Source: Gracilariopsis chorda
Taxonomy: Eukaryota > Rhodophyta > Florideophyceae > Gracilariales > Gracilariaceae
Length of the DNA: 64,000 nucleotides
Assembly (NCBI GenBank): GCA_003194525.1
Contig: NBIV01000279.1
Span: 1-64,000 of the forward strand
Direction of reading: 5' to 3'
Shown: in pieces, positions 1 through 64,000 of the stretch
Numbering within the stretch: position 1 is the stretch's first letter
How the letters are laid out: each line of letters opens with the position of its first letter
Program-made: the position numbers and the translations under genes
Notes under the pieces: model-generated
The model's input: only the letters and a program-made list of their open reading frames with translations
Told to the model about the DNA's origin: nothing
Database searches by the model: none

Positions 1-950
1 CACCAACACCGCTATTCAGCAGGCTTATCCTCGCTTTGCGAGATACACGCCAGCGTGCTGGAGAGACCGAGACCGATTACTCGGTGCGCCTTAACAAGGC
101 TTTCCACAGATGTGGTAACGTATACCCCGCTGGGAGCGCAGTACCATGTTCATTGATGTTCTTGACCCGGCAATCCGGAGTTTAGTTACCCGTTATCGGG
201 AGACAAGCGAAGATCACCTACCTCGAGCTGGTCCAACACGCTCGAGCGGAAGGGGATGCACTTCGTGCAAGAACTCGAACAATCGGTCTAAATCCGCCAA
301 GGCGTTGTTGCTGGAAAGCGAAGCTTCCTCTCTCCCGCTCACCGCGGATGGAACCCTGGACAGGATTTGATACCGTGCATTTAGCGCAGGGGATGGTGTG
401 TCGATACCCACCAGTGAGTTACCGTCAACGACGAGATGACCCATGATACGGGAACAGAAGATCCCGTTCTATACGGTGGTAACAGTCGGGTTCAACCCCA
501 ACGACTCCCGTTTTCAAACGGTCAATCCCGTTATCAACGGCCTGGATGGACTGACACCCGCCCTGCGTTCGCTTCTCCGATACTCGGAATAATAATCCGC
601 GTGTCGCGGTGCTGGCTCACATTTGCCACCTGTGCTATGCCCATGGCCATACCTCTCCTCAGTGTATTGTTCACTGAAGGATATGGCCAAGGTGGTGGCA
701 AATTATGAGGCCCTCACTCCAGAGGAGAAACGTTCCGTCCCGACGGCTTCCTACCTCCGTGCTAAAACGGACTTTTTCTCACGCCCTACCACAGACCCCG
801 CGTGCGCGGCAGCTTCATACACCCCGATTCGGGAGATCACGCAACCATCCGTTGCAACCCCCGCTTATGCGGATAGAAACCCCCGTCAACGGATGAAGCA
901 CTCGTTGTCGAGGAAACCAACCCACCGCCGAAGGCGGAAAAACTAACTGA
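1..950 (+). pseudogene. gag, 3' part, of element A
   Basis: This corresponds to the capsid C-terminal and nucleocapsid part of gag in element B (about 52.9-53.86 kb), to which it is nearly identical. The capsid C-terminal stretch is visible (lines such as AFHRCGNVYPAG and LDPAIRSLVTRYRE in B). A CCHC zinc knuckle, C-x2-C-x4-H-x4-C, lies near 620-670 and would bind the element's RNA. A tail rich in Pro, Arg and Thr follows. The copy is worn and is a fossil. Confidence 0.82.
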
Positions 951-984
951 GGGAGTCTCCCCTTTGGGAGAGCGTCCTCAAAAA

Positions 985-3900
985 CGAGGCTGTTGGCGCC
1001 CGAGGCGTCCTCGCCTCGCTCCCCGGTGAAAGTCCTCTCGAGGAAAGACACCGCTGACGCGGACTCTGCGCACCTCGGTGTGTTGCGTCGCCCGTGGATA
1101 CGGAGTAAAAATCCCCGGATTCCCGGTAGAGTCTTGGTCTGGCCAAGCGCAATTATAAGGTCTATGCCGACCTTGGCCTTGACCCCAGTTTATGGTGAGG
1201 TTTCTCACCGTCCTGGATACAGGTGCAGGCCCCAACTTTGTCGTGGAATCATTGTTACCCCCGCTTGTGCGGTCGCGTATCCGCTCTGACGCGGTCCCCG
1301 ACATTTCGGATGCGAACAACAATCCGTTACAAACGATGGGCACAGTGGACCTCGTCGTGAGACTTGGTACATCTGTGGTGAAGTTGGACTTCATCGTTTG
1401 CCGTTCACTGGCAGCACCAGTCATACTGGGATGTGATTACTGCGACAGATTTGTCGACGCAATCAGGCCCCGCCTCAGGCGTGTAGAACTTGAAAACGGA
1501 TCGTCGGTTCCGATTGTTCGCCGCCCGCTAAAGCGGTCCTCTCGGAAACAAGTTCCGCTCCCTGCTGCGCAGGAACCACCGCCCGCGTCCCGCGAGTCCA
1601 CCAAGCTCCGCGTCGCTGCCTCGGTTTCTATACCGGCTGAGTCCCAAGTCTGGGTACAGGTAAATTCCCGTCAACACGGTCTTCGGGTTATACAACCCCT
1701 CGCCTCGTTGTACGAGAAATCCCAGCTGGCGCTGGCTAATGGAATTGTCTCCATTTCCCGGATGTTCCTTTCCGGATATTGGTTGCCAACCTTGGCAAAC
1801 ACCCCCAGTATCTGGTCAAACACCAAGTAATTGGGAGTGTAACCCCCCATCCTATGGGAATGCTGCCAACGAAGATGACAGCCGCCGATTTACTCGGAGT
1901 TACCACCTCTTCTGAGGAGTTCACCCCGCCGTCCGAAGACGTCAAGTCTAAGGAGGGGGAGGAAACCGCTACTTCAGCGTCGAACATACCGAGTAACTCG
2001 GAATTGCGAACCACACCTGTTCCACAGGACAATGCTCCATCGAGCAATGACCGGATTGATCCGGAAAAAGCACTTGAAGCGCTGGACTTCAGCCACGTGC
2101 CAGAGTCGCACCGCAACAAACTCCGTACTATGTTACGGGAATTCACCACAATGTGGGATGGCTCGCTTGGCGAGATTGATGCAACGGAACACCGGATCGA
2201 TTTAATCCCCGGTGCGCGACCGGTTGCACAACCCCCTTACAGGGCAGGTCCGAAAGCTCGGGAAGAGGAACAGTCCCAGGTGGACAAGATGCTCCGCGCA
2301 GGTGTGATTGAGCCCGCTCAATCGCCCTGGGCATCCCCAGTTGTACTGGCTTTAAAGGCTGACGGAACCTGGAGGTTCTGTGTCGACTACCGCCGGCTCA
2401 ATGCCGTGACTGTTAGGGACACGTACCCCATCCCTCGTATGGACGAGTGCATTGACTCCCTTGGAGACGCCACCGTGTTCACGGCCCTTGATGCCAATTG
2501 GGGATATTGGCAAGTACCTGTCAGACAGGAGGATCGCGACAAAACCGCATTCACCTGCCATGCAGGAACGTACCGCTTCAAGCGGATGCCATTTGGGTTA
2601 ACCAACGCCCCCGCCACCTTTCAGCGTGCAGTAGATATTCTACTCAACCGCTTTAAGTGGCGGAGTTGTCTGGTCTACCTTGATGATATTATCATCTTCT
2701 CCAACTCGTTGGACGACCATCTCACTCACGTCCGAGACGTGCTGACCGTACTCCGCGATGCGGGAATTACCCTCAAGTTGAGGAAATGCGAGTTTTTCAC
2801 AGATACTGTGAAGTATCTGGGTCACATTATCCGTCCTGGACGGTTAGCGATCGAGAAAGCTCGAGTCAAATCCCTCGTTGAGGCGAAAGAACCCCGTACT
2901 CAAACGGAACTGCGCTCCTTTCTGGGGCTGGTCAACGTCTATCGACGGTTTATCCCGAACTTTTCGGATACTGCAGCGCCCCTGAACGCGTTGTTGCGAA
3001 AGGGGAACCCCCCAAAACTGGGAACATTTACGCCCGAGCAATCGGAAGCCTTTAACTCCTTGAAGGAGGCTGTCACATCAGCACCAATCCTACATCTCCC
3101 AAAACTTGGATTGCCATACTCCGTAGATACGGACTCGAGCGACTACCAAGTCGGGTGTGCTCTTTTTCAAACCACCCCCGAGGGGAACGACACCCAATTG
3201 GTTATTGGTCGCGCTCGCTCAATGTCCATGAGCGGAACTACTCCGTATCGGAGAAAGAGTGCCTCGCCGTCGTATGGGCGATGACCACTCTGCGCCCCTA
3301 CCTTATGGAGTCCATTTCACCGTGTACACGGATCATTCCTCACTGAGGTGGTTAATGAATATCTCCGACCCGTCGGGACGCCTCATGCGCTGGAGACTCC
3401 GCCTCGCGGAATATGACTTCCAAGTCATTTATAAAAAGGGCGCGCAGAACACCCAAGCCGACGCTCTGTCGCGTTTACCCACAAGTGGGGAGGCACTCCA
3501 ACGGAGGATGATGAAGTCCCATGTTTCATGGCAATGGACCCGGATGATCCGGAATGTGCCGTCGAGGCTGAGCCAGAAAACTGGGACGAAGATGCTGACT
3601 TCGACTACCTACTCGCATCGCGAGATGATTCTGAGAAACCCATACCGGGAAATTATGTACCGGTTTGAGACCGAGGAAATGATCCGAGAACAATTCGGGG
3701 ACCCCTTCTGTACAAGGATACGTGCACGCCTCAACGGCGGAGAGAACCTCCCCTTCGGGGTGAACGACATTGGTTACCTCGTGAGGACCGTCGAGGCTAC
3801 CCCACAAGTTGTGGTACCGCACACGCTACAGAAGCGGATATTGCACCTTTCGCATTACCCGAAACTCGGGGGACACTCCGGTGGGAGGAAGCTTTATCTA

Positions 3901-6551
3901 ACCCTTCGCAGGGATTTCTACTGGCCCGCCATGGCGGTTGATTGCTACGCTACGGTGCGGTTTTGCACGCAATGCGCGAAGAACCGGGTCAAACTCCGGA
4001 AGCACTCCAAACGGATGAAGCTATTCCCCGCCAGGGCGCCGCTCGAGTTTGTCGCAATTGACATTCTCGGACCATTGCTCTCTACCAGGAGAGGCAACAA
4101 GTTCCTACTCGTTATTACGGACAGGTTCTCGAAATTAGTTCGGACAGTCCCTCTAAAGAGGATTACCGCCTACACGGTCGCTCACGCCTTTGTGCGGCAT
4201 TGGGTGTTTGCCTACGGACCTCCTTTGGAGCTACTTTCCGACAACGGGAAACAGTTCGCATCGCGATTTTTTCCAGGACGTCTGTCGGATACTGGACGTG
4301 AAGAATCTCTTCACGACCACGTATCATCCCCAGTCTAATGGGCAGGTCGAGCGTTTCAAACCGGACAATGCTCGCAGCTCTCCGTGCTTACACGGCTGAC
4401 CACCCCAAGACTTGGGATATCTACACGGATGCCGTGACCTTTGCGTACAATACGCAGGTACACCGGACTACCGGAATATCCCCTTTCGAGTTGGTCCTTT
4501 CACGGACACCCCCGCCAATGGCGTTGGAATCCCAACCTACGTTGGACGCGTTCCCTTCTGTGAAGGATTACCGCCAGAAGTGGAAAGCATGGCTGACCAA
4601 GCTGGTACCCGCAGCGCGGAAGGCGATGGACCACGCCCAAGCCGCCTACAAACGGAATTTCGATGCTCGCTTGCGAGGAGGCAAACCGGAACAGATCAAC
4701 TCCGGGGACTTCGTATTCGTCCGCAAGGAGTACTACAACCCTGAAAGGGAGAAGCACCATAAGCTCTCGCTTGTGGCGGATGGTCCTTTCAAGGTTATCT
4801 CCGTCACGACGGACACGGTGGTTGTGGAAATGGGTGACGCGCATGAGCGGTTATCTCGCGATCGCATCGTGCTAGCTCCGCCACCCTCGACTGAGGCTGC
4901 ACCAGCTACGCTGGACCCTACGCTGGAATATGGCTCTGCATCCGATACATCGGTGGTGAGACGGCCTACCGTGCTACCACACCCCTCCCGGGGACTCTCA
5001 GACCTACCGACCCTGTCGGACTCACCGGCTCAGCCGGGTAATTCGGGCCTCTCTGTGCCCGCCCCTATGGCGCGAATCTACACCCGCCAGGCGGGGCATG
5101 TTATCCCTTATCCCGCCGCTCCGTCTCAGGAGGGGGAGGAGAACACTCGTTTTCGAGGAATGAGATCGCCGTCGCAACGGGAAACACGCCGTACCATACG
5201 GACAACTGACCGCGGAGCACGGAGTATCTCACGCGACACTAATCCCCCGTCCTCGGGCAGCGCTGTGCAACAGGAACCAGACGCGCAGGTCCCGCAAAGG
5301 CGGCAAATACACCGTGTTACACGGGAAGCTGAAACGCAGCTACCGCACACCCCTGTCAGGGAAGGATCCCCGATACGGGAGTACGGCGACAATCGCCCTC
5401 AATCCCCTGAGCAGGGAGATGCCTCAAAGCCGCCATTGGCGGAAGTCCCCGCGGAAGCGGTTCAATCAGGTCGCTCAGACCCGCGCCCCGCGGAGAAGAG
5501 GCGCCCAGATACACCAGCGCCGCTGGGAAATACCCACACCCCTATCGGGGAAAAGGGTAGCCAAGCCGCATCCGAAGCTTCAGGCCCTGGCGCGCAGCGC
5601 TCGGAAACGCTCCTCGTCGCAGACGGAATCGAAGCCCCCGTTCCGGGGAATAATTTGCGCCAACTACCGCAACGCTGCGGCGAAGAACCGAGGAACTCGG
5701 GAAAAACGCGCGCCATCGCACGCTCGAAACCGGTCGTACCGGACGCTGCTCCTCCTCATGGAGACGGTGCACCGCACTTAGCGGCCAGGCCCCTGAAAAG
5801 GGTGTCATCGGCACCTGCCCGGCACCCCCCAAAGGGGAATTTTGACCAAAATACCGGTGTACCGGAGTTAGCCTTAGGCAACCCCCCAGTAGCCGGGGAC
5901 ACCACGGCGCCGCCGGAACGTACGGTGCAGAGCGCTCGTGCGCCTGGCAGGGAGGCGGTTTGCCATCCAACCACCGTGCCGCACGGGACCCCCCAGGGGA
6001 TCGTGGAAACGCCGATTCCGCAGGAGCGGTCATCTTCCCGCAAACTCGCGGTTCGTGAGTTCAACCGCGAATGCGGAGTTCAAGTCCCCCGCCGGTTGGC
6101 GGTTCGCCTGGCCTACCGTGAAGACGGGAACAACGACACCCCAATGGGGAATGACTTGCCGGGGAAAACCGTGACACCACATACCCTCTTGAGGGATATT
6201 TTCCCGCATGAGCAGCGGCCACTAGGACAGCGCACGGCAACGTCGGAGTTATCGCCGAACACCCTGCTAAGGGACATTATACCGCACCGCGGACAACCCT
6301 CGCAAGGGAGTACAACCACCACCCGGCACGGCCGGCAGGTCTACGAACGAGAGTTCGTAGTAGACCGACTTGTCGGACACACCTGGGACCAGGATGGTAT
6401 TCTACAATACCGCGTCCGCTGGTACGGGTACGACCCCAGTGGGGATACGTGGGAGCCAATTGAACACCTCCCACGGTCGCAGATCGTGCGATACCACCGT
6501 CAAACGGGAACTGCAGCCCCAGCCACGCTGGTTAATGCCCAAGTTGGGTAA
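985..6551 (+). pseudogene. pol of element A: PR-RT-RNH-INT-long tail-chromodomain
   Basis: Domains in order: aspartic protease with LDTGA near 1,210; reverse transcriptase about 2,130-2,900 with FCVDYRRLNAVT and the catalytic YLDD at 2,676-2,687; RNase H about 3,060-3,480 ([18 protein letters not shown]); integrase about 3,690-4,870 with an HHCC zinc region, the DDE core (AIDILGPL, LLSDNGKQF, NGQVER) and a GPF-type module (VADGPFKVISV). A tail of roughly 480 residues rich in Pro, Arg, Ser and Glu follows. The protein ends in a chromodomain at about 6,325-6,500 (FVVDRLVG, LQYRVRWYGYDPSGDTWEP). Such chromodomains usually steer integration to histone-marked chromatin. The copy carries several breaks and is a fossil. 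Confidence 0.92.
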
Positions 6552-6744
6552 CGTTGCCGCGCGAGCGGAGGGCAATGAGAAAGGATAGCAAGGGAAAGTC
6601 CGTCTAAGACGGGGAATGCTAATTGGAAATCACCGTTCTAAACGGGAAAGTTTATTCAGGGGAGCAGCTAGCTCCTCACGATACTACACTACACTAACTG
6701 GCATAGCCAAGGAAAGAATACCAGGAAAACTGGAAAAAAGGAGC

Positions 6745-8531
6745 TCACTCTTCGCCGTTGCCCGGGGCGTAACCCCCAGCAAGGCGGTAGGCCAACGCGT
6801 CCGCCATGGTGGTGACATCCCCCGATACCTCGGCAGCGCTAAGACCGGCACCCCGGAGAAAACGCGCGATGATCTCGTTTTCATTCGCCGTTACCCCGCT
6901 GGGGATAGAAGGTCCGGCACTCGCCGCCGAAGGGTCAGCAGCCGGCTCGGCCGGAGGTACCCCTCCTGGGGAAGCTTCCGCGCTAGCGCCGGTGTCCTCT
7001 ACGTCCATCTCCCCGGGCTCTTCCGGATCGTTATCGACCATTGGGTCATCCCCGCCGTATGCGCGGTAGTAATCGTCAGAATCGACGTACCCCACCGGGT
7101 GGTCTTCCGGCACATGCCGGGGCGCATCGCGAAGTTCGCGCGCCTCCTCGGAGGAAATTTCCCGGAACTCCCAGGGGTCGAAGTAGATAAAATCACCCGC
7201 AAGGGCGGTGTTTCTACCCAGTCCCGGGCCACCGGTGTTACCGCTGCCGCCATCCAGACGACCGCTTTGCTCCAGCGGGACCTCACTCCAGCTAACGCTG
7301 TCGATGTACCCAAGTAATTGGAGGACCTCTTCATTGTTGGCCTGGCCCCAAGGGGGATGCGAAGATCCAGGTTTCGGATCGCTGCCCGCACACGCGGTTG
7401 AAGGAACCAGAGACGATACTGGTCGTACGCCTCGTTGAGGATATAAGCCGCACTGCGAGCCGCCCACTCCGTAGCCACTACGGACCACAACCCCGACCGG
7501 GGATCCTGCATGAGCAGCGAACCGAGGTACGTAAGTACCGGCGGGAGTTCTATGTAGCACCCCCGGCAGGCTTCATGGAAGCGCCACCACTCGGGAAGTG
7601 CTACATACCGACCTAGTCGGTGAGGCGGCGCAATCCGCTCTATCTCCACGTTCTGATACGGGATAAAGTACCCGAATCGGGATCGCCAACGCCGCTCGTA
7701 GCGGATGAAGTTTTGGAGAAAGTTAGACCGGTATTGCCGGGGAAGGTACCTGAACTCCGCCCGAATAATCGGTCGCTCCCAGCAAAGGGCCTCTTGCCGC
7801 GCTGCGGGGAAATTCCTCCAAGCGAGGGTCTCGAGGCGGAACAGGTTCTCGCCGTACCCAATCTCCCCGCGAGTGCGGAAGTAGCTAATGTCGAAGCCAA
7901 ACTCTGGTGGGACCGGTACATCGAACGGAGCCCGGCTCTGCCGTTGGTACGCCATGCGCGTCAGCGCGGTCTGCGCCGCAGCGACGGTCTCGCCCGAGTT
8001 TCTTCGGAGGTGGTGACGCGGAATCGCAATCCGGTGACGCCAATCCCACGATGTGGTGACTGCTCTGGGCAGATCCCCCGGAAGGGTGTCTGAACCATCC
8101 GCATAAGCGGTGACCAACCCCTCATTGAGGACAGCGACCGGGTGAAACCACGGGGCAAGGCGCAGGCGCGACGCGTGATTCCGATTCATCGGGTTGAGCC
8201 CCACCAGGGTGTTGTAGGTTGGCCAGTTGGACACCGGAGTGGTCCCGGAGGACACCACCGAAGGTGGTAGTGCGAAGGGATGGTCGGCTCCAGCAGCCGT
8301 ATTTCCCGGTTGTACCGGATTTCGATCGCCCTGAGGCAGGGGAACTGACCGGAAACCGGTGGTGTATCGCCCGAGAAGTCTCGGAGGTTGGCTGTGGTTG
8401 TTGATGTTGTTGTCGTCGTTCATTTCTCCCTTGTCGAGGGTGGCTGTTGTTGTCGTTTGTGTACTTGAGGACTCTGGTGCAGAGGAATTTACCGGAGAAC
8501 CGGAGACAAAGCACTTGCTTTTATCACCCAT
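6745..8531 (-). pseudogene. antisense accessory frame (aORF) of element A, unknown function
   Basis: A frame of nearly 600 codons on the minus strand lies between the end of pol and the 3' LTR, converging on pol with about 190 bp between their stops. Its start is 56 bp inside the 3' LTR. A homologue sits at the same place in element B and, diverged, in element C. Shared motifs with C include SQPP near residue 48, PLPQ near 64, APWFHP near 126, then LCW-RP, EF-Y and, near the C-terminus, APR-VPED with a following DDY. The C-terminus is acidic and Pro/Ala-rich. I see no signal peptide, no membrane segment and no family I recognise, so it does not look like an envelope. This copy is broken at least once. 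Confidence 0.8.
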
Positions 8532-8575
8532 TTTCGTCTGGGAATCCTCCGCGTCCGCGGTCGTTTTCCCGTCTT

Positions 8576-8587
8576 AGGGGGGGGATA
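8576..8587 (+). other. polypurine tract of element A
   Basis: The run AGGGGGGGGATA directly abuts the start of the 3' LTR. In Ty3/gypsy elements such a tract primes second-strand DNA synthesis. The equivalent tract in element B is at 47,671-47,682 on the minus strand. Confidence 0.85.
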
Positions 8588-9394
8588 TGAAGTGCAACGC
8601 CCTCAGGGAGGGATTCTTGGTACTTGATTGTTTTCCCGATATTATCGGTTGTGTAGTGTGTATATGAACTACGCCCCACTACGGTGGGTATGGACACGTG
8701 GGACACGGTTTTGGGTCAATTGGCGGTTGGCCACAGTAGTGGATGTTGCCACGGAATGTGGAGTATTTTAGTTAATTTTATTTATTATTTTCACACCCAT
8801 TTCTGGGAAGCTAGTACTTAGTGCGACGGCGCACTGCCGTTGCACCAGTAAACCTTCCCCAACAAGGGACCCCAACCTGGGGAATTGGCTCTGAGCTTTA
8901 CCGCCTCCGCGTGTTCTCAACTCCTCCTTGGAGGGAAGCACCGTAGTGTACGGAAGTTCACCCCCCTTGCACATCTAAAGGAGACCCATCATTGGGAGTA
9001 CTAATTGTTCCAATCATATTGGTGTTTCGCCCTGTATAGGGAGTCCCGTCCACCGGCATCGCCGTATCTACTCGTCGCTCTCGCGACCCACTCGTCCTTC
9101 CTCTTTCCCCTTTTTAGGGTAGCACCTCCCGCTATCCGCGGCCCTCGTGTGCGCATCCGCTCACACACCCCCACTTACGTGGAAACATACCTCTACTGAG
9201 GATCACGCCCCGCTCACGCGGATACCGATTCTTCGCCTTCACCTCCCTGCGCGAGTCGCGACAGGTGTCCCTGGTCTTACAAACCGGCTTCGCCGTGACA
9301 CCTCTGGGAGGGCTCTACCCAACTGGGTTCACCTCGTGAGAGGAAGATCCCGGACGTCTTTCGGTGTTTTTCCCCTTTGGGGCATTGCACCACA
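8588..9394 (+). repeat. 3' LTR of element A (family-1 LTR)
   Basis: The LTR is 807 bp, begins TGAAGTGCAACG and ends TTGCACCACA. It matches the 5' LTR of element B (50,759-51,583) and the minus-strand LTR at 46,849-47,670. It is the most different of the three family-1 LTRs, mainly in its middle third. Confidence 0.92.
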
Positions 9395-9508
9395 CAACTG
9401 TCCCGCGCAGAAAAAGTTGGATTGCATATCTACAACCAAGCAATCCAATGTCCTTCCGTGTTCTTCGTAAATGATTGCTATAAATGAAAGACAAATGGGG
9501 AACTGCCT

Positions 9509-10690
9509 TTAAATCATGTAAATGTCCACTGAAAAAGACTGAAAGTCGATACGTTGCAGCAACTGCCGTTCTAGCACCTGTTTGTTCTCGTTCAATCGAC
9601 CGACCTGCATCGTTAACCAATTGACGGGCACGACCACACAGAGCTTTGCATTGACCACAGCGGAATGCAGCACGTTTTGAATCACAGTAACTGGAACATA
9701 AATCTTCAAATACAAGTTATGACGTGGTATTACAGTAGGTGCATATTGATATAGAAACTCGGGAACAAAATAATTGTTGATAGAAGACTCTGATTTCTTC
9801 CCACCTTCAGATTGTACTGTCATAGCTGATGGAAGAGTGAAGCGCTCACCGGGAAACAGTTCCAGCGCTGCCGCATTATGTTCGTCGACCAACTGGCTTA
9901 TGGATACGATGAGCATTTTGCTGAGATCCACATCCTCTTCGCCTCTTGTTTTGAGCCACTTCCACAGGAATTGATAAGCGGTTTGCATGTCTCCGGTGAA
10001 TCTGAGTGGTATTGCAGCGTTTTTGTAAATGATTTTGTATGCATTAGAACTTAGCAGCGATGCAAATGCTGGATCATCAACTTAGCGTACTTGGTCTATG
10101 ACTTACAGCACTTGAACCAAACACAATTTCAATAGATCACTCTTCCATGGCAGCCCTTTGGGAATTTTTTTTGTACACTCGTCTCACATTTCCACTCGGC
10201 TCAGCCACCATGGATACCTGCGGCACAACTGCAAGCAGCTGGGAGTAGTCTCTGGGTATAACGATGGTCAAGCCCCCAAACGGAGGTGGTATTTCCATTT
10301 CACTGCAGCTAATATCTTTGAGCAACGCATATATGAGTTAAAAGCGCATTCGTGAGAGCATGGACGCCTTATCCAAGACGAGGAGTTGTACCTTGCGTAG
10401 CAGTTCTGTACTTTGAGATCGGGGACCATATATTGATAAAGTAGCTGCAGTGCTGCTTGTACTGTCCTTATCTGCTACATCCAGTCAAAGCAGGTTATGT
10501 AAAGTCGGTCAACTTCGTACAAAGATGCTGCAATGCCTATTATAGCAGTAAGTTCAGCGAGCATTCCTTCCGACTCAGCTTTATCGCTAAGGAGCTTGAG
10601 AACGTATTCTTTTTCGGTTCCTGCGGATCCTTGCACAAAGAAAATCTTTCCAGGAGTGCTTGTTGTAGTGCAATGCCCGGGCGACGGGTA
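9509..10690 (-). pseudogene. Helitron helicase (Pif1-like), broken fragment
   Basis: Minus-strand translation matches the helicase half of the Helitron at 13.6-19.7 kb. The Walker A region reads GSAGTEKEY at about 10,604-10,630, where a working Pif1 helicase has GTGKT, so it is dead. The next block reads GGLTIVIPRDYSQLLAVVPQ near 10,200-10,290, the Pif1/Helitron motif usually written GG-VV-GGD-RQ-LPVVP. The C-terminal block, lines such as QFLWKWLKTRGEEDVDLSKM and VDEHNAAALELFPGERF, occupies 9,509-9,988. The three blocks lie in different frames with stops between them. The Rep half is absent. It is a second, truncated Helitron copy in the opposite orientation to the larger one. Confidence 0.8.
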
Positions 10691-10699
10691 TCACCAAGA

Positions 10700-11500
10700 A
10701 GATGTTCGCGATCTTTTTCTCACTAGTTTAACCCAGTTGAAGAGCCGTTCCAGGGATGACATGACACAGTCGGTTGTATGCCGAGTTCATCCTTCACGAC
10801 AAGCGCAGAAGGGAGGGCGAAGAAGCCAGCTACTGCGGTGTATCACTCCAACGAAGGAAAATATGTTTACACGGTGGCACAAACATGACAAGCGTCAGTA
10901 TGAGCCGGGGTTAGCGGGATCTACCCGAAACAAAGAGCGAAGTGAAGAGTAATAAAGGAAAGGGAAGTTAAGATAAGGGGAACGGCAAAGATTCATTGAA
11001 TTGGCTCCGTGAGTTCGTCAATACCGATTTATAAACCTTATACAAGGGCAAAACCACAAACAATGTTTAATATCCCTAAGATGGGTTACTTGGCGAGCAA
11101 GGGGTTTGAGCAGTCTGTAGGCAATAGGGTATTCCTCCAGGAAGGATTGGAGTACCACCGAATGCGCAAAAGCTCAGAGCCAAGATCCTTCGATGAGGAG
11201 CCGTGGTTGGAGAAGATTTACTGGGGCGACGGCCGCGAGGCCAGCGCGCAAAGTAGAGTACCTTCCCTACTGATATAACTAAATAAATGGATAAATAAAT
11301 GAAGATATCAATATCATTCGTTGCCTATCTATCGTTTTTCACAAGTGCCACAACCTCCTCGTGTTCCACGTGTACTTTCGGCGTTCTGGGCCGACCGGAA
11401 CTCATAAAAGACGCCACCCGTCTAGGGAAAAGTTATGTATGTACATCTCAACACCCCCCGTATTATAACGATATAGAAGAACATGAGGGCGGTGTTGTTG
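10700..11500. other. intergenic, no gene recognised
   Basis: Short open frames occur (for example 11,009-11,278 and 11,299-11,505, plus strand), but none has composition or motifs that I can support as a gene. The first part may be decayed sequence upstream of the minus-strand Helitron helicase. Confidence 0.5.
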
Positions 11501-11502
11501 AT

Positions 11503-11684
11503 TGACAGGAGGCGTTGCGCCTAAACTTCCCGTTGCACGAACCCTTCAGGGCATCCAATTTCCACTTTGGCACAACGCCTCCCCGCCAATTAAAACATTC
11601 AGCAGCAACAACAGCAGCACCACCACCAGCAAAGCTCAAATCTTATTGGCTGCATGGTTGCTGCTGCATGTAGACTGTGCCTGC
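11503..11684 (+). repeat. dispersed repeat, copy 1 (left half; right half 12,846 to about 12,900)
   Basis: This stretch, together with the bases just after the solo LTR, aligns with 20,472-20,720. Shared landmarks are GGAG-CGTTGC near the start, AGCAGCAAAGCTCAAA, TTGGCTGC and then CTGGCACT with a CAGTGCCAGC-like palindrome. The solo LTR therefore landed inside an older repeat. The class of the repeat is not clear; it could be a non-autonomous DNA element. Confidence 0.55.
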
Positions 11685-12840
11685 TGTGTTGCAACGCAAA
11701 ATCCGTGGAAATGGCGATGATGCTATTCAAATGAGTGCGACACGGTTACCGTGACGGCTCTACCGTATACGAGTTGGAACCGTACGAGTTGATGCCAATG
11801 AGATGGTTTACTGTGTGAAGTTTCACCTAGGAACGTATGAATCTAGAATGGATTGCAGGATGGGTGGACGCAGGATGGGTGGACGCCTGTGCGCGCGTGT
11901 GCGTGTGCGTGTGCGTGTGCGTGTGCGTGTGCGTGTGCGTGTGCGTGTGCGTGTGCGTGTGCGTGTGCGTGTGCGTGTGCGTGTGCGTGTGCGTGTGCGT
12001 GTGCGTGTGCGTGTGCGTGTGCGTGTGCGTGTGCGTGTGCGTGTGCGTGTGCGTGTGCGTGTGCGTGTGCGTGTGCGTGTGCGTGTGCGTGTGCGTGTGC
12101 GTGTGCGTGTGCGACAGCACCATGCTGTAGTGTTATGGTTTTACTTGGGTTGACCCCTCAGGGTGCCTGACACTGGCTTGGCCACGTGTGTGGACCTGAG
12201 AAGGTGCGCACTATTGTACTTCATTAATATATTTTATTATGGTAGTGTACCTACTTAGGTGAGCGCAACTTCGTCGTCGCGAGCACTAAATAAACTTAAC
12301 CCGAGACTTCGGTCATTCATAACTGTTCAGTTTGACCTGTGGTATCCGGCTCTGGATTGTGACGTCGTTGAGCCGTGTACTACTCCTTGCGGAGGCATTC
12401 GGTTCGCTCAATTCACCCACTCGGTAAACCTACAGATACTCTTTTTTATAGTTGTCTTGTGACATTATCTACCGTGTGGTACTGGTATCGCCCCTCTATT
12501 GGGTAATTCTTCCGCTACATCTCGTGCATGTGCTCCCTCCGTCGGGTCTGTTTCCTCTTTCCGCACGACCCGCCGGGTGGTTTTTCCCCGTGCTCGGAAG
12601 GCACCCTTCACCGGGTATATTCTAAACCGCCACATCGCGTGGCACATCTGTCTCTGGTTTACCGTCTTTCTGGCTCCGGTTCACCTTAGTTTATCCACGT
12701 CTGTGGTCAATCCTAAATACCTACTGAGTTATGCCCATATTACAGGTATACAGAGGACTCTGTCACTGGGTCTGGCTCCACAGGGAGCAAGGCCCCGGAC
12801 ACCTTGAGTGTGATACCCAACCTTCGTGTTTTGCACTAGA
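11685..12840 (+). repeat. solo LTR of family 3 with perfect 5-bp TSD (CCTGC)
   Basis: The sequence matches the LTRs of element C but in plus orientation. It starts TGTGTTGCAACGC and ends TTTTGCACTAGA. CCTGC occurs at 11,680-11,684 and again at 12,841-12,845, the target-site duplication of an LTR element. No internal retrotransposon sequence lies between, so this is a solo LTR left by recombination between two LTRs. It is about 220 bp longer than its relatives because of the hexamer microsatellite inside it. Confidence 0.93.
11895..12113 (+). repeat. hexamer microsatellite (GTGTGC)n, about 36 units
   Basis: An almost perfect run of the hexamer lies inside the solo LTR. The corresponding site in element C's LTRs has only a short GTGTGCGC-like seed, so the array grew after this LTR inserted. 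All six frames across it stay open and read as dipeptide repeats (Arg-Val, Cys-Val, Ala-Cys, His-Thr), which are not genes. Confidence 0.97.
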
Positions 12841-12900
12841 CCTGCTGTTGAGTGGCTGGCACTACCGTAAATGCCTGCAGTGCCAGCTAATCACAAGTAC

Positions 12901-13629
12901 AGGGGATTGCGACACGTGGCTGGCAAGCTGTACGGCACCAGTGCAGTATACTGGATAGACGTATATACTGCCCTGACGCAGTTCCAAAAGCATCTCGCGT
13001 GCTGACCCTAACCACTACTTTTGCCTCCCATTCAGGCTTGGCCAAAAGCGCAGTGTCGTAACCTTTTGCTACTTTGGGCACTATTGCTGGTCTTGGACCT
13101 ATGTAAGGCCAAGCTCCTGTGCAGGTCGTCATATAAGTAACTCACTAAGTACCACAGATCCGGGAAAGATCAGGTGCTCCTCTGTGGTATACTGGTCGTT
13201 TTACGGCAATCAAAGAAGTCTAAGAGTTTCCTGGACCTAATAACAGCTTGCTGTGCAGAGATGGGGATGGCCGCGATGTCGTGTCTCTTGGGGCCAGAAA
13301 GCACAAATGTTTGTGTGAGTAAATGCAGACCAATCTGTTCAACCGGACGCGGGTTAAACATCAAACGGCTTGAAAACCGATTGGGCGCACTCCGCCCCTC
13401 AAAGTCACACAGAAGTGTGTCGAGAGTCCCTGTGCTGCACATGAATGCATCGGTTAAATGTAATTCTTGCAGCAATTTTTTAATTGCTCATGCAACTAGG
13501 CCCGGTCGGTGCAAAGTCACAAACTGCAACCACGTTTTTCAGTTTCAATTTTTTTATGTTTGAAAAACATTCTGGAAGTCTGTCAAACGTTTTAGGGATT
13601 TAGAAAAATAGAATTGTTCTTTCTTATTC
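12901..13629. other. intergenic, no gene recognised
   Basis: Two overlapping frames (13,174-13,563 plus and 13,170-13,475 minus) are open for 100-130 codons, but neither shows a motif I recognise. They may be remains of older elements. Confidence 0.4.
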
Positions 13630-14088
13630 TTGGAAATTCCTATGGCGCGAGGAGGTCTACGTCCGAACTTTGGTGGGGCCAGGCTGAACTTTGGACATGC
13701 CAGGGCGCGTTTTGGAGGTACCGAGGCAGATTCTGGAAGGGTAAGACCCAAGTCGGGAGCGAGCAGACCCAATTCTGGAGATTTCAAAGCGAACGCAGGC
13801 GCTGCAAGGCAGAACGCTGGAGGTCTTTGGGTCAACGGGGGTGGGGCACAGCTAGGGATTGGACGAATTCGACGATTACCAGTTCCTCCCACTTCAGATG
13901 ACTTGGAGGTTCATGAGAGCCGCGCACATGTGCGAGGGCTCATTGTTCCAGCCATGGAAGAAGACGGAACTACTCGTGCACTTATGTACGTCGCAATAGC
14001 AGATGGTGCAAACGTCACTTGGGCGAGTGTTTCCAGTACTACAGCACTAGCAATATCCTCACGATACCTAGATTTATCGAGTGCGTGA
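13630..14088 (+). pseudogene. Helitron N-terminal segment with seven-residue repeats
   Basis: The frame (152 codons) opens MEIPMARGG and continues with nine tandem seven-residue units at 13,666-13,854, of the form Asn/Arg-x-Gly-x-x-Arg/Lys-x. The first units read NFGGARL and NFGHARA. At DNA level the period is 21 bp. The repeat is basic and Gly-rich, as in RNA- or DNA-binding low-complexity tails. It then runs into IGRIRRLPVPP and a non-repetitive part. Joining it to the Helitron rests on position and strand only; it could be a separate small gene. Confidence 0.5.
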
Positions 14089-14189
14089 GAGGTATTCCAT
14101 CTCACATTCCTGCGCCTCGGATGCGTCCACCTCTCCCACTGATGTCTGCAGAACAGATGCCCACTGCGATTGAATTGTAAGAGAATGAG

Positions 14190-14400
14190 ATCTTTTCGCT
14201 CCTTCACAGCCAGCGGAGCAGCCTGCTCTGTCAAAAGCTGAACCAGAAGAAGAACAGGTGCCCGTTTCGATAGAAATGGAACAGGATGAGATCACTCCTG
14301 CTCCCTCACATCTGGCGCAGCAGCTTGCGCTGTCGCACGCTGAAGAACAAGAACGGATTCCCGCTCTTATGTTAATGGAAAAAGATGAGATCACTCCTGC
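14190..14400 (+). repeat. tandem repeat coding a 33-residue acidic unit
   Basis: Two units of about 99 bp follow each other, with a weaker third upstream. In protein they read APSQPAEQPALSKAE...EMEQDEITP and APSHLAQQLALSHAE...LMEKDEITPA. The unit is acidic and Gln-rich with a helical pattern. It lies in the linker between the basic seven-residue repeats and the Cys-rich segment. Confidence 0.75.
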
Positions 14401-14559
14401 TACCGTACAGTCCCAGGAGAAGCAGCCGTAGCAGCCACAGCAGCTGCAGGACACGACGATCATGCAGTTTGCTAGGCATCCTGAGCGAGGGCTCTATCGC
14501 GTATACTATGCTTGGCATTCCGTGACAGCTCAGGCGTAGAATGAACCATCTATCCGTGC

Positions 14560-15480
14560 AGGCGTGCCAGAGTTTGAGATGCTTCCCAATTCGGGTCAAA
14601 GGCGATGCAGAAGATGCGGAGAGCACTCACACACGATCTCCTCCTGCTCATGCCCAGACTGGAAATGGATAATTCAGAGCTGCAAGTATTGTAGTTTTGT
14701 TTTGCTGGGACCAGAGGTAACCGGAGTATGCTATGGAATGAAAAGAATGTCGGGATGGGGGTCACGTTCTGCAGAAGGCATGAAAACGAGTTGATTCACA
14801 GTCTGTATATTCTGAGAGGGATTCGCTCCCATTTTCTGAAATTGAATACACTCTTCGTGACGAGGCAAGCGTTCATGGACATTTACTATGCCACGGAAGG
14901 CGTTCCTTCTTTTCTAAGACTTGACGGCAGTGCCGCTCTCGCTCTCCTCACCCAGAACCAGAGCAACACGCGCAACAGCTTTCTGCCGGCCTTCCTTGGG
15001 TCCACCTCACTATGCACGTGCCAATGAGTTTGCGTTCATTCAGAACATCAACGTAAGAGATATCGTGCCCAAGTTGTACGATGTGATCCAGGCCATGCCA
15101 GAGGTAGTGTGCGAACAATAACGAACCGTGATTAGCACGCAACAACAACAACAAAATGGGAAGATTGCGGTGAATATCAGCGTGCCAGCAGCGGCACAAG
15201 GAGTATTCGTACGTGGATGCGAAGGAGCCCGAAGTGCGACGGTCAGTGCTACTCATGCAGGTGGAGGTTCTATCCCTGAAAATGCCCCTGGTGGGAGCCT
15301 GACGATGATGAGAACGCTCGTTGTGGATCCGCCGGGCCTATACCGAGTGGTCTCTCAAGTACCGCACTTGATAGAAGGCACCGTACCCGAAGAGCACGCC
15401 ATAGTAACGGCTGCTGCTCTTTCTAATGATAATGGCGCTGGGGCGACCTCAAATGGCGCAAACAATGCGCAAGTGCACTA
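14560..15480 (+). pseudogene. Helitron central segment with Cys-rich zinc motif
   Basis: The first part reads CRRCGEHSHTISSCSCPDW at about 14,600-14,660, followed by SCKYC, so Cys and His pairs are spaced as in a zinc finger; many Helitron proteins carry one before the Rep domain. The following frame (from 14,728) reads FLKLNTLFVTRQAFMDIYYA. A further frame at 15,128-15,484 carries VDPPGLYRVV and a Gly/Asn/Ala-rich end. The frames differ, so the region is broken. Assignment to the Helitron follows from its position directly before the Rep part. Confidence 0.5.
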
Positions 15481-15499
15481 CTGACTTCTAAAACCGGCA

Positions 15500-16800
15500 T
15501 CCAAACTAGCAGAGAACGGCACCTTTTCTGTCCTCTGCTGGTACGGCGATGAGCATGAACCGTTTCACATCGCCGTGTTTCTGGATACAAGTACCTCCAT
15601 AATTCAAAGCTCAGGTCTGCGTTTCAACGAGTGGAAGCTCCGAAACCTCACGTGGGCTGAGAACGCGAAAGGACGGCTGTAATCAGACAAAATTCTTCGG
15701 AACAGTGGCCCGTTGGTTCAGCAGTGGATGCTCTGCACTCACACAAGCATCGATTAGATGAGAATATACTTTTTGGAGAGAGAAAAACAGGCGCGCATGG
15801 TAAAAGAGCAGGAGATCCGACAAGTACAACAACAAATTGCCCAAGTGTCACCATCTGAGCTCGACCAAGTGGGACTTATCTTTCTGCGTGATGACTGAGT
15901 CAACTCATCAGCGTACGAGAAGAACCAGCGCATGGATATACAGGCAATCTTAGTGCAGAGAGGACTGCCAGCTCACTCCCTTACAATCACCATGAAAATC
16001 TGGCAAAAAGACATCAAGCTCCTTGGTATGGAAACTAGCAGTCGTAGCGCGTTTACAGCAAAGAGTGACCGCCCTCTACCGTTTTACCGACCTCATCTGA
16101 CGGCAATATTGTATAACCAGCTTTCCAATCATTTCATGAAGGACTTGGAAAAGAACTCAGAGCACATCTCTGCAACGAAGTGCTTGGGCCTTGCATCAAA
16201 GCTGGAGTCTCAAGAGCGCAATTTCCCTCACCATAACATGCTTTTGTGGCTTAGGGGGAGTGCGATTGGAGACATTCATGTGATCGAAGAACTGATTCGT
16301 CCAGAATTGGCCCTTTTAGGTGAAGAAGACGTGTTGTGTGGCCTCATTCGGTCCATGCACAGGAAGCACCACTCTTCTTAGTGCCCGAATCGCGCTGGGC
16401 GTGCAAGTATGGATACGAAAGCAACATGATTGTGCCGGTGATTTACATGACGGCAAAAATCTCGTCAACTACCGCATCAGAAAGGCAGAAGACCTCACGG
16501 TTTTACCGTACAATCTAACTCTGATCAAGACGTACAGCTCGTATATAAACTTAGAAGGCACACAGGGAGGGAGTGCAGTGGCCTATTTGATGAAGTAAGG
16601 GTTTAAGCAGCCTAGATCTCAGGAGGTGGTGCTCAATGCGAGTGGCACTAATGAAGCAGGCATGCGGAATGAGCAGCAACAAGAGATGCAAGCGCAGAAC
16701 GACATTCCTGGATACATGCGTGCGCGTGTGGTGGGCACTGTCAATGCAGCTTGGAGACTTTTTGAGCTTTGGTATGTGCACATCACACCAGAAGTAGAGT
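15500..16800 (+). pseudogene. Helitron Rep (HUH) region, broken
   Basis: The block at 16,226-16,260 reads PHHNMLLWL, matching the Helitron Rep core PHAHILLWL; the second His of the HUH pair is replaced by Asn. It is followed by the usual IEELIRPE stretch. After a frame change the protein continues as YRIRKAEDLTVLPYN and then VAYLMK, the first of the two catalytic-tyrosine positions, with a TAA stop (ending at 16,598) just after it where the second tyrosine segment should come. Further on it reads DIPGYMRARVVGTVNAAWRLFE (in two overlapping pieces), the E-A-A-W-R-x-F motif typical of Helitrons. The protein cannot be active. Confidence 0.78.
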
Positions 16801-17149
16801 GACTAGCCATTCACTTAGAAGGAGAGTAAACGTTTCTGCTGAAAGGTTCAAATTATATCCATTCCGCATCACAGGTGTCTACGTTGGAGAAATACTCTGC
16901 AAGGCCTGAAGCATATGTAAACCTCGACTATCTTTAGTACTTTGAAATGGTGCATTGTATCACTCGCTTCCTGCACTTTTGCTTACTCAATATGATGGAG
17001 ACGGCACTCAGGTGCCCACAGACGACTGCAAGCGGCTTACGTACGTCATAGAATGCACGGAAGGCGGGCAGTACGTCGCAAGGATCAGATGAGCGTCACC
17101 TCCTTCCACTGCGTGCTCTGCTCTTCTCTTGATGCTCTTGAATCATGGC

Positions 17150-17390
17150 TCGAGCTCTTTTGAAGACCCTAGGAATTTCAAGGGACAGCACTACGACATA
17201 TATCGTGAAACTGCAATTGGAAGCGGATTGCTCGCAGACATAACCGAGTTTGATAATGCCTTTCATGAAGCGATGTAGATCCACATCACACCAGCATAGC
17301 TACGAATTTTGGTTGTTAAATTATGCCGGCAAGGCGCCGACCCAGAGAAAATGGCCTTCGAGCTGTTAGAATTAGTTATTATATACCTTT
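17150..17390 (+). pseudogene. Helitron spacer between Rep and helicase
   Basis: Translation gives YDIYRETAIGSGLLADITEFD, then FHEAM, ITPA-LR and VVKLCRQGADPEKM. This follows the family pattern R-A---LGLL-DD-E-D--L-EA---P--LR-LF--IL--C-P-DP that links Rep to helicase. Stops interrupt it, and after 17,390 the similarity ends abruptly at an insertion. Confidence 0.65.
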
Positions 17391-18150
17391 CTTTGAATAT
17401 AGTTGGTTCTAGCATCAGTTTTAACGTACAAAAACCAGCTATTTTCATTCTACTCGATCTCCTGAAGAGATCGGTTACCCATTCGCCATGCCAAACTGGC
17501 CTCAAAGCCAAGTTGACATATTCGTGACACCCTGTCAGTATGACACGACAACATGTTCATGTCAGAGAAGTCTTGGTTCACCACGTGGACATATTGGCTC
17601 CAAGTACACGTTGCCTACTACCCATAACGTTGACAGACACTTCACAAGGAACAGCAGGGATCGAAAGGTCATGGACGATTCCCGAGGGAGTCGTGCCAAG
17701 TCATCACTGGCACCCTGGGTCCATGCCAGATCATCAAAGACCTTGTATGATGACAATTCATCAGCATTGATGGAATTTGGCAAGTCATCAAACGACTAGA
17801 TCCGGCACTGAACCCGGTAAACCAGTCGCGTACGGAGGCTAGCCCGAACACCCAGCACCATACCGTTTAAATCGGACGAATTCTCATCGACTAGTGGCAC
17901 TGATAGAACTAGACTAGAAACTCTATATAAACCCAGATGGAGGTTCTGAACTTCTAACTCGGATCATCACCATCGAGCTCCAACAAATTCAACCATTGCA
18001 CATCTGTTCCTAACACAAGCACTGGGAGGGGCTATGTAGCGACATATAGACAGGCGATGAGCAGCAACGAAGCCAAAAGTGCATTGACATGTGCTGGTGA
18101 TCTCAGAACAGCACGGTTGACGACTGCTTCGCGATCACAGCTTCTTCTTG
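17391..18150 (+). other. about 750 bp of foreign DNA inside the Helitron, with a TATA box
   Basis: Helitron protein similarity stops near 17,390 and resumes near 18,150. The DNA between is not Helitron-like. It contains TCTATATAAAC at 17,922-17,932, a good TATA box with about 30 bp to a possible transcription start, as in the middle of an LTR. A candidate LTR could run from TGACACCC (17,525) to CCTAACA (about 18,014), but I found no matching target-site duplication. The class of the insertion is open. Confidence 0.4.
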
Positions 18151-19678
18151 CAATACCTACAGCAGGATGAGCCAGGGTTGACTGAGACGAATCGAGCTAC
18201 AACAACTAGAGACGCGCGCGTGGTGCAAAATGGGTTAACGTTGCGGTCACGGTACGTGGCTTTACAATGTCCTCAAAGGCAAGTCATTGACATCTTTATT
18301 GCTCTATTGTAACAACGACAAGTGCTGCAAGAGCAGACAAACACTTCAGAAAACGTTTTCTTTGTGCAGGGATCCGCAGGCACTGGAAAGACATACCTGC
18401 TCAACCTCCTTCGGGATATCACCGAGTCAGAAGGCCGAAATGAGGACTACAACGGGCATTGCAGTAGCGTTGTACGAAGGGAGCCGCACTTTAAACAACC
18501 TGCTTGGACTGGGTGCAGCACATAAGCACAGCACAAGCCGCAGTACAGCTACTTTGTCCATTTACGGTCCCTGATCTCAACTTGCAGAACTGCTACGCAA
18601 AATACAACTGTTCGTCTTTTGTAAGTAGGCTATGCTCTCACGAACCTCTTTGAACTCATGGATGCCTTGCCCAAAGATGTTCGGTGCTGTGGAATGGAAA
18701 ACCAGCCTCCGTGTGGGGGCTTAACCATCGTTCTATCCGGCAACTACTCCTAGCTGCTTCCGGTTGTACCGCAGGTATACATGGAGGCTGAGCCAAGTGG
18801 AAACCTGATCTGATTGTAAAAAAACATCCTCAACTAGTTGGCTTGGAAGAGTTATTTGAAGACATTGTACTCGGTTCAAGTGCTTTGCCCCACCGACCAA
18901 GTACGCCCAAGCCGATTATCCGGCATTTGCATCGCTGCTAAGTTCCAATGCACACAATAATATTTCCAACAAGGCTCCACTACCACTCAAATCCACCGGT
19001 GGGATGCAAACCGCTTACCAAATGCTGTGGAAGTGGCTCACAACAAACCTCGAAGAGGACGTGGATCTCAGCAAAATTTTCATCGCATCCACAAACCGGT
19101 TGGTCGACGAACATAATGCGGCAGCGCTGGATCTGTTTCCTGATGAGCGCTTCACTCTTCTTTCAGCTATGAAAGTACAACCTGAAGGTGGACAGAAGTC
19201 AGAGTCCGACGTCACCATACCTTTGGTTCCCGAGTTTGCATATCAGTATGCATCTACTGGAATACCATTTCATAACTTTGATATGAAGATTTGTATTCCA
19301 GTTATGGTTTTTCGGGACGTGCTGGATCCCACTTTGGTCAATCGAAAGCTGTTCGTGGTCTTGTGTGTCGATCAGTTTACGATGCATGTGGTTAAATTTG
19401 ACAAGAACGGGCAAGAGCTAGGAAGAAAGCTCCTGAATCGTGTGGAATTTGAGTTTTACTCCGCAGAAATTCGCATGATCCGAAGGGAGTTCCACATTCG
19501 TCTCTCGTTTACAGCAACCGTTCACAAAGGACAGGTAAAGACCTTGGATGGGTTGGTTATGGATGCAAAATTCATCTTCTTCTGCACCGGTAAGTTGTTT
19601 GCCGCATTGTCTTGCGTTCGAAGAAAGGATCATGTCCTGCTTCTCCCTAACCTACAGCTTACATCCCGGAATACATAA
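18150..19678 (+). pseudogene. Helitron helicase (Pif1-like), broken
   Basis: The helicase opens with a Q-rich entry (CPQRQVIDIFIALL) and an intact Walker A, GSAGTGKTYL, at 18,370-18,399. The next motif, GGLTIVLSGNYS then LLPVVPQ, lies near 18,716-18,780 and is interrupted by a stop. The final frame, 19,004-19,678 (224 codons), holds VDEHNAAALDLFPDERF and ends with TVHKGQVKTLD and KLFAALSCV. In active Pif1 helicases these last motifs read NKSQGQTL and LYVALSRV, so the arginine finger is lost here. It is the better preserved of the two helicase copies. Confidence 0.82.
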
Positions 19679-19757
19679 ACCATTCACCCCAGGTCTGTAG
19701 CAATCGTGAACTCAGTGCGGCCTGAAGTCATACAGTTCTGCTTACTCTGCAAACGTG

Positions 19758-19763
19758 AATAAA
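19758..19763 (+). terminator. polyadenylation signal AATAAA
   Basis: AATAAA lies 80 bp after the Helitron helicase stop on the same strand, where a transcript's poly(A) signal would be expected. It is a short motif and could be chance. Confidence 0.4.
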
Positions 19764-19764
19764 T

Positions 19765-20470
19765 GTTATGCGGTTTTCTTTGTCTCATTAAACTACTTGC
19801 TTTTGTGTTATTGATTCCTCCAACCTTTTCTCTTCCCATCGCTTAAGTCAATCCTCCACCCTGGCAGTCAGCGCCTCCCGCGGCCGAAGGACGCTCCTTC
19901 TTGTCTCTCATGTTTTAGGGATTTAAATGCGTACAAGGGCTTTGTTCTTGACTTATTGGAGGTATTAATCCATAAAACGGCCTTCTATGCGCCTGTACGC
20001 GAATTCAGAAGAGTATTTTGGCGCAACGCTTTCCTGCTACTTGGAAAATTAAGCTGCAAAAGCAGTAGAAAAGCATGCTACAAAGTGGTTAGCAATCCCA
20101 AAACCACTGCAGTCCCAGCCACTTACAGAACGCAATTTGTCGTGTTTCACCCTTATTGTCCGGCACTGCAGCCAATTTAGGCACCTACCGCCTGCGACTA
20201 GGTATTCAATGAAACACAGTCAAAGAAAATTGAGCTAAACAATCCTCTACGGCTCCAGCCACGGCAGACTCCGCAGCGACCGGGTGCTCTACAGGCATTA
20301 TTGCGAGCATTATCGAACAATGCGCCCGGAGAGCTTCCAAAAGCTACTTATTACACACAGCTACTTAAACCACGCGGCGCACAGCGCCGTCTGCTCCCGA
20401 AGGCGGGATTTTCGTTTCTCTCCAGTATAATTGTTTTACTGAGGTATGAAAACGTACGTGTTCATTGAAA
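19765..20470. other. intergenic, nothing recognised
   Basis: No frame here shows coding motifs. It may include the 3' end of the Helitron, but no hairpin followed by CTRR stood out. Confidence 0.4.
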
Positions 20471-20471
20471 G

Positions 20472-20720
20472 GAGACGTTGCACTAGTAAATACAGTATCA
20501 TGCCTCCTTCAGCGCGTGCAAAAATCTCTCTTGCTGCAAGGGCTACCTTCCATTCAAACAGATTCAGTGGCAGCAGCAGCAAAGCTCAAAGTTCATTGGC
20601 TGCTATATGTTGACTGCCCTTGCTACACAGTATCTGGCACTGCAGCGGTGCCAGCCACTTCGCTGCACAGTGGTTGGCATTGCAGTCATTTTGTCAATGC
20701 CAGCGAAATACAATCCATTG
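20472..20720 (+). repeat. dispersed repeat, copy 2
   Basis: This is the second copy of the sequence split by the solo LTR at 11.7-12.8 kb. It contains AGCAGCAAAGCTCAAA, TTGGCTGCTATATGTTGACTG and a palindromic TGGCACTGCAGCGGTGCCA. The long open frame across it (20,465-20,944) has no protein character. Confidence 0.55.
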
Positions 20721-21690
20721 TAGTCTACAAAGAACAGTGCAGTTTCAGCCACTCATCGACGCACGAGCAGTCAATTCCAACTCTATTTCATAGTCACTCT
20801 CGGCGCCGCTGCCTTTATTGGTTTTCAGGCCATTCGGGAGTGATAGTGAGCAGAAATCCTCTCTATAACCTCCGAGTACACCCTTATTCTGCGGCCTGTA
20901 GCACCACCCACGGCCAAAAGCCGCTTCCACTTGTGGTTGAATAATGATTTACAGAACACGTACCTCACAGAGTGACAATGGGAGGATCCAGAAACTAAAA
21001 AATGACAATCGCAGGAAAAGATATCGCCTTGCTAGTTTTGGCCCCTTACCACGGTCACAAAGTAAACTTGAAGGCAGTCAACGCAACCTACAAATGGGCT
21101 TGCTTCAATAGGGAAGCATTGCTCTTTGTGCTAAGTTCCAGCGTAGAGGTTCGTTTGCGCTTCTTGCCCAACTCAACTTCTTGTTAATGATACAGCTTCT
21201 TTGTTTGGTTTTCTACCTTTTCTCATCTCATCCGTTACACAGACAAGTACAACAGACAACTTTACATGATTAGCGAGGTAGACAAACAGTTTCAGGAGGT
21301 ACTCATTCGCGTTGTGGTGGTCTCAACTACACTGCGGAAGATACGCAGCAGCTCCTTGATTCGGTTCTGGGAATTGAACCGCTTTGTAGAAACTATTGAG
21401 CCAGATTTGCAGAAACGTTCAAGCAGAAAGACAGACGCGAAGAACAGCAGAGAGTTTAAAGTATAATTTTCATCATCTGGCTTACACAAAGAAACCAACC
21501 AGATGTCTACAAAGTCCGCCCGAAGTGCGGCGCGCGAAATAAATTTATCGTGAGATTCAGGCCAAATCACAGGCGACATTGCTCTAAAACGACGATGAGA
21601 ACCTTCCAACGTCTGAGAACGAAATTGAAAATGCGAGAAAAACGTGGGGTGTTGCCATTGAAAGTAGTAAAAGAAGATTACCAGATAATC
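20721..21690. other. intergenic, one unassigned minus-strand frame
   Basis: The minus-strand frame 21,292-21,750 is open for 152 codons and partly overlaps the end of element D's integrase. Its second half (for example FISRAALRADFVDIWLVSL) is not integrase and I cannot assign it. Confidence 0.35.
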
Positions 21691-21699
21691 CCAGACTTC

Positions 21700-23890
21700 C
21701 ATTGGCGGTTTTGCCGTGCGATGTGCATCATGCCACATAAATGTAAACATCGTGAGCCAACAGGGTCCTGTAGAAGTCTCTCTTTAGGTTATAATACATT
21801 CTTGTACCTGCAGGATAGTCTGCCACCAACGACCGGTGATGCAAACGGAGAACCCCTTGGGGGGAACAATTCCGATACAGTATTTTGGAGTAGGCCAGCC
21901 AGAGTAGACCACTTCACTAGATATACTTATTGTCCGCTTTGGACTAGGTATCTTTCTATTGAAAAAGGTGTGGCAATAGCTTACAATACCTGTCTTTTGC
22001 CTGCTCTGGCAAGAATTCTTCTTTGGTACTGGGGGAATACTCCTCCTCTTCCACTGCGAACACTCCGTCAGGTGTATCATCTTTGAAAATGATGAAACTC
22101 CTCATCTTGACCCAAATGAGTATCCACTTCGGGTTACTCCTCTTCTCCATCCTTACCCGATTGGATAGTGAGGCACGAGATATTCTTCTCCACTGATTTC
22201 TTTTCTAAGCTATCGGTAATCAAGCGTGAAGTGGCATCGACCACGTTGTTTTTCACACTCAGGGGGTATTACACCTCATACTAAAACTTCGATATTCTTA
22301 ACCTCCATCCGGCTAACCATCCAGGAGCATCCGGGAGGCCCAATATCCACCTCAACGCATGATGATCTGTCCACAGGGTACATTTCGTTCCATATAGGTA
22401 AAAAAAGAGCATCAGAATGCTCGGTACAACCGCTAAACATTCGTTCTCGGTCACGTTGTAATTCTGCTCCACCTTGGTGAGCGCCCCACACTAGTAACCG
22501 ATTCGTAATTTGCTCCCATCTGCTTGGTATTGCGTTGGGAAACATCCTGCTTGAGCGGAGAATGAATCAGTATCAAGGGTGTAGTGATACCCGGATATGG
22601 GTAAGGCCAATATTGGTGAAGGGAGCAGAGGGACTTTACGGCTCTGAATTGCTTGAAACTCGTTCTCTCTTCAAATCATCGAAACTGGTCTGATTGTCTT
22701 TTCTAAAGAGTCCTGCTAAGGGGAGCTACAATCTTTGCCACCTTCCATGATAAACAGTGGGTATGCATTATACAAACCAATAAAGGAGCGCATATACCTT
22801 TAGGTCGGCGGGAGCTTAGCTTCCTATCCCGCTCGCATATTCTTTTCTGCTACCTCTAGGCAAACGGGGCTGATCATGGGACCCATGTACCCCAGGTTTT
22901 GGTCAAAAACACGAAATTGTGAAACCTGAGAGTTTCCCCGGCGTCTCTCAAGAGGGGGGCACAGTTCGGACTTGTCCAACGTGTTCTTTAACTGATCGAG
23001 AATAGATGAATATGTTATCTATGTACACTAGAGCAATCTGCAATCTTACCTTCGATAAGATTATATCAAGAGCCCTCTGGTACTTTCCAGGCGCATTTGG
23101 CAGACCAAATTGTATTCGAACGACGCAGAAGAGACCAGCATGACAGGTGATCGTAGTTTTGTCTCGAGCCACCTCGGATATCTCCTCTTTCCAGTAACTT
23201 CAGTTGGTGTCCAGTGTGCTGAAGACGTTATACATTTGTCCATTCTAGGTATAGGATACGAGTCCCTGACAGTAATGACATTTAGTTTTCGATATTCAAT
23301 GCAAAACCTCATTCTGTTTTCCCCCATCTTTTACACCAATACGATTCGGCTGGGACACTCCGCATATTCGGGCTGGATAACCCCTTCCTTCAAAATTCTT
23401 TACATCTCATGGATTTCAGCCTTTCGGGCTTTTGGACCCACCCGGTATGGTTTGTAGTGTACCTGCTTGGCTCCAGGGACAAAGTTGATGCGGTGCTAGG
23501 TGGTTTTCACTACCTCTAGGTGACCTGACCATATGGTACTAAACGGATCCAAAAGGTCAAGGATATAATCCTTACAAGGTTGCCCTTCGGACCCGATGGT
23601 TACATCCTCTTTCCTGTTGGTACTTCCGTTCGTTGTTAGTGTCGTTTCAGCGTTAACCGGCGCAGTTGGTTTCTCTACTTCAGCAATTGTTTTCGCCCCC
23701 CCTCCATAGTTTAGAGGTCTTTGGAAGACCTTTGTGGTTTCAGGGTAGACATACTACCCAGGGCGGGGGACACTAGTCCGAGAACGTTGTTCTTGGGCAG
23801 TGTTACCATATAATTACTGAAGTTGCTTAAGGTCATACCTAAGAGGTTTGTTTTGGTACGTCTTCCATGATTCCATTTGCTATCATGGTC
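21700..23890 (-). pseudogene. RT-RNase H-integrase remains of element D
   Basis: Minus-strand pieces, read from high to low coordinates: the linker before RT (TLPKNNVLGLVSP, 23.8 kb); RT N-terminal part (FCIEYRKLNVITVRDSYPIP, about 23.3 kb); RT core with CHAGLFCV-IQFGLPNAPGKYQRA and LVYIDNIFIYS (about 23.0-23.15 kb); RNase H (ECLAVVP, TLWTDHHALRWIL, 22.3-22.47 kb), then DATSRL; and an integrase zinc region with YYNLKRDFYR (about 21.8 kb). This is a fossil with many breaks. Confidence 0.83.
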
Positions 23891-23895
23891 AGGTG
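23891..23895. repeat. target-site duplication AGGTG, left copy (element C)
   Basis: AGGTG directly abuts the outer end of the 3' LTR of element C. The same five bases follow the other LTR at 35,593-35,597. Confidence 0.95.
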
Positions 23896-24831
23896 TGTAG
23901 TTCAAAACCCGATGGTTGGGTATCACACTCAAGTTGTCCGGGGCCTTGCTCCCTGTGGGGTGAAAACCACTGACAGAACCCTCTGTATACCTGTAATACG
24001 GGCGTAACTCCGTAGGCATTTCGGATTGGCCACAGAGGTGGATCAAGAAAGGTGAACCGGAGCCAGAAAGACGGTAAAATCAGAGACTGGTGTGCCACGC
24101 GATGTGGCGGTTTGTAATACACCGGGTGAAGGGTGCCTTCCAAGAACGGAGAAAAACGACCCAGCAGGTCATGTGGAAAGCGGAAACAGACCCGGTGGAG
24201 GGTGCACATGCACGGGATGTACTGAACAAATTACCCAATACAGAGGCAATACCATTACCATACGGTAAATAAATGTCACAAGACAATTATAACACAGTGT
24301 ATCTGTATGCTTACCGAGCGGTTGAATTGAGCGAACCGAATGCGGTGACTCTCCGCAAGTAGTATTACACGGTGCAGCAATGTCACAATCCAGAGACGGA
24401 TTCCTCAGGACAAGCTGAAAAGTTATGAATGACCAAAGTCTCAGGTTGACTTTACTTAGTGCTAGCGACGACGAGGTCGCGTTCACCTAATTAGGTACAC
24501 TACCGAATATAATATAATAATTAGCTACATTAGTGCACACCTCTTCAGGCCTACACATGTGGCCAGGCCAGTGTCAGGCACCCTGAGCGGTCGACCCAAA
24601 GGAAACAGAACAGTACAGCATGGTGCTGTTACACACGCGCACACGCGTCCACTCATCCTGCAATCCATTCTAGATTCCTACCTTCCTAAAAAAAATTTCA
24701 AACACAAAACCATCCAATTGACATCACCTCGAGCAAGTCCAGGTCGTATACGGTACAGCCGTCACGGTAACCGCGTTGCACTGCTATGAGTAGAATAATC
24801 GCGATTTCAACGTCTTTCACCTTGTCCCACA
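23896..24831 (-). repeat. 3' LTR of element C (family-3 LTR)
   Basis: This LTR is 936 bp. On the minus strand it begins TGTGGGACAAGG and ends TTTTGAACTACA. It aligns end to end with 34,660-35,592 and with the solo LTR at 11,685-12,840. Confidence 0.94.
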
Positions 24832-24842
24832 TCTCCCCCTCC
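24832..24842 (-). other. polypurine tract of element C
   Basis: On the minus strand GGAGGGGGAGA directly precedes the 3' LTR, the position used to prime plus-strand synthesis. Confidence 0.8.
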
Positions 24843-24963
24843 TTAGCCGAGGGTTCCCGCGTTATTTGAGGGGAACTAGCAGGTGGCAAAGTTCTTAAGT
24901 AACAGATTCACGGTGAATTCCTCCGACATTGCGGTTCCTCGCTAATAATGCGATACATGCCAA

Positions 24964-26724
24964 ATGTCCAAAAAGTCAAACTTGAACTCGACCAATACTT
25001 TGGAATGCCAGCTACTAACTCCTCCGAGGATGCCAACGAACGTTCATTCCAACCCTCTCCCGGGTGCTTCCAGCTCTGCTGGTCATTCTCAACCTCCACC
25101 GGGGAGCGTACACCAGATGACTGGTTTTCTTTCGGCTCCGTTGCCACAAAACCGGACGGGCCCCACATTGGATCCCTTGGACATGGCCTGGAATTCAAAA
25201 GAACCAACGCCGGTGACAACCAATGCTTCTGGTTGGGTGTCAAAAGATACACTCCTCGTACGCAATCCCCTGTGGGATAATTATTTCTTCTCGAGAGCAC
25301 CGTGGTTTCACCCCAAAGCGGTCCAAAATCACGCTTTGATCTCTTCGTACCTTACCGATCATCTCTTAGCCGGTGGTCTACCCATTGAAGTAGTCAAATC
25401 CCACGATTGGATACGTCACATAGCTATCGACCCGCATCTGATGAGGATCCATGACCACAATGGTGAAGCATTAGACAAGGTCCGTGAAGAGATGACTAAG
25501 CATGCGTACAAAGGCCTATGCCGTGCCCGGAATGCGAACCCGGTACCGTACCGGTACAGATTCGACGTATCGAGATACCGAACTAACGGTAAGATCTCAT
25601 ACAGAGACCGACTGGCTGCACTCGAACTTGCTGTGTTTAACGATAGTATCGTTCGTATCGAACCCGATGGGCTCTGCTGGGCACGGCCCTTCCTTCGTGG
25701 GGAGTTCAAATACATACGGCGAGCCGTTACACTCGGCTGGTTTGTGAGTTATATTCAGTTTGAGCGGAAAGCGCGATCCCGTTACGTATAGTTGATCCCA
25801 TACGTGAACATCGAAACAGAGTGATACCAGCCACAGGCTTTGGATGGGCGGTTTGTGCCCTTACCAACTTGGTGATCGCGTGTTGAAGTACCCAAAGGGT
25901 GTTACGCGGAACTCCCTCCGTATCTTACGTACTTGGCGTCCCGCATTCTCATCAATCTGAGGTCCGTATACTGGTCATTAATAATCGTCGAGTGGGCTGT
26001 CGGGGTTGTGGTGTACACCCTTTGGGACGCATATGACCATTGTAGGGATTAGTGCCTACCTCCGTACCCTCAAAAGGTAACGCGCACACTGAATCTCCAC
26101 ACTGTTCTTGGTTCCGAAGAGAACGTGGGTGAACTTTATTACATCCTAGATGTAGTAGATCCGGTTTTCTGGAACACCGTGTCGTACGGTAATCGCGAGA
26201 TGGGTAACCGTTCTACCTACAACCGGTCTCCGGGTCTTCGGCAGCCAGGGGCTGGGAATTTCATCCATTACAACCAGTGAGAAGGCTGTGAGACGTCGCG
26301 TGCTCAAGCTTTATTGTTAAGGAAAGCTCCACGCGTGGTTCCTGAGGATCAACCCACTGGTTTCGTCTTCAATGATGATTATCATGCTCCAGTTGCCCTC
26401 AAAGAGCCCATGTTGGATGATGAAGCGAACGCGCTCAGTTGCGCCGATCCCATGGCGGGTGTGAACATTTCGGGTGCAATTGTTGCCGACGCATCTGCTA
26501 CAGGAGCTATGGCACTATCTGTTTGGAATCTGGGAAGTAAGCAGAGTGCTCCACCGCCAATTGCGGTATCTGCAGAAATCGCGGCATTGCAAGCTATACT
26601 GTTGAATCTGAGTATCCCAGTTCCACCTCGTATGAACTACGTAAGCCAGCTGCTAGCGCTCGCAGCGCAGCACACGCCAGGAGTGTCAAACCAAGGTGGT
26701 GCCGGTTCCTCATCGGGAGAATAA
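24964..26724 (+). pseudogene. antisense accessory frame (aORF) of element C, unknown function
   Basis: This frame runs opposite to C's gag-pol and begins 132 bp inside its 3' LTR, the same place and direction as the antisense frames of A and B. The first 275 residues (24,964-25,791) align with A's protein: SQPP...TGF-S-PLPQ near residue 42, RAPWFHPKAV at 111, LP-EVV-S-DW--HIAI, GE, RA---PVP, FDVS-YRT-G-I-Y, LCWARPF-RGEFKY and ERKARSR. The end of the protein (26,314-26,724) keeps APRVVPEDQPTGF followed by DDYH, then a Pro/Ala-rich tail. Almost no DNA similarity remains, so protein-level constraint kept these residues. The copy is broken in several places. Confidence 0.82.
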
Positions 26725-26789
26725 CAACCTAGCGGTACTTGATCACCTAGTAATAGATCTTCTGAACACATAGTAAACAAACTTGTGCC

Positions 26790-26892
26790 TTCAAAATCTT
26801 CTTCTTCTTCTTACCTCTTGCTTCACACTTCTTCTTTGTGTACATCTTGCTTCTTCTTCTTACTTCACACTTCTTCTTCTTCGTGTACTTCA
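26790..26892 (+). repeat. CTT-rich polypyrimidine tract with an imperfect 45-50 bp duplication
   Basis: Repeated CTTCTTCTT runs lie just after the antisense frame of element C and before the convergent end of its pol. A unit ending in TTCACACTTCTTC then GTGTAC occurs twice. Confidence 0.7.
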
Positions 26893-27099
26893 TAACCATG
26901 ATGCATATCTTCATAAACCATTAATTCGGTGGAATCGTCAATTCGGTGAGTAAAGGGGAATAATCCTGGAACCTCCACTCCTATCAGAGTTCTCAACCCA
27001 TCACTCTCCTAGGCTCCCTTCAAATACTGCGTCGCGGTGGTTGTATCCACTTCCTGCGCGATCTCACCAAGTGTGGTTATCCAAATTGGGCATTATCCA

Positions 27100-30000
27100 A
27101 GGTGTATGGGAGAGCCAACGGGGTCCTACGGTGATAAGATATAAACGTGGACCTTGAGATATGCTCTATAGGTTACCATGTATCCTCTTGGGGTGGATAT
27201 CCATACCAAAGGATGAGATACTGCAGTACTCCATCGCGAGTTTCAGGACGTACGATACGTTTCAAGACGAACTCATGTGAATACACGTCTGTGTTCTCCA
27301 TCACCATGAAGCGTACCGCGGGCCGGGGCCCCTTTTTCAAGCACATTAGGGCTCGGGGCGCCACCAGGGACGATACTAACCCTCTTGGGGAGCGGTGAAA
27401 GCTTCAAAACTTTGTCGTATATCATCGCGGCGACCATAGGACAGCTTACGTCATAGATGTCCAAACGGCGGTCTGGGAAGTGCCTTTGAAAGAATTCACT
27501 CTAATGAGTACAAAGAGCTTAAGAAGTTCGTCATGAGCGAATACCTGCAGAACGGTGGCCTCAGAGATTGGAGAAGTTATCCTTAACAATGCAGATGTAC
27601 CGTGGCTACGAAGACAATCACACACTGCACTCACTGTGCCAGTGTGGCGGTTCACCGAACACGGTGCTTTTGCCATCATCTGGTTGGTTTGGGTCATGCC
27701 CACGAGAGCCACAAGATTACTGTGCGTCACAGAATGGTGTTCCGTTTTCGAACGGTCGCCACGGAGCGTGTGCACACGCGTCAGCGTTCTCTCGCAATGC
27801 AATCCTGTTCTCCGTATTTGACAACAGCAAGGCTGTCACGTTGTAGGCCATTGCATCCAATTCTACTAATGACGGTATGAATTGTGCCCAAAATGTCTCA
27901 GAATTGACCACAGTAATTTTACGGAGCTTCGTTCTTCTCTACACCACCAGTTCAACCGACTTAGGTTGCAATCACCTTAAGAAATCCCATATGGGTCTGC
28001 AGACACCGTCTTTTCGATGGGTTTCGCAACTTTACAAGTGCGATTGTCCGTCTTCGTTTACGATGAGGGATCCACCGCAGCATTGGTGTTACCAGTAGTG
28101 GCTTCCCGTAATGGGGTAGTCTGATCTTTACTGACGTTACTCTCTTTGAGTTGAGACGTACCGTCTCTTATACGTCGGAGGTTCGGTTCCTTAATAGAAG
28201 TTACTCCCTCCGGAGCAAACGCAGCGTTGCGACGAGATCCAGCTAGCGGATTTCTCAGTGACGTCAATACATCGACAGCAATTTCACCAGCACCCTCCCC
28301 CTACTTCTCTGGAGCCGGGGGAGTGGAAAAAACCCCAGGTGGGGGTGTTACTCGAGTGATTACCTGCGGATTATTCCGTTTGTTACCACAAGACTCAACG
28401 GGTTGAGAATCCGATGGCAAAGATATATCGGCTAAACCGAGATCCCGTGTGGGAAGAATTGCCGAGCGCGAGAACGTAGAATCCGTACGCTGTGTTTCAT
28501 ACGATTGGGATACCACTGAAAGCGTTGCAGGAGCAATAAACACTTCCATCTTACGATTAGGAGCGTGGGTGACGCCATAGCGTGATATCCGTTCGTGTTG
28601 ATTGTTAATATCCAACAAAACTGTGTTCGCATCAGTAGATACCACTGCATAGGGTCCATCCCCAATTAGGGAAAGCTTTTGATGTCGTTCCTTCTCAGAA
28701 ATATAGTACTGTTTTCGTACGAATACAAAGTCGTTTGCAGCAAACTTTGGAAGAGGTGTACGAACTTTGCTATCAAAATTACGCTTGTACGCGTCTTGAG
28801 CTTTCGTCATAGCTTTCCAAGCCATCGGTGCTATCTTGCTTAGCCATCTTTTTCACGAGTTACGGTATAAACCAGGCGAAGGGTACTTCGAGAGAGTCGG
28901 TTGTGCCCCGATAGCCACGGGTGGTGAGATACAGGACAAGACCAGCTCAAAAGGAGAAATTGAAGTAACCAGATGAACCTGGGTATGGTAGGCATACGTG
29001 ATAGCATTGGTGTATAATTCGCATTCCTTGGCATGATCCACCACATAGGATCTTAATGCATTAAGCATTGTAAGATTATATCGTTCTACTTGCCCATTGC
29101 TTTGGGTGTTATAGGTCGTTGTGAACAAGTTCTTGATCGTCAAGATTCGACAGACATCCTGGAAAAACTTAGAAGTGAACTGGCCTCCATTATCTGAGAG
29201 CAGATTCAAGTGTGACCCGTATACGAAGACCCAGTGAGTTACAAAAGCTTGCACCACTGCACTAGCGTTAATCCGTTTCAACGGAACTGTTCGTATCAAT
29301 TTAGAAAACCGATAGGTTATGAGAAGTAAGGACTTGTGTCCTTGAGGTGTTCGAATAAGCTCTCCGAGTATATCGATGGCGACAAATTCCAGTAGTGCTG
29401 GAGTTGGGAATAAAGTTAAATTCTTAAAGTACTTACGTAGCGTCTGTTTGTTTTTAGCACACTCCGTACAAGAACGGCGAACTGCGTAGCAGTCAAATAC
29501 CACAGCGGGGCGGTATAAGTCCCTTCTGAGGGTTAAATATAACGTTCGACCTCCAGGGTGAGCTCCTAATTTCAAATAATGGGATATATGTAAGACTCGC
29601 TGTTGAATTGAGTGCGGTATAACAATTCGTGGTGTACATTCGACCAATCTACCAAGATAGCCCTCATCATTCTCCACGAACGGTATTCGATCCCCTTCAT
29701 TGGGGCGTGCTCTAATCCGCGTGCAGAACAAATCCTAGTGTTGTTCACGGATCATTGCCTCCGGAGCAATGGATGCAAATGAACTAGCCGGTGGTTCCAA
29801 GCTTTCGATAGACAGTATTTCGTCACGTATATCATCCGAAAAGATTTCAGCACTTACATGTAGGTCTCCAACCATGACGCATGGTATATTCACATCCGCT
29901 GTCGGTTCTGCTTTCGCATTACTTTCCATTCAGGATAACGCAGTGGCCCGAGCATTAGAGGATCGTTTCTTGTATAGGATATCGAAGTCGAACTCCGATA

Positions 30001-32360
30001 GGCGTAAGCGCCAACGCATCAAGTGACCGGGAGGTTCTGTGATCTCCAAAAGCCAACGGAGACATGCCAGATCCGTATATATTTTAAAGTGAGTATGAGG
30101 TAGGGTCGGAGCGTTGTAAATGCCCATACATCGGCAAGACACTCTTTCTCAGAAAACGAGTAATTAAGATCGTGCACGTTTAAACCTGGGTATCACTGGC
30201 ATCAGTGTCCACGTCATAGGGGAGCCCAAGTTTGGGAAGAACCAAGATTGGTGGTGAGGTAGCAGCATCCATAAGCTTGGAGAAAGCAGTAGATTTTGCG
30301 TCACCAAAAGGTACCAGCTCACTGGTTGTCCCTTGGTTATGATCCTGATAAGAGGAGCTGCGATGTCCGCAAAACCGGGTACGAAAAGTCGGTATACGTT
30401 ACACAATCCAAGGATGGATCTTAGTTCTGTCTGCGTTACTGGATGCTTCGCATTCTTAAGCGATTTAACTCAAATTCATCCACTGAGAGTTGACCGGGAC
30501 GAATGATATGTCCAAATAATTTCACAGAATCTATAAAGCACTCGGATTTCTTCACTTAAGAGGTATTCCTGCATCGTGCAGTACACGCATGACGTCGCGT
30601 ACATGGGTTAAGTGGTCATCCGCGTTATCGGAGACCGAGATGATATCTTCCAGGTATACCAAGCAGTTTTTCCACTTGAATCGAGTTAACAATATATCGA
30701 TAGCACTTTGAACCGTTGCAGGGGCATTAATGAGCCTGAAGGGCATCTTTTTGAACCGAAACAATCCTTGGTGACAGATAAATGCGGTTCTATCAAGATC
30801 ATCCTCTCGGATTGCAACCTGCCAATAACCCTAGTTGGCGTCTAACGCGGTGAACACCGTAGCACTCCCAGGTGAGTCGAGATATTCATCCATACGAGGA
30901 ATTGGATATCAGTCTTTGACGGTAACCACAATAAAACGCCGGTAATCAATAAAGAAACTCCAAGAGCCATTGGCTTTTGGAAGCAACATGACTGGTAAAG
31001 CCCATGACCATGGACCGGGCTCTATCACGCCAGCGCGTAGCATCTCATGGACTTGAGATTTCTCTTCTTCCCAAGCTTTCATCCCTGCTCGATATGGGTG
31101 TTTTGCGATTGGCCTTGTATCCGGAAGGAGATCAGTACGGTGTTCCGTTATTCCTATTTTTCTGAGGAAGCCATCACAAATGGATGTAAACTCCCACAGC
31201 ATATCTCGCAGTATTTCGCTATGTGTTCCAGGGACATGACTTAAAGCCGAGTATTCCAACTTTTTGACAGTGTCCTTCTGTTCACAACCGGGCGGCGCAA
31301 TACCCTTTCTGGGTTCCATTAGTACTGAATCCAAGTATTCGGTCTTCGCTTGCGCGGTTTCGGCTTCGCCAGAACTCTCCCGCTCCTTAGGGTCTGCGAT
31401 AGAGAGAATCACAGCCACAGGTAGCTTCGTCGGAACGATTGCTACCGGGTGCGGAAGAACGGAACTAAGTACTGGGGTTTTGACCAACCACTGGATGGGT
31501 TGCCCAATGTTAGCAACCAGGACCTGAAAAGGCTTGTCTGGTTCAACCGAGACAACACCACTCGCACGTGCGAGTTGACGATTGTCTTAGAGTGAAGGTA
31601 ACGGTTGGATGACGTGCAAACCATGCTGTTTGGAAACAACTGACACCCAGGTCTGTGATTCCGGTGGTATTGCAACGGATTTGTATATAAGAAGCTTCGT
31701 GGAAACTGGATTCATATCTGTAACCTCCTGTGGGGCGGGTACCAGAACGCGCTTACGCGTAGCGCGTTCCAACGGTTTCCGTACAATCGGCACGATGGAT
31801 AAGTTTTGCATCTCCAATGTTTTCGCACGAGGGCGAATAGCCTCAAAAAAGCGATCACAGAAATGACAACCGAGCATTACCGGTGCTGCGTGCTTTTCGC
31901 ATACAACGAAGTTCAGTTGTACCAGACAGGTTCCTAATCTCACCGGAAGTGATATATACCCAAATGTATTCAATAGGTTGTTATTTGCGTCGGCGATACC
32001 CATCGTGGGTCCGAAGCGAATGTTACCGCGAAGTGTCGGTGGTACCAAATCTGTGTGTAATAGGCAGGGAGCTGCTCCAGTATTAAGAACAGACAACTGT
32101 CGAACCATAAACTGGTTGGATAGGCCAAGGTCGGCATAAACCTTGTAGTTTTTCTTGGCCATGACCAAGACTCTATCCAGGATACGGAGATGACGGGAAC
32201 GTATCCAAGGTCCACGTAGAACCATTAACTGGTCTGAGTCAATGTCTGTTTCAGCCATCATCCGTGTAAGAATTTTAACAGCTGGGGAGCGAAGCTGTTC
32301 CGCATCGGGTGACTTCAACTTCGGCTCAGAAGACCACCCCTCCCAAAGCAGAAACACCCA
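27100..32360 (-). pseudogene. pol of element C: PR-RT-RNH-INT-chromodomain
   Basis: Minus-strand order: protease region about 32.15-31.85 kb (KVYADLGLSNQFMVRQ, ADANNNLL, VMLGCHFCDRFF); RT about 31.3-30.55 kb (ATVQSAIDILLTRFKW, LVYLEDI); RNase H about 30.15-29.93 kb; integrase 29.73-28.85 kb with zinc region, RRDLYRPAVVFDCYA, AIDILGEL, LLSDNGGQF and NGQVERYN; GPY-type module near 28.7 kb (LIGDGPYAVVS); and a chromodomain near 27.15-27.3 kb (HEFVLKRIV, LQYLILWYGYPPQEDTW). A long disordered tail separates integrase and chromodomain, as in A and B. The copy is worn; fossil. Confidence 0.9.
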
Positions 32361-32789
32361 AGATTAGTTTCGAAGCGGTTCGCACCCGATTTGGTAGCTG
32401 GACCACCCCGGGGGATCGGGATTGAGCCCCATTCGCAGGTACTCCGTCTTCAACTTGGTTACCAAGGTTAGGTGTTCGAACGGCATCGTCTGCTGACACC
32501 TGATGCAGGCATGATTGCAGGATCTTTTGCTGTTCGTATAACGCACTCCTAACACGAGTCTTCTTCTTAGGCGTGAGGGCTTCGTACTGTGCGATGATCT
32601 TCAACCTGTTCGGTATGGGGAATGTGCATTTGGGTGCAACATGACCATGTAGGTAGCAGATAAACATATCAGCTGGGCTGAAGCATCGGATGGTCGATTG
32701 TTCACCCAACGTTGTGTTGTGTCCTTTCAACCGAGAAGGGTGTGTCGCGTACCGTTGTTCGCATAAGCAAGCGGTGCGGCCGGACGTCA

Positions 32790-34520
32790 AACGCCTCCAT
32801 AACACAAAGGGTTTCCATCCGCGGTCGGAGTCGATGTTGACGGGGGATCCGTAGTTGCCAACGAGTCTGGATCACTTCCAGCAAAATGAATGTTGTCGTT
32901 ATCACAAGTTGCGGTTCCATCTCGCAATAGCGATAAAAAGGGTGATCCTCCTACTTGAAGAGCTCTCGACGGTTGAGTTTTCGACGGATGTCGAGCACGA
33001 TAAGTATCTCCCTCAGCTTGGGCACACTGAACCAATTCAAGGTAGGTAACTCTCCCTTTCCCTTCTCGATGGCGAGCAACCAAATCTCTGGTAGCAGCAT
33101 CAAGACAATCAAAAAAGATGGTGTAGCGTTCCTGGATGGAATACACTTTACCAAAACAGTGAAACGCCTTTTTCAAATGCATCGAATAAACCGTTTCGGT
33201 CTCTCCAGGCTTCTGTCTTGTATTGCGCAAAGCGAGTATAGCATCCTGTATAGCATTACCAGTTTAGTAGGGCCTTGGAGGGTGTTGAACCGCTTCTGGA
33301 CAAGAGGTTACCCCACCCTTCGAGGAGCAGGAAGACCCACAAACAAAATTGAACAGTTTTTCAGCCATAACAGTTAGAAAGTACAGTACAGTGACATACG
33401 CTTGTGCCTCAATCATCCCGAGTATATCAGACTGCTGAACGAACTTCGCGAGGAAGTCAAGAACCAAGATTTGGTCTTCACCAGTGAAACGCTTTCGTAA
33501 GGTGAGACTCATTCTTTTGATATAGTCCTTGACGTTTCCGGTTCCTCGTGACGATGGATCACTTGATGAATCGTTAGGGCCATAATATCGATACGATGAC
33601 AGTTTCCTGAAAAGAGGATTCGTCGGCTTCAGCTCTTTAAGCCCAAGGTGGCGTCGTCCCTTCCTGCGAGAGCCAATAACTCTCTTAGTGTAGTACGTGG
33701 CCTTAGAAAGTATCGCGCGAAATCTTCCATGATCGATATCGGAAATCAAACAATCCGAAGAGAAATCACTCAAGGGACTGTCAGAGTCTGAACCTGATGA
33801 ATCCGAATGGATGCGAATTCCCTTTTTGGATTTAGGCTGACTTCGTTCGCACGAGCTGTGAATAGAATCAACCGATGCATCATCTTTTTGAGCACGTGCG
33901 TCCACAGCTTCATCCATACGGATTATTTATTCAAGAATATCTAGAGGCAGGTGAATTCGAACTGTCGCTTCACGAAATTCATCGTTAAATATCTGATAAC
34001 CATTCATAAAAGACTGGGGTGTACCAAGATATTCCATAAAGAAATTCACGTCCTGTTTCAAACCACGTAGATCGTTAGAGACGTCCCGAACCTGGGCGTC
34101 TTCAACCTTACGCCTAAGCTCGGTTACACTATGCAAGAATTCCACATGTGTCGCAGAAGCGATGTAGAGGCAAGACTCGAGCCGAGATAATTCCGAAGCA
34201 ACATTGCGAACCGGAATAACTGCTGACGGTGTCTCAAACAGAGGTTTATTAACCATTGCGACTTCTCGCGGACCTGAAGCAACGGAGGGTGCTCTCCAAA
34301 AATCCAGAACGACCACATGAGTAGGTGAATTCTCGACGGTAGAACCACGCGAACGCGGTGAAGCAGGCTGAGGAACGCCTGGCGATCCTGCACGAGAACC
34401 CTTAGAGGGTCTGGCATTTCTCACTTCGCAAGCCAATCCACATAGAGTACTGAATACCTTAATTACGAGATATCTGAAGAAGAGAGCACAAAACACAAAA
34501 CAAGTCTTCATCGACATCAC
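32790..34520 (-). pseudogene. gag of element C
   Basis: From the 5' end, a coiled stretch (DVSNDLRGLKQDVNFFMEYLG) matches gag of B (EVAEELRMLRSDVNSVLESLG) and of F. A basic, Ser-rich hinge follows, then the capsid-like core (LGLKELKPTNPLFRKLSSYRYY, FTGEDQILVLDFLAKFV) around 33.7-33.4 kb. The capsid C-terminal part (KAFHCFGKVYSIQERYT, LDAATRDLVARHRE) lies around 33.15 kb, and a knuckle-like CYLHGHVAPKC near 32.65 kb. It is a worn fossil. Confidence 0.87.
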
Positions 34521-34639
34521 TCGAACACCACACGATGGTCCAACTGATCACCAGTTCTTCGACTTCAACGGGAGTCTCCCTTTTTCGAAGTGATCCAATT
34601 GTGGTTATTCGGTTGAAGTAACCACGCACGGTTCATCCT

Positions 34640-34657
34640 TTCTAGGTCGGGAGACCA
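34640..34657 (-). other. primer binding site of element C
   Basis: On the minus strand TGGTCTCCCGACCTAGAA lies two bases after the 5' LTR. The same 18 bases follow the LTRs of B and F. Its complement ends in CCA and fits a tRNA 3' end with G72 and A73, which points to tRNA-Tyr. Confidence 0.85.
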
Positions 34658-34659
34658 CT

Positions 34660-35592
34660 TGTAGTGCAAAACCCGAGAGTTGGGTATCACACTCAAGTTT
34701 TCCGGGGCCTTGCTCCCTGTGGAGGCAGACCCACTGACAGAGCCCTCTGTATACCTGTGTTACGGGCGTAACTCCGTAGGTATTTCGAATTGGACACAGA
34801 GGTGGATAAAGAAAGGTGAACTGGAGCCAGAAAGACGGTAAAACCAGAGACCGGTGTGCCAGGCGATACGGCGGTTTGGAATACACCCGGTGAAGCGTGC
34901 CTTCTGAAAACGGAGAAAACCTCCGGGCGGGTCGTGCAGAAAGCGGAAACAGACCCGGTGGAGCGTGCACAAGCACGGGATGTAGCGGAAAAAATCCCCA
35001 ATACAGAGACGATACCAGTACCATACGGTATATAAATGTCACATGACAATTATAACACAGAGTATCTGTATGCTTACCGGGCGGGTGAATTGAGCGAACC
35101 GAATGCGGTGACCCGCCGAGAGGAGTAGCACACGGTGCAACGACGTCACAATCCAGAGATGGATACCTCAGGTCAAACTGAAAAGTTATGAGTGACCGAA
35201 GTCTGGGGTTGACTTTACTTAGTGCTGGTGACGACGAGGTCGCACTCACCTAAATAGGTAGACTACCATAAAATATCATAATTAACTACAATAGTGCACA
35301 CCTCTTCAGGTCCACACACGTGGTCAGGCCAGTCTCAGGCACCCTGGGTGTTCAACCCAAGTAAAACATAACACTATATTATGGTGCTGTCACACAGGCG
35401 CACACGCGTCCACTCATCCTGCAATCCATTCTAGATTCCTAACTTCCTAGTTGAAACTTCACACAGTAAACCATTCTATTGGCCTCATCTCGTACGGGTC
35501 CAACTATTATATGGTAGAGCCGTCACGGTAACCTCGTCGCACCCTTTTGAGTAGCATCATCGTGATTTACATGTCTTTCGCGTTGCCCCACA
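34660..35592 (-). repeat. 5' LTR of element C
   Basis: This LTR is 933 bp. On the minus strand it begins TGTGGGGCAACG and ends TTTTGCACTACA. AGGTG at 35,593-35,597 is the right copy of the target-site duplication. Confidence 0.94.
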
Positions 35593-35597
35593 AGGTG

Positions 35598-38140
35598 GCG
35601 TTCTAATACTTTATGGAGACTTTCTAGTGGTATGAGACCAGGTAGGTCTCATACCACTTCTGCTACCATTTGGTTCATGTGCGGGACTCGAATGGACTTC
35701 TCACGTCGCAAAGTATTGAGTAATGTCGCCGAAGACGATACTTGCCTTGGTCGCAATGCGTTTTTTGACTTATGCTTACCAAGTATGGCTACTTTTGGAC
35801 CCTTGTGGAGCACTACCGTTGTGGGTCGAGGCAAAATTGCTCGGACATAGTTGTCAAAGAACGTAGCTCCAGATTATAGTCAGATGCCTATTGGTTAATG
35901 GCGATAGACTGTACTTGGACATTGAGGGTCCTTACGGCTACTATTAGCTCTTCACTGCCGCAGACCAGTAATGGTTGCTTATTGGCATCCACCAAATAGT
36001 TCGTATGGATACATGTTTGTGCCCTGTCCAACACCTTCGAGGATAACAACTTCGAATTACCCAAAATCGGTTGAGCTCCCGTATACCAAATACCAGTGCA
36101 TGGAACCAAATCTTTAACAGAAAACCCAAGGGCGATGTTTACCTTGAAGTTATTATGCTTCAGAAAGCAGGTATGTACAAATTAGTTTTCTGGTGCTTCC
36201 TGTCCGGTAACCCGAGGTGAACAGCCATACGAGAAACTAATATTGCCCTGTAGCCTTCCGAGTATGACGGCTTGGGAATGGCCTGCGCCTCAAACCTTAG
36301 GCGTTTCCCGCCTTGGACTGTGAGGCATCGGCCTCGGCTGCCAAATCAGTACCTGTAACAAGATTAACCTGCTGTTTTACAGGGAACTGCTTGTACTGCA
36401 ACTGTCGGCTTCAGCCGGCAAAGCCAAAAATTACCTGATGGTATGGTTGTGGTTAAGCACTTGGAGGAGTGCATCCTGGATCTGAGAGGTGACGTTCGGA
36501 AATTTCATGGCCAAGTGATGAAGTCATTGGCACAACCAACAAAAGAGATTCCCAGTTGTGGATCCCTCAAAGCCATGGAGGTTCCACGCATTTGCATTCG
36601 ATCCATGGGTTGAAGGCGTGGTGTATGGTAGGAAAACTGCTGATTTTGAAGTGTGGTCCTTCCAAAAGTTTGTATTGCGAGCACCTAGTGATCGAGAATG
36701 GTCACCTGTGTGGATGGCGTTGATAACCGCGTGGTTGAGGCTGCCAGTGTGGAAGTCTAGGTGGACGATAGATAAAACAATGCAGAGACGGGTTCAGTGT
36801 GTAGCAAATGAAGCATGGAACCAACTGGTGTGACATCGTGTGCCGTGTCCTCGAAAGGTGACAAGTAATCTATTTCCAGGATGCACCGTTTTGGTTTGTC
36901 CTTATCAGGCTTGACTAACGCTCCAGTCTGTCTTCGACCGTCTCAGTAGGTGTCTCCAAGAACTTGTACATACCCCACTAGCCCCTGATCATACATCGCT
37001 CGGTTTGTTGCGAGGTGATTCCTCATCTGCGACCTAATGAGTTTGTTGATTTTATCAGCTAAGAACGACTCCAACGGAGTGGTACTAAACAAATTATCAC
37101 AACTGAAGGCGAATGCGAACAACGAGTTAGTGAATTGCAATTCGGTTAGTCATGAACTCTTATGGTAGCTCAGAAGCTGTGCATATGCTTCCTGAGTATA
37201 TTTGTCGGTCAGATAGGTTTCAAAAAGGTACTTGACGACCTGCAAGTCAGTCCGAAGCATCTACATTTAGTATTTATCAACTGATATGTTTTTTCCTTTC
37301 ATAATACTGTAGAGCAGGGATTCTGCCTGCTTCTTCAATAAGAATTGAAACAAACACATGGCTGTGCCATCTGAAAAAGCATTGTGGTCACAAGAGATCT
37401 TGAAGCTTTGAAATAAATCAATAATGGCAATAGGATCATAACCTGTGAAGGTAGTACCACCCATCTGGAAACCAAGTGATTTATAATGCCTGGTAATCTT
37501 CTAAGCTATCTGTGACGTGTACTCTGTAACCTGTGGTCCTGTAATCAACCCCTTTGGTTAGCACAGTGATCAACGGCTGAATTACCTCCAGGTTGGATTC
37601 CGTTGCGGACTCATTGTCATCGGATGAGTCATACCGTTTGGCTTTACCCTTACGGTTTTTCTACTTCATCTTCTGACGGTGCTGTTCCTTCCTCCTCTTT
37701 CTACCTTTACGGAGGGCGCCATCCTTTGATGACTCCGCATCGGTGCTGGAAACCAAGAATTTAAGTTCTGACCTACGGCCCTTTTTCATTTCTCCTATCG
37801 GGGTTTTTCTTTCTTTTTGGTCTCTGTCGCTGCTCATACTCCGAGCTGGATGAATGACCACCACCAGGGCCCTATATCGGGCCCTGCTTGGTTCTACCAG
37901 TTCGTTTCGTAAGGTATATATACCTCCAGTCTTTGTATACATGAAAGCCTTCCCTTTCCCGAAATGGGTCGGAAAGCTTCTTACCAGTTAGGGTTATAGG
38001 CAATGAAGGCTGAATACCCTTCGCGACCAAGAATACCTGTAAACTACCTTGATTGGATGACGTTATTTCTAGAACGATCTGGTGGATAGGCGAGGCCACC
38101 ATTTTGTGTTCCTGCAGGGAATTCTGCACCATTTGTTCTA
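35598..38140 (-). pseudogene. gag and protease remains of element D
   Basis: Read on the minus strand: gag core near 37.46-37.27 kb (TFTGYDPIAIIDLFQSF aligns with FTGEDPVLVLDFLSRF of B); capsid C-terminal part near 37.1-36.95 kb (CDNLFSTTPLESFLADKINKLIRSQ); protease-region sequence at 36.1-35.9 kb (YLVDANKQPL, as ISDANNNPLQ in A); and a piece of the linker downstream of it at 35.83-35.65 kb. A basic stretch (37.9-37.66 kb) matches the hinge of gag. This is a fossil with many breaks. Confidence 0.75.
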
Positions 38141-38659
38141 TGCATTCCCGAGCCTCCTGCTTAAAGAATTAAAAATTCGAAGCCAATACTTGATCGGCAA
38201 GCTCGTGAATAGCTCGGTCAGCCGCCATCTTGATTATGCTATCCAAATCTAACTTGAGTAGCACTACCTTACGTTTGTAATCTTTCTTGTTCTCTATGAT
38301 CTTGACTGACGTGGTACCGGTCCTCCGTCCCACCGGTGCACGTTCTCTACAATACTGGTTACAGGAGGACCAGCATTGTCTACTGCATGCTCCCCGTCTT
38401 CGGCATAGAGGTATACGGTAGTTCTTCGTAAGAGCTTCTCCAGGGTGTCCAGAATGGGTTCGACGAATTTGTGCGGCAGGCTTGACCCTGTTTTTCAGCC
38501 TGATAAAATTCTGGATCTTAGGTTGGGTTGTGACATACTTAGTTGATAAAATAATATTTCGCTAAATCAAGTTCTAATGATAACAAAAACCACAACATAG
38601 TCCCACATAAACTTCTTTGCAATTCGTTTTTTTCCAAAATCATTTGGAATAGCTCTTGA

Positions 38660-38677
38660 TTCTAGGCTAGGAGACCA
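38660..38677 (-). other. primer binding site of element D, slightly diverged
   Basis: The minus strand reads TGGTCTCCTAGCCTAGAA, the same site as in B, C and F with minor differences. TGTGATAC on the plus strand from 38,681 would then be the inner end of D's 5' LTR. Confidence 0.6.
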
Positions 38678-38680
38678 TAT

Positions 38681-39790
38681 TGTGATACTAAGAATTGGAT
38701 ATAAAGTAATAAATTGTTAATCAGACTTGATAACGTGTTTTCGGAGCGCAGCAAGGTGTCAAAGTGAAGGATGGACATTTAGTAGCTAAATGGAGGTGGC
38801 AGCAACAAAACCAATATAGGTGCAAGATGGGCAGGCAGAATAACTGCAAACGATTTGTAGTATTTGGAGTAAGGCGAAAACTGGCTTGTGGAGCTTTGAA
38901 GGTCTTATATGAACAAGAAAATTGACTTTAAAAATCAAACGGTACCACAACTAGCCAATAGGTGCTTACCTCTACTTTTCTTGGAGATGGGGTGCTGCAA
39001 TTACCTTAAGACTGAGTCAAGCTCAATGATAGGTGCAACCTGCCACGTAAAATACGTTGGGGCCTGTTTTAGTGGAATGTTCCTACGCCGCGGTAGCGGA
39101 GTGTCATAACCTATCTAAAAAATTAAATAACGTAGGTTTTGAAGTACTAAGCAACTCTAACCCATGTGGCGTACTAACAAATTGCTACAGCGTGCGGTGA
39201 ACTGCCCGCTTGGTTAGCCTTGAATCAAGCACCCCAAAAATTTTACACTTGGCAAACGTCACGCGTTGTTATCGAAAATCTTTTCAACGTGACGAAACTA
39301 TCCTTTTTTCTCTGCAAAGTCTGTGAAAATGTAAAAGAAAAACATCATTATTAAATTTACCACTGCTTGAAAGACTTATTCATGTCAATAGGTGATTCTA
39401 TTCTATTCCGTGTAAGTGATGTAGCCTTTCTTGCAAGCATCAGCTGCTAGGCATACGCCATCTCGTTGAACAATAATCTGAAAATTTGAGAAAGAAAAAT
39501 ATGGTTTTTGAAAATATAGAGCAACAGATACACGTCTTTGCTTGAGCCATAGACATCATACTTTCGCAGACGTCGTGCTATCATACATTCAATTGGAGTG
39601 ACTCAAGCAGTTACTGCTGACTAAGGTTCTTGCGGCGGCAACTCACAGTGTGAGCTGCCGTCGTAAGAACGCAGGGAGCCTCACAGGATCGTACCCTCGA
39701 ACTTCTTGCTACGTTCAACAACATACTTCTAGTATCTTCATATGCGTTTCTGTTTTGTTTCCTTTGTATCGTTTAACTTTGTTTAGCAGG
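38681..39790. other. AT-rich stretch, probably worn 5' LTR of D plus intergenic DNA
   Basis: It starts where D's LTR should end. I could not find the outer LTR end or a duplicate near 21 kb. No gene is recognised. A pyrimidine-rich stretch ending TTTGTTTAGCAG at about 39,790 looks like a splice acceptor for the frame that follows. Confidence 0.4.
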
Positions 39791-39797
39791 CACAGGC

Positions 39798-40130
39798 ATG
39801 AACTCGCCGGAATGTTTAGCAGTATTTGTTTGGCGCACGACCAATTACTGTCGTGCTCCACACGATCTAGAAAAAGATCTCAATGAATCTGTCACTGATT
39901 TGGAGCGAACCATTGCAATGTTCAAAGCAGTAGAAGAATTTGTTGATATCAGCAACTACTATGTTCGTCGGCTACAATTCAATACAACTTCTTTGGACGC
40001 GTTAGCGGAGTTTCAGCGCGAAATGAAAGAAGCCACTCTCCGTTACTATCGCTTTGTCAGCATGCACGAGCACATATGTGAAAATCACCCACTTTCATCT
40101 CAATCTAAATCTCCTCGCGCCCACAAATAG
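39798..40130 (+). CDS. unassigned coiled-coil-like frame, 110 codons
   Basis: The frame starts at an ATG and reads as a mostly helical, charged protein. It contains LEKDLNESVTDLERTIAMFK, VEEFVDISNYYVRRLQ, LDALAEFQREMKEATLRYY and HEHICENH. The spacing of Leu, Ile and Val suggests a coiled coil of about 70 residues. An acceptor-like TTTAGCAG just upstream suggests it may be an internal or last exon. The sequence looks like real protein, not a shadow of another frame, but I do not recognise the family. A subunit of a larger complex is possible; that is a guess. Confidence 0.45.
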   Translation: MNSPECLAVFVWRTTNYCRAPHDLEKDLNESVTDLERTIAMFKAVEEFVDISNYYVRRLQFNTTSLDALAEFQREMKEATLRYYRFVSMHEHICENHPLSSQSKSPRAHK

Positions 40131-40234
40131 CATTAACTGTCCATTTGTCATCTTTCAACCATCTCCACACATCATGATAATAACCAAGTTCACTCTTACA
40201 AGACTTTTTTGTTGTTCCATATCGCTGCAAATTC

Positions 40235-41016
40235 GTGTATTACGAACGGTTCTTAGGCGGTAATTTTGACGTTCATTGTGCCCGATTGGAAGATCCAGGC
40301 ACGCCATTAAAAACCCGCAAGGAGCTGACAACGGAAATCCGCGATTCGATCGACCTCCATAATCTGCAAGATTATCAATCGTTTCTGAATATCTTGGTGC
40401 CCGCGTTCGGGAATGTGCTTAACCAACTCATTCGGCCACAACAGGTAGACACCACCACGCATCGACTTCGGGATCCGATGGACGTTCTTTGCAAGAGGAT
40501 GGCGCTCTATCTTTATCTCATAAGAAAAGACCACGAGAAGAAGACTCAGATGGGCATGATCACCAAGGAAAAAGCGTCACAATCGATGAACCAAGAGATA
40601 CGGGACCTCCGGCAAAGCCTCAGAAAGGTAATGATGGACAGCGGCTCACGAAACCAGAGGCAGACACCAGTGTGGCTGTGGCTTCAAAAATTGCACAAGA
40701 TGCTGATGAATTCAAGCCAAATGCAACGATGCTTGACTTGGTTGCGAGCTTCCTGGTGTAAATGCTCATAAGACCAACGGACCAGAAGGAGACGTCTCTA
40801 ATAACAAGAAGGTCTATGAAGTTACTTGAGAAGTCGTTACAACTTCGGGCGCATAATTCCATCCGTCTTAACTTTATGGAACGGCTGTTAACTCCAATCT
40901 CTACAGAGAAGCAATCAAATACTGCTTCAACTGCGTCATCTGGCAAAGGTCAATCAAATACCATATCTACAGAGAAGCAGACGGTGGATAACAAAGGTCA
41001 TAAGACATATCAATGA
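40235..41016 (+). pseudogene. Tra1/TRRAP-like gene remnant (two non-adjacent segments)
   Basis: Tra1/TRRAP is the giant HEAT-repeat subunit that recruits SAGA and NuA4 to transcription activators. The first segment (about 40,256-40,500) matches its extreme N-terminus: NFDVHCARLEDP, PLKTRKELTTEIRDSI, RPQQVD and H-LR, lined up as I remember it from plant TRA1. The second segment (40,489-41,016), in another frame, matches a region far downstream, before the FAT domain: a charged hinge (KKRPREEDSDGHD), then DEFKPNATMLDLVASFLV and SIRLNFMERLLTP. Well over a thousand residues that should lie between are missing. A TAA stop at 40,759-40,761 interrupts the second segment. It is a decayed host gene or duplicated fragment. 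Confidence 0.68.
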
Positions 41017-41055
41017 ACCGATAAGACAGAACAAGTTCGCATGAAGTGAATCGCA

Positions 41056-41364
41056 TTGCAGAACAGTGCATTGATGACATCACTACTTGTGTACTCGGTA
41101 GCAATCAAGTATCAGGGATTGACGTTCGTCGATCAGAACAAAAACGGGATCAGAGCCTTTATCCAGCCATCAGTTAGGGAGAATGCTGTCTCTAAGGCGT
41201 CACAGTTCTCTTCTCTAATCCCCATTGTGGTCAAGAAGTTTGAACCTTTGCCTTCTAACAATATATTGCAGAAGTCGGGTGTTTCCAAAGCTTTGGTTAA
41301 GCCCGGAGAAGAGCAATGTAAGGACCCGGGGAGCTCGACCAAATCAAGTTTGGCATTCTCTTAG
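41056..41364 (+). CDS. unassigned frame, 102 codons
   Basis: The frame follows the Tra1-like remnant. It reads IKYQGLTFVDQNKNGIRAF and IPIVVKKFEPLPSNN with a Ser/Lys-rich end. I recognise no family. It could be further decayed host coding sequence or chance. Confidence 0.25.
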   Translation: MQNSALMTSLLVYSVAIKYQGLTFVDQNKNGIRAFIQPSVRENAVSKASQFSSLIPIVVKKFEPLPSNNILQKSGVSKALVKPGEEQCKDPGSSTKSSLAFS

Positions 41365-41699
41365 GAAAGAGGCGAGTGTTGGGCTAAACAAGTGAAACAG
41401 GAGCTTTGATCTTTCCTCTGAGGACTGTCTGCTGTCTGCGAAAAGCGGCGATTTTGCGTCTTGTTCCGCGGTGTCAACCTACTCCATCTTCGGGGTTTGC
41501 TCATAATGTGAAACGGTTCAAAGTGCAAGATGTAAAAATGGCATATAGACAACATTACCTGAACAACCGTAGTGCACAGCTAGATAGAGGCAGTACACTA
41601 AAAGAGAAGTAGATTGCTAACCCTTTACTCCTCTGTACCATCGTTTCTGGCTTGTTTTTCGGTCTTCCTAAATCGTCGCACGTTTTCAAATCTCTGGGA
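41365..41699. other. intergenic, nothing recognised
   Basis: A 68-codon plus-strand frame (41,406-41,612) and its minus shadow carry no recognisable motif. Confidence 0.35.
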
Positions 41700-42329
41700 A
41701 TGGCCGCATTGATACAATAACTGAGACTAGTGATAGTTTCAGATACGCACAGGCGGTTTCGTCGAAGTCTACCATTTGGCGATATTGTGATTCACTGCGG
41801 TGATTCTGAATGGGGCGTTTCCAAGTAAGAGGCACGGGCATCAAACTTGCCACTTCAAAACTAAGTTGTTATCCCAGGAAACATGGAATAAAGGCTGCAG
41901 GGGCAAACGAATGGATTTACAAATGTCACGTACCTACAAGACAAAGAAATTGAAATTAACGGGTTGAAGATCTATGGATCTCCATGGGCTCCGAAGTTTG
42001 TTGGGGAGTTTCAACTGGAAGACGAGAAGCACGCACACGCTGTTTGGAACAGAATGCCTACAGATGTTGATGTACTTATCACTCATGGGCCTCCGAAGGG
42101 CATTCTCGATGTTACCAGTTGTGGCATGAGCGTAGATGATTCGGCGTTGTGGGGGAAAGTACGTACTGTCCGACCCCGTGTACATTGCTTCGGTCATGTA
42201 CACCAAAGCCACGGAACCTTGAATGACGAGCATACATTATTCTGTAACGCAGCCGTTTTCAACCACCACCCGCCCATAGTGGTTGATGTTCCCATGAATA
42301 AGACCCAAGCTCCCTGCATTGCGTCGTAG
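41700..42329 (+). pseudogene. MPPED-type metallophosphoesterase pseudogene
   Basis: MPPED proteins are calcineurin-like phosphodiesterases of about 200-300 residues. One frame of 210 codons carries their motifs in order: IVSDTH, FGDIVIHCGDSE, VVIPGNME, IYGSPWAPKF, LITHGPPKGILD and CFGHVHQSHG. The usual GNHE metal-binding motif reads GNME here, so one metal-binding His is lost. Four TAA stops interrupt this frame, at 41,718, 41,826, 41,862 and 41,889. The second half, 41,964-42,329, remains open. Alignment stays in a single frame across all four stops, so decay was by point change rather than indels. It is host-derived, on the opposite strand to RNASEH2A. Confidence 0.85.
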
Positions 42330-42396
42330 ATTTGAGCTAAAGAAGAAATCTTGTTGTGTGCACGGTTTGAGAGAAGTACATGTTCAAACCCCATCA

Positions 42397-43452
42397 TCAT
42401 GCCAGTGTGTATACACGACGGAGAGTCAGTGATTGTAGAGCGTGGGGCAAAGGGCATGCATGTTTGAGAGAATTGCGCTTCTTGGGGCCAATGCTAGTTG
42501 CAGTCTGTTTTGTCGAGAAGAACGATTTGATGTCTTTGGTCTTGACACTCTTCTTCTTCGCAAAATTTGTCGTACTGATGTCATTTTCTTCATCATCGCA
42601 TCCTTACATACCGAAGTGCATTGTAACTCCCATATCAGTTATACATTTACAGACTGCAGGAATCTGAAGCAAAGTCAATTTAACTTACCACTCAAATCTT
42701 ACGGCGTTCTTCTCGAGGATCACTTTGGCAGTGCCCCATGAGAACCTGACAAATGTAGGAAAGCCGAATAATACGTCACAGTTTTGTTCAATACAAGTCT
42801 TGGTTATGGGATCGCTAAGATAGCTACTTTCTGTTGAACCGACAAATTCGACGGCGATGTTTGCGTCCCCTGGTCTAAAGTCAGCACTCCGACGTTGTTC
42901 TGGAAAGCCCCATTCCCTGATACGTCTATCTCTTGTTGTTTTTGCGACGATACTCGCAGCGCCTACGATGGGATATGTTGCATCCGCTTTCTTGGCCACA
43001 ACGACTTTCTCAACCGCCGAAAATCGTTTACGGAATTTCGCAGCGTAGTGCTGCAGGTTGCCCACTGTATCGATGTAGATTTCGGCAACATTTATGCCAT
43101 GGTCCATGGCCTTCTGCACCAAACCTATTGCAGCGTCATGAGAAACTAAGTTCAGATTATACTTCTCTTTGCGCAGCATATTCTCGCTGAGGAATGAACC
43201 TGTTAGGATGGTTTCAAAAGTTCTCAAGAAAGCGGCTCCTTGAATTTTGCGACGCAGTTCATCTCGATGTTCCTCTCTGAGCGCCTTGGAGTTGTTAGCC
43301 CCAAGCGCACGCAAATCGGTCAATCGTGACATTGGACAAACTGCTGCAGCGTAAACCATTGGGCCGAGTACCGGCCGTCGTCCAGCTTCATCAATTCCTA
43401 ACACGCATGGTGTATTTGGATACCACATGGAATCATCTGTGGCTTCGGACAT
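42397..43452 (-). CDS. RNASEH2A: ribonuclease H2 subunit A, two exons
   Basis: The catalytic subunit of RNase H2 removes RNA and single ribonucleotides from DNA in the nucleus. Exon 1 is 43,452-42,689. It carries GIDEAGR (D21, E22), NSKAL, YNLNLVSHD, IYIDTVG (D128), KKADATYP (D157) and FGFPTFVRFSW, so all four catalytic acids are present. The frame reaches TG/GTAAGT, a strong splice donor at 42,688-42,683. An acceptor CAG at 42,577-42,575 leads to exon 2 (42,574-42,397), which stays in frame and gives 313 residues against 299 in human. Exon 2 is Lys-rich with KDIKSFF, which looks like a PCNA-binding (PIP) motif. Oddities: DEAGRG reads DEAGRR, DSK reads NSK and the GSGYP loop is altered, so activity is uncertain. 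Confidence 0.85.
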
Positions 43453-44128
43453 CTTACAAAGAATTATAGAATGAACTGGTAATTGAATGATAAAGAATCG
43501 AGCTCGGATACCTGTCTTAATAAAGGCAAAAGAGACTCTGTCTTGGTAGCTGTGCCATAGGTTTCACTATACAAGTGCCGAGCAGCTATCCAAAGCACAT
43601 TGTTGTAACCCTTTATCCATCTACCGGTACCTTTGTAACTTAGGTCAGTGATATGAGCTGCGGACAGAGAGGACGCATTGGGAGCGGAAGATGTATGGTG
43701 GACGGAGAAATGGCGCGAGAGCCATCAGTTTTGATCTTCATCCACTTGTTCTCCCAAACTACATATATGAATGGTACAAAGGTAAAGGATGACAAATATG
43801 GACACGTACTGGCGCATAACCGTTGGTACACGTGGTGCATTTCAAGTCAATGAAAACTATGAACGCTGTACAGCGTATGGGCCGAACCGAAAAAGCTGGG
43901 CATCAGGCCATGTCAACCGCTACAAAGGCAATTCTACTACCGGGATGAGCATTTCCGAACACGGCCGAGTTCGGAAATCAACCTCAGACAAGTAACATGG
44001 AAGCGAGTGACGTTGGAAATCTTCACCAAGACTCCGGACGCAATCAATAATACTAATTTACCCATTCGAAGACGGCAGCAACAGCAATGACTTTTTGAGG
44101 TCGCTGGTTCCAGATCACAACCATTGGA
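43453..44128. other. intergenic, presumed upstream region of RNASEH2A and of the next gene
   Basis: The two genes are divergent, so their promoters should lie here. I see no convincing TATA box and no further gene. Short frames on both strands lack motifs. Confidence 0.45.
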
Positions 44129-45820
44129 ATGGGTATTAAAGCGACGGTGGTGTATGATGCTCCACATCATACGGTTGTTGTGCTCCGGACAGAGAGCAAT
44201 AACGTCATTAATCGTTATTCAATCCTCGAAACAGTTAGTTCCTTCACTCAACATTGCGACTCCCTTCGTGGCGTCGCAAACACTGTGACACAAGTTTGCG
44301 CTCTCCGGGGTGACCCACCTTACATTGATTACACAGTTGTTGGTTCCCGTTTCTGTTTTATCGTCGTTCGGGATGAAGAAACAGCCCAATTTGATCTAAG
44401 CTATGATGTACATAACGCAATGAAGCGCTTTGAAAGTGCCATTTTCAATGTTGCGGAAGCACTAGAAGCCCGTTCTGTTGATCTTTTGCTACGGTTCATG
44501 AGGCAGCTGGTTACGCGTTACACGGCGACTTTCCCCCGAATTTCAGGGAAGGGAAGCCGTCCAAGACAAGGAATTTGTCCATTTCGAGCTCACAACGTTC
44601 ATCAGATACAAATGAACCGAAGAAAAAGAACAGTCTATTCGGGCGCATAGGTTCTGCACTCAAGTCCTCCTCCGATTCCGTTAAGAAGAATATAAGGCAA
44701 GAAGCACTTTCGACCGCACCATCAGAAGCATCTCCTAGTGCTGCGCTCTTCGGATCCAAGGCTGCACTTGATAGTGCTGCGCTCTTTGGATCACAGGCTG
44801 CACTGGATAGTGGTGCGGGAGATCTGCACCTTCCTGGCACGGTTTTCAAATGGACATATTTTGCCCCCTTGCAATCAGAAGAAAGTGATTTGAAGTGGTT
44901 CGTTGATCTCATTAGAGGGCAGGGTGTAGAAGACGTTGGTGCAGACCTCCCAAAACTCCGTGGTAATGTGTCTACGCAGCTCATCTTCCTCGGTACCGAT
45001 TCCGCAAATCCAGATACCTGAGCAGTGTCTCTGGTTCCTTCCAAAGACCGGCCGGGTAGTACTCTGTTACAGACACCATTGTCTCATAGTATACATTTTT
45101 AGTCTCCAGAGTCGATGGCTGTCCAGAGCAACACCGCAGCTACTACCAAGACGGCTTCCGTGGTGGTGCAAAGTGTGAACTCGACACCCCAAACTGGTTC
45201 TATCTCTGGTAAGAAGAGCACGGGTATGGGCGTGAGTTCTGCGCAAGCGTCAAAAGAGCAGAAGAACAGCAATTCGAACCCCTCCTCCGTGCACATCAAT
45301 CCTCACGGTAATAGTACTCCCAGCAAAAGTGAAGGGTTTGCTGTAGAATCAATAGAGTCCGTAAAGGACAACGCATCTGTCCTGTCTTCTTCGAATCAAC
45401 AAGAGCAAGACTTGGCTGTTCGGTCCCACATTAACGAATTCGCGCGTTCAATGCAAACAGGAGACTTTCCAACAACAGGTATCAAGCACGCTGAAGTCCC
45501 TCTCCACAGTGAACCCGCGCAGCGAGCGTGAGACTGTGACTTGCGCACACTACTTCCTTGCCACAAAGATTCTGTGCCGTAACTCTGCCCTCGAGAGAGA
45601 GCTGTCAGCAGTTGTACCGGATTCAGCTGAAGCAGTCCGAAACCACATTGAATCTGGACTCCTCACGATGTTCCTCCCACGGCACCGTGTAGCTGCAATG
45701 AAGCTTGCCATTGAAAAGAATGGTATTGTGGGTAGCTACGGTATGTGTGCGAGAGGGCTGCGGGAGCTAACTGAGCAAGCGCCAGAGCGAGCGAAAGCAG
45801 AACTAGAAACCAAACCTTGA
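44129..45820 (+). pseudogene. unassigned host gene, probably decayed or multi-exon
   Basis: Four consecutive pieces look like real protein. The first (44,129 to about 44,520) is a compact domain: IKATVVYDAPHHTVVVLRTE, SRFCFIVVRDEE, HNAMKRFESAIFNVAEALE and DLLLRFMRQLVTRY. After a frame change near 44,520 comes a Ser/Lys-rich hinge with a repeated ALFGS-AALDS unit and a second domain ending DLPKLRGNVSTQLIFLG (to 45,021). After two in-frame stops comes a Ser/Thr/Asn-rich stretch (45,115-45,531). After another frame change the end (45,509-45,820) is helical: FLATKILCRN, HRVAAMKLAIEKNGIVGSYG and CARGLRELTEQAPERAKAEL. The order fits one gene, either broken or with introns I cannot place. I do not recognise the family. 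Confidence 0.45.
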
Positions 45821-46129
45821 GTTTGTGTGCGCAATGGGGAAACAAACAAACATAAGCCTCCGACTAACCGTATTTGCTACGCCTCATGGCAGTTAGTTCC
45901 ATCTCCCTAGGGAAAATGCTCAGTCTGCCAAGCTTTGTTCCACGCTGTATCTGCTGGTGTGTCGCACGTACCGTTACGTGGTGTATGCTACGTGGGTATA
46001 GTCCACAGTACGGTATAAGACGAGACACGGCTTCTTCAATTAGAAGACATAATAACTATCTCCGATATTACTTCGAAGGGTTGTTTGGATACAGAACGCA
46101 CCCAGTCTACCAGCGTTGAAATTATTGTC
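45821..46129. other. intergenic, nothing recognised
   Basis: The only open frame (45,874-46,119) shows no protein character. Confidence 0.35.
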
Positions 46130-46612
46130 ATCCCTGCGCTCCCCTTCATAGAAGCCATGCCGGTACCCACAGTTTCGGATGCGTAGTTCAAAACATGCAA
46201 TGTGCAAGACCTACTCTACTCACAGGTCCAAGCTCACTGCCATAAATGCATCCAATAGGGCGTATGAAGACTTTCATCCGTCAGAAGACTCAACTGCGAC
46301 TCGATCATTTGCAAGTCCACCTCCTCTCTCAAAACTGCGCCGTTCACATGGGTTGCGAAATTTGTTATAGAACTGCATACTGCTTTGGAAATGTGCCTGA
46401 AGTCAAACGACCACCTTCATGCGGTAGTGGTTAAGGTCTTGGAGGCGCTCGAAGAAGCAGCAAATTCTAAGATAGAGGCAGCTCAAAACTTGTTACAACT
46501 TTGGCCTGATACTTCGATCCCCCTTAAATTTGTGGAACCGCTGTTAACTCCAAACCCTACAGAGAAGCAAGAACGCTCTAGAGCTGCGAATATATACTTA
46601 AGAACTACATAA
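46130..46612 (+). pseudogene. second Tra1/TRRAP-like fragment
   Basis: The best part is the frame 46,385-46,612: HLHAVVVKVLEALEEAANSK, LLQLWPDTSIPLKFVEPLLTP and NPTEKQ. It repeats, in DNA as well as in protein, the end of the fragment at 40.8-40.95 kb (SIRLNFMERLLTPISTEKQ). The same frame extends upstream through stops (FVIELHTALEMCLKSN). In Tra1/TRRAP this corresponds to the helical stretch that reads like ALEVWPNANVKFNYLEKLL in plants, from memory. Its stop overlaps the end of the minus-strand hAT tail. It is a dispersed partial duplication, not a working gene. Confidence 0.6.
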
Positions 46613-46848
46613 CAATAAACTGCCGATTATATTGTTCTAGAATGGCTTCCATCTCGACCATGTCAGGGAGTGGCAAAGAGTCATCGTTGACTTCCTCCCA
46701 ATCCAGTTCTCCTTGTAATTCCTCACTGTCCCATAGTTCTACACCAGCGTGGCTGAGAACTCCTTCCATTCCTTCATTTTCTTCTGCAGTCGCAGGGGCT
46801 TCGATGAGCTCATGGTCTGTGTTGGCACGCCCTTTTGTACCCCTACAC
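46605..46848 (-). pseudogene. C-terminal tail of a hAT transposase, now separated from its body
   Basis: On the minus strand, beginning at the target-site duplication next to the family-1 LTR, an open frame reads RGTKGRANTDHELIEAPATA, then a strongly acidic tail with WDSEELQGELDWEEVNDD and ILEQYNRQFIVM before a TAG stop at 46,605-46,607. Its reading frame matches, across the shared GTGTA, that of the hAT dimerisation domain ending at 50,758. This is taken as the end of the same transposase gene, parted by element B and a later inversion. Confidence 0.7.
46844..46848. repeat. target-site duplication of element B, 3' side (TACAC)
   Basis: TACAC abuts the outer end of the minus-strand family-1 LTR. 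Read on that strand it is GTGTA, identical to the five bases before the family-1 LTR at 50,759. Confidence 0.85.
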
Positions 46849-47670
46849 TGTGGTGCAACGCCCCAAAGGGAACAAACACCGAAAAACGTTCGGGATCTTT
46901 CCTCCGTGGAGGTGAAACCAGCTTGGTAGAGCCCCTCTAGGGGTGGCACAGCGGAGCCGGTTTGTAAGACCGAGGCCACCCTTTGCGACTAGCGCAAGAG
47001 GGTTTAGGACAAGAATCGGTATCTGAGAGAGCGGGAATGCGTCCTCGCCATAGGTTTCCACGTAAATGGCGGTGTGTGAGCAGATGGGCACACGAGAGCC
47101 GCGGATAGCGGGAGGTGCTCCCCTGAAAAGGGGAAAAAGAAAGGGCGGTGAGGAGGAAGAGAGGACGAAGTGAGTCGCGAGAGCGACGGGGGCGAACAGC
47201 GATGCCGGTAACAATATATCTATACAGGGCGAAACACCAATGCAATTCGAATAATATGACTCCCAGTGATGGGTCCCTTTAGATGTGCAAGGGGGTTATA
47301 TGTCCCATGGTTCACGGCGTTTCCCTCCAAGGAGGAGTAGAGCACGCTCGCAAGCGTTAACAACTAGAGCCAATTCCCCAGGTTGGGGTTCCTTGTTAGG
47401 GAAGGTTTACTGGTGCGACGGCAGTGCGCCGTCGCACTAAGTACTAGCTTCCCAGAAATGGGTGTGAAAATAATAACTAAAATCAACTAAAATACTCCAC
47501 ATTTCGTGGAAACATCCACTACTGTGGCCAACCGCCAATTGACCCAAAACCATGTCCCACGTGCCCATATCCACCATAGTGGGGCGTAGTTCATATACAC
47601 ACTACACAACCGATAATATCAGGGAAGCATTCAAGTACCAAGAATCCCTCCCTGAGGGCGTTGCACTTCA
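46849..47670 (-). repeat. family-1 LTR, 3' LTR of element B displaced by inversion
   Basis: This LTR is 822 bp in minus orientation and begins TGAAGTGCAACG with a polypurine tract (47,671-47,682) directly before it, so it is a 3' LTR. It differs from the LTR at 50,759-51,583 at roughly one base in twenty, by eye. The shared TSD indicates that both belong to one insertion. Confidence 0.9.
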
Positions 47671-47873
47671 TATCCCCCCTAAGACGGGAAAACGACCGCG
47701 GACGCGGAGGATTCCCAGTTGAAAATGGGTGATAAAAGCGCGTGCGCTGTCTCCGGTTCTCCTGTAAATCCCTCTGCACCACAGTCACCACTCCCTGCTA
47801 CTGCAGCTGTTATTTCTTCTCTTCGCCTCCGCTCTTCCTCGTCACCGAGCGCTCTCCGACAAACAACAACCAC
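47671..47873 (+). pseudogene. polypurine tract and first part of element B's antisense frame
   Basis: After the polypurine tract a plus-strand start at 47,725 reads MGDKSACAVSGSPVN, the beginning of the antisense protein (MGDKSKCFVSGSPVN in A). The sequence stops at 47,873, where the family-2 LTR begins. The last bases ACCAC resemble ACCAT, which (on the minus strand) borders the other family-2 LTR at 61,320. Confidence 0.85.
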
Positions 47874-48744
47874 TGTAGTGCAAACTGCGAACGTGGCACA
47901 GACACGAGCCGCGTCGCGGAAGCACCACCAAGGTGTTCAAGCTTGCTCTCAATGAGAGGCGGCACAGCGAGAGAGCCCTCTGATAGGGTCGACACGAGCC
48001 GGGTGTAAATCCGGGCGACCCCGTACTGGGCGTGCAGTCAGAGGGTAAGAACCGGCCAAGCAAGCCGACTCCGTCGGAGAATCCACGAGAGGTGGTAGCA
48101 CAGTACCCAGCCCAACGGTTGTGGGACAAATGATCAACAAACAAGCCGCACTTGCGGAGCGCAGACTCGCGAGAGTGGGAAATCAGATCCCTATACGATG
48201 GGGGCCAACCTGTATAACAGGGCAGAGAAACAGAAGCCGTATGACGGAAGAAACCTATAATAGGCAAAAGAAACAATAAAGAAATAGCCGTAACGACGGT
48301 TCAGGACTCCTCAAAGACGGAGGCAGGTTGCTCAACCCGGTGTTGCGGCGGTATTCCCCGGGAGGGGTTAGTGACCGTGCGCAAGCGGCTAGATGAACAG
48401 AGCCCAGTTCCTCCTTGAGGTTTACTTCTCCGTACAGTGGCGGCAGTGCCGCCACTTATATACGGCACTTCAACATATTAAAATAAATATCTAGAAATAT
48501 CTAGCCATCCGGCAAGGCCGGCTACTGTAGTACAGATGTGCAACCGTGGCAAGCTTGCCACGGCGCACCCGTCATCGGGCCAATATCGGCACACGTGGCC
48601 ACAATTACTACCCTTCCTAGGGACACCCCCAAATGGGGCTAGTGAAGCTAATACCATTCATAACCACGGTTGTGGCAGCCGGGAGCGGATCAAATCCTTA
48701 TGAAGACCGATTGCGGCATACCCTCGACGGGCCATTGCACTACA
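47874..48744 (-). repeat. family-2 LTR, left copy (minus), inversion boundary
   Basis: This LTR is 871 bp, with ends TGTAGTGCAA and TTGCACTACA. It has the same length as, and seems essentially identical to, the plus-strand LTR at 61,321-62,191. Its two flanks belong to different elements: the antisense frame of B on the left and integrase G on the right. No TSD is shared across it, as expected of a recombinant LTR. Confidence 0.93.
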
Positions 48745-50434
48745 CACGCCGGTGGACGGAAACTTTACCTCACGTTGCGACGGAGTTACTATTGGCCAGC
48801 CATGGCTGTGGACTGCTACGCGACTGTGCGGTCATGCACGGAGTGTGCCAAAAACCGGGTCAAACTCCGGAAGCACTCAACGAAGTTGAAGTTATTTCCA
48901 GCACGGGCCCCTCTCGAGTTTGTCGCAATTGACCTCTTGGGACCGCTGCTCACCACAAAGCGTGGACATAAGTTTTTACTCGTTATCACGGATCGTTTCT
49001 CCAAGTTGGTTCGCACCGTACCTTTACGGAAGATATCCGCTTTCGCGGTGGCGCAAGCCTTCGTTACCCATTGGGTATTTGTCTACGGACCACCGGTTAA
49101 CATTCTATCCGATAACGGAAAGCAATTCGCATCGCGATTCTTTGAGGACGTGTGTCGGATTCTCGATATCAAGAATCTGTTCACAACGACCTACCACCCC
49201 CAGTGTAATGGGCAAGTCGAGCAGTTTAACCGAACGCTGTTAGCCTCTCTCCGTTCTTACGTTGCTGATCACCCCAAAACATGGGACCTGTACACTGACG
49301 CCTTGACGTTTGCGTATAACACACAGGTACACCATACAACGGGTTTGACTCCATTTGAATTGGTACTTTCGCGTCATCCGCCCGCTGTAGCGTTGAAACC
49401 CCAGCCTACGCTGGCAAACTTCCCTTCCGTGAAGGATTATCGCCAACGATGGAAAGCGTGGCTTACGAAGTTAATCCCGGTCGCCCGGAGCTCCATGACA
49501 CGAGCACAGGCCGCGTACAAGCGTGATTTTGACTCTCGTGTACGAGGTACAGCACCACCAATTAAGGAGGGTGACTACGTTTTCGTCCGTAAGGAGCACT
49601 GGAACCCTGATAAAGAGAAACGGCATAAGCTCTCACCCGTCGCGGACGGTCCCTACAAGGTCATATCAGTGGATAACGACACCTTAGTGGTGGAAATGAA
49701 CGACGCTCATGAGCGGATTTCCCACGATCGCGTTGTTATGGCACCGCCACCCTCCGTAGAGGTTGCTTACAAAGATGAGAACCAACACACACCAGTGGAA
49801 CAACCCACATCTGTGGTTAACAGGCCTTCTGTGTTGCCACACCCTTCAAGGGGACTCTCAGATATACCGTCCTTATCGGACGCAGGCCCGAATGGCCTTT
49901 CTTCTCTAACGCCACCGCGTGGTGTCTATCCCCGCAGTTTGGGCGCTTCTACCACTCCCCATGCCGCTCAATCTAAGGAGGGGGAGGAGAAGCCTAACTC
50001 TCGTCGAGAGACCGAAACCGCTTCGTTGCGTCATGACAACCATGGTGCACGGACCTCCGGAAACATCGAAAAGGACAATAGTGGACCGAGAAATCCGTCT
50101 ACTGAGGTGCCATCTTCGCATTTGCGTGCTACAGCTACCGCTGAACCCTCTCGAGGAATTTCTACCGCATCTGCGCCAGATCGCACTCCCCAGCGGGATT
50201 CTAGTCGTCAAAATGCACCACGCAGTGGGAAGTCTCTCGCCGAATTGAAATCGTTGCAGGTAACTATTCGCGTTCGCGATACTGAACCGGCTGTGCCGTC
50301 GAGCTTTGATCCGCATTCCATGGGTCACGGTTGGTCAACAACAGCTACGCTGGATAATGCAGAGCAGGCCCTCGCGGGATCCTCTGAGCCGACTACACCG
50401 AGCGTGGTAACTCCTACTGCACGGCAGAACACAC
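48745..50434 (+). pseudogene. Ty3/gypsy integrase fragment G
   Basis: The fragment enters within the integrase zinc region (GRKLYLTLRRSYYWPAM, CYATVRSCTECAKN). It continues through the DDE core (AIDLLGPL, ILSDNGKQF, NGQVEQFN) and the GPY module (VADGPYKVISVDNDTLVVEM) into a long disordered tail (VLPHPSRGLSD as in A and B). It is related to, but clearly different from, family 1. The visible part is open, but it is a fragment, cut by the LTR on the left and by the hAT boundary on the right. No chromodomain is reached. Confidence 0.88.
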
Positions 50435-50758
50435 CGGCCAAGCATTTTTTCGAAGAGTTTACTTTTACGCGAATGGAATGGAACATTGAACTAGACGATG
50501 AGAGTGGATGCCATATTCTTCTCGCATATGGAAACATGCCAGTCATGTACTGGATACAGAAGAAAAAGTGTTTATTGCAAATCTTTGCATTGCGTCTTCT
50601 TTGCGTGACCCCGTCTTCTTCCTCCGTTGAGCGAAGTTTCAGTGCTCAGAAATGCATTCGAACGTCCATACGAAACCCTCTTCACCCAGAAAAGGTGAAG
50701 AAGATTGTCTTTTGCGCATTTAACAGCGCCATCCTCAACTCAACGCGTTCTCCGTGTA
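50435..50758 (+). pseudogene. hAT transposase C-terminal dimerisation domain
   Basis: The frame reads MPVMYWIQKKKCLLQIFALR, then LLCVTPSSSSVERSFSAQK and HPEKVKKIVFCAFNSAIL. This is the hAT C-terminal dimerisation pattern (A-R-L-L-x-x-P-x-S-S-x-x-x-E-R-x-F-S ... L-S-P-E-x-V). The N-terminal and catalytic parts are absent; upstream the same frame runs into integrase G, which looks like a chance in-frame junction near 50,440. At 50,758 it is cut by element B, and its acidic tail is found at 46,605-46,848. No terminal inverted repeats were found. Confidence 0.85.
50754..50758. repeat. target-site duplication of element B, 5' side (GTGTA)
   Basis: GTGTA directly precedes the family-1 5' LTR and matches, as complement, TACAC at 46,844-46,848. 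Confidence 0.85.
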
Positions 50759-51583
50759 TGAAGTGCAACGCGTTCAGGGAGGGATTCTTGGTACTTGAAT
50801 GCTTCCCCGATATTATCGGTTGTGTATTGTGTATATGAACTACGCCCCACTGTGGTGGATATGGACAGGTGGGACACGGTTTTGGGTCAATTGGCGGTTG
50901 GCCACAGTACTGGATGTTGCCACGAAATGTGGAGTATTTTAGTTGATTTTATTTATTATTTTCACACCCATTTCTGGGAAGCTAGTACTTAGTGCGACGG
51001 CGCACTGCCGTCGCACCAGTAAACCTTCCCCAACAAGGGACCCCAACCTGGGGAACTGGCTCTAGTTGTTACCGCTTGCGCGCGTGCTCCACTCCTCCTT
51101 GGAGGGAAATGCCGTGAACCACGGGACATGTAACCCCCTTGCACATCTAAAGGGACCCATCACTGGGAGTCATATTATTCGAATTGCATTGGTGTTTCGC
51201 CCTGTATAGAGATATTGTTACCGGCATCGCTGTTCGCCCCCGTCGCTCTCGCGACTCACTTCGTCCTCTCTTCCTCCTCTCCGCCCTTCCTTTTTCCCCT
51301 TTTCAGGGGAGCACCTCCCGCTATCCGCGGCTCTAGTGTGCGCATCCGCTCACACACCGCCACTTACGTGGAAACCTACCTCTAGCGAGGACGCATTCCC
51401 GCTCTCGCGGATACCGATTCTTGTCCTAAACCCTCTTGCACTAGTCGCGAAGGGTGGCCTCGGTCTTACAAACCAGCTCCGCCGTGCCACCCCTAGAGGG
51501 CTCTACCCAGCTGGGTTCACCTCCACGGAGGAAAGATCCCGAACGTCTTTCGGTGTTTCTCCCCTTTGGGGCGTTGCACCACA
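50759..51583 (+). repeat. 5' LTR of element B
   Basis: This LTR is 825 bp, from TGAAGTGCAACG to TTGCACCACA. It contains a strong hairpin at 50,992-51,016 and several shorter ones, such as CCCCAACCTGGGG and CCCCTTTTCAGGGG. Confidence 0.95.
50992..51016 (+). promoter_or_regulatory. ten-bp perfect stem-loop in the family-1 LTR
   Basis: GTGCGACGGC and GCCGTCGCAC form a perfect 10-bp stem around a five-base loop. It lies about 40 bp after an AT-rich TTTATTTATTATTTT stretch that could serve as promoter. The stem is also present in the LTRs at 8.8 kb and 47.4 kb. Family 2 has an analogous hairpin next to its TATA box. Confidence 0.55.
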
Positions 51584-51586
51584 AAG

Positions 51587-51604
51587 TGGTCTCCCGACCT
51601 AGAA
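51587..51604 (+). other. primer binding site of element B
   Basis: TGGTCTCCCGACCTAGAA lies three bases after the LTR. It is complementary to a tRNA 3' end whose last bases are GGGAGACCA. C1-G72 with A73 is the eukaryotic tRNA-Tyr signature. Confidence 0.87.
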
Positions 51605-51688
51605 TCGGTTTTTGTTTTCCCTCTTACGAGGTTTGTTTTCACTCACCGGAAGTTCCGTGATCGTATCCCGTCGTAACGGTATTTTCTC

Positions 51689-53862
51689 ATGTCAAGAAAT
51701 CCCTCCGATGTGGAGCCAGTGGTGACGTGTAGTCGCTCCCGCGACAACGCGGACACTTCCAAAGTTCGGTTCGTACCCCGTATCCCTATACGGACAAGTT
51801 CCAGCCGTGCTGGCGCCGCTTCATCGCGGAATGATACCCCCGACCGGGAACCCCGGAACCTCCTTTTGCCCTCGTTATCACCCCCGCAGGGGAATGCAGC
51901 ATCGACTCCCGCTGTTGCCGCAGTGCCCCAGGCACCCCACCCTGCTCCCGCTGTCGCGGCTTCAAGCCCCCGTGGAACGGGCGATAACACCCCCCAGGGG
52001 ACTTCCCTGGAATCCCAGGTCCGCGCTCTGTGGACCGCCCATGACACCCTTGTAGGGGAACTAACATCCCTCCAAGAGGTGGTCTTGGCAACTCCCGTAA
52101 AGGAGGTTGCCGAGGAACTCCGTATGTTACGGTCTGACGTCAACTCCGTGTTGGAGAGTTTGGGACAACCTGCCCTTTCATCGAAGGAGTTGAAGCCCGA
52201 TTTGATCGGATTGGTGCCCGCCTGGAGACGCTGGAGCAGTTCGTCCTCATGGACAAACCATCCACGGATGATCCAGTAAACGAGGCATCGCACAACAACC
52301 AGCTTGCTGGGAAGAAGAAACGCCGTCATCGACGGAAACCCCACCGAATATATTCGGACTCTGATTCTTCGACATCGTCGGACTCATCCCGAAACCATTC
52401 GGTTAGCTCGAGCTCCTCGGACTCCGACTCGGAGGACGAGAAGCGAGGCTACTCCTCCCGCTCGAAGCGGTCATCGGCCACTGAAGGTGTGATCCGAACC
52501 CGCCAGAAGGGGAGAAGACACCCCGGTCTCCGGGAATTGAAACCGACAAACCCGGATTATCGGAAGCTTTTATCATACCGGTATTACCGGCTCGAAGATT
52601 CGTCACTTGGACGTACGCCCCGTGGTACGGGAAAGGTGCGAGAATGCATTAAGCGAATGCAGCTCTCGCTCCGCAACCAGTATTTTACTGGAGAGGACCC
52701 AGTCCTGGTACTGGATTTCTTATCCCGCTTCGTAGCCGAGGCTGATATCCTCGGTATGAATGAGGGACAAGCCTATTTGGCTTTACCGTATTTCCTACGG
52801 GGAGTGGCGGAGTACCAATACAACTCTGTCAGAGGATCTTCTCGTGCCTCCGAGGGAGGGGTTACTTGCTGGCCGGAGGCTGTGCAGTATCTTCTGCGCT
52901 GCTACGCCAAAAACACCGCTACGCAGCAGGCTATCCTCGCTTTGCGAGATACACGCTAGCGTGCTGGAGAGACCGAGACCGATTACTCGGTGCGCCTTAA
53001 CAAGGCTTTCCACAGATGTGGTAACGTATACCCCGCTGGGGAGCGCAGTACCATGTTCATCGATGGTCTTGACCCGGCAATCCGGAGTTTAGTTACCCGT
53101 TATCGGGAGGACAAGCGGAGGATTACCTATCTCGAGCTGGTCCAACACGCTCGAGCGGAAGAGGATGCACTTCGTGCAAGAACTCGGAACAATCGGTCTA
53201 AATCCGCCAAGGCGTTGTTGCTAGAAAGCGAAGCTTCCTCACTCCCGCTCACTGCGGATGAGAACCCTGGACAGGGATTTGATACCGTGCATTTAGTGCA
53301 GGGGGATGGTGTGTCGATACCCACCAGTGATTTGCCGTCGATGACGAAGATGACCCGTGATACGGGAACAGAAGATCCCGTTCTATACGGTGGTAACATT
53401 CGGGTCCAAGCCCAACGACTCCCGTTTTCAAACGGTCAATCCCGTTATCAACGGCCTGGATGGACTGACACCCGCCCTGCGGTTCGCTTCTCCGATACTC
53501 GGAATAATAATCTGCGTGTCGCGGTGTTGGCTCTCATTTGCCACCTGTGCTATACCCATGGACATACCTCACCTCAGTGTATTTGTTCACTGAAGGATAT
53601 GGCCAAGGTAGTGGCAAATTATGAGGCCCTCACTCCAGAGGAGAAACGTTCCGTCCCGACGGCTTCCTACCTCCGTGCTAAAACGGACTTTTCCCATACC
53701 CTACCACAGACCCCGCGTGCGCGGCAAGCTTCACATACCCCGATTCGGGGGATCACGCAACCATCCGTTGCAAACCCCGCTTATGCGAATAGAAACCCCC
53801 GTCAACGGGATGAAGCACTCGTTGTCGACGAAACCAACCCACCGCCGAAGGTGGAAAACTAA
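51689..53862 (+). pseudogene. gag of element B
   Basis: Regions in order: a basic, Pro-rich N-terminus; a coiled stretch (LESQVRALWTAHDTLVGELT, EVAEELRMLRSDVNSVLESL); a Lys/Arg then Ser/Asp-rich hinge around 52.3-52.45 kb; the capsid-like core (GLRELKPTNPDYRKLLSYRYY, FTGEDPVLVLDFLSRFVAE, WPEAVQYLLRCY) around 52.5-52.95 kb; its C-terminal part (NKAFHRCGNVYPAGER); and a CCHC knuckle, C-x2-C-x4-H-x4-C, near 53.54-53.58 kb. It forms the particle and binds RNA in this family. The pol frame begins a few bases after gag ends. Fossil with a few breaks. Confidence 0.9.
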
Positions 53863-53879
53863 CTGAGGGAGTCTCCTCT

Positions 53880-56800
53880 TTGGGAGAGGCGTCCTCAGAC
53901 AAGAGGCTGTTGGCGCCCGAGGCGTCCTCGCCTCGCTCCCCGGTGAAAGTCCTCTCGAGTAAAGACAACGCTGACGCGGACTCTGCGCACTTCGGTGTGT
54001 TGCGTCGCCCGTGGATACGGAGTAAAAAGCCCCGGATTCCCGGTAGAGTCTTGGTCTTGGCCAAGCGCAATTACAAGGTCTATGCCGACCTTGGCCTTGA
54101 TCCCCAGTTTATGGTGAGGTTTCTCACCGTCCTGGATACAGGTGCAATCCCCAACTTTGTTGTGGAATCATTGTTACCCCCGCTTGTGCGGTCTCGTATC
54201 CGCTCTGACGCGGTCCCCGACATTTCGGATGCGAACAACAATCCGTTACAAACGGTGGGCACAGTGGACCTCGTCGTGAGACTTGGTACCTCTGTGGTGA
54301 AGTTGGACTTCATCGTTTGCCGTTCATTGGCAGCACCAGTCATACTGGGATGTGATTATTGCGACAGATTTGTCGACGCAATCAGGCCCCGCCTCAGGCG
54401 TGTAGAACTTGACGACGGATCGTCGGTTCCGATTGTTCGCCGCCCGCTAAAGCGGTCCTCTCGGAAACAAGCTCTGCTCCCTGCTGCGCAGGAACCACCG
54501 CCCACGTCCCGCGAGTCCACCAAGCTCCGCGTCGCTGCCTCGGTTTCTATACCGGCTGAGTACCAAGTCTGGGTGCAGGTAAATTCCCGTCAACACGTTC
54601 TTCGGGTTATACATCCCCTCGCCTCGTTGTACGAGAAATCCCAGCTGGCGCTGGCTAATGGAATTGTCTCCATTTCCCCGGATGTTCCTTTCCGGATATT
54701 GGTTGCCAACCTTGGCAAACACCCCCAGTATCTGGTGAAACACCAAGTAATTGGGAGTGTAACTCCCCATCCTATGGGAATGCTGCCAACGAAGATGACA
54801 GCCGCCGATGTGCTCGGAGTTACCACCTCTTCTGAGGAGTTCGCCCGGCCGTCCGAAGACGTCAAGTCTAAGGACGGGGAGGAAACCGCTACTTCAGCGT
54901 CGAACACACCAAGTAACTCGGAATTGCGAACCACACCTGTTCCACAGGACAATGCTCCATCGAGCAACGACCGGATTGATCCGGAAAAGGCACTTGAAGC
55001 GCTGGACTTCAGCCACGTGCCAGAGTCGCACCGCGACAAACTCCGTACCATGTTACGGGAATTCACCACAATGTGGGATGGCTCGCTTGGCGAGATTAAC
55101 GCAACGGAACACAGGATCGATTTAATGCCCGGTGTGCGACCGGTTGCACAACCCCCTTACAGGGCAGGTCCGAAAGCTCGGGAAGAGGAGCAGTCCCAAG
55201 TGGCCAAGATGCTCCGCGCAGGTGTGATTGAGCCCGATCAATCACCCTGGGCATCCCCAGTTGTACTGGCTTTGAAGGCCGACGGAACCTGGAGGTTCTG
55301 TGTCGACTAGCGCCGGCTCAATGCCGTGACTATTAGGGACACGTATCCTATCCCTCGTATGGACGAGTGTATTGACTCCCTCGGAGACGCCACCGTTTTC
55401 ACGGCTCTCGATGCACCGCATTCACCTGCCACGCAGGAACGTACCGCTTCAAGCGGATGCCATTTGGGTTAACCAACGCCCCCGCCACCTTTCAGCGTGC
55501 AGTAGATATTCTACTCAACCGTTTTAAGTGGCGGAGTTGTCTGGTCTACCTTGATGATATTATCATCTTCTCCAACTCGTTAGACGACCATCTCACTCAC
55601 GTCCGAGGCGTGCTGACCGTACTCCGCAATGCGGGAATTACCCTCCAGTTGAGGAAATGCGAGTTCTTCACAGATACTGTAAAGTATCTGGGTCACATTA
55701 TCCGTCCTGGACGGTTAGCGATCGAGAAAGCTCGAGTCAAATCCCTCGTTGAGGCGAAAGAGCCCCGTAATCAAATGGAACTGCGCTCCTTTTTGGGGCT
55801 GTTCAACGTCTATCGACGGTTTATCCCGAACTTTTCGGATACTGCCGCGCCCCTGAACGCGTTGTTGTGAAAGGGGAACCCCCCAACACTGGGAAAATTT
55901 ACGCCCGAGAAATCAGAAGCCTTTAACTCCTTGAAGGAGTCTGTCACATCAGCACCAATCCTACATCTCCCAAAACTTGGGTTGCCATACTCCGTAGATA
56001 CGGACTCGAGCGACTACCAAGTCGGGTGTGCTCTTTTTCAAAACACCCCCGAGGGGTAACGACACCCAATTGGTTATTGGTCGCGCTCGCTCAATTTTCA
56101 TGAGTGGAACTACTCCGTATCAGAGAAAGAGTGGGTCGCCGTCGCATGGGCGATGACCACTCTGCGCCCCTACCTTATGGGAGTTCACTTCACCGTGTAC
56201 ACGGATCATTCCTCATTGAGGTGGTTAATGAAAATCTCCGACCCGTCGGGACGCTTCATGCGCTGGACACTCCGCCTCGCGGAATATGACTTTCAAGTCA
56301 TTTATAAAAAGGGCGCGCAGAACACCCAAGCCGACGCCCTGTCGCGTTTACCCACAAGTGGAGAAGCACTCCCAACGGAGGATGATGAAGTCCCATGTTT
56401 CATTGCCATAAACCCGGATGATCCGGAATGTGCCATCGAGGCTGGGCCAGAAAACTGGGACGAGGATGCTGACTTTAACGAACTACTCGCATCGCGAGAT
56501 GAATCTGAGAACCCGTTATCGGGAAACTTTGTACCGGTATCACCGGAAGAAATGATCCGAGAACAATTCGGCGACCCATTCTGTACGAGGGTTCGTGCCC
56601 GTATCAACGGTGGTGAAGATATCTCTTTCGGGGTAAACGACAAAGGCTACCTCGTAAGGAAGGTCGAAGCCCGCCCACAGATTTTGGTACCTCATTCCCT
56701 CCAGTCGCGGGTGTTACATCTATCACACTACGCCCCCATTGGAGGTCACCCAGGTGGGAGGAAACTCTACCTAACTCTGCGAAGAGATTTCTATTGGCCC

Positions 56801-59431
56801 ACCATGGTGGTGGATTGCTACGCAACCGTGCGGTTTTGTAGCAAATGCGCGAAGAATCGCGTGAAACTCCGCAAAAATGCAAAGAAGATGAAACTATTCC
56901 CCGCAAGGGCGCCGCTCGAGTTTACCGCGATCGATATTCTCGGACCATTACTCACCACGAAACGTGGAAACAAGTTTCTACTTGTCATTACCGACCGCTT
57001 TTCTAAGCTGGTACGGACTGTCGCTCTTCGGAGGATAACCGCTCTCACGGTGGCCCAGGCTCTGGTGACGCACTGGATTTTTGTCTACGGTCCCCCTGTG
57101 GAGGTGCTCTCCGATAACGGGAAACAGTTCGTGAGCAAGTTCTTCCAGGATGTTTGTCGCATCCTGGATGTCAAGAACTTGTTCACGACTACCTACCACC
57201 CCCAGTGTAATGGGCAACTTGAACGGTTTAACCGGACGTTACTCGCGGCGTTACGTTCCTACGTCGCTGACCACCCAACGAATTGGGATCTCTACGCTGA
57301 TGCGGTAACCTACGCGTACAATACGCAGGTACACCGGACTACCGGAGTTTCGCCATTCGAGTTGGTTCTATCTAGAACACCCCCGTTTTTGGCGCTGGAA
57401 ACCCAAGCTACCTTGGACAATTTCCCATCTGTGGGTATCTACCGGCAGCAATGGAAGCAATGGCTTTCCACGCTGGTCCCCGCTGCGCGGAAGTCTATGG
57501 CACGGGCCCAAGCCGCTTACAAGCGTGATTTTGATGCTCGCTTGCGAGGGAAACCGTCCCCGATTCGGGCGAATAACTACGTTTTCATCAGGAAGGAGTA
57601 CTACAAACCGGAACGGGAGAAGCGCCATAAACTCTCGCCTGTGGCGGATGGACCATTCAAGGTCATCTCTGTGAACACCGACACTGTCGTGGTAGAGATG
57701 GGCGACACGTACGAACGGATTTCCCGTGATCGTGTTGTCCTTGCCCCTCCTCCCTCGTCAGAGGTAGTCCTGGATCCAGGCAACCCCGTTTCTACGAACT
57801 CTGCAACACCGGAACCATCCGGGAGTACTAGGCCTACGGTACTACCACACCCCAGCCGGGGACTCTCAGACCTACCGAACCTGTCGGACTCACCGGCTCA
57901 GCCGGGTAATTCGGGGCTCTCAGCGCCCGCCTCTACCACGCCCGCCCCCTTGGCGCGAATTTACACCCGCCAGGCGGGGAACGTTCTCCCTTATCCCGCC
58001 GCTCAGTCTAAGGAGGGGGAGGAGAACACTCTTTTTCGAGGAACGATATCGCCGTCGCAACGGGAAACACGGAACATACGGAACACTGACCCTGAAGCAC
58101 GGAGTATGTCACACGACACTAATCCCCCGTTCTCGGGCAGTGCTGCGCAACAACAACCAGACGCGCAGGCGCCGCAAAAGCGGCAATTATACCGTACTAC
58201 ACGGGAATTTGAAGCGCAACTACCGCACACCCTGGTCAGGGAAGGATCCCCAATATGGGAGTATGGTGACGATCGCCCCCAATCCCCTGAGCATAGCGAT
58301 GCATCGAAGCTGCCATTTGCGGAAGCCCCCGCAGAAGCGGTCCAATTAGGTCCAGCAGACCCGCGTCCCGTGGAGAAAAGGCGCCCAGATACGCCAGCGC
58401 CGCTGGGAAATACCCACACCCCTCTTAGGGGAAAAGGCGGCCGAGCCGCAGTCGAAGCTTCAGGCCCTGGCGCGCAAGCGCCGGAAACGCCTCCCGTCGT
58501 CGACGGAATCGAAGCCACCACTCCGGGGTATAATTTGCGCCAACTTCCGCAACGCTGCGGCGAAGAACCGAGGAACTCGGGAAAAATGCGCGCCATCGCA
58601 CGCTCGAAACCGGTCGTACCGGACGCTGCCCCTCCTCATGGAGACAGTGCACTGCGCTTAGCGGCAAGGCCCCTGAAAAGGGTGTCATCGGCAACTGCCC
58701 GGCACCCCCCAAAGGGGAATTTCAACCACAATGCCGGTGTACCGGAGTTAGCCTTAGGCCACCCCCGAGTAGCCGGGGACACCACGGCACAGCCGGAACG
58801 TATGGCAGAGAACGCTCGTGACCCCCCAGGGGAGGCGGAACGCTTACCAATCACCGTGTTCAACGGGACCCCACAGGGGATGTCGCAAACGCCGTTCCCC
58901 CATACGTGACAAAGACCCTGCGAGCTCGCGGCTTGCGAAGAAAACCGCACTCGCGGAGTTCAAGTCCCCGGCCGACTGGCAGTTTGCCTGGCCTACCGTG
59001 ATGACGGGAACAACGACGCCCCTCTGGGGAATAACTTGGCGGTGAAGACCATGATGCCAAACACCCTCTTGAGGGATATCCTCCCGCACGAGCAGCGGCC
59101 GCTACCACAGCGCACGGCAACGCTGGAGGTATCGCCGAAAACCCTGCTAAGTGACATTACACTGCACCGCGGGCAACCCTCACAAGGGAATAAAACGACC
59201 ACCCGGCACGGCCGGCAAGTCTACGAACGAAAGTTCGTAGTAGACCGACTTGTCGGACAAACCTGGGACCAGGATGGTATTCTACAATACGGCGTCCACT
59301 GGTACGGGTATGACCCCAGTGGGGATACGTGGGAGCCAATCGAACACCTCCCACGGTCGCAGGTCGTGCGATACCACCGTCAAACGGGAACTGCAGCCCC
59401 AGCTACGCTGGTTAACGCCCAAGTCGGGTAA
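53880..59431 (+). pseudogene. pol of element B: PR-RT-RNH-INT-long tail-chromodomain
   Basis: Domains: protease about 54.11-54.38 kb (LTVLDTGA, VILGCDYCDRFVDA); RT about 55.13-55.87 kb (WRFCVD, MPFGLTNAPATFQRAVDILL, LVYLDDIIIFS); RNase H about 56.0-56.36 kb ([19 protein letters not shown]); integrase about 56.69-57.75 kb with zinc region, AIDILGPL, VLSDNGKQF, NGQLERFN and VADGPFKVISV; a Pro/Arg/Glu-rich tail of about 480 residues; and a chromodomain at about 59.21-59.38 kb (FVVDRLVGQTWDQ, YGYDPSGDTWEP). The tail of A and B varies mostly by substitution. Fossil with several breaks. Confidence 0.92.
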
Positions 59432-59620
59432 CGTTGCCGCGCGAGCGGAGCGCGATAGGAAAGGATAACAAGGCAAGGTCCGTCGAAGACGGGGAACTCA
59501 AACGGGAATCACCGTTCTAAACGGGAAAGTTTATTCAAGGGAGCAGCTAGCTCCCCACACACTATACTACAATAGCTGGCTATGCCAGAAAAGAAGAACC
59601 AGGAAACTGGACTAGAGGTT

Positions 59621-61320
59621 TCACTCACCCCCATCGTATGGGGCGTAACCACCAGCGAGGCGGTAGGCCAACGCGGCCGCCATAGTGGTGACATCCCCCG
59701 ATACCTCGGCAGCGCTCAGACTGGCACCCCAGAGAAAACGTGCGATGATCCCGTTTTCATTTGCCGTCACCCCGCTGGGGATAGAAGGTCCGGTACTTGC
59801 CGCCGAAGGGTCAGCAGCCGGCTCGGCCGGAGATACCCCCTCTGGGAAAGCGTCCGCGCTAGCGCCGGTTTCCTCTACGTCCATCTCCCCGGGTTCTTCC
59901 GGTTCTTTATCGACCATTGGGTCATCCCCGCCATATGCGCGTTAGTAGTCGTCAGAATCGACGTACCCCACCGGGTGGTCTTCTAGCACATGCCGGGGCG
60001 CATCGCAAAGCTCGCACGCCTCCTCGGAGGAAATTTCCCGGAACTCCCAGGGGTCGAAGTAGATAAAATCCCCTGCAAGGGCGGTGTTTCTACCCAGTCC
60101 CGGACCACCGGTGTTACCGCTGCCGCCATCCAGACGACCGCTTTGCTCCAGCCGGACCTCACTCCAGCTAACGCTGTCGATGTACCCAAGTACTTGGAGG
60201 ACCTCTTCATTGTTGGCCTGGCCCCCAAGGGGGGTGCGAAGGTCCAAATTGCAGATCGCTGCACACGCGGTGGAAGGAACCAGAGACGTAACTGGTCGTA
60301 CGCCTCGTTGAGGATATAATCCGCAGCGCTGGCCGCCCAATCCGTAACCACTACGAACCACAACCCCGACCAGGGATCCTGCATGAGCAGCGAACCGAGG
60401 TACGTAAGTACCGGCGGGAGTTCTATGTAGCACCCCCGGCAGGCCTCATGGAAGCGCCACCACTCGGGGAGTGCTACATACCGACCTAGTCGGTGAGGCG
60501 GCGCAATCCGCTCTATCTCCACGTTCTGATACGGGATGAAATACCCGATCCGGAATCGCCAACGCCGCTCATAGCGGATGAAGTTCTGGAGGAAGGTTGA
60601 CCGGTATTGCCGGGAAAGATAGCGGAACTCCCCCCGAATAATCGGTCGCTCCCAACAAAGGGCCTCTTGCCGCGCTGCGGGGAAATTCCTCCAAGCGGGG
60701 GTCTCGAGGCGGGACAGGTTTTCGCCGTACCCAATCTCCCCGCGAGTGCGGAAGTGGCTAATGTGGAAGCCAAACTCCGGTGGGACCGGTACATCGAATG
60801 GAGCCCGGCTCTACCGTTGGTATGCCATGCGCGTCAACGTGGTCTGCACCGCAGCGACGGTCTCGCCCGATTTCCTTCGGAGGTGGTGACGTGGAATTGC
60901 AATCCGGTGAAGCCAATCCCACGATGTGGTGACTGCTCTGGGCAGATCCCCCGGAAGGGTGTCTGAGCCATCGGCATAAGCGGTGACCAATCCCTCATTG
61001 AGGACAGCGACCGGGTGAAACCACGGGGCAAGGCGCAGGCGCGACGCGTGATTCCGATTCATCGGGTTGAGCCCCACCAGGGTGTTGTAGGTTGGCCAGT
61101 TGAACGCCGGAGCGGTTCTGGAGGATCCCACCGAAAGTGGTAGTGCGAAGGGATCGTCAGCTGCAGCAGCCACATTCCCCGGTTGTACCGGATGTTGATC
61201 GCCCTGAGGCAGGGGAACTGACCGGAAGCCGGTGGTGTATTGCCCGAAAGACCTCGGAGGCTGGTTGCTGTTGTTAATGTTGTTGTCGTTGTTCATTTCT
61301 CCCTCTTCGAGGGTGATGGT
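59621..61320 (-). pseudogene. antisense accessory frame (aORF) of element B, main part
   Basis: It is nearly identical to the antisense frame of A: NWPTYNTLVGLNPMNRNHAS, APWFHPVAV, IAIPRHHLR, IELPPVLTYLGSLLMQDP and NEAYDQ. It ends with DVTTMAAALAYRLAGGYAP. It converges on pol with 189 bp between the two stops. Its 5' end runs into the family-2 LTR at 61,321. Function unknown; no membrane segment seen. Broken. Confidence 0.82.
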
Positions 61321-62191
61321 TGTAGTGCAATGGCCCGTCGAGGGTATGCCGCAATCGGTCTTCATAAGGATTTGATCCGCTCCCGGCTGCCACAACCGTG
61401 GTTATGAATGGTATTAGCTTCACTAGCCCCATTTGGGGGTGTCCCTAGGAAGGGTAGTAATTGTGGCCACGTGTGCCGATATTGGCCCGATGACGGGTGC
61501 GCCGTGGCAAGCTTGCCACGGTTGCACATCTGTACTACAGTAGCCGGCCTTGCCGGGTGGCTAGATATTTCTAGATATTTATTTTAATATGTTGAAGTGC
61601 CGTATATAAGTGGCGGCACTGCCGCCACTGTACGGAGAAGTAAACCTCAAGGAGGAACTGGGCTCTGTTCATCTAGCCGCTTGCGCACGGTCACTAACCC
61701 CTCCCGGGGAATACCGCCGCAACACCGGGTTGAGCAACCTGCCTCCGTCTTTGAGGAGTCCTGAACCGTCGTTACGGCTATTTCTTTATTGTTTCTTTTG
61801 CCTATTATAGGTTTCTTCCGTCATACGGCTTCTGTTTCTCTGCCCTGTTATACAGGTTGGCCCCCATCGTATAGGGATCTGATTTCCCACTCTCGCGAGT
61901 CTGCGCTCCGCAAGTGCGGCTTGTTTGTTGATCATTTGTCCCACAACCGTTGGGCTGGGTACTGTGCTACCACCTCTCGTGGATTCTCCGACGGAGTCGG
62001 CTTGCTTGGCCGGTTCTTACCCTCTGACTGCACGCCCAGTACGGGGTCGCCCGGATTTACACCCGGCTCGTGTCGACCCTATCAGAGGGCTCTCTCGCTG
62101 TGCCGCCTCTCATTGAGAGCAAGCTTGAACACCTTGGTGGTGCTTCCGCGACGCGGCTCGTGTCTGTGCCACGTTCGCAGTTTGCACTACA
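61321..62191 (+). repeat. 5' LTR of element F (family-2 LTR), inversion boundary
   Basis: This LTR is 871 bp, from TGTAGTGCAATGG to TTTGCACTACA, the same length and apparently the same sequence as the minus copy at 47,874-48,744. It contains palindromes such as GTGGCAAGCTTGCCAC. Confidence 0.95.
61603..61628 (+). promoter_or_regulatory. LTR core promoter: TATA box followed by a 9-bp hairpin
   Basis: TATATAAG at 61,603-61,610 is a good TATA box. Immediately after it, GTGGCGGCACTGCCGCCAC (61,610-61,628) is a perfect hairpin with nine-base arms and a one-base centre, at the place where transcription should start. It would therefore lie at or near the 5' end of the element RNA. The same arrangement exists in the minus copy near 48.44-48.46 kb. 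Confidence 0.65.
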
Positions 62192-62194
62192 AAC

Positions 62195-62212
62195 TGGTCT
62201 CCCGACCTAGAA
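62195..62212 (+). other. primer binding site of element F
   Basis: TGGTCTCCCGACCTAGAA lies three bases after the LTR and is identical to the sites of B and C. Confidence 0.87.
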
Positions 62213-62355
62213 CCGGATCTAGTGCCAACATCGTTGGAGTTCGCTTGCCGTGTTGGTGCCCATTCCGCTGGGAGTACCCGTCTTAACGGTTCTTTTCTTT
62301 CGCCCGTCTTGGGAACTGGACTTGGTTGCCAGTGGCCGACTGTGTCGGTGAAGCT

Positions 62356-64000
62356 ATGTCATCCCGTGGTCGGGGTGGCCCTTCGAAGGCTGCTTCGGTC
62401 CCCGGATCATCCGGCTTACCGCGTGGTCTGCCCCCGCTTCCGAGGGATATTCTCGATATCCCTGGAGAGGGCGACCGAAATCCGGCTCCTCGAGGTGCCC
62501 GCTCTGATGCAGGCGCCCCACCCGCTCTTCAACCAGCCTCTCAGCCCGCTGTTGCGGCTACTTCCGCTTTGGCGGCTAACCCTGCTGTCACGGAGGGCGA
62601 GGCAATGTCATCTCGGTCTGACGAGTATACGCTCCGCGACGTGGAGGCACACATGCGAATTCTCCAGAACTCGCACGTGGGCCTACTACAGGAGATGACA
62701 AAAATCCGGCAACGGCTGGCTGAAGCCGAAGCTGGGAATGCTACAGAAGACGTCCGTGTTCTACGGTCTGATGTCAACCAGATTATGGAACACCGACAAG
62801 TGTCGGCTGCCCTGCACGAGCAGGCTGCCGCACGTTTAGACCGCTTGGCGGCCCGTCTTGAGACGGTTGAGCAGACCATCATCGCAGATGCGGTTGCTCC
62901 CGGAGTACCGGTTTCCGAAGGTTCTCGGCACTCACACCGCTCCCGGGACCGCCCGGCAAAGAAGAAGAAGAAGGTCAAGGTGGAATCGGACTCTTCTTCT
63001 TCGTCCTCTTCTGAGGATGAGCCTCATCCAGAGGGTTCTTCTACCGAGTCGTCGGACGCGGAGAACGAACGCTCTCGTCACCGTGCTTCCCGCTCGCGGG
63101 CTACTGAAGTCACGCAGAGTGCTGCGCGAGGCCGTACTAAAGGACGGAGACACCTTGGATTAAAGGAATTGAAGCCGACCAATTTGTTGTATCAAAAGTT
63201 ACTTTCATACCGATACTATCGGCTAGAAGATACCACGCCCCAGAGGACCCCTCGTGGGACGGGTAAGGTCCGAAACCATCTCCGCCAAATGGAGCTCACA
63301 ATGAAGGCCCACAAGTTTTCGGGGGAAGATCCAATCCTTGTGTTGGATTTTCTAAGCCGCTTCGTGGCGGAAGCCGATATCCTTCGGATGAGTGAGGCTC
63401 AGGCCTATATTGCGTTGCCGTATTTTCTTACGGGTCTTGCCGAAGATCAGTTCAATTCGGTGCGGGGCTCTACCCGAGCCTCCGAAGGAGGAGTGACTTG
63501 CTGGCCGGAGGCGGTTCAATATCTGTTGCGTTCCTACGCGACAGGAAACGCCATACAAGGCGCAATACTCGCGCTGCGAGACACGAAGCAAAAAGCCGAC
63601 GAGTCGGAAACTGTCTATTCGACCCGCCTCAATAAGGCTTTCCACCGTTGTGGCAATGTGTTCTCGGCTGCCGAGCGTTGCACCATGTTCGTCGATGGAT
63701 TAACCCGAACCATCGGTGGACTAGTGGCCCGATATCGGGAAAACAATCGCCGGGTTTCTTACCTGGAATTGGTACAGTTTGCCCAAGCAGAGGGAGATGC
63801 AGTTCGTGCCCGAGCTGGGATTGGTTCTCGAACCCGCCGCTTGCTTCATGTAGAAGCGCGGAATGTGCCTCTGCCTCATTCGCGAGGATCAGCCCAGGGG
63901 GGTTATGACAACGTCCACCTGTTACAGGGCGACGAGTCTTTGCCGAACTCGGAATTGCCGTCGACAACGGAACCGTCTGCCACGGATGTGGACCCCGCAT
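62356..64000 (+). CDS. gag of element F, runs off window
   Basis: An open frame from ATG at 62,356 continues without interruption to the window edge (about 548 codons). It opens MSSRGRGGPSKAAS and has a Pro/Ala-rich stretch. A coiled coil of about 80 residues follows (LRDVEAHMRILQNSHVGLLQ, AARLDRLAARLETVEQTI). Next come a Lys run and a Ser/Glu/Asp-rich hinge, then the capsid-like core (GLKELKPTNLLYQKLLSYRYY, FSGEDPILVLDFLSRFVAEA, CWPEAVQYLLRSY) and its C-terminal part (NKAFHRCGNVFSAAERCTMF). The zinc knuckle would lie beyond the edge. It is the same protein as gag of B and C but clearly a distinct family. It probably forms the particle. Confidence 0.92.
   Translation, partial: MSSRGRGGPSKAASVPGSSGLPRGLPPLPRDILDIPGEGDRNPAPRGARSDAGAPPALQPASQPAVAATSALAANPAVTEGEAMSSRSDEYTLRDVEAHMRILQNSHVGLLQEMTKIRQRLAEAEAGNATEDVRVLRSDVNQIMEHRQVSAALHEQAAARLDRLAARLETVEQTIIADAVAPGVPVSEGSRHSHRSRDRPAKKKKKVKVESDSSSSSSSEDEPHPEGSSTESSDAENERSRHRASRSRATEVTQSAARGRTKGRRHLGLKELKPTNLLYQKLLSYRYYRLEDTTPQRTPRGTGKVRNHLRQMELTMKAHKFSGEDPILVLDFLSRFVAEADILRMSEAQAYIALPYFLTGLAEDQFNSVRGSTRASEGGVTCWPEAVQYLLRSYATGNAIQGAILALRDTKQKADESETVYSTRLNKAFHRCGNVFSAAERCTMFVDGLTRTIGGLVARYRENNRRVSYLELVQFAQAEGDAVRARAGIGSRTRRLLHVEARNVPLPHSRGSAQGGYDNVHLLQGDESLPNSELPSTTEPSATDVDPA

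Follow-up and report, generated by a model that had tools for sequence, protein, structure and literature searches.

An antisense accessory gene of chromodomain Ty3/gypsy elements in the red alga Gracilariopsis chorda, with a lysine-poor predicted product

Antisense accessory open reading frames (ORFs) located between pol and the 3' long terminal repeat (LTR) are a known category in retroelements, and those of plant elements are thought to have regulatory functions, the Grande protein being nuclear (PMC7264820, PMC11963269). In plant Retand elements, an antisense ORF was reported in nearly all recently active families and a regulatory role was proposed for it (PMC11963269). Most known genes of this kind in LTR elements are from plants, and there is one fungal example. 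Among the titles and the opening parts of abstracts listed from the open-licence literature, no antisense ORF was found to be described for red-algal elements. A gene with this arrangement is analyzed here in Ty3/gypsy elements of the red alga Gracilariopsis chorda. Its conserved frame, purifying selection, tail-to-tail position, divergence in step with the chromodomain and, in family 1, lysine depletion are evident from the sequences compared. The fuller reading, to which we give about as much credence as doubt, is that it is a real protein-coding accessory gene of a chromodomain Ty3/gypsy lineage, antisense to gag-pol, with its own internal promoter and a lysine-poor product that acts in trans.

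The window, i.e., the whole 64,000-nucleotide stretch that was analyzed, holds three copies of the gene (Table 1): two in elements A and B, which represent one Ty3/gypsy family (family 1), and one in element C, which represents another. Pieced together from the three, the host element comprises reverse transcriptase, RNase H, integrase, a C-terminal chromodomain, LTRs and a polypurine tract (PPT). An initial annotation had drawn a long antisense frame between pol and the 3' LTR in each element, and such a frame proved to be real, with some changes in its limits. In A, the frame does open at 8,531 (minus strand) as proposed, but only 510 codons are open from there, the last third of the homologous protein continuing in another frame to 6,748. 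In B, which is broken by one stop and one frame change, both the frame and a detached start were recovered by protein match, the latter being confined to 21 codons. In C, which is broken by at least one stop, the match is present on the plus strand (antisense to C itself) at 24,922-26,673, the limits in the initial annotation being 24,964-26,724. The C protein is 38% identical to the intact family-1 protein of locus L009 (residues 46-502, E 4e-80). The LTR edge of A was judged from a comparison of copies comprising 35 rows, some of which are one place entered twice.

Table 1. Coordinates of the antisense gene and of neighbouring element features in the window
Feature	Position	Strand	Remark
Antisense accessory gene, element A, predicted coding part from M37 to stop	6745..8423	-	Last third frame-broken; intact family-1 copies elsewhere
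Codons 1-36 of the originally noted frame, probably 5' leader, not protein	8424..8531	-	pN/pS 1.01
TATA-like ATAAAA of antisense gene, element A	8519..8524	-	51 nt past PPT complement; similar spacing in 5 families
Polypurine tract (PPT) AGGGGGGGGA, element A	8576..8585	+	Direct reading of letters
3' LTR, element A (TG...CA, end approximate)	8588..9394	+	Homology among copies stops here
AATAAA, possible poly(A) signal	6651..6656	-	About 90 nt past antisense stop codon, element A
pol 3' part, element A, Chromo domain at residues 685-732	4302..6551	+	Convergent with antisense gene
Reverse transcriptase frame, element A	1740..3284	+	Pfam RVT_1 E 4e-37
Antisense gene, element B (family 1), broken	59624..61341	-	Protein match
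Detached first 21 codons, element B antisense frame	47725..47787	+	Protein match
RNase H, integrase and chromodomain frames, element B	56060..59431	+	Pfam
Antisense gene, element C (divergent family), broken	24922..26673	+	Open stretch ends 25,791
3' LTR, element C	23896..24831	-	Edge judged by eye; partner about 34660-35567, ungapped blocks 81-89% identical
Integrase frame, element C	28853..29734	-	Pfam Integrase_H2C2 above cut-off, rve just below

Several other features were noted in passing. At least 8 of 40 family-1 copies show the kind of frame change seen in the last third of copy A, and these copies do not group together in a midpoint-rooted tree; the change may be due to slippage that recurs, to gene conversion or to errors of sequencing. 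One arm of an 871-nt inverted repeat (47874-48744 and 61321-62191, 100% identical, 12.6 kb apart) joins the antisense gene of element B, and the repeat may represent a recent inversion, a nested insertion or an assembly artefact. A second inverted-repeat set (46849-47672 and 50757-51583; 86, 123 and 622 nt, 93-96%) perhaps consists of LTRs in opposite orientation. The sole host-like gene examined in the window is a frame with a Ribonuclease HII domain (42685-43563, minus strand; Pfam E 4e-39). Two related frames at 9509-10081 (minus strand) and 18860-19678 (plus strand) have PAFASLLSSNA-like motifs in common, and we take them to resemble helicase-type proteins of Helitrons. Elsewhere in the same genome, contig C15 has four PPT sites 6,017-6,020 nt apart at 288386-306454, with antisense-gene matches at the same spacing, as if an LTR element were arrayed there in tandem.

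The search for further copies covered a genome of 91.3 Mb. Natural uninterrupted copies, which the initial annotation had asked for, are present there: among the best 40 of 666 candidate DNA copies of family 1, 22 keep a 595-codon frame of exactly 1,788 nt with no stop before codon 596. By comparison, when an intact copy was subjected to 300 dinucleotide shuffles and the three frames of one strand were read, no open run exceeded 328 codons, with a mean of 166. The opposite-strand frames of the 22 intact copies have at least six stops each (6, 19 and 21 in the three frames of L009), and the antisense frame is thus not the shadow of a sense gene. Summed dN/dS was 0.29 among 28 open family-1 copies (28 of 32 loci, three without the search motif and one of 525 codons being left out), which were taken from the upper end of a ranking by protein score, where open frames are favoured. 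When pairs were grouped by age, the ratio was 0.47 for dS below 0.03, 0.31 for 0.03-0.06, 0.27 for 0.06-0.10 and 0.28 for 0.10-0.20; the lower values in older than in the youngest pairs are the pattern expected if selection acts during the activity of the element and ends after insertion. Along the frame, pN/pS was 1.01 in codons 1-36, 0.36 in 37-110, 0.11-0.26 in four blocks of the core (111-480), 0.32 in 481-560 and 0.47 in 561-595. The pol tail, a yardstick that is weak because it is mostly spacer, gave a dN/dS of 0.79 (15 used of the 21 found in 32 loci).

Selection has kept the antisense protein working across several element families, and the initial claim of a protein under selection holds, dN/dS not being near one. 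These data bear also on the possibility that the antisense RNA itself is functional, forming double-stranded RNA with gag-pol, while the frame is a by-product. Convergent transcription could yield such double-stranded RNA, and a role for it has been proposed for plant elements (PMC7264820). However, this explanation appears very improbable, because an RNA-only role predicts a dN/dS near 1, whereas purifying selection is observed here at the codon level and the protein core is still mostly 40-56% identical between families (closer pairs, 72% and 88%).

The gene is also more widespread than the minimum of two families first proposed. A genome search with the C protein gave at least 147 matches with identities of 36-73%, the window's own aside, and at least seven families carry the gene when C is counted. 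In all 12 loci picked from these matches (six families, family 1 included), a chromodomain is encoded on the other strand past the stop codon of the antisense gene, so that the two genes are tail-to-tail. Distances of the antisense core and of the chromodomain were correlated: over 13 loci r was 0.95, a value that none of 5000 permutations reached, and over seven family representatives it was 0.85 (10 of 5040 permutations), which fits joint inheritance of the two. The view that this is an accessory protein of the lineage is therefore supported, both by dN/dS and by the homologous antisense frames in other elements.

The family-1 protein, of about 560 residues, combines a conserved core with an acidic tail. 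Comparisons with Pfam, PDB and known folds gave no significant match, in agreement with the initial annotation, which knew of no fitting named domain. In a Pfam scan of 11 family members at E<=1, only sub-threshold DUF6220 (two members) and SH3-A_UBE2O (one member) appeared, and neither the TRP28 domain PF04195 nor a bZIP domain was detected; a genome-wide profile search with PF04195, which gave matches in none of 14 control genomes, is accorded no weight. The absence of a membrane segment, also noted initially, was borne out in the five correctly framed proteins scanned, where 19-residue hydropathy peaked at 0.88 in L009 and did not exceed 1.45 in four relatives. The antisense orientation and the lack of a transmembrane segment do not fit an env-like accessory ORF. 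No classical nuclear signal or known DNA-binding domain was found in the antisense proteins.

A search of a 5.8-billion-protein set, in which about 8,000 candidates per query (those with most words in common) were scored, revealed 13 relatives from Gracilariales, all of them unnamed or 'hypothetical'; those with a named source came from G. chorda and Gracilaria domingensis. LTR elements of plants are documented to capture genes (PMC7264820), and the element might likewise have captured a host gene. This origin seems improbable, since none of the 13 relatives has a precomputed Pfam domain or a functional name, but a capture could still be old. It is also possible, though distinctly less probable than our preferred reading, that the protein is a structural or packaging factor, such as a particle component, a chaperone of genomic RNA or a partner of integrase, and that it does not serve regulation or counter-defence. 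A structural or packaging role would be consistent with the parallel divergence of the protein and the chromodomain end of pol, and with the conserved Arg-rich core motifs ERxxRSRxG and PYQNxE. On the other hand, no profile similarity to the presumed gag of the element was detected (hhalign probability 0.1%, with a single gag sequence), and an antisense mRNA with its own promoter would better suit a product required at a low level or with separate timing.

A candidate promoter was identified in the interior of the element, close to the 3' LTR. A TATA-like motif lies 39-52 nt past the PPT complement in 11 of the 12 loci with a readable PPT, representing five families (the PPT could not be read by pattern in L082, L083 and B); decayed copy C is without the motif. 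In family 1, the motif is GATAAAA, a weak TATA box. Genome-wide, the pattern TCCCCCTCCT-N35-60-ATAAATA had 100 sites, compared with none at a spacing of 75-100 and none when reversed, although these sites are not independent because most of the 40-odd that were inspected belong to one family. An antisense-gene match follows within 900 nt of 78 sites, and the other 22 have none among the matches listed; some of these 22 are near contig ends, and others may have lost the gene. At locus L081, a stop codon inside the motif interrupts the frame of the gene, which suggests that conservation concerns the DNA motif rather than a peptide, but this locus may be damaged. The fixed spacing suggests that the antisense gene has its own promoter at this motif. 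Downstream, AATAAA or ATTAAA occurs 53-165 nt past the stop codon in A and in 8 of 11 other loci.

With regard to the translation start, M37 is present in all 28 copies, and variable sites in codons 1-36 number 14, 16 and 14 by codon position. Because these codons evolve neutrally, the protein probably starts at M37 (about 8,423) and not at 8,531 as in the initial annotation. If transcription began 25-35 nt past the TATA-like motif, ATG1 would be outside the mRNA and the next Met would serve as the translation start. A Met is found at the corresponding position, followed by a similar NP-rich stretch, in four other families (L078/L079, L080, L082 and C), but not in L081 and L087. L087/L088 are an exception, in which no in-frame Met exists between the TATA-like site and codon 133, and their proteins must start elsewhere. 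Alternatively, the antisense mRNA might start inside the 3' LTR as in HTLV-1, the motif being incidental and translation perhaps beginning at ATG1 or from a spliced leader. The lack of a usable Met just downstream of the motif in L087/L088 favours this arrangement, as does the distance of only 56 nt between ATG1 of A and the LTR edge. Nevertheless, codons 1-36 are neutral and hold the sole Lys codons common to the copies, and the spacing of the motif is similar in five families although the intervening DNA differs, so an LTR start is considered rather unlikely, and the internal promoter with translation from M37 is preferred.

The predicted protein is also notable for its lysine content. Counted from M37, the 559 residues of the intact family-1 protein include 53 Arg but not a single Lys, where its base composition would predict 11.9; in 20000 position-wise shuffles, so low a count never occurred. 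Eight Lys codons were found after M37 across the 28 copies, each in a single copy; before M37, they are present at codon 4 in 27 and at codon 34 in 25 of the 28. Among single-step changes, new lysines were about twice as frequent as expected (8 versus 3.7). Other families have 4-9 Lys versus 8.5-14.3 expected (L078 not counted), deficits that are individually weak (P 0.016-0.097), and K/(K+R) is 0.00-0.22 in the 13 relatives, several of which are partial. No depletion is seen in the presumed gag and pol frames of these elements, whose Lys counts are close to expectation or exceed it; the integrase-chromodomain frame of A comes lowest (21 versus 22.2). A long stretch significantly devoid of lysine, which is the definition of a lysine desert, is thus found in family 1 and more weakly elsewhere. 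Lysine deserts have been reported to prevent adventitious ubiquitylation (PMC10169902, PMC10665810). The proteins described in those reports likewise have long conserved stretches without or poor in lysine, but they belong to eukaryotic ubiquitin-proteasome and bacterial systems, whereas the present one is a retroelement product.

A model that would accommodate these observations can be proposed. After integration, host RNA polymerase II would use the TATA-like box about 50 nt inside from the 3' LTR to produce an antisense mRNA, which would be translated from the second Met and terminate at a poly(A) signal located between pol and the antisense gene. Its protein product would act in trans on the life cycle of the element that encodes it, the most likely role being that of a nuclear regulator or of a counter-defence factor, and its lack of lysine may shield it from ubiquitin-dependent degradation or permit it to act beside a ubiquitin ligase unmodified. 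The integrated DNA would thereby give rise to an accessory protein that is separately timed and protected from turnover. A more specific version, which we consider quite unlikely, is that the lysine-free protein works at the host ubiquitin system itself, e.g., as an adaptor that steers a ubiquitin ligase against a silencing or restriction factor while escaping self-modification, under its dedicated internal promoter; it would then resemble retroviral accessory proteins, with an independent origin. Concrete and cheap experiments are within reach, given the many intact copies, the defined start, the motif at its fixed position and the lysine poverty.

The VANDAL transposons of Arabidopsis are of a different kind from the LTR elements considered here. 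Their VANC anti-silencing proteins provide a possible functional parallel only, as transposon proteins that counter silencing (PMC10398659, PMC5735166). By arrangement, the algal gene has the features of an aORF-3R, being antisense to gag-pol between pol and the 3' LTR with a frame conserved across copies and families. HBZ of HTLV-1 has a bZIP domain. It is likewise encoded by an antisense gene at the 3' end of a retroelement (PMC7264820, PMC11963269), but the antisense promoter of HTLV is described in the 3' LTR, whereas the algal elements favour a motif inside the element, and no bZIP match was given by Pfam. Outside plants, Boty of Botrytis cinerea also has an antisense ORF between pol and the 3' LTR (PMC7264820), the likeness noted being one of arrangement. 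In maize, gene23 of Grande, as presented in PMC7264820, is an antisense accessory gene expressed from its own upstream promoter, of which the candidate promoter would be the algal counterpart; nuclear localisation has been shown for the Grande protein, while the algal protein is known from sequence, and no Pfam domain common to the two was found. The antisense ORF of plant Retand elements with TRP28 (PF04195) also lies between pol and the 3' LTR (PMC11963269); however, Retand is a non-chromovirus, whereas the algal elements carry a chromodomain, gave no PF04195 match and live in another host group. As far as sequence can tell, the algal protein resembles the antisense accessory ORFs of plants in where it lies, in its orientation and in its conservation, but is not TRP28 by Pfam, nor is its element of the Retand type. 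In a chromodomain lineage, probably a red-algal one, a protein without detectable kinship occupies the same place and orientation. This suggests that genes of this type originated repeatedly, and a common need for a separately timed gene beside gag-pol is proposed as the reason. The protein family and its lysine poverty look new, whereas the arrangement is one known from plant (Retand, Grande) and fungal elements.
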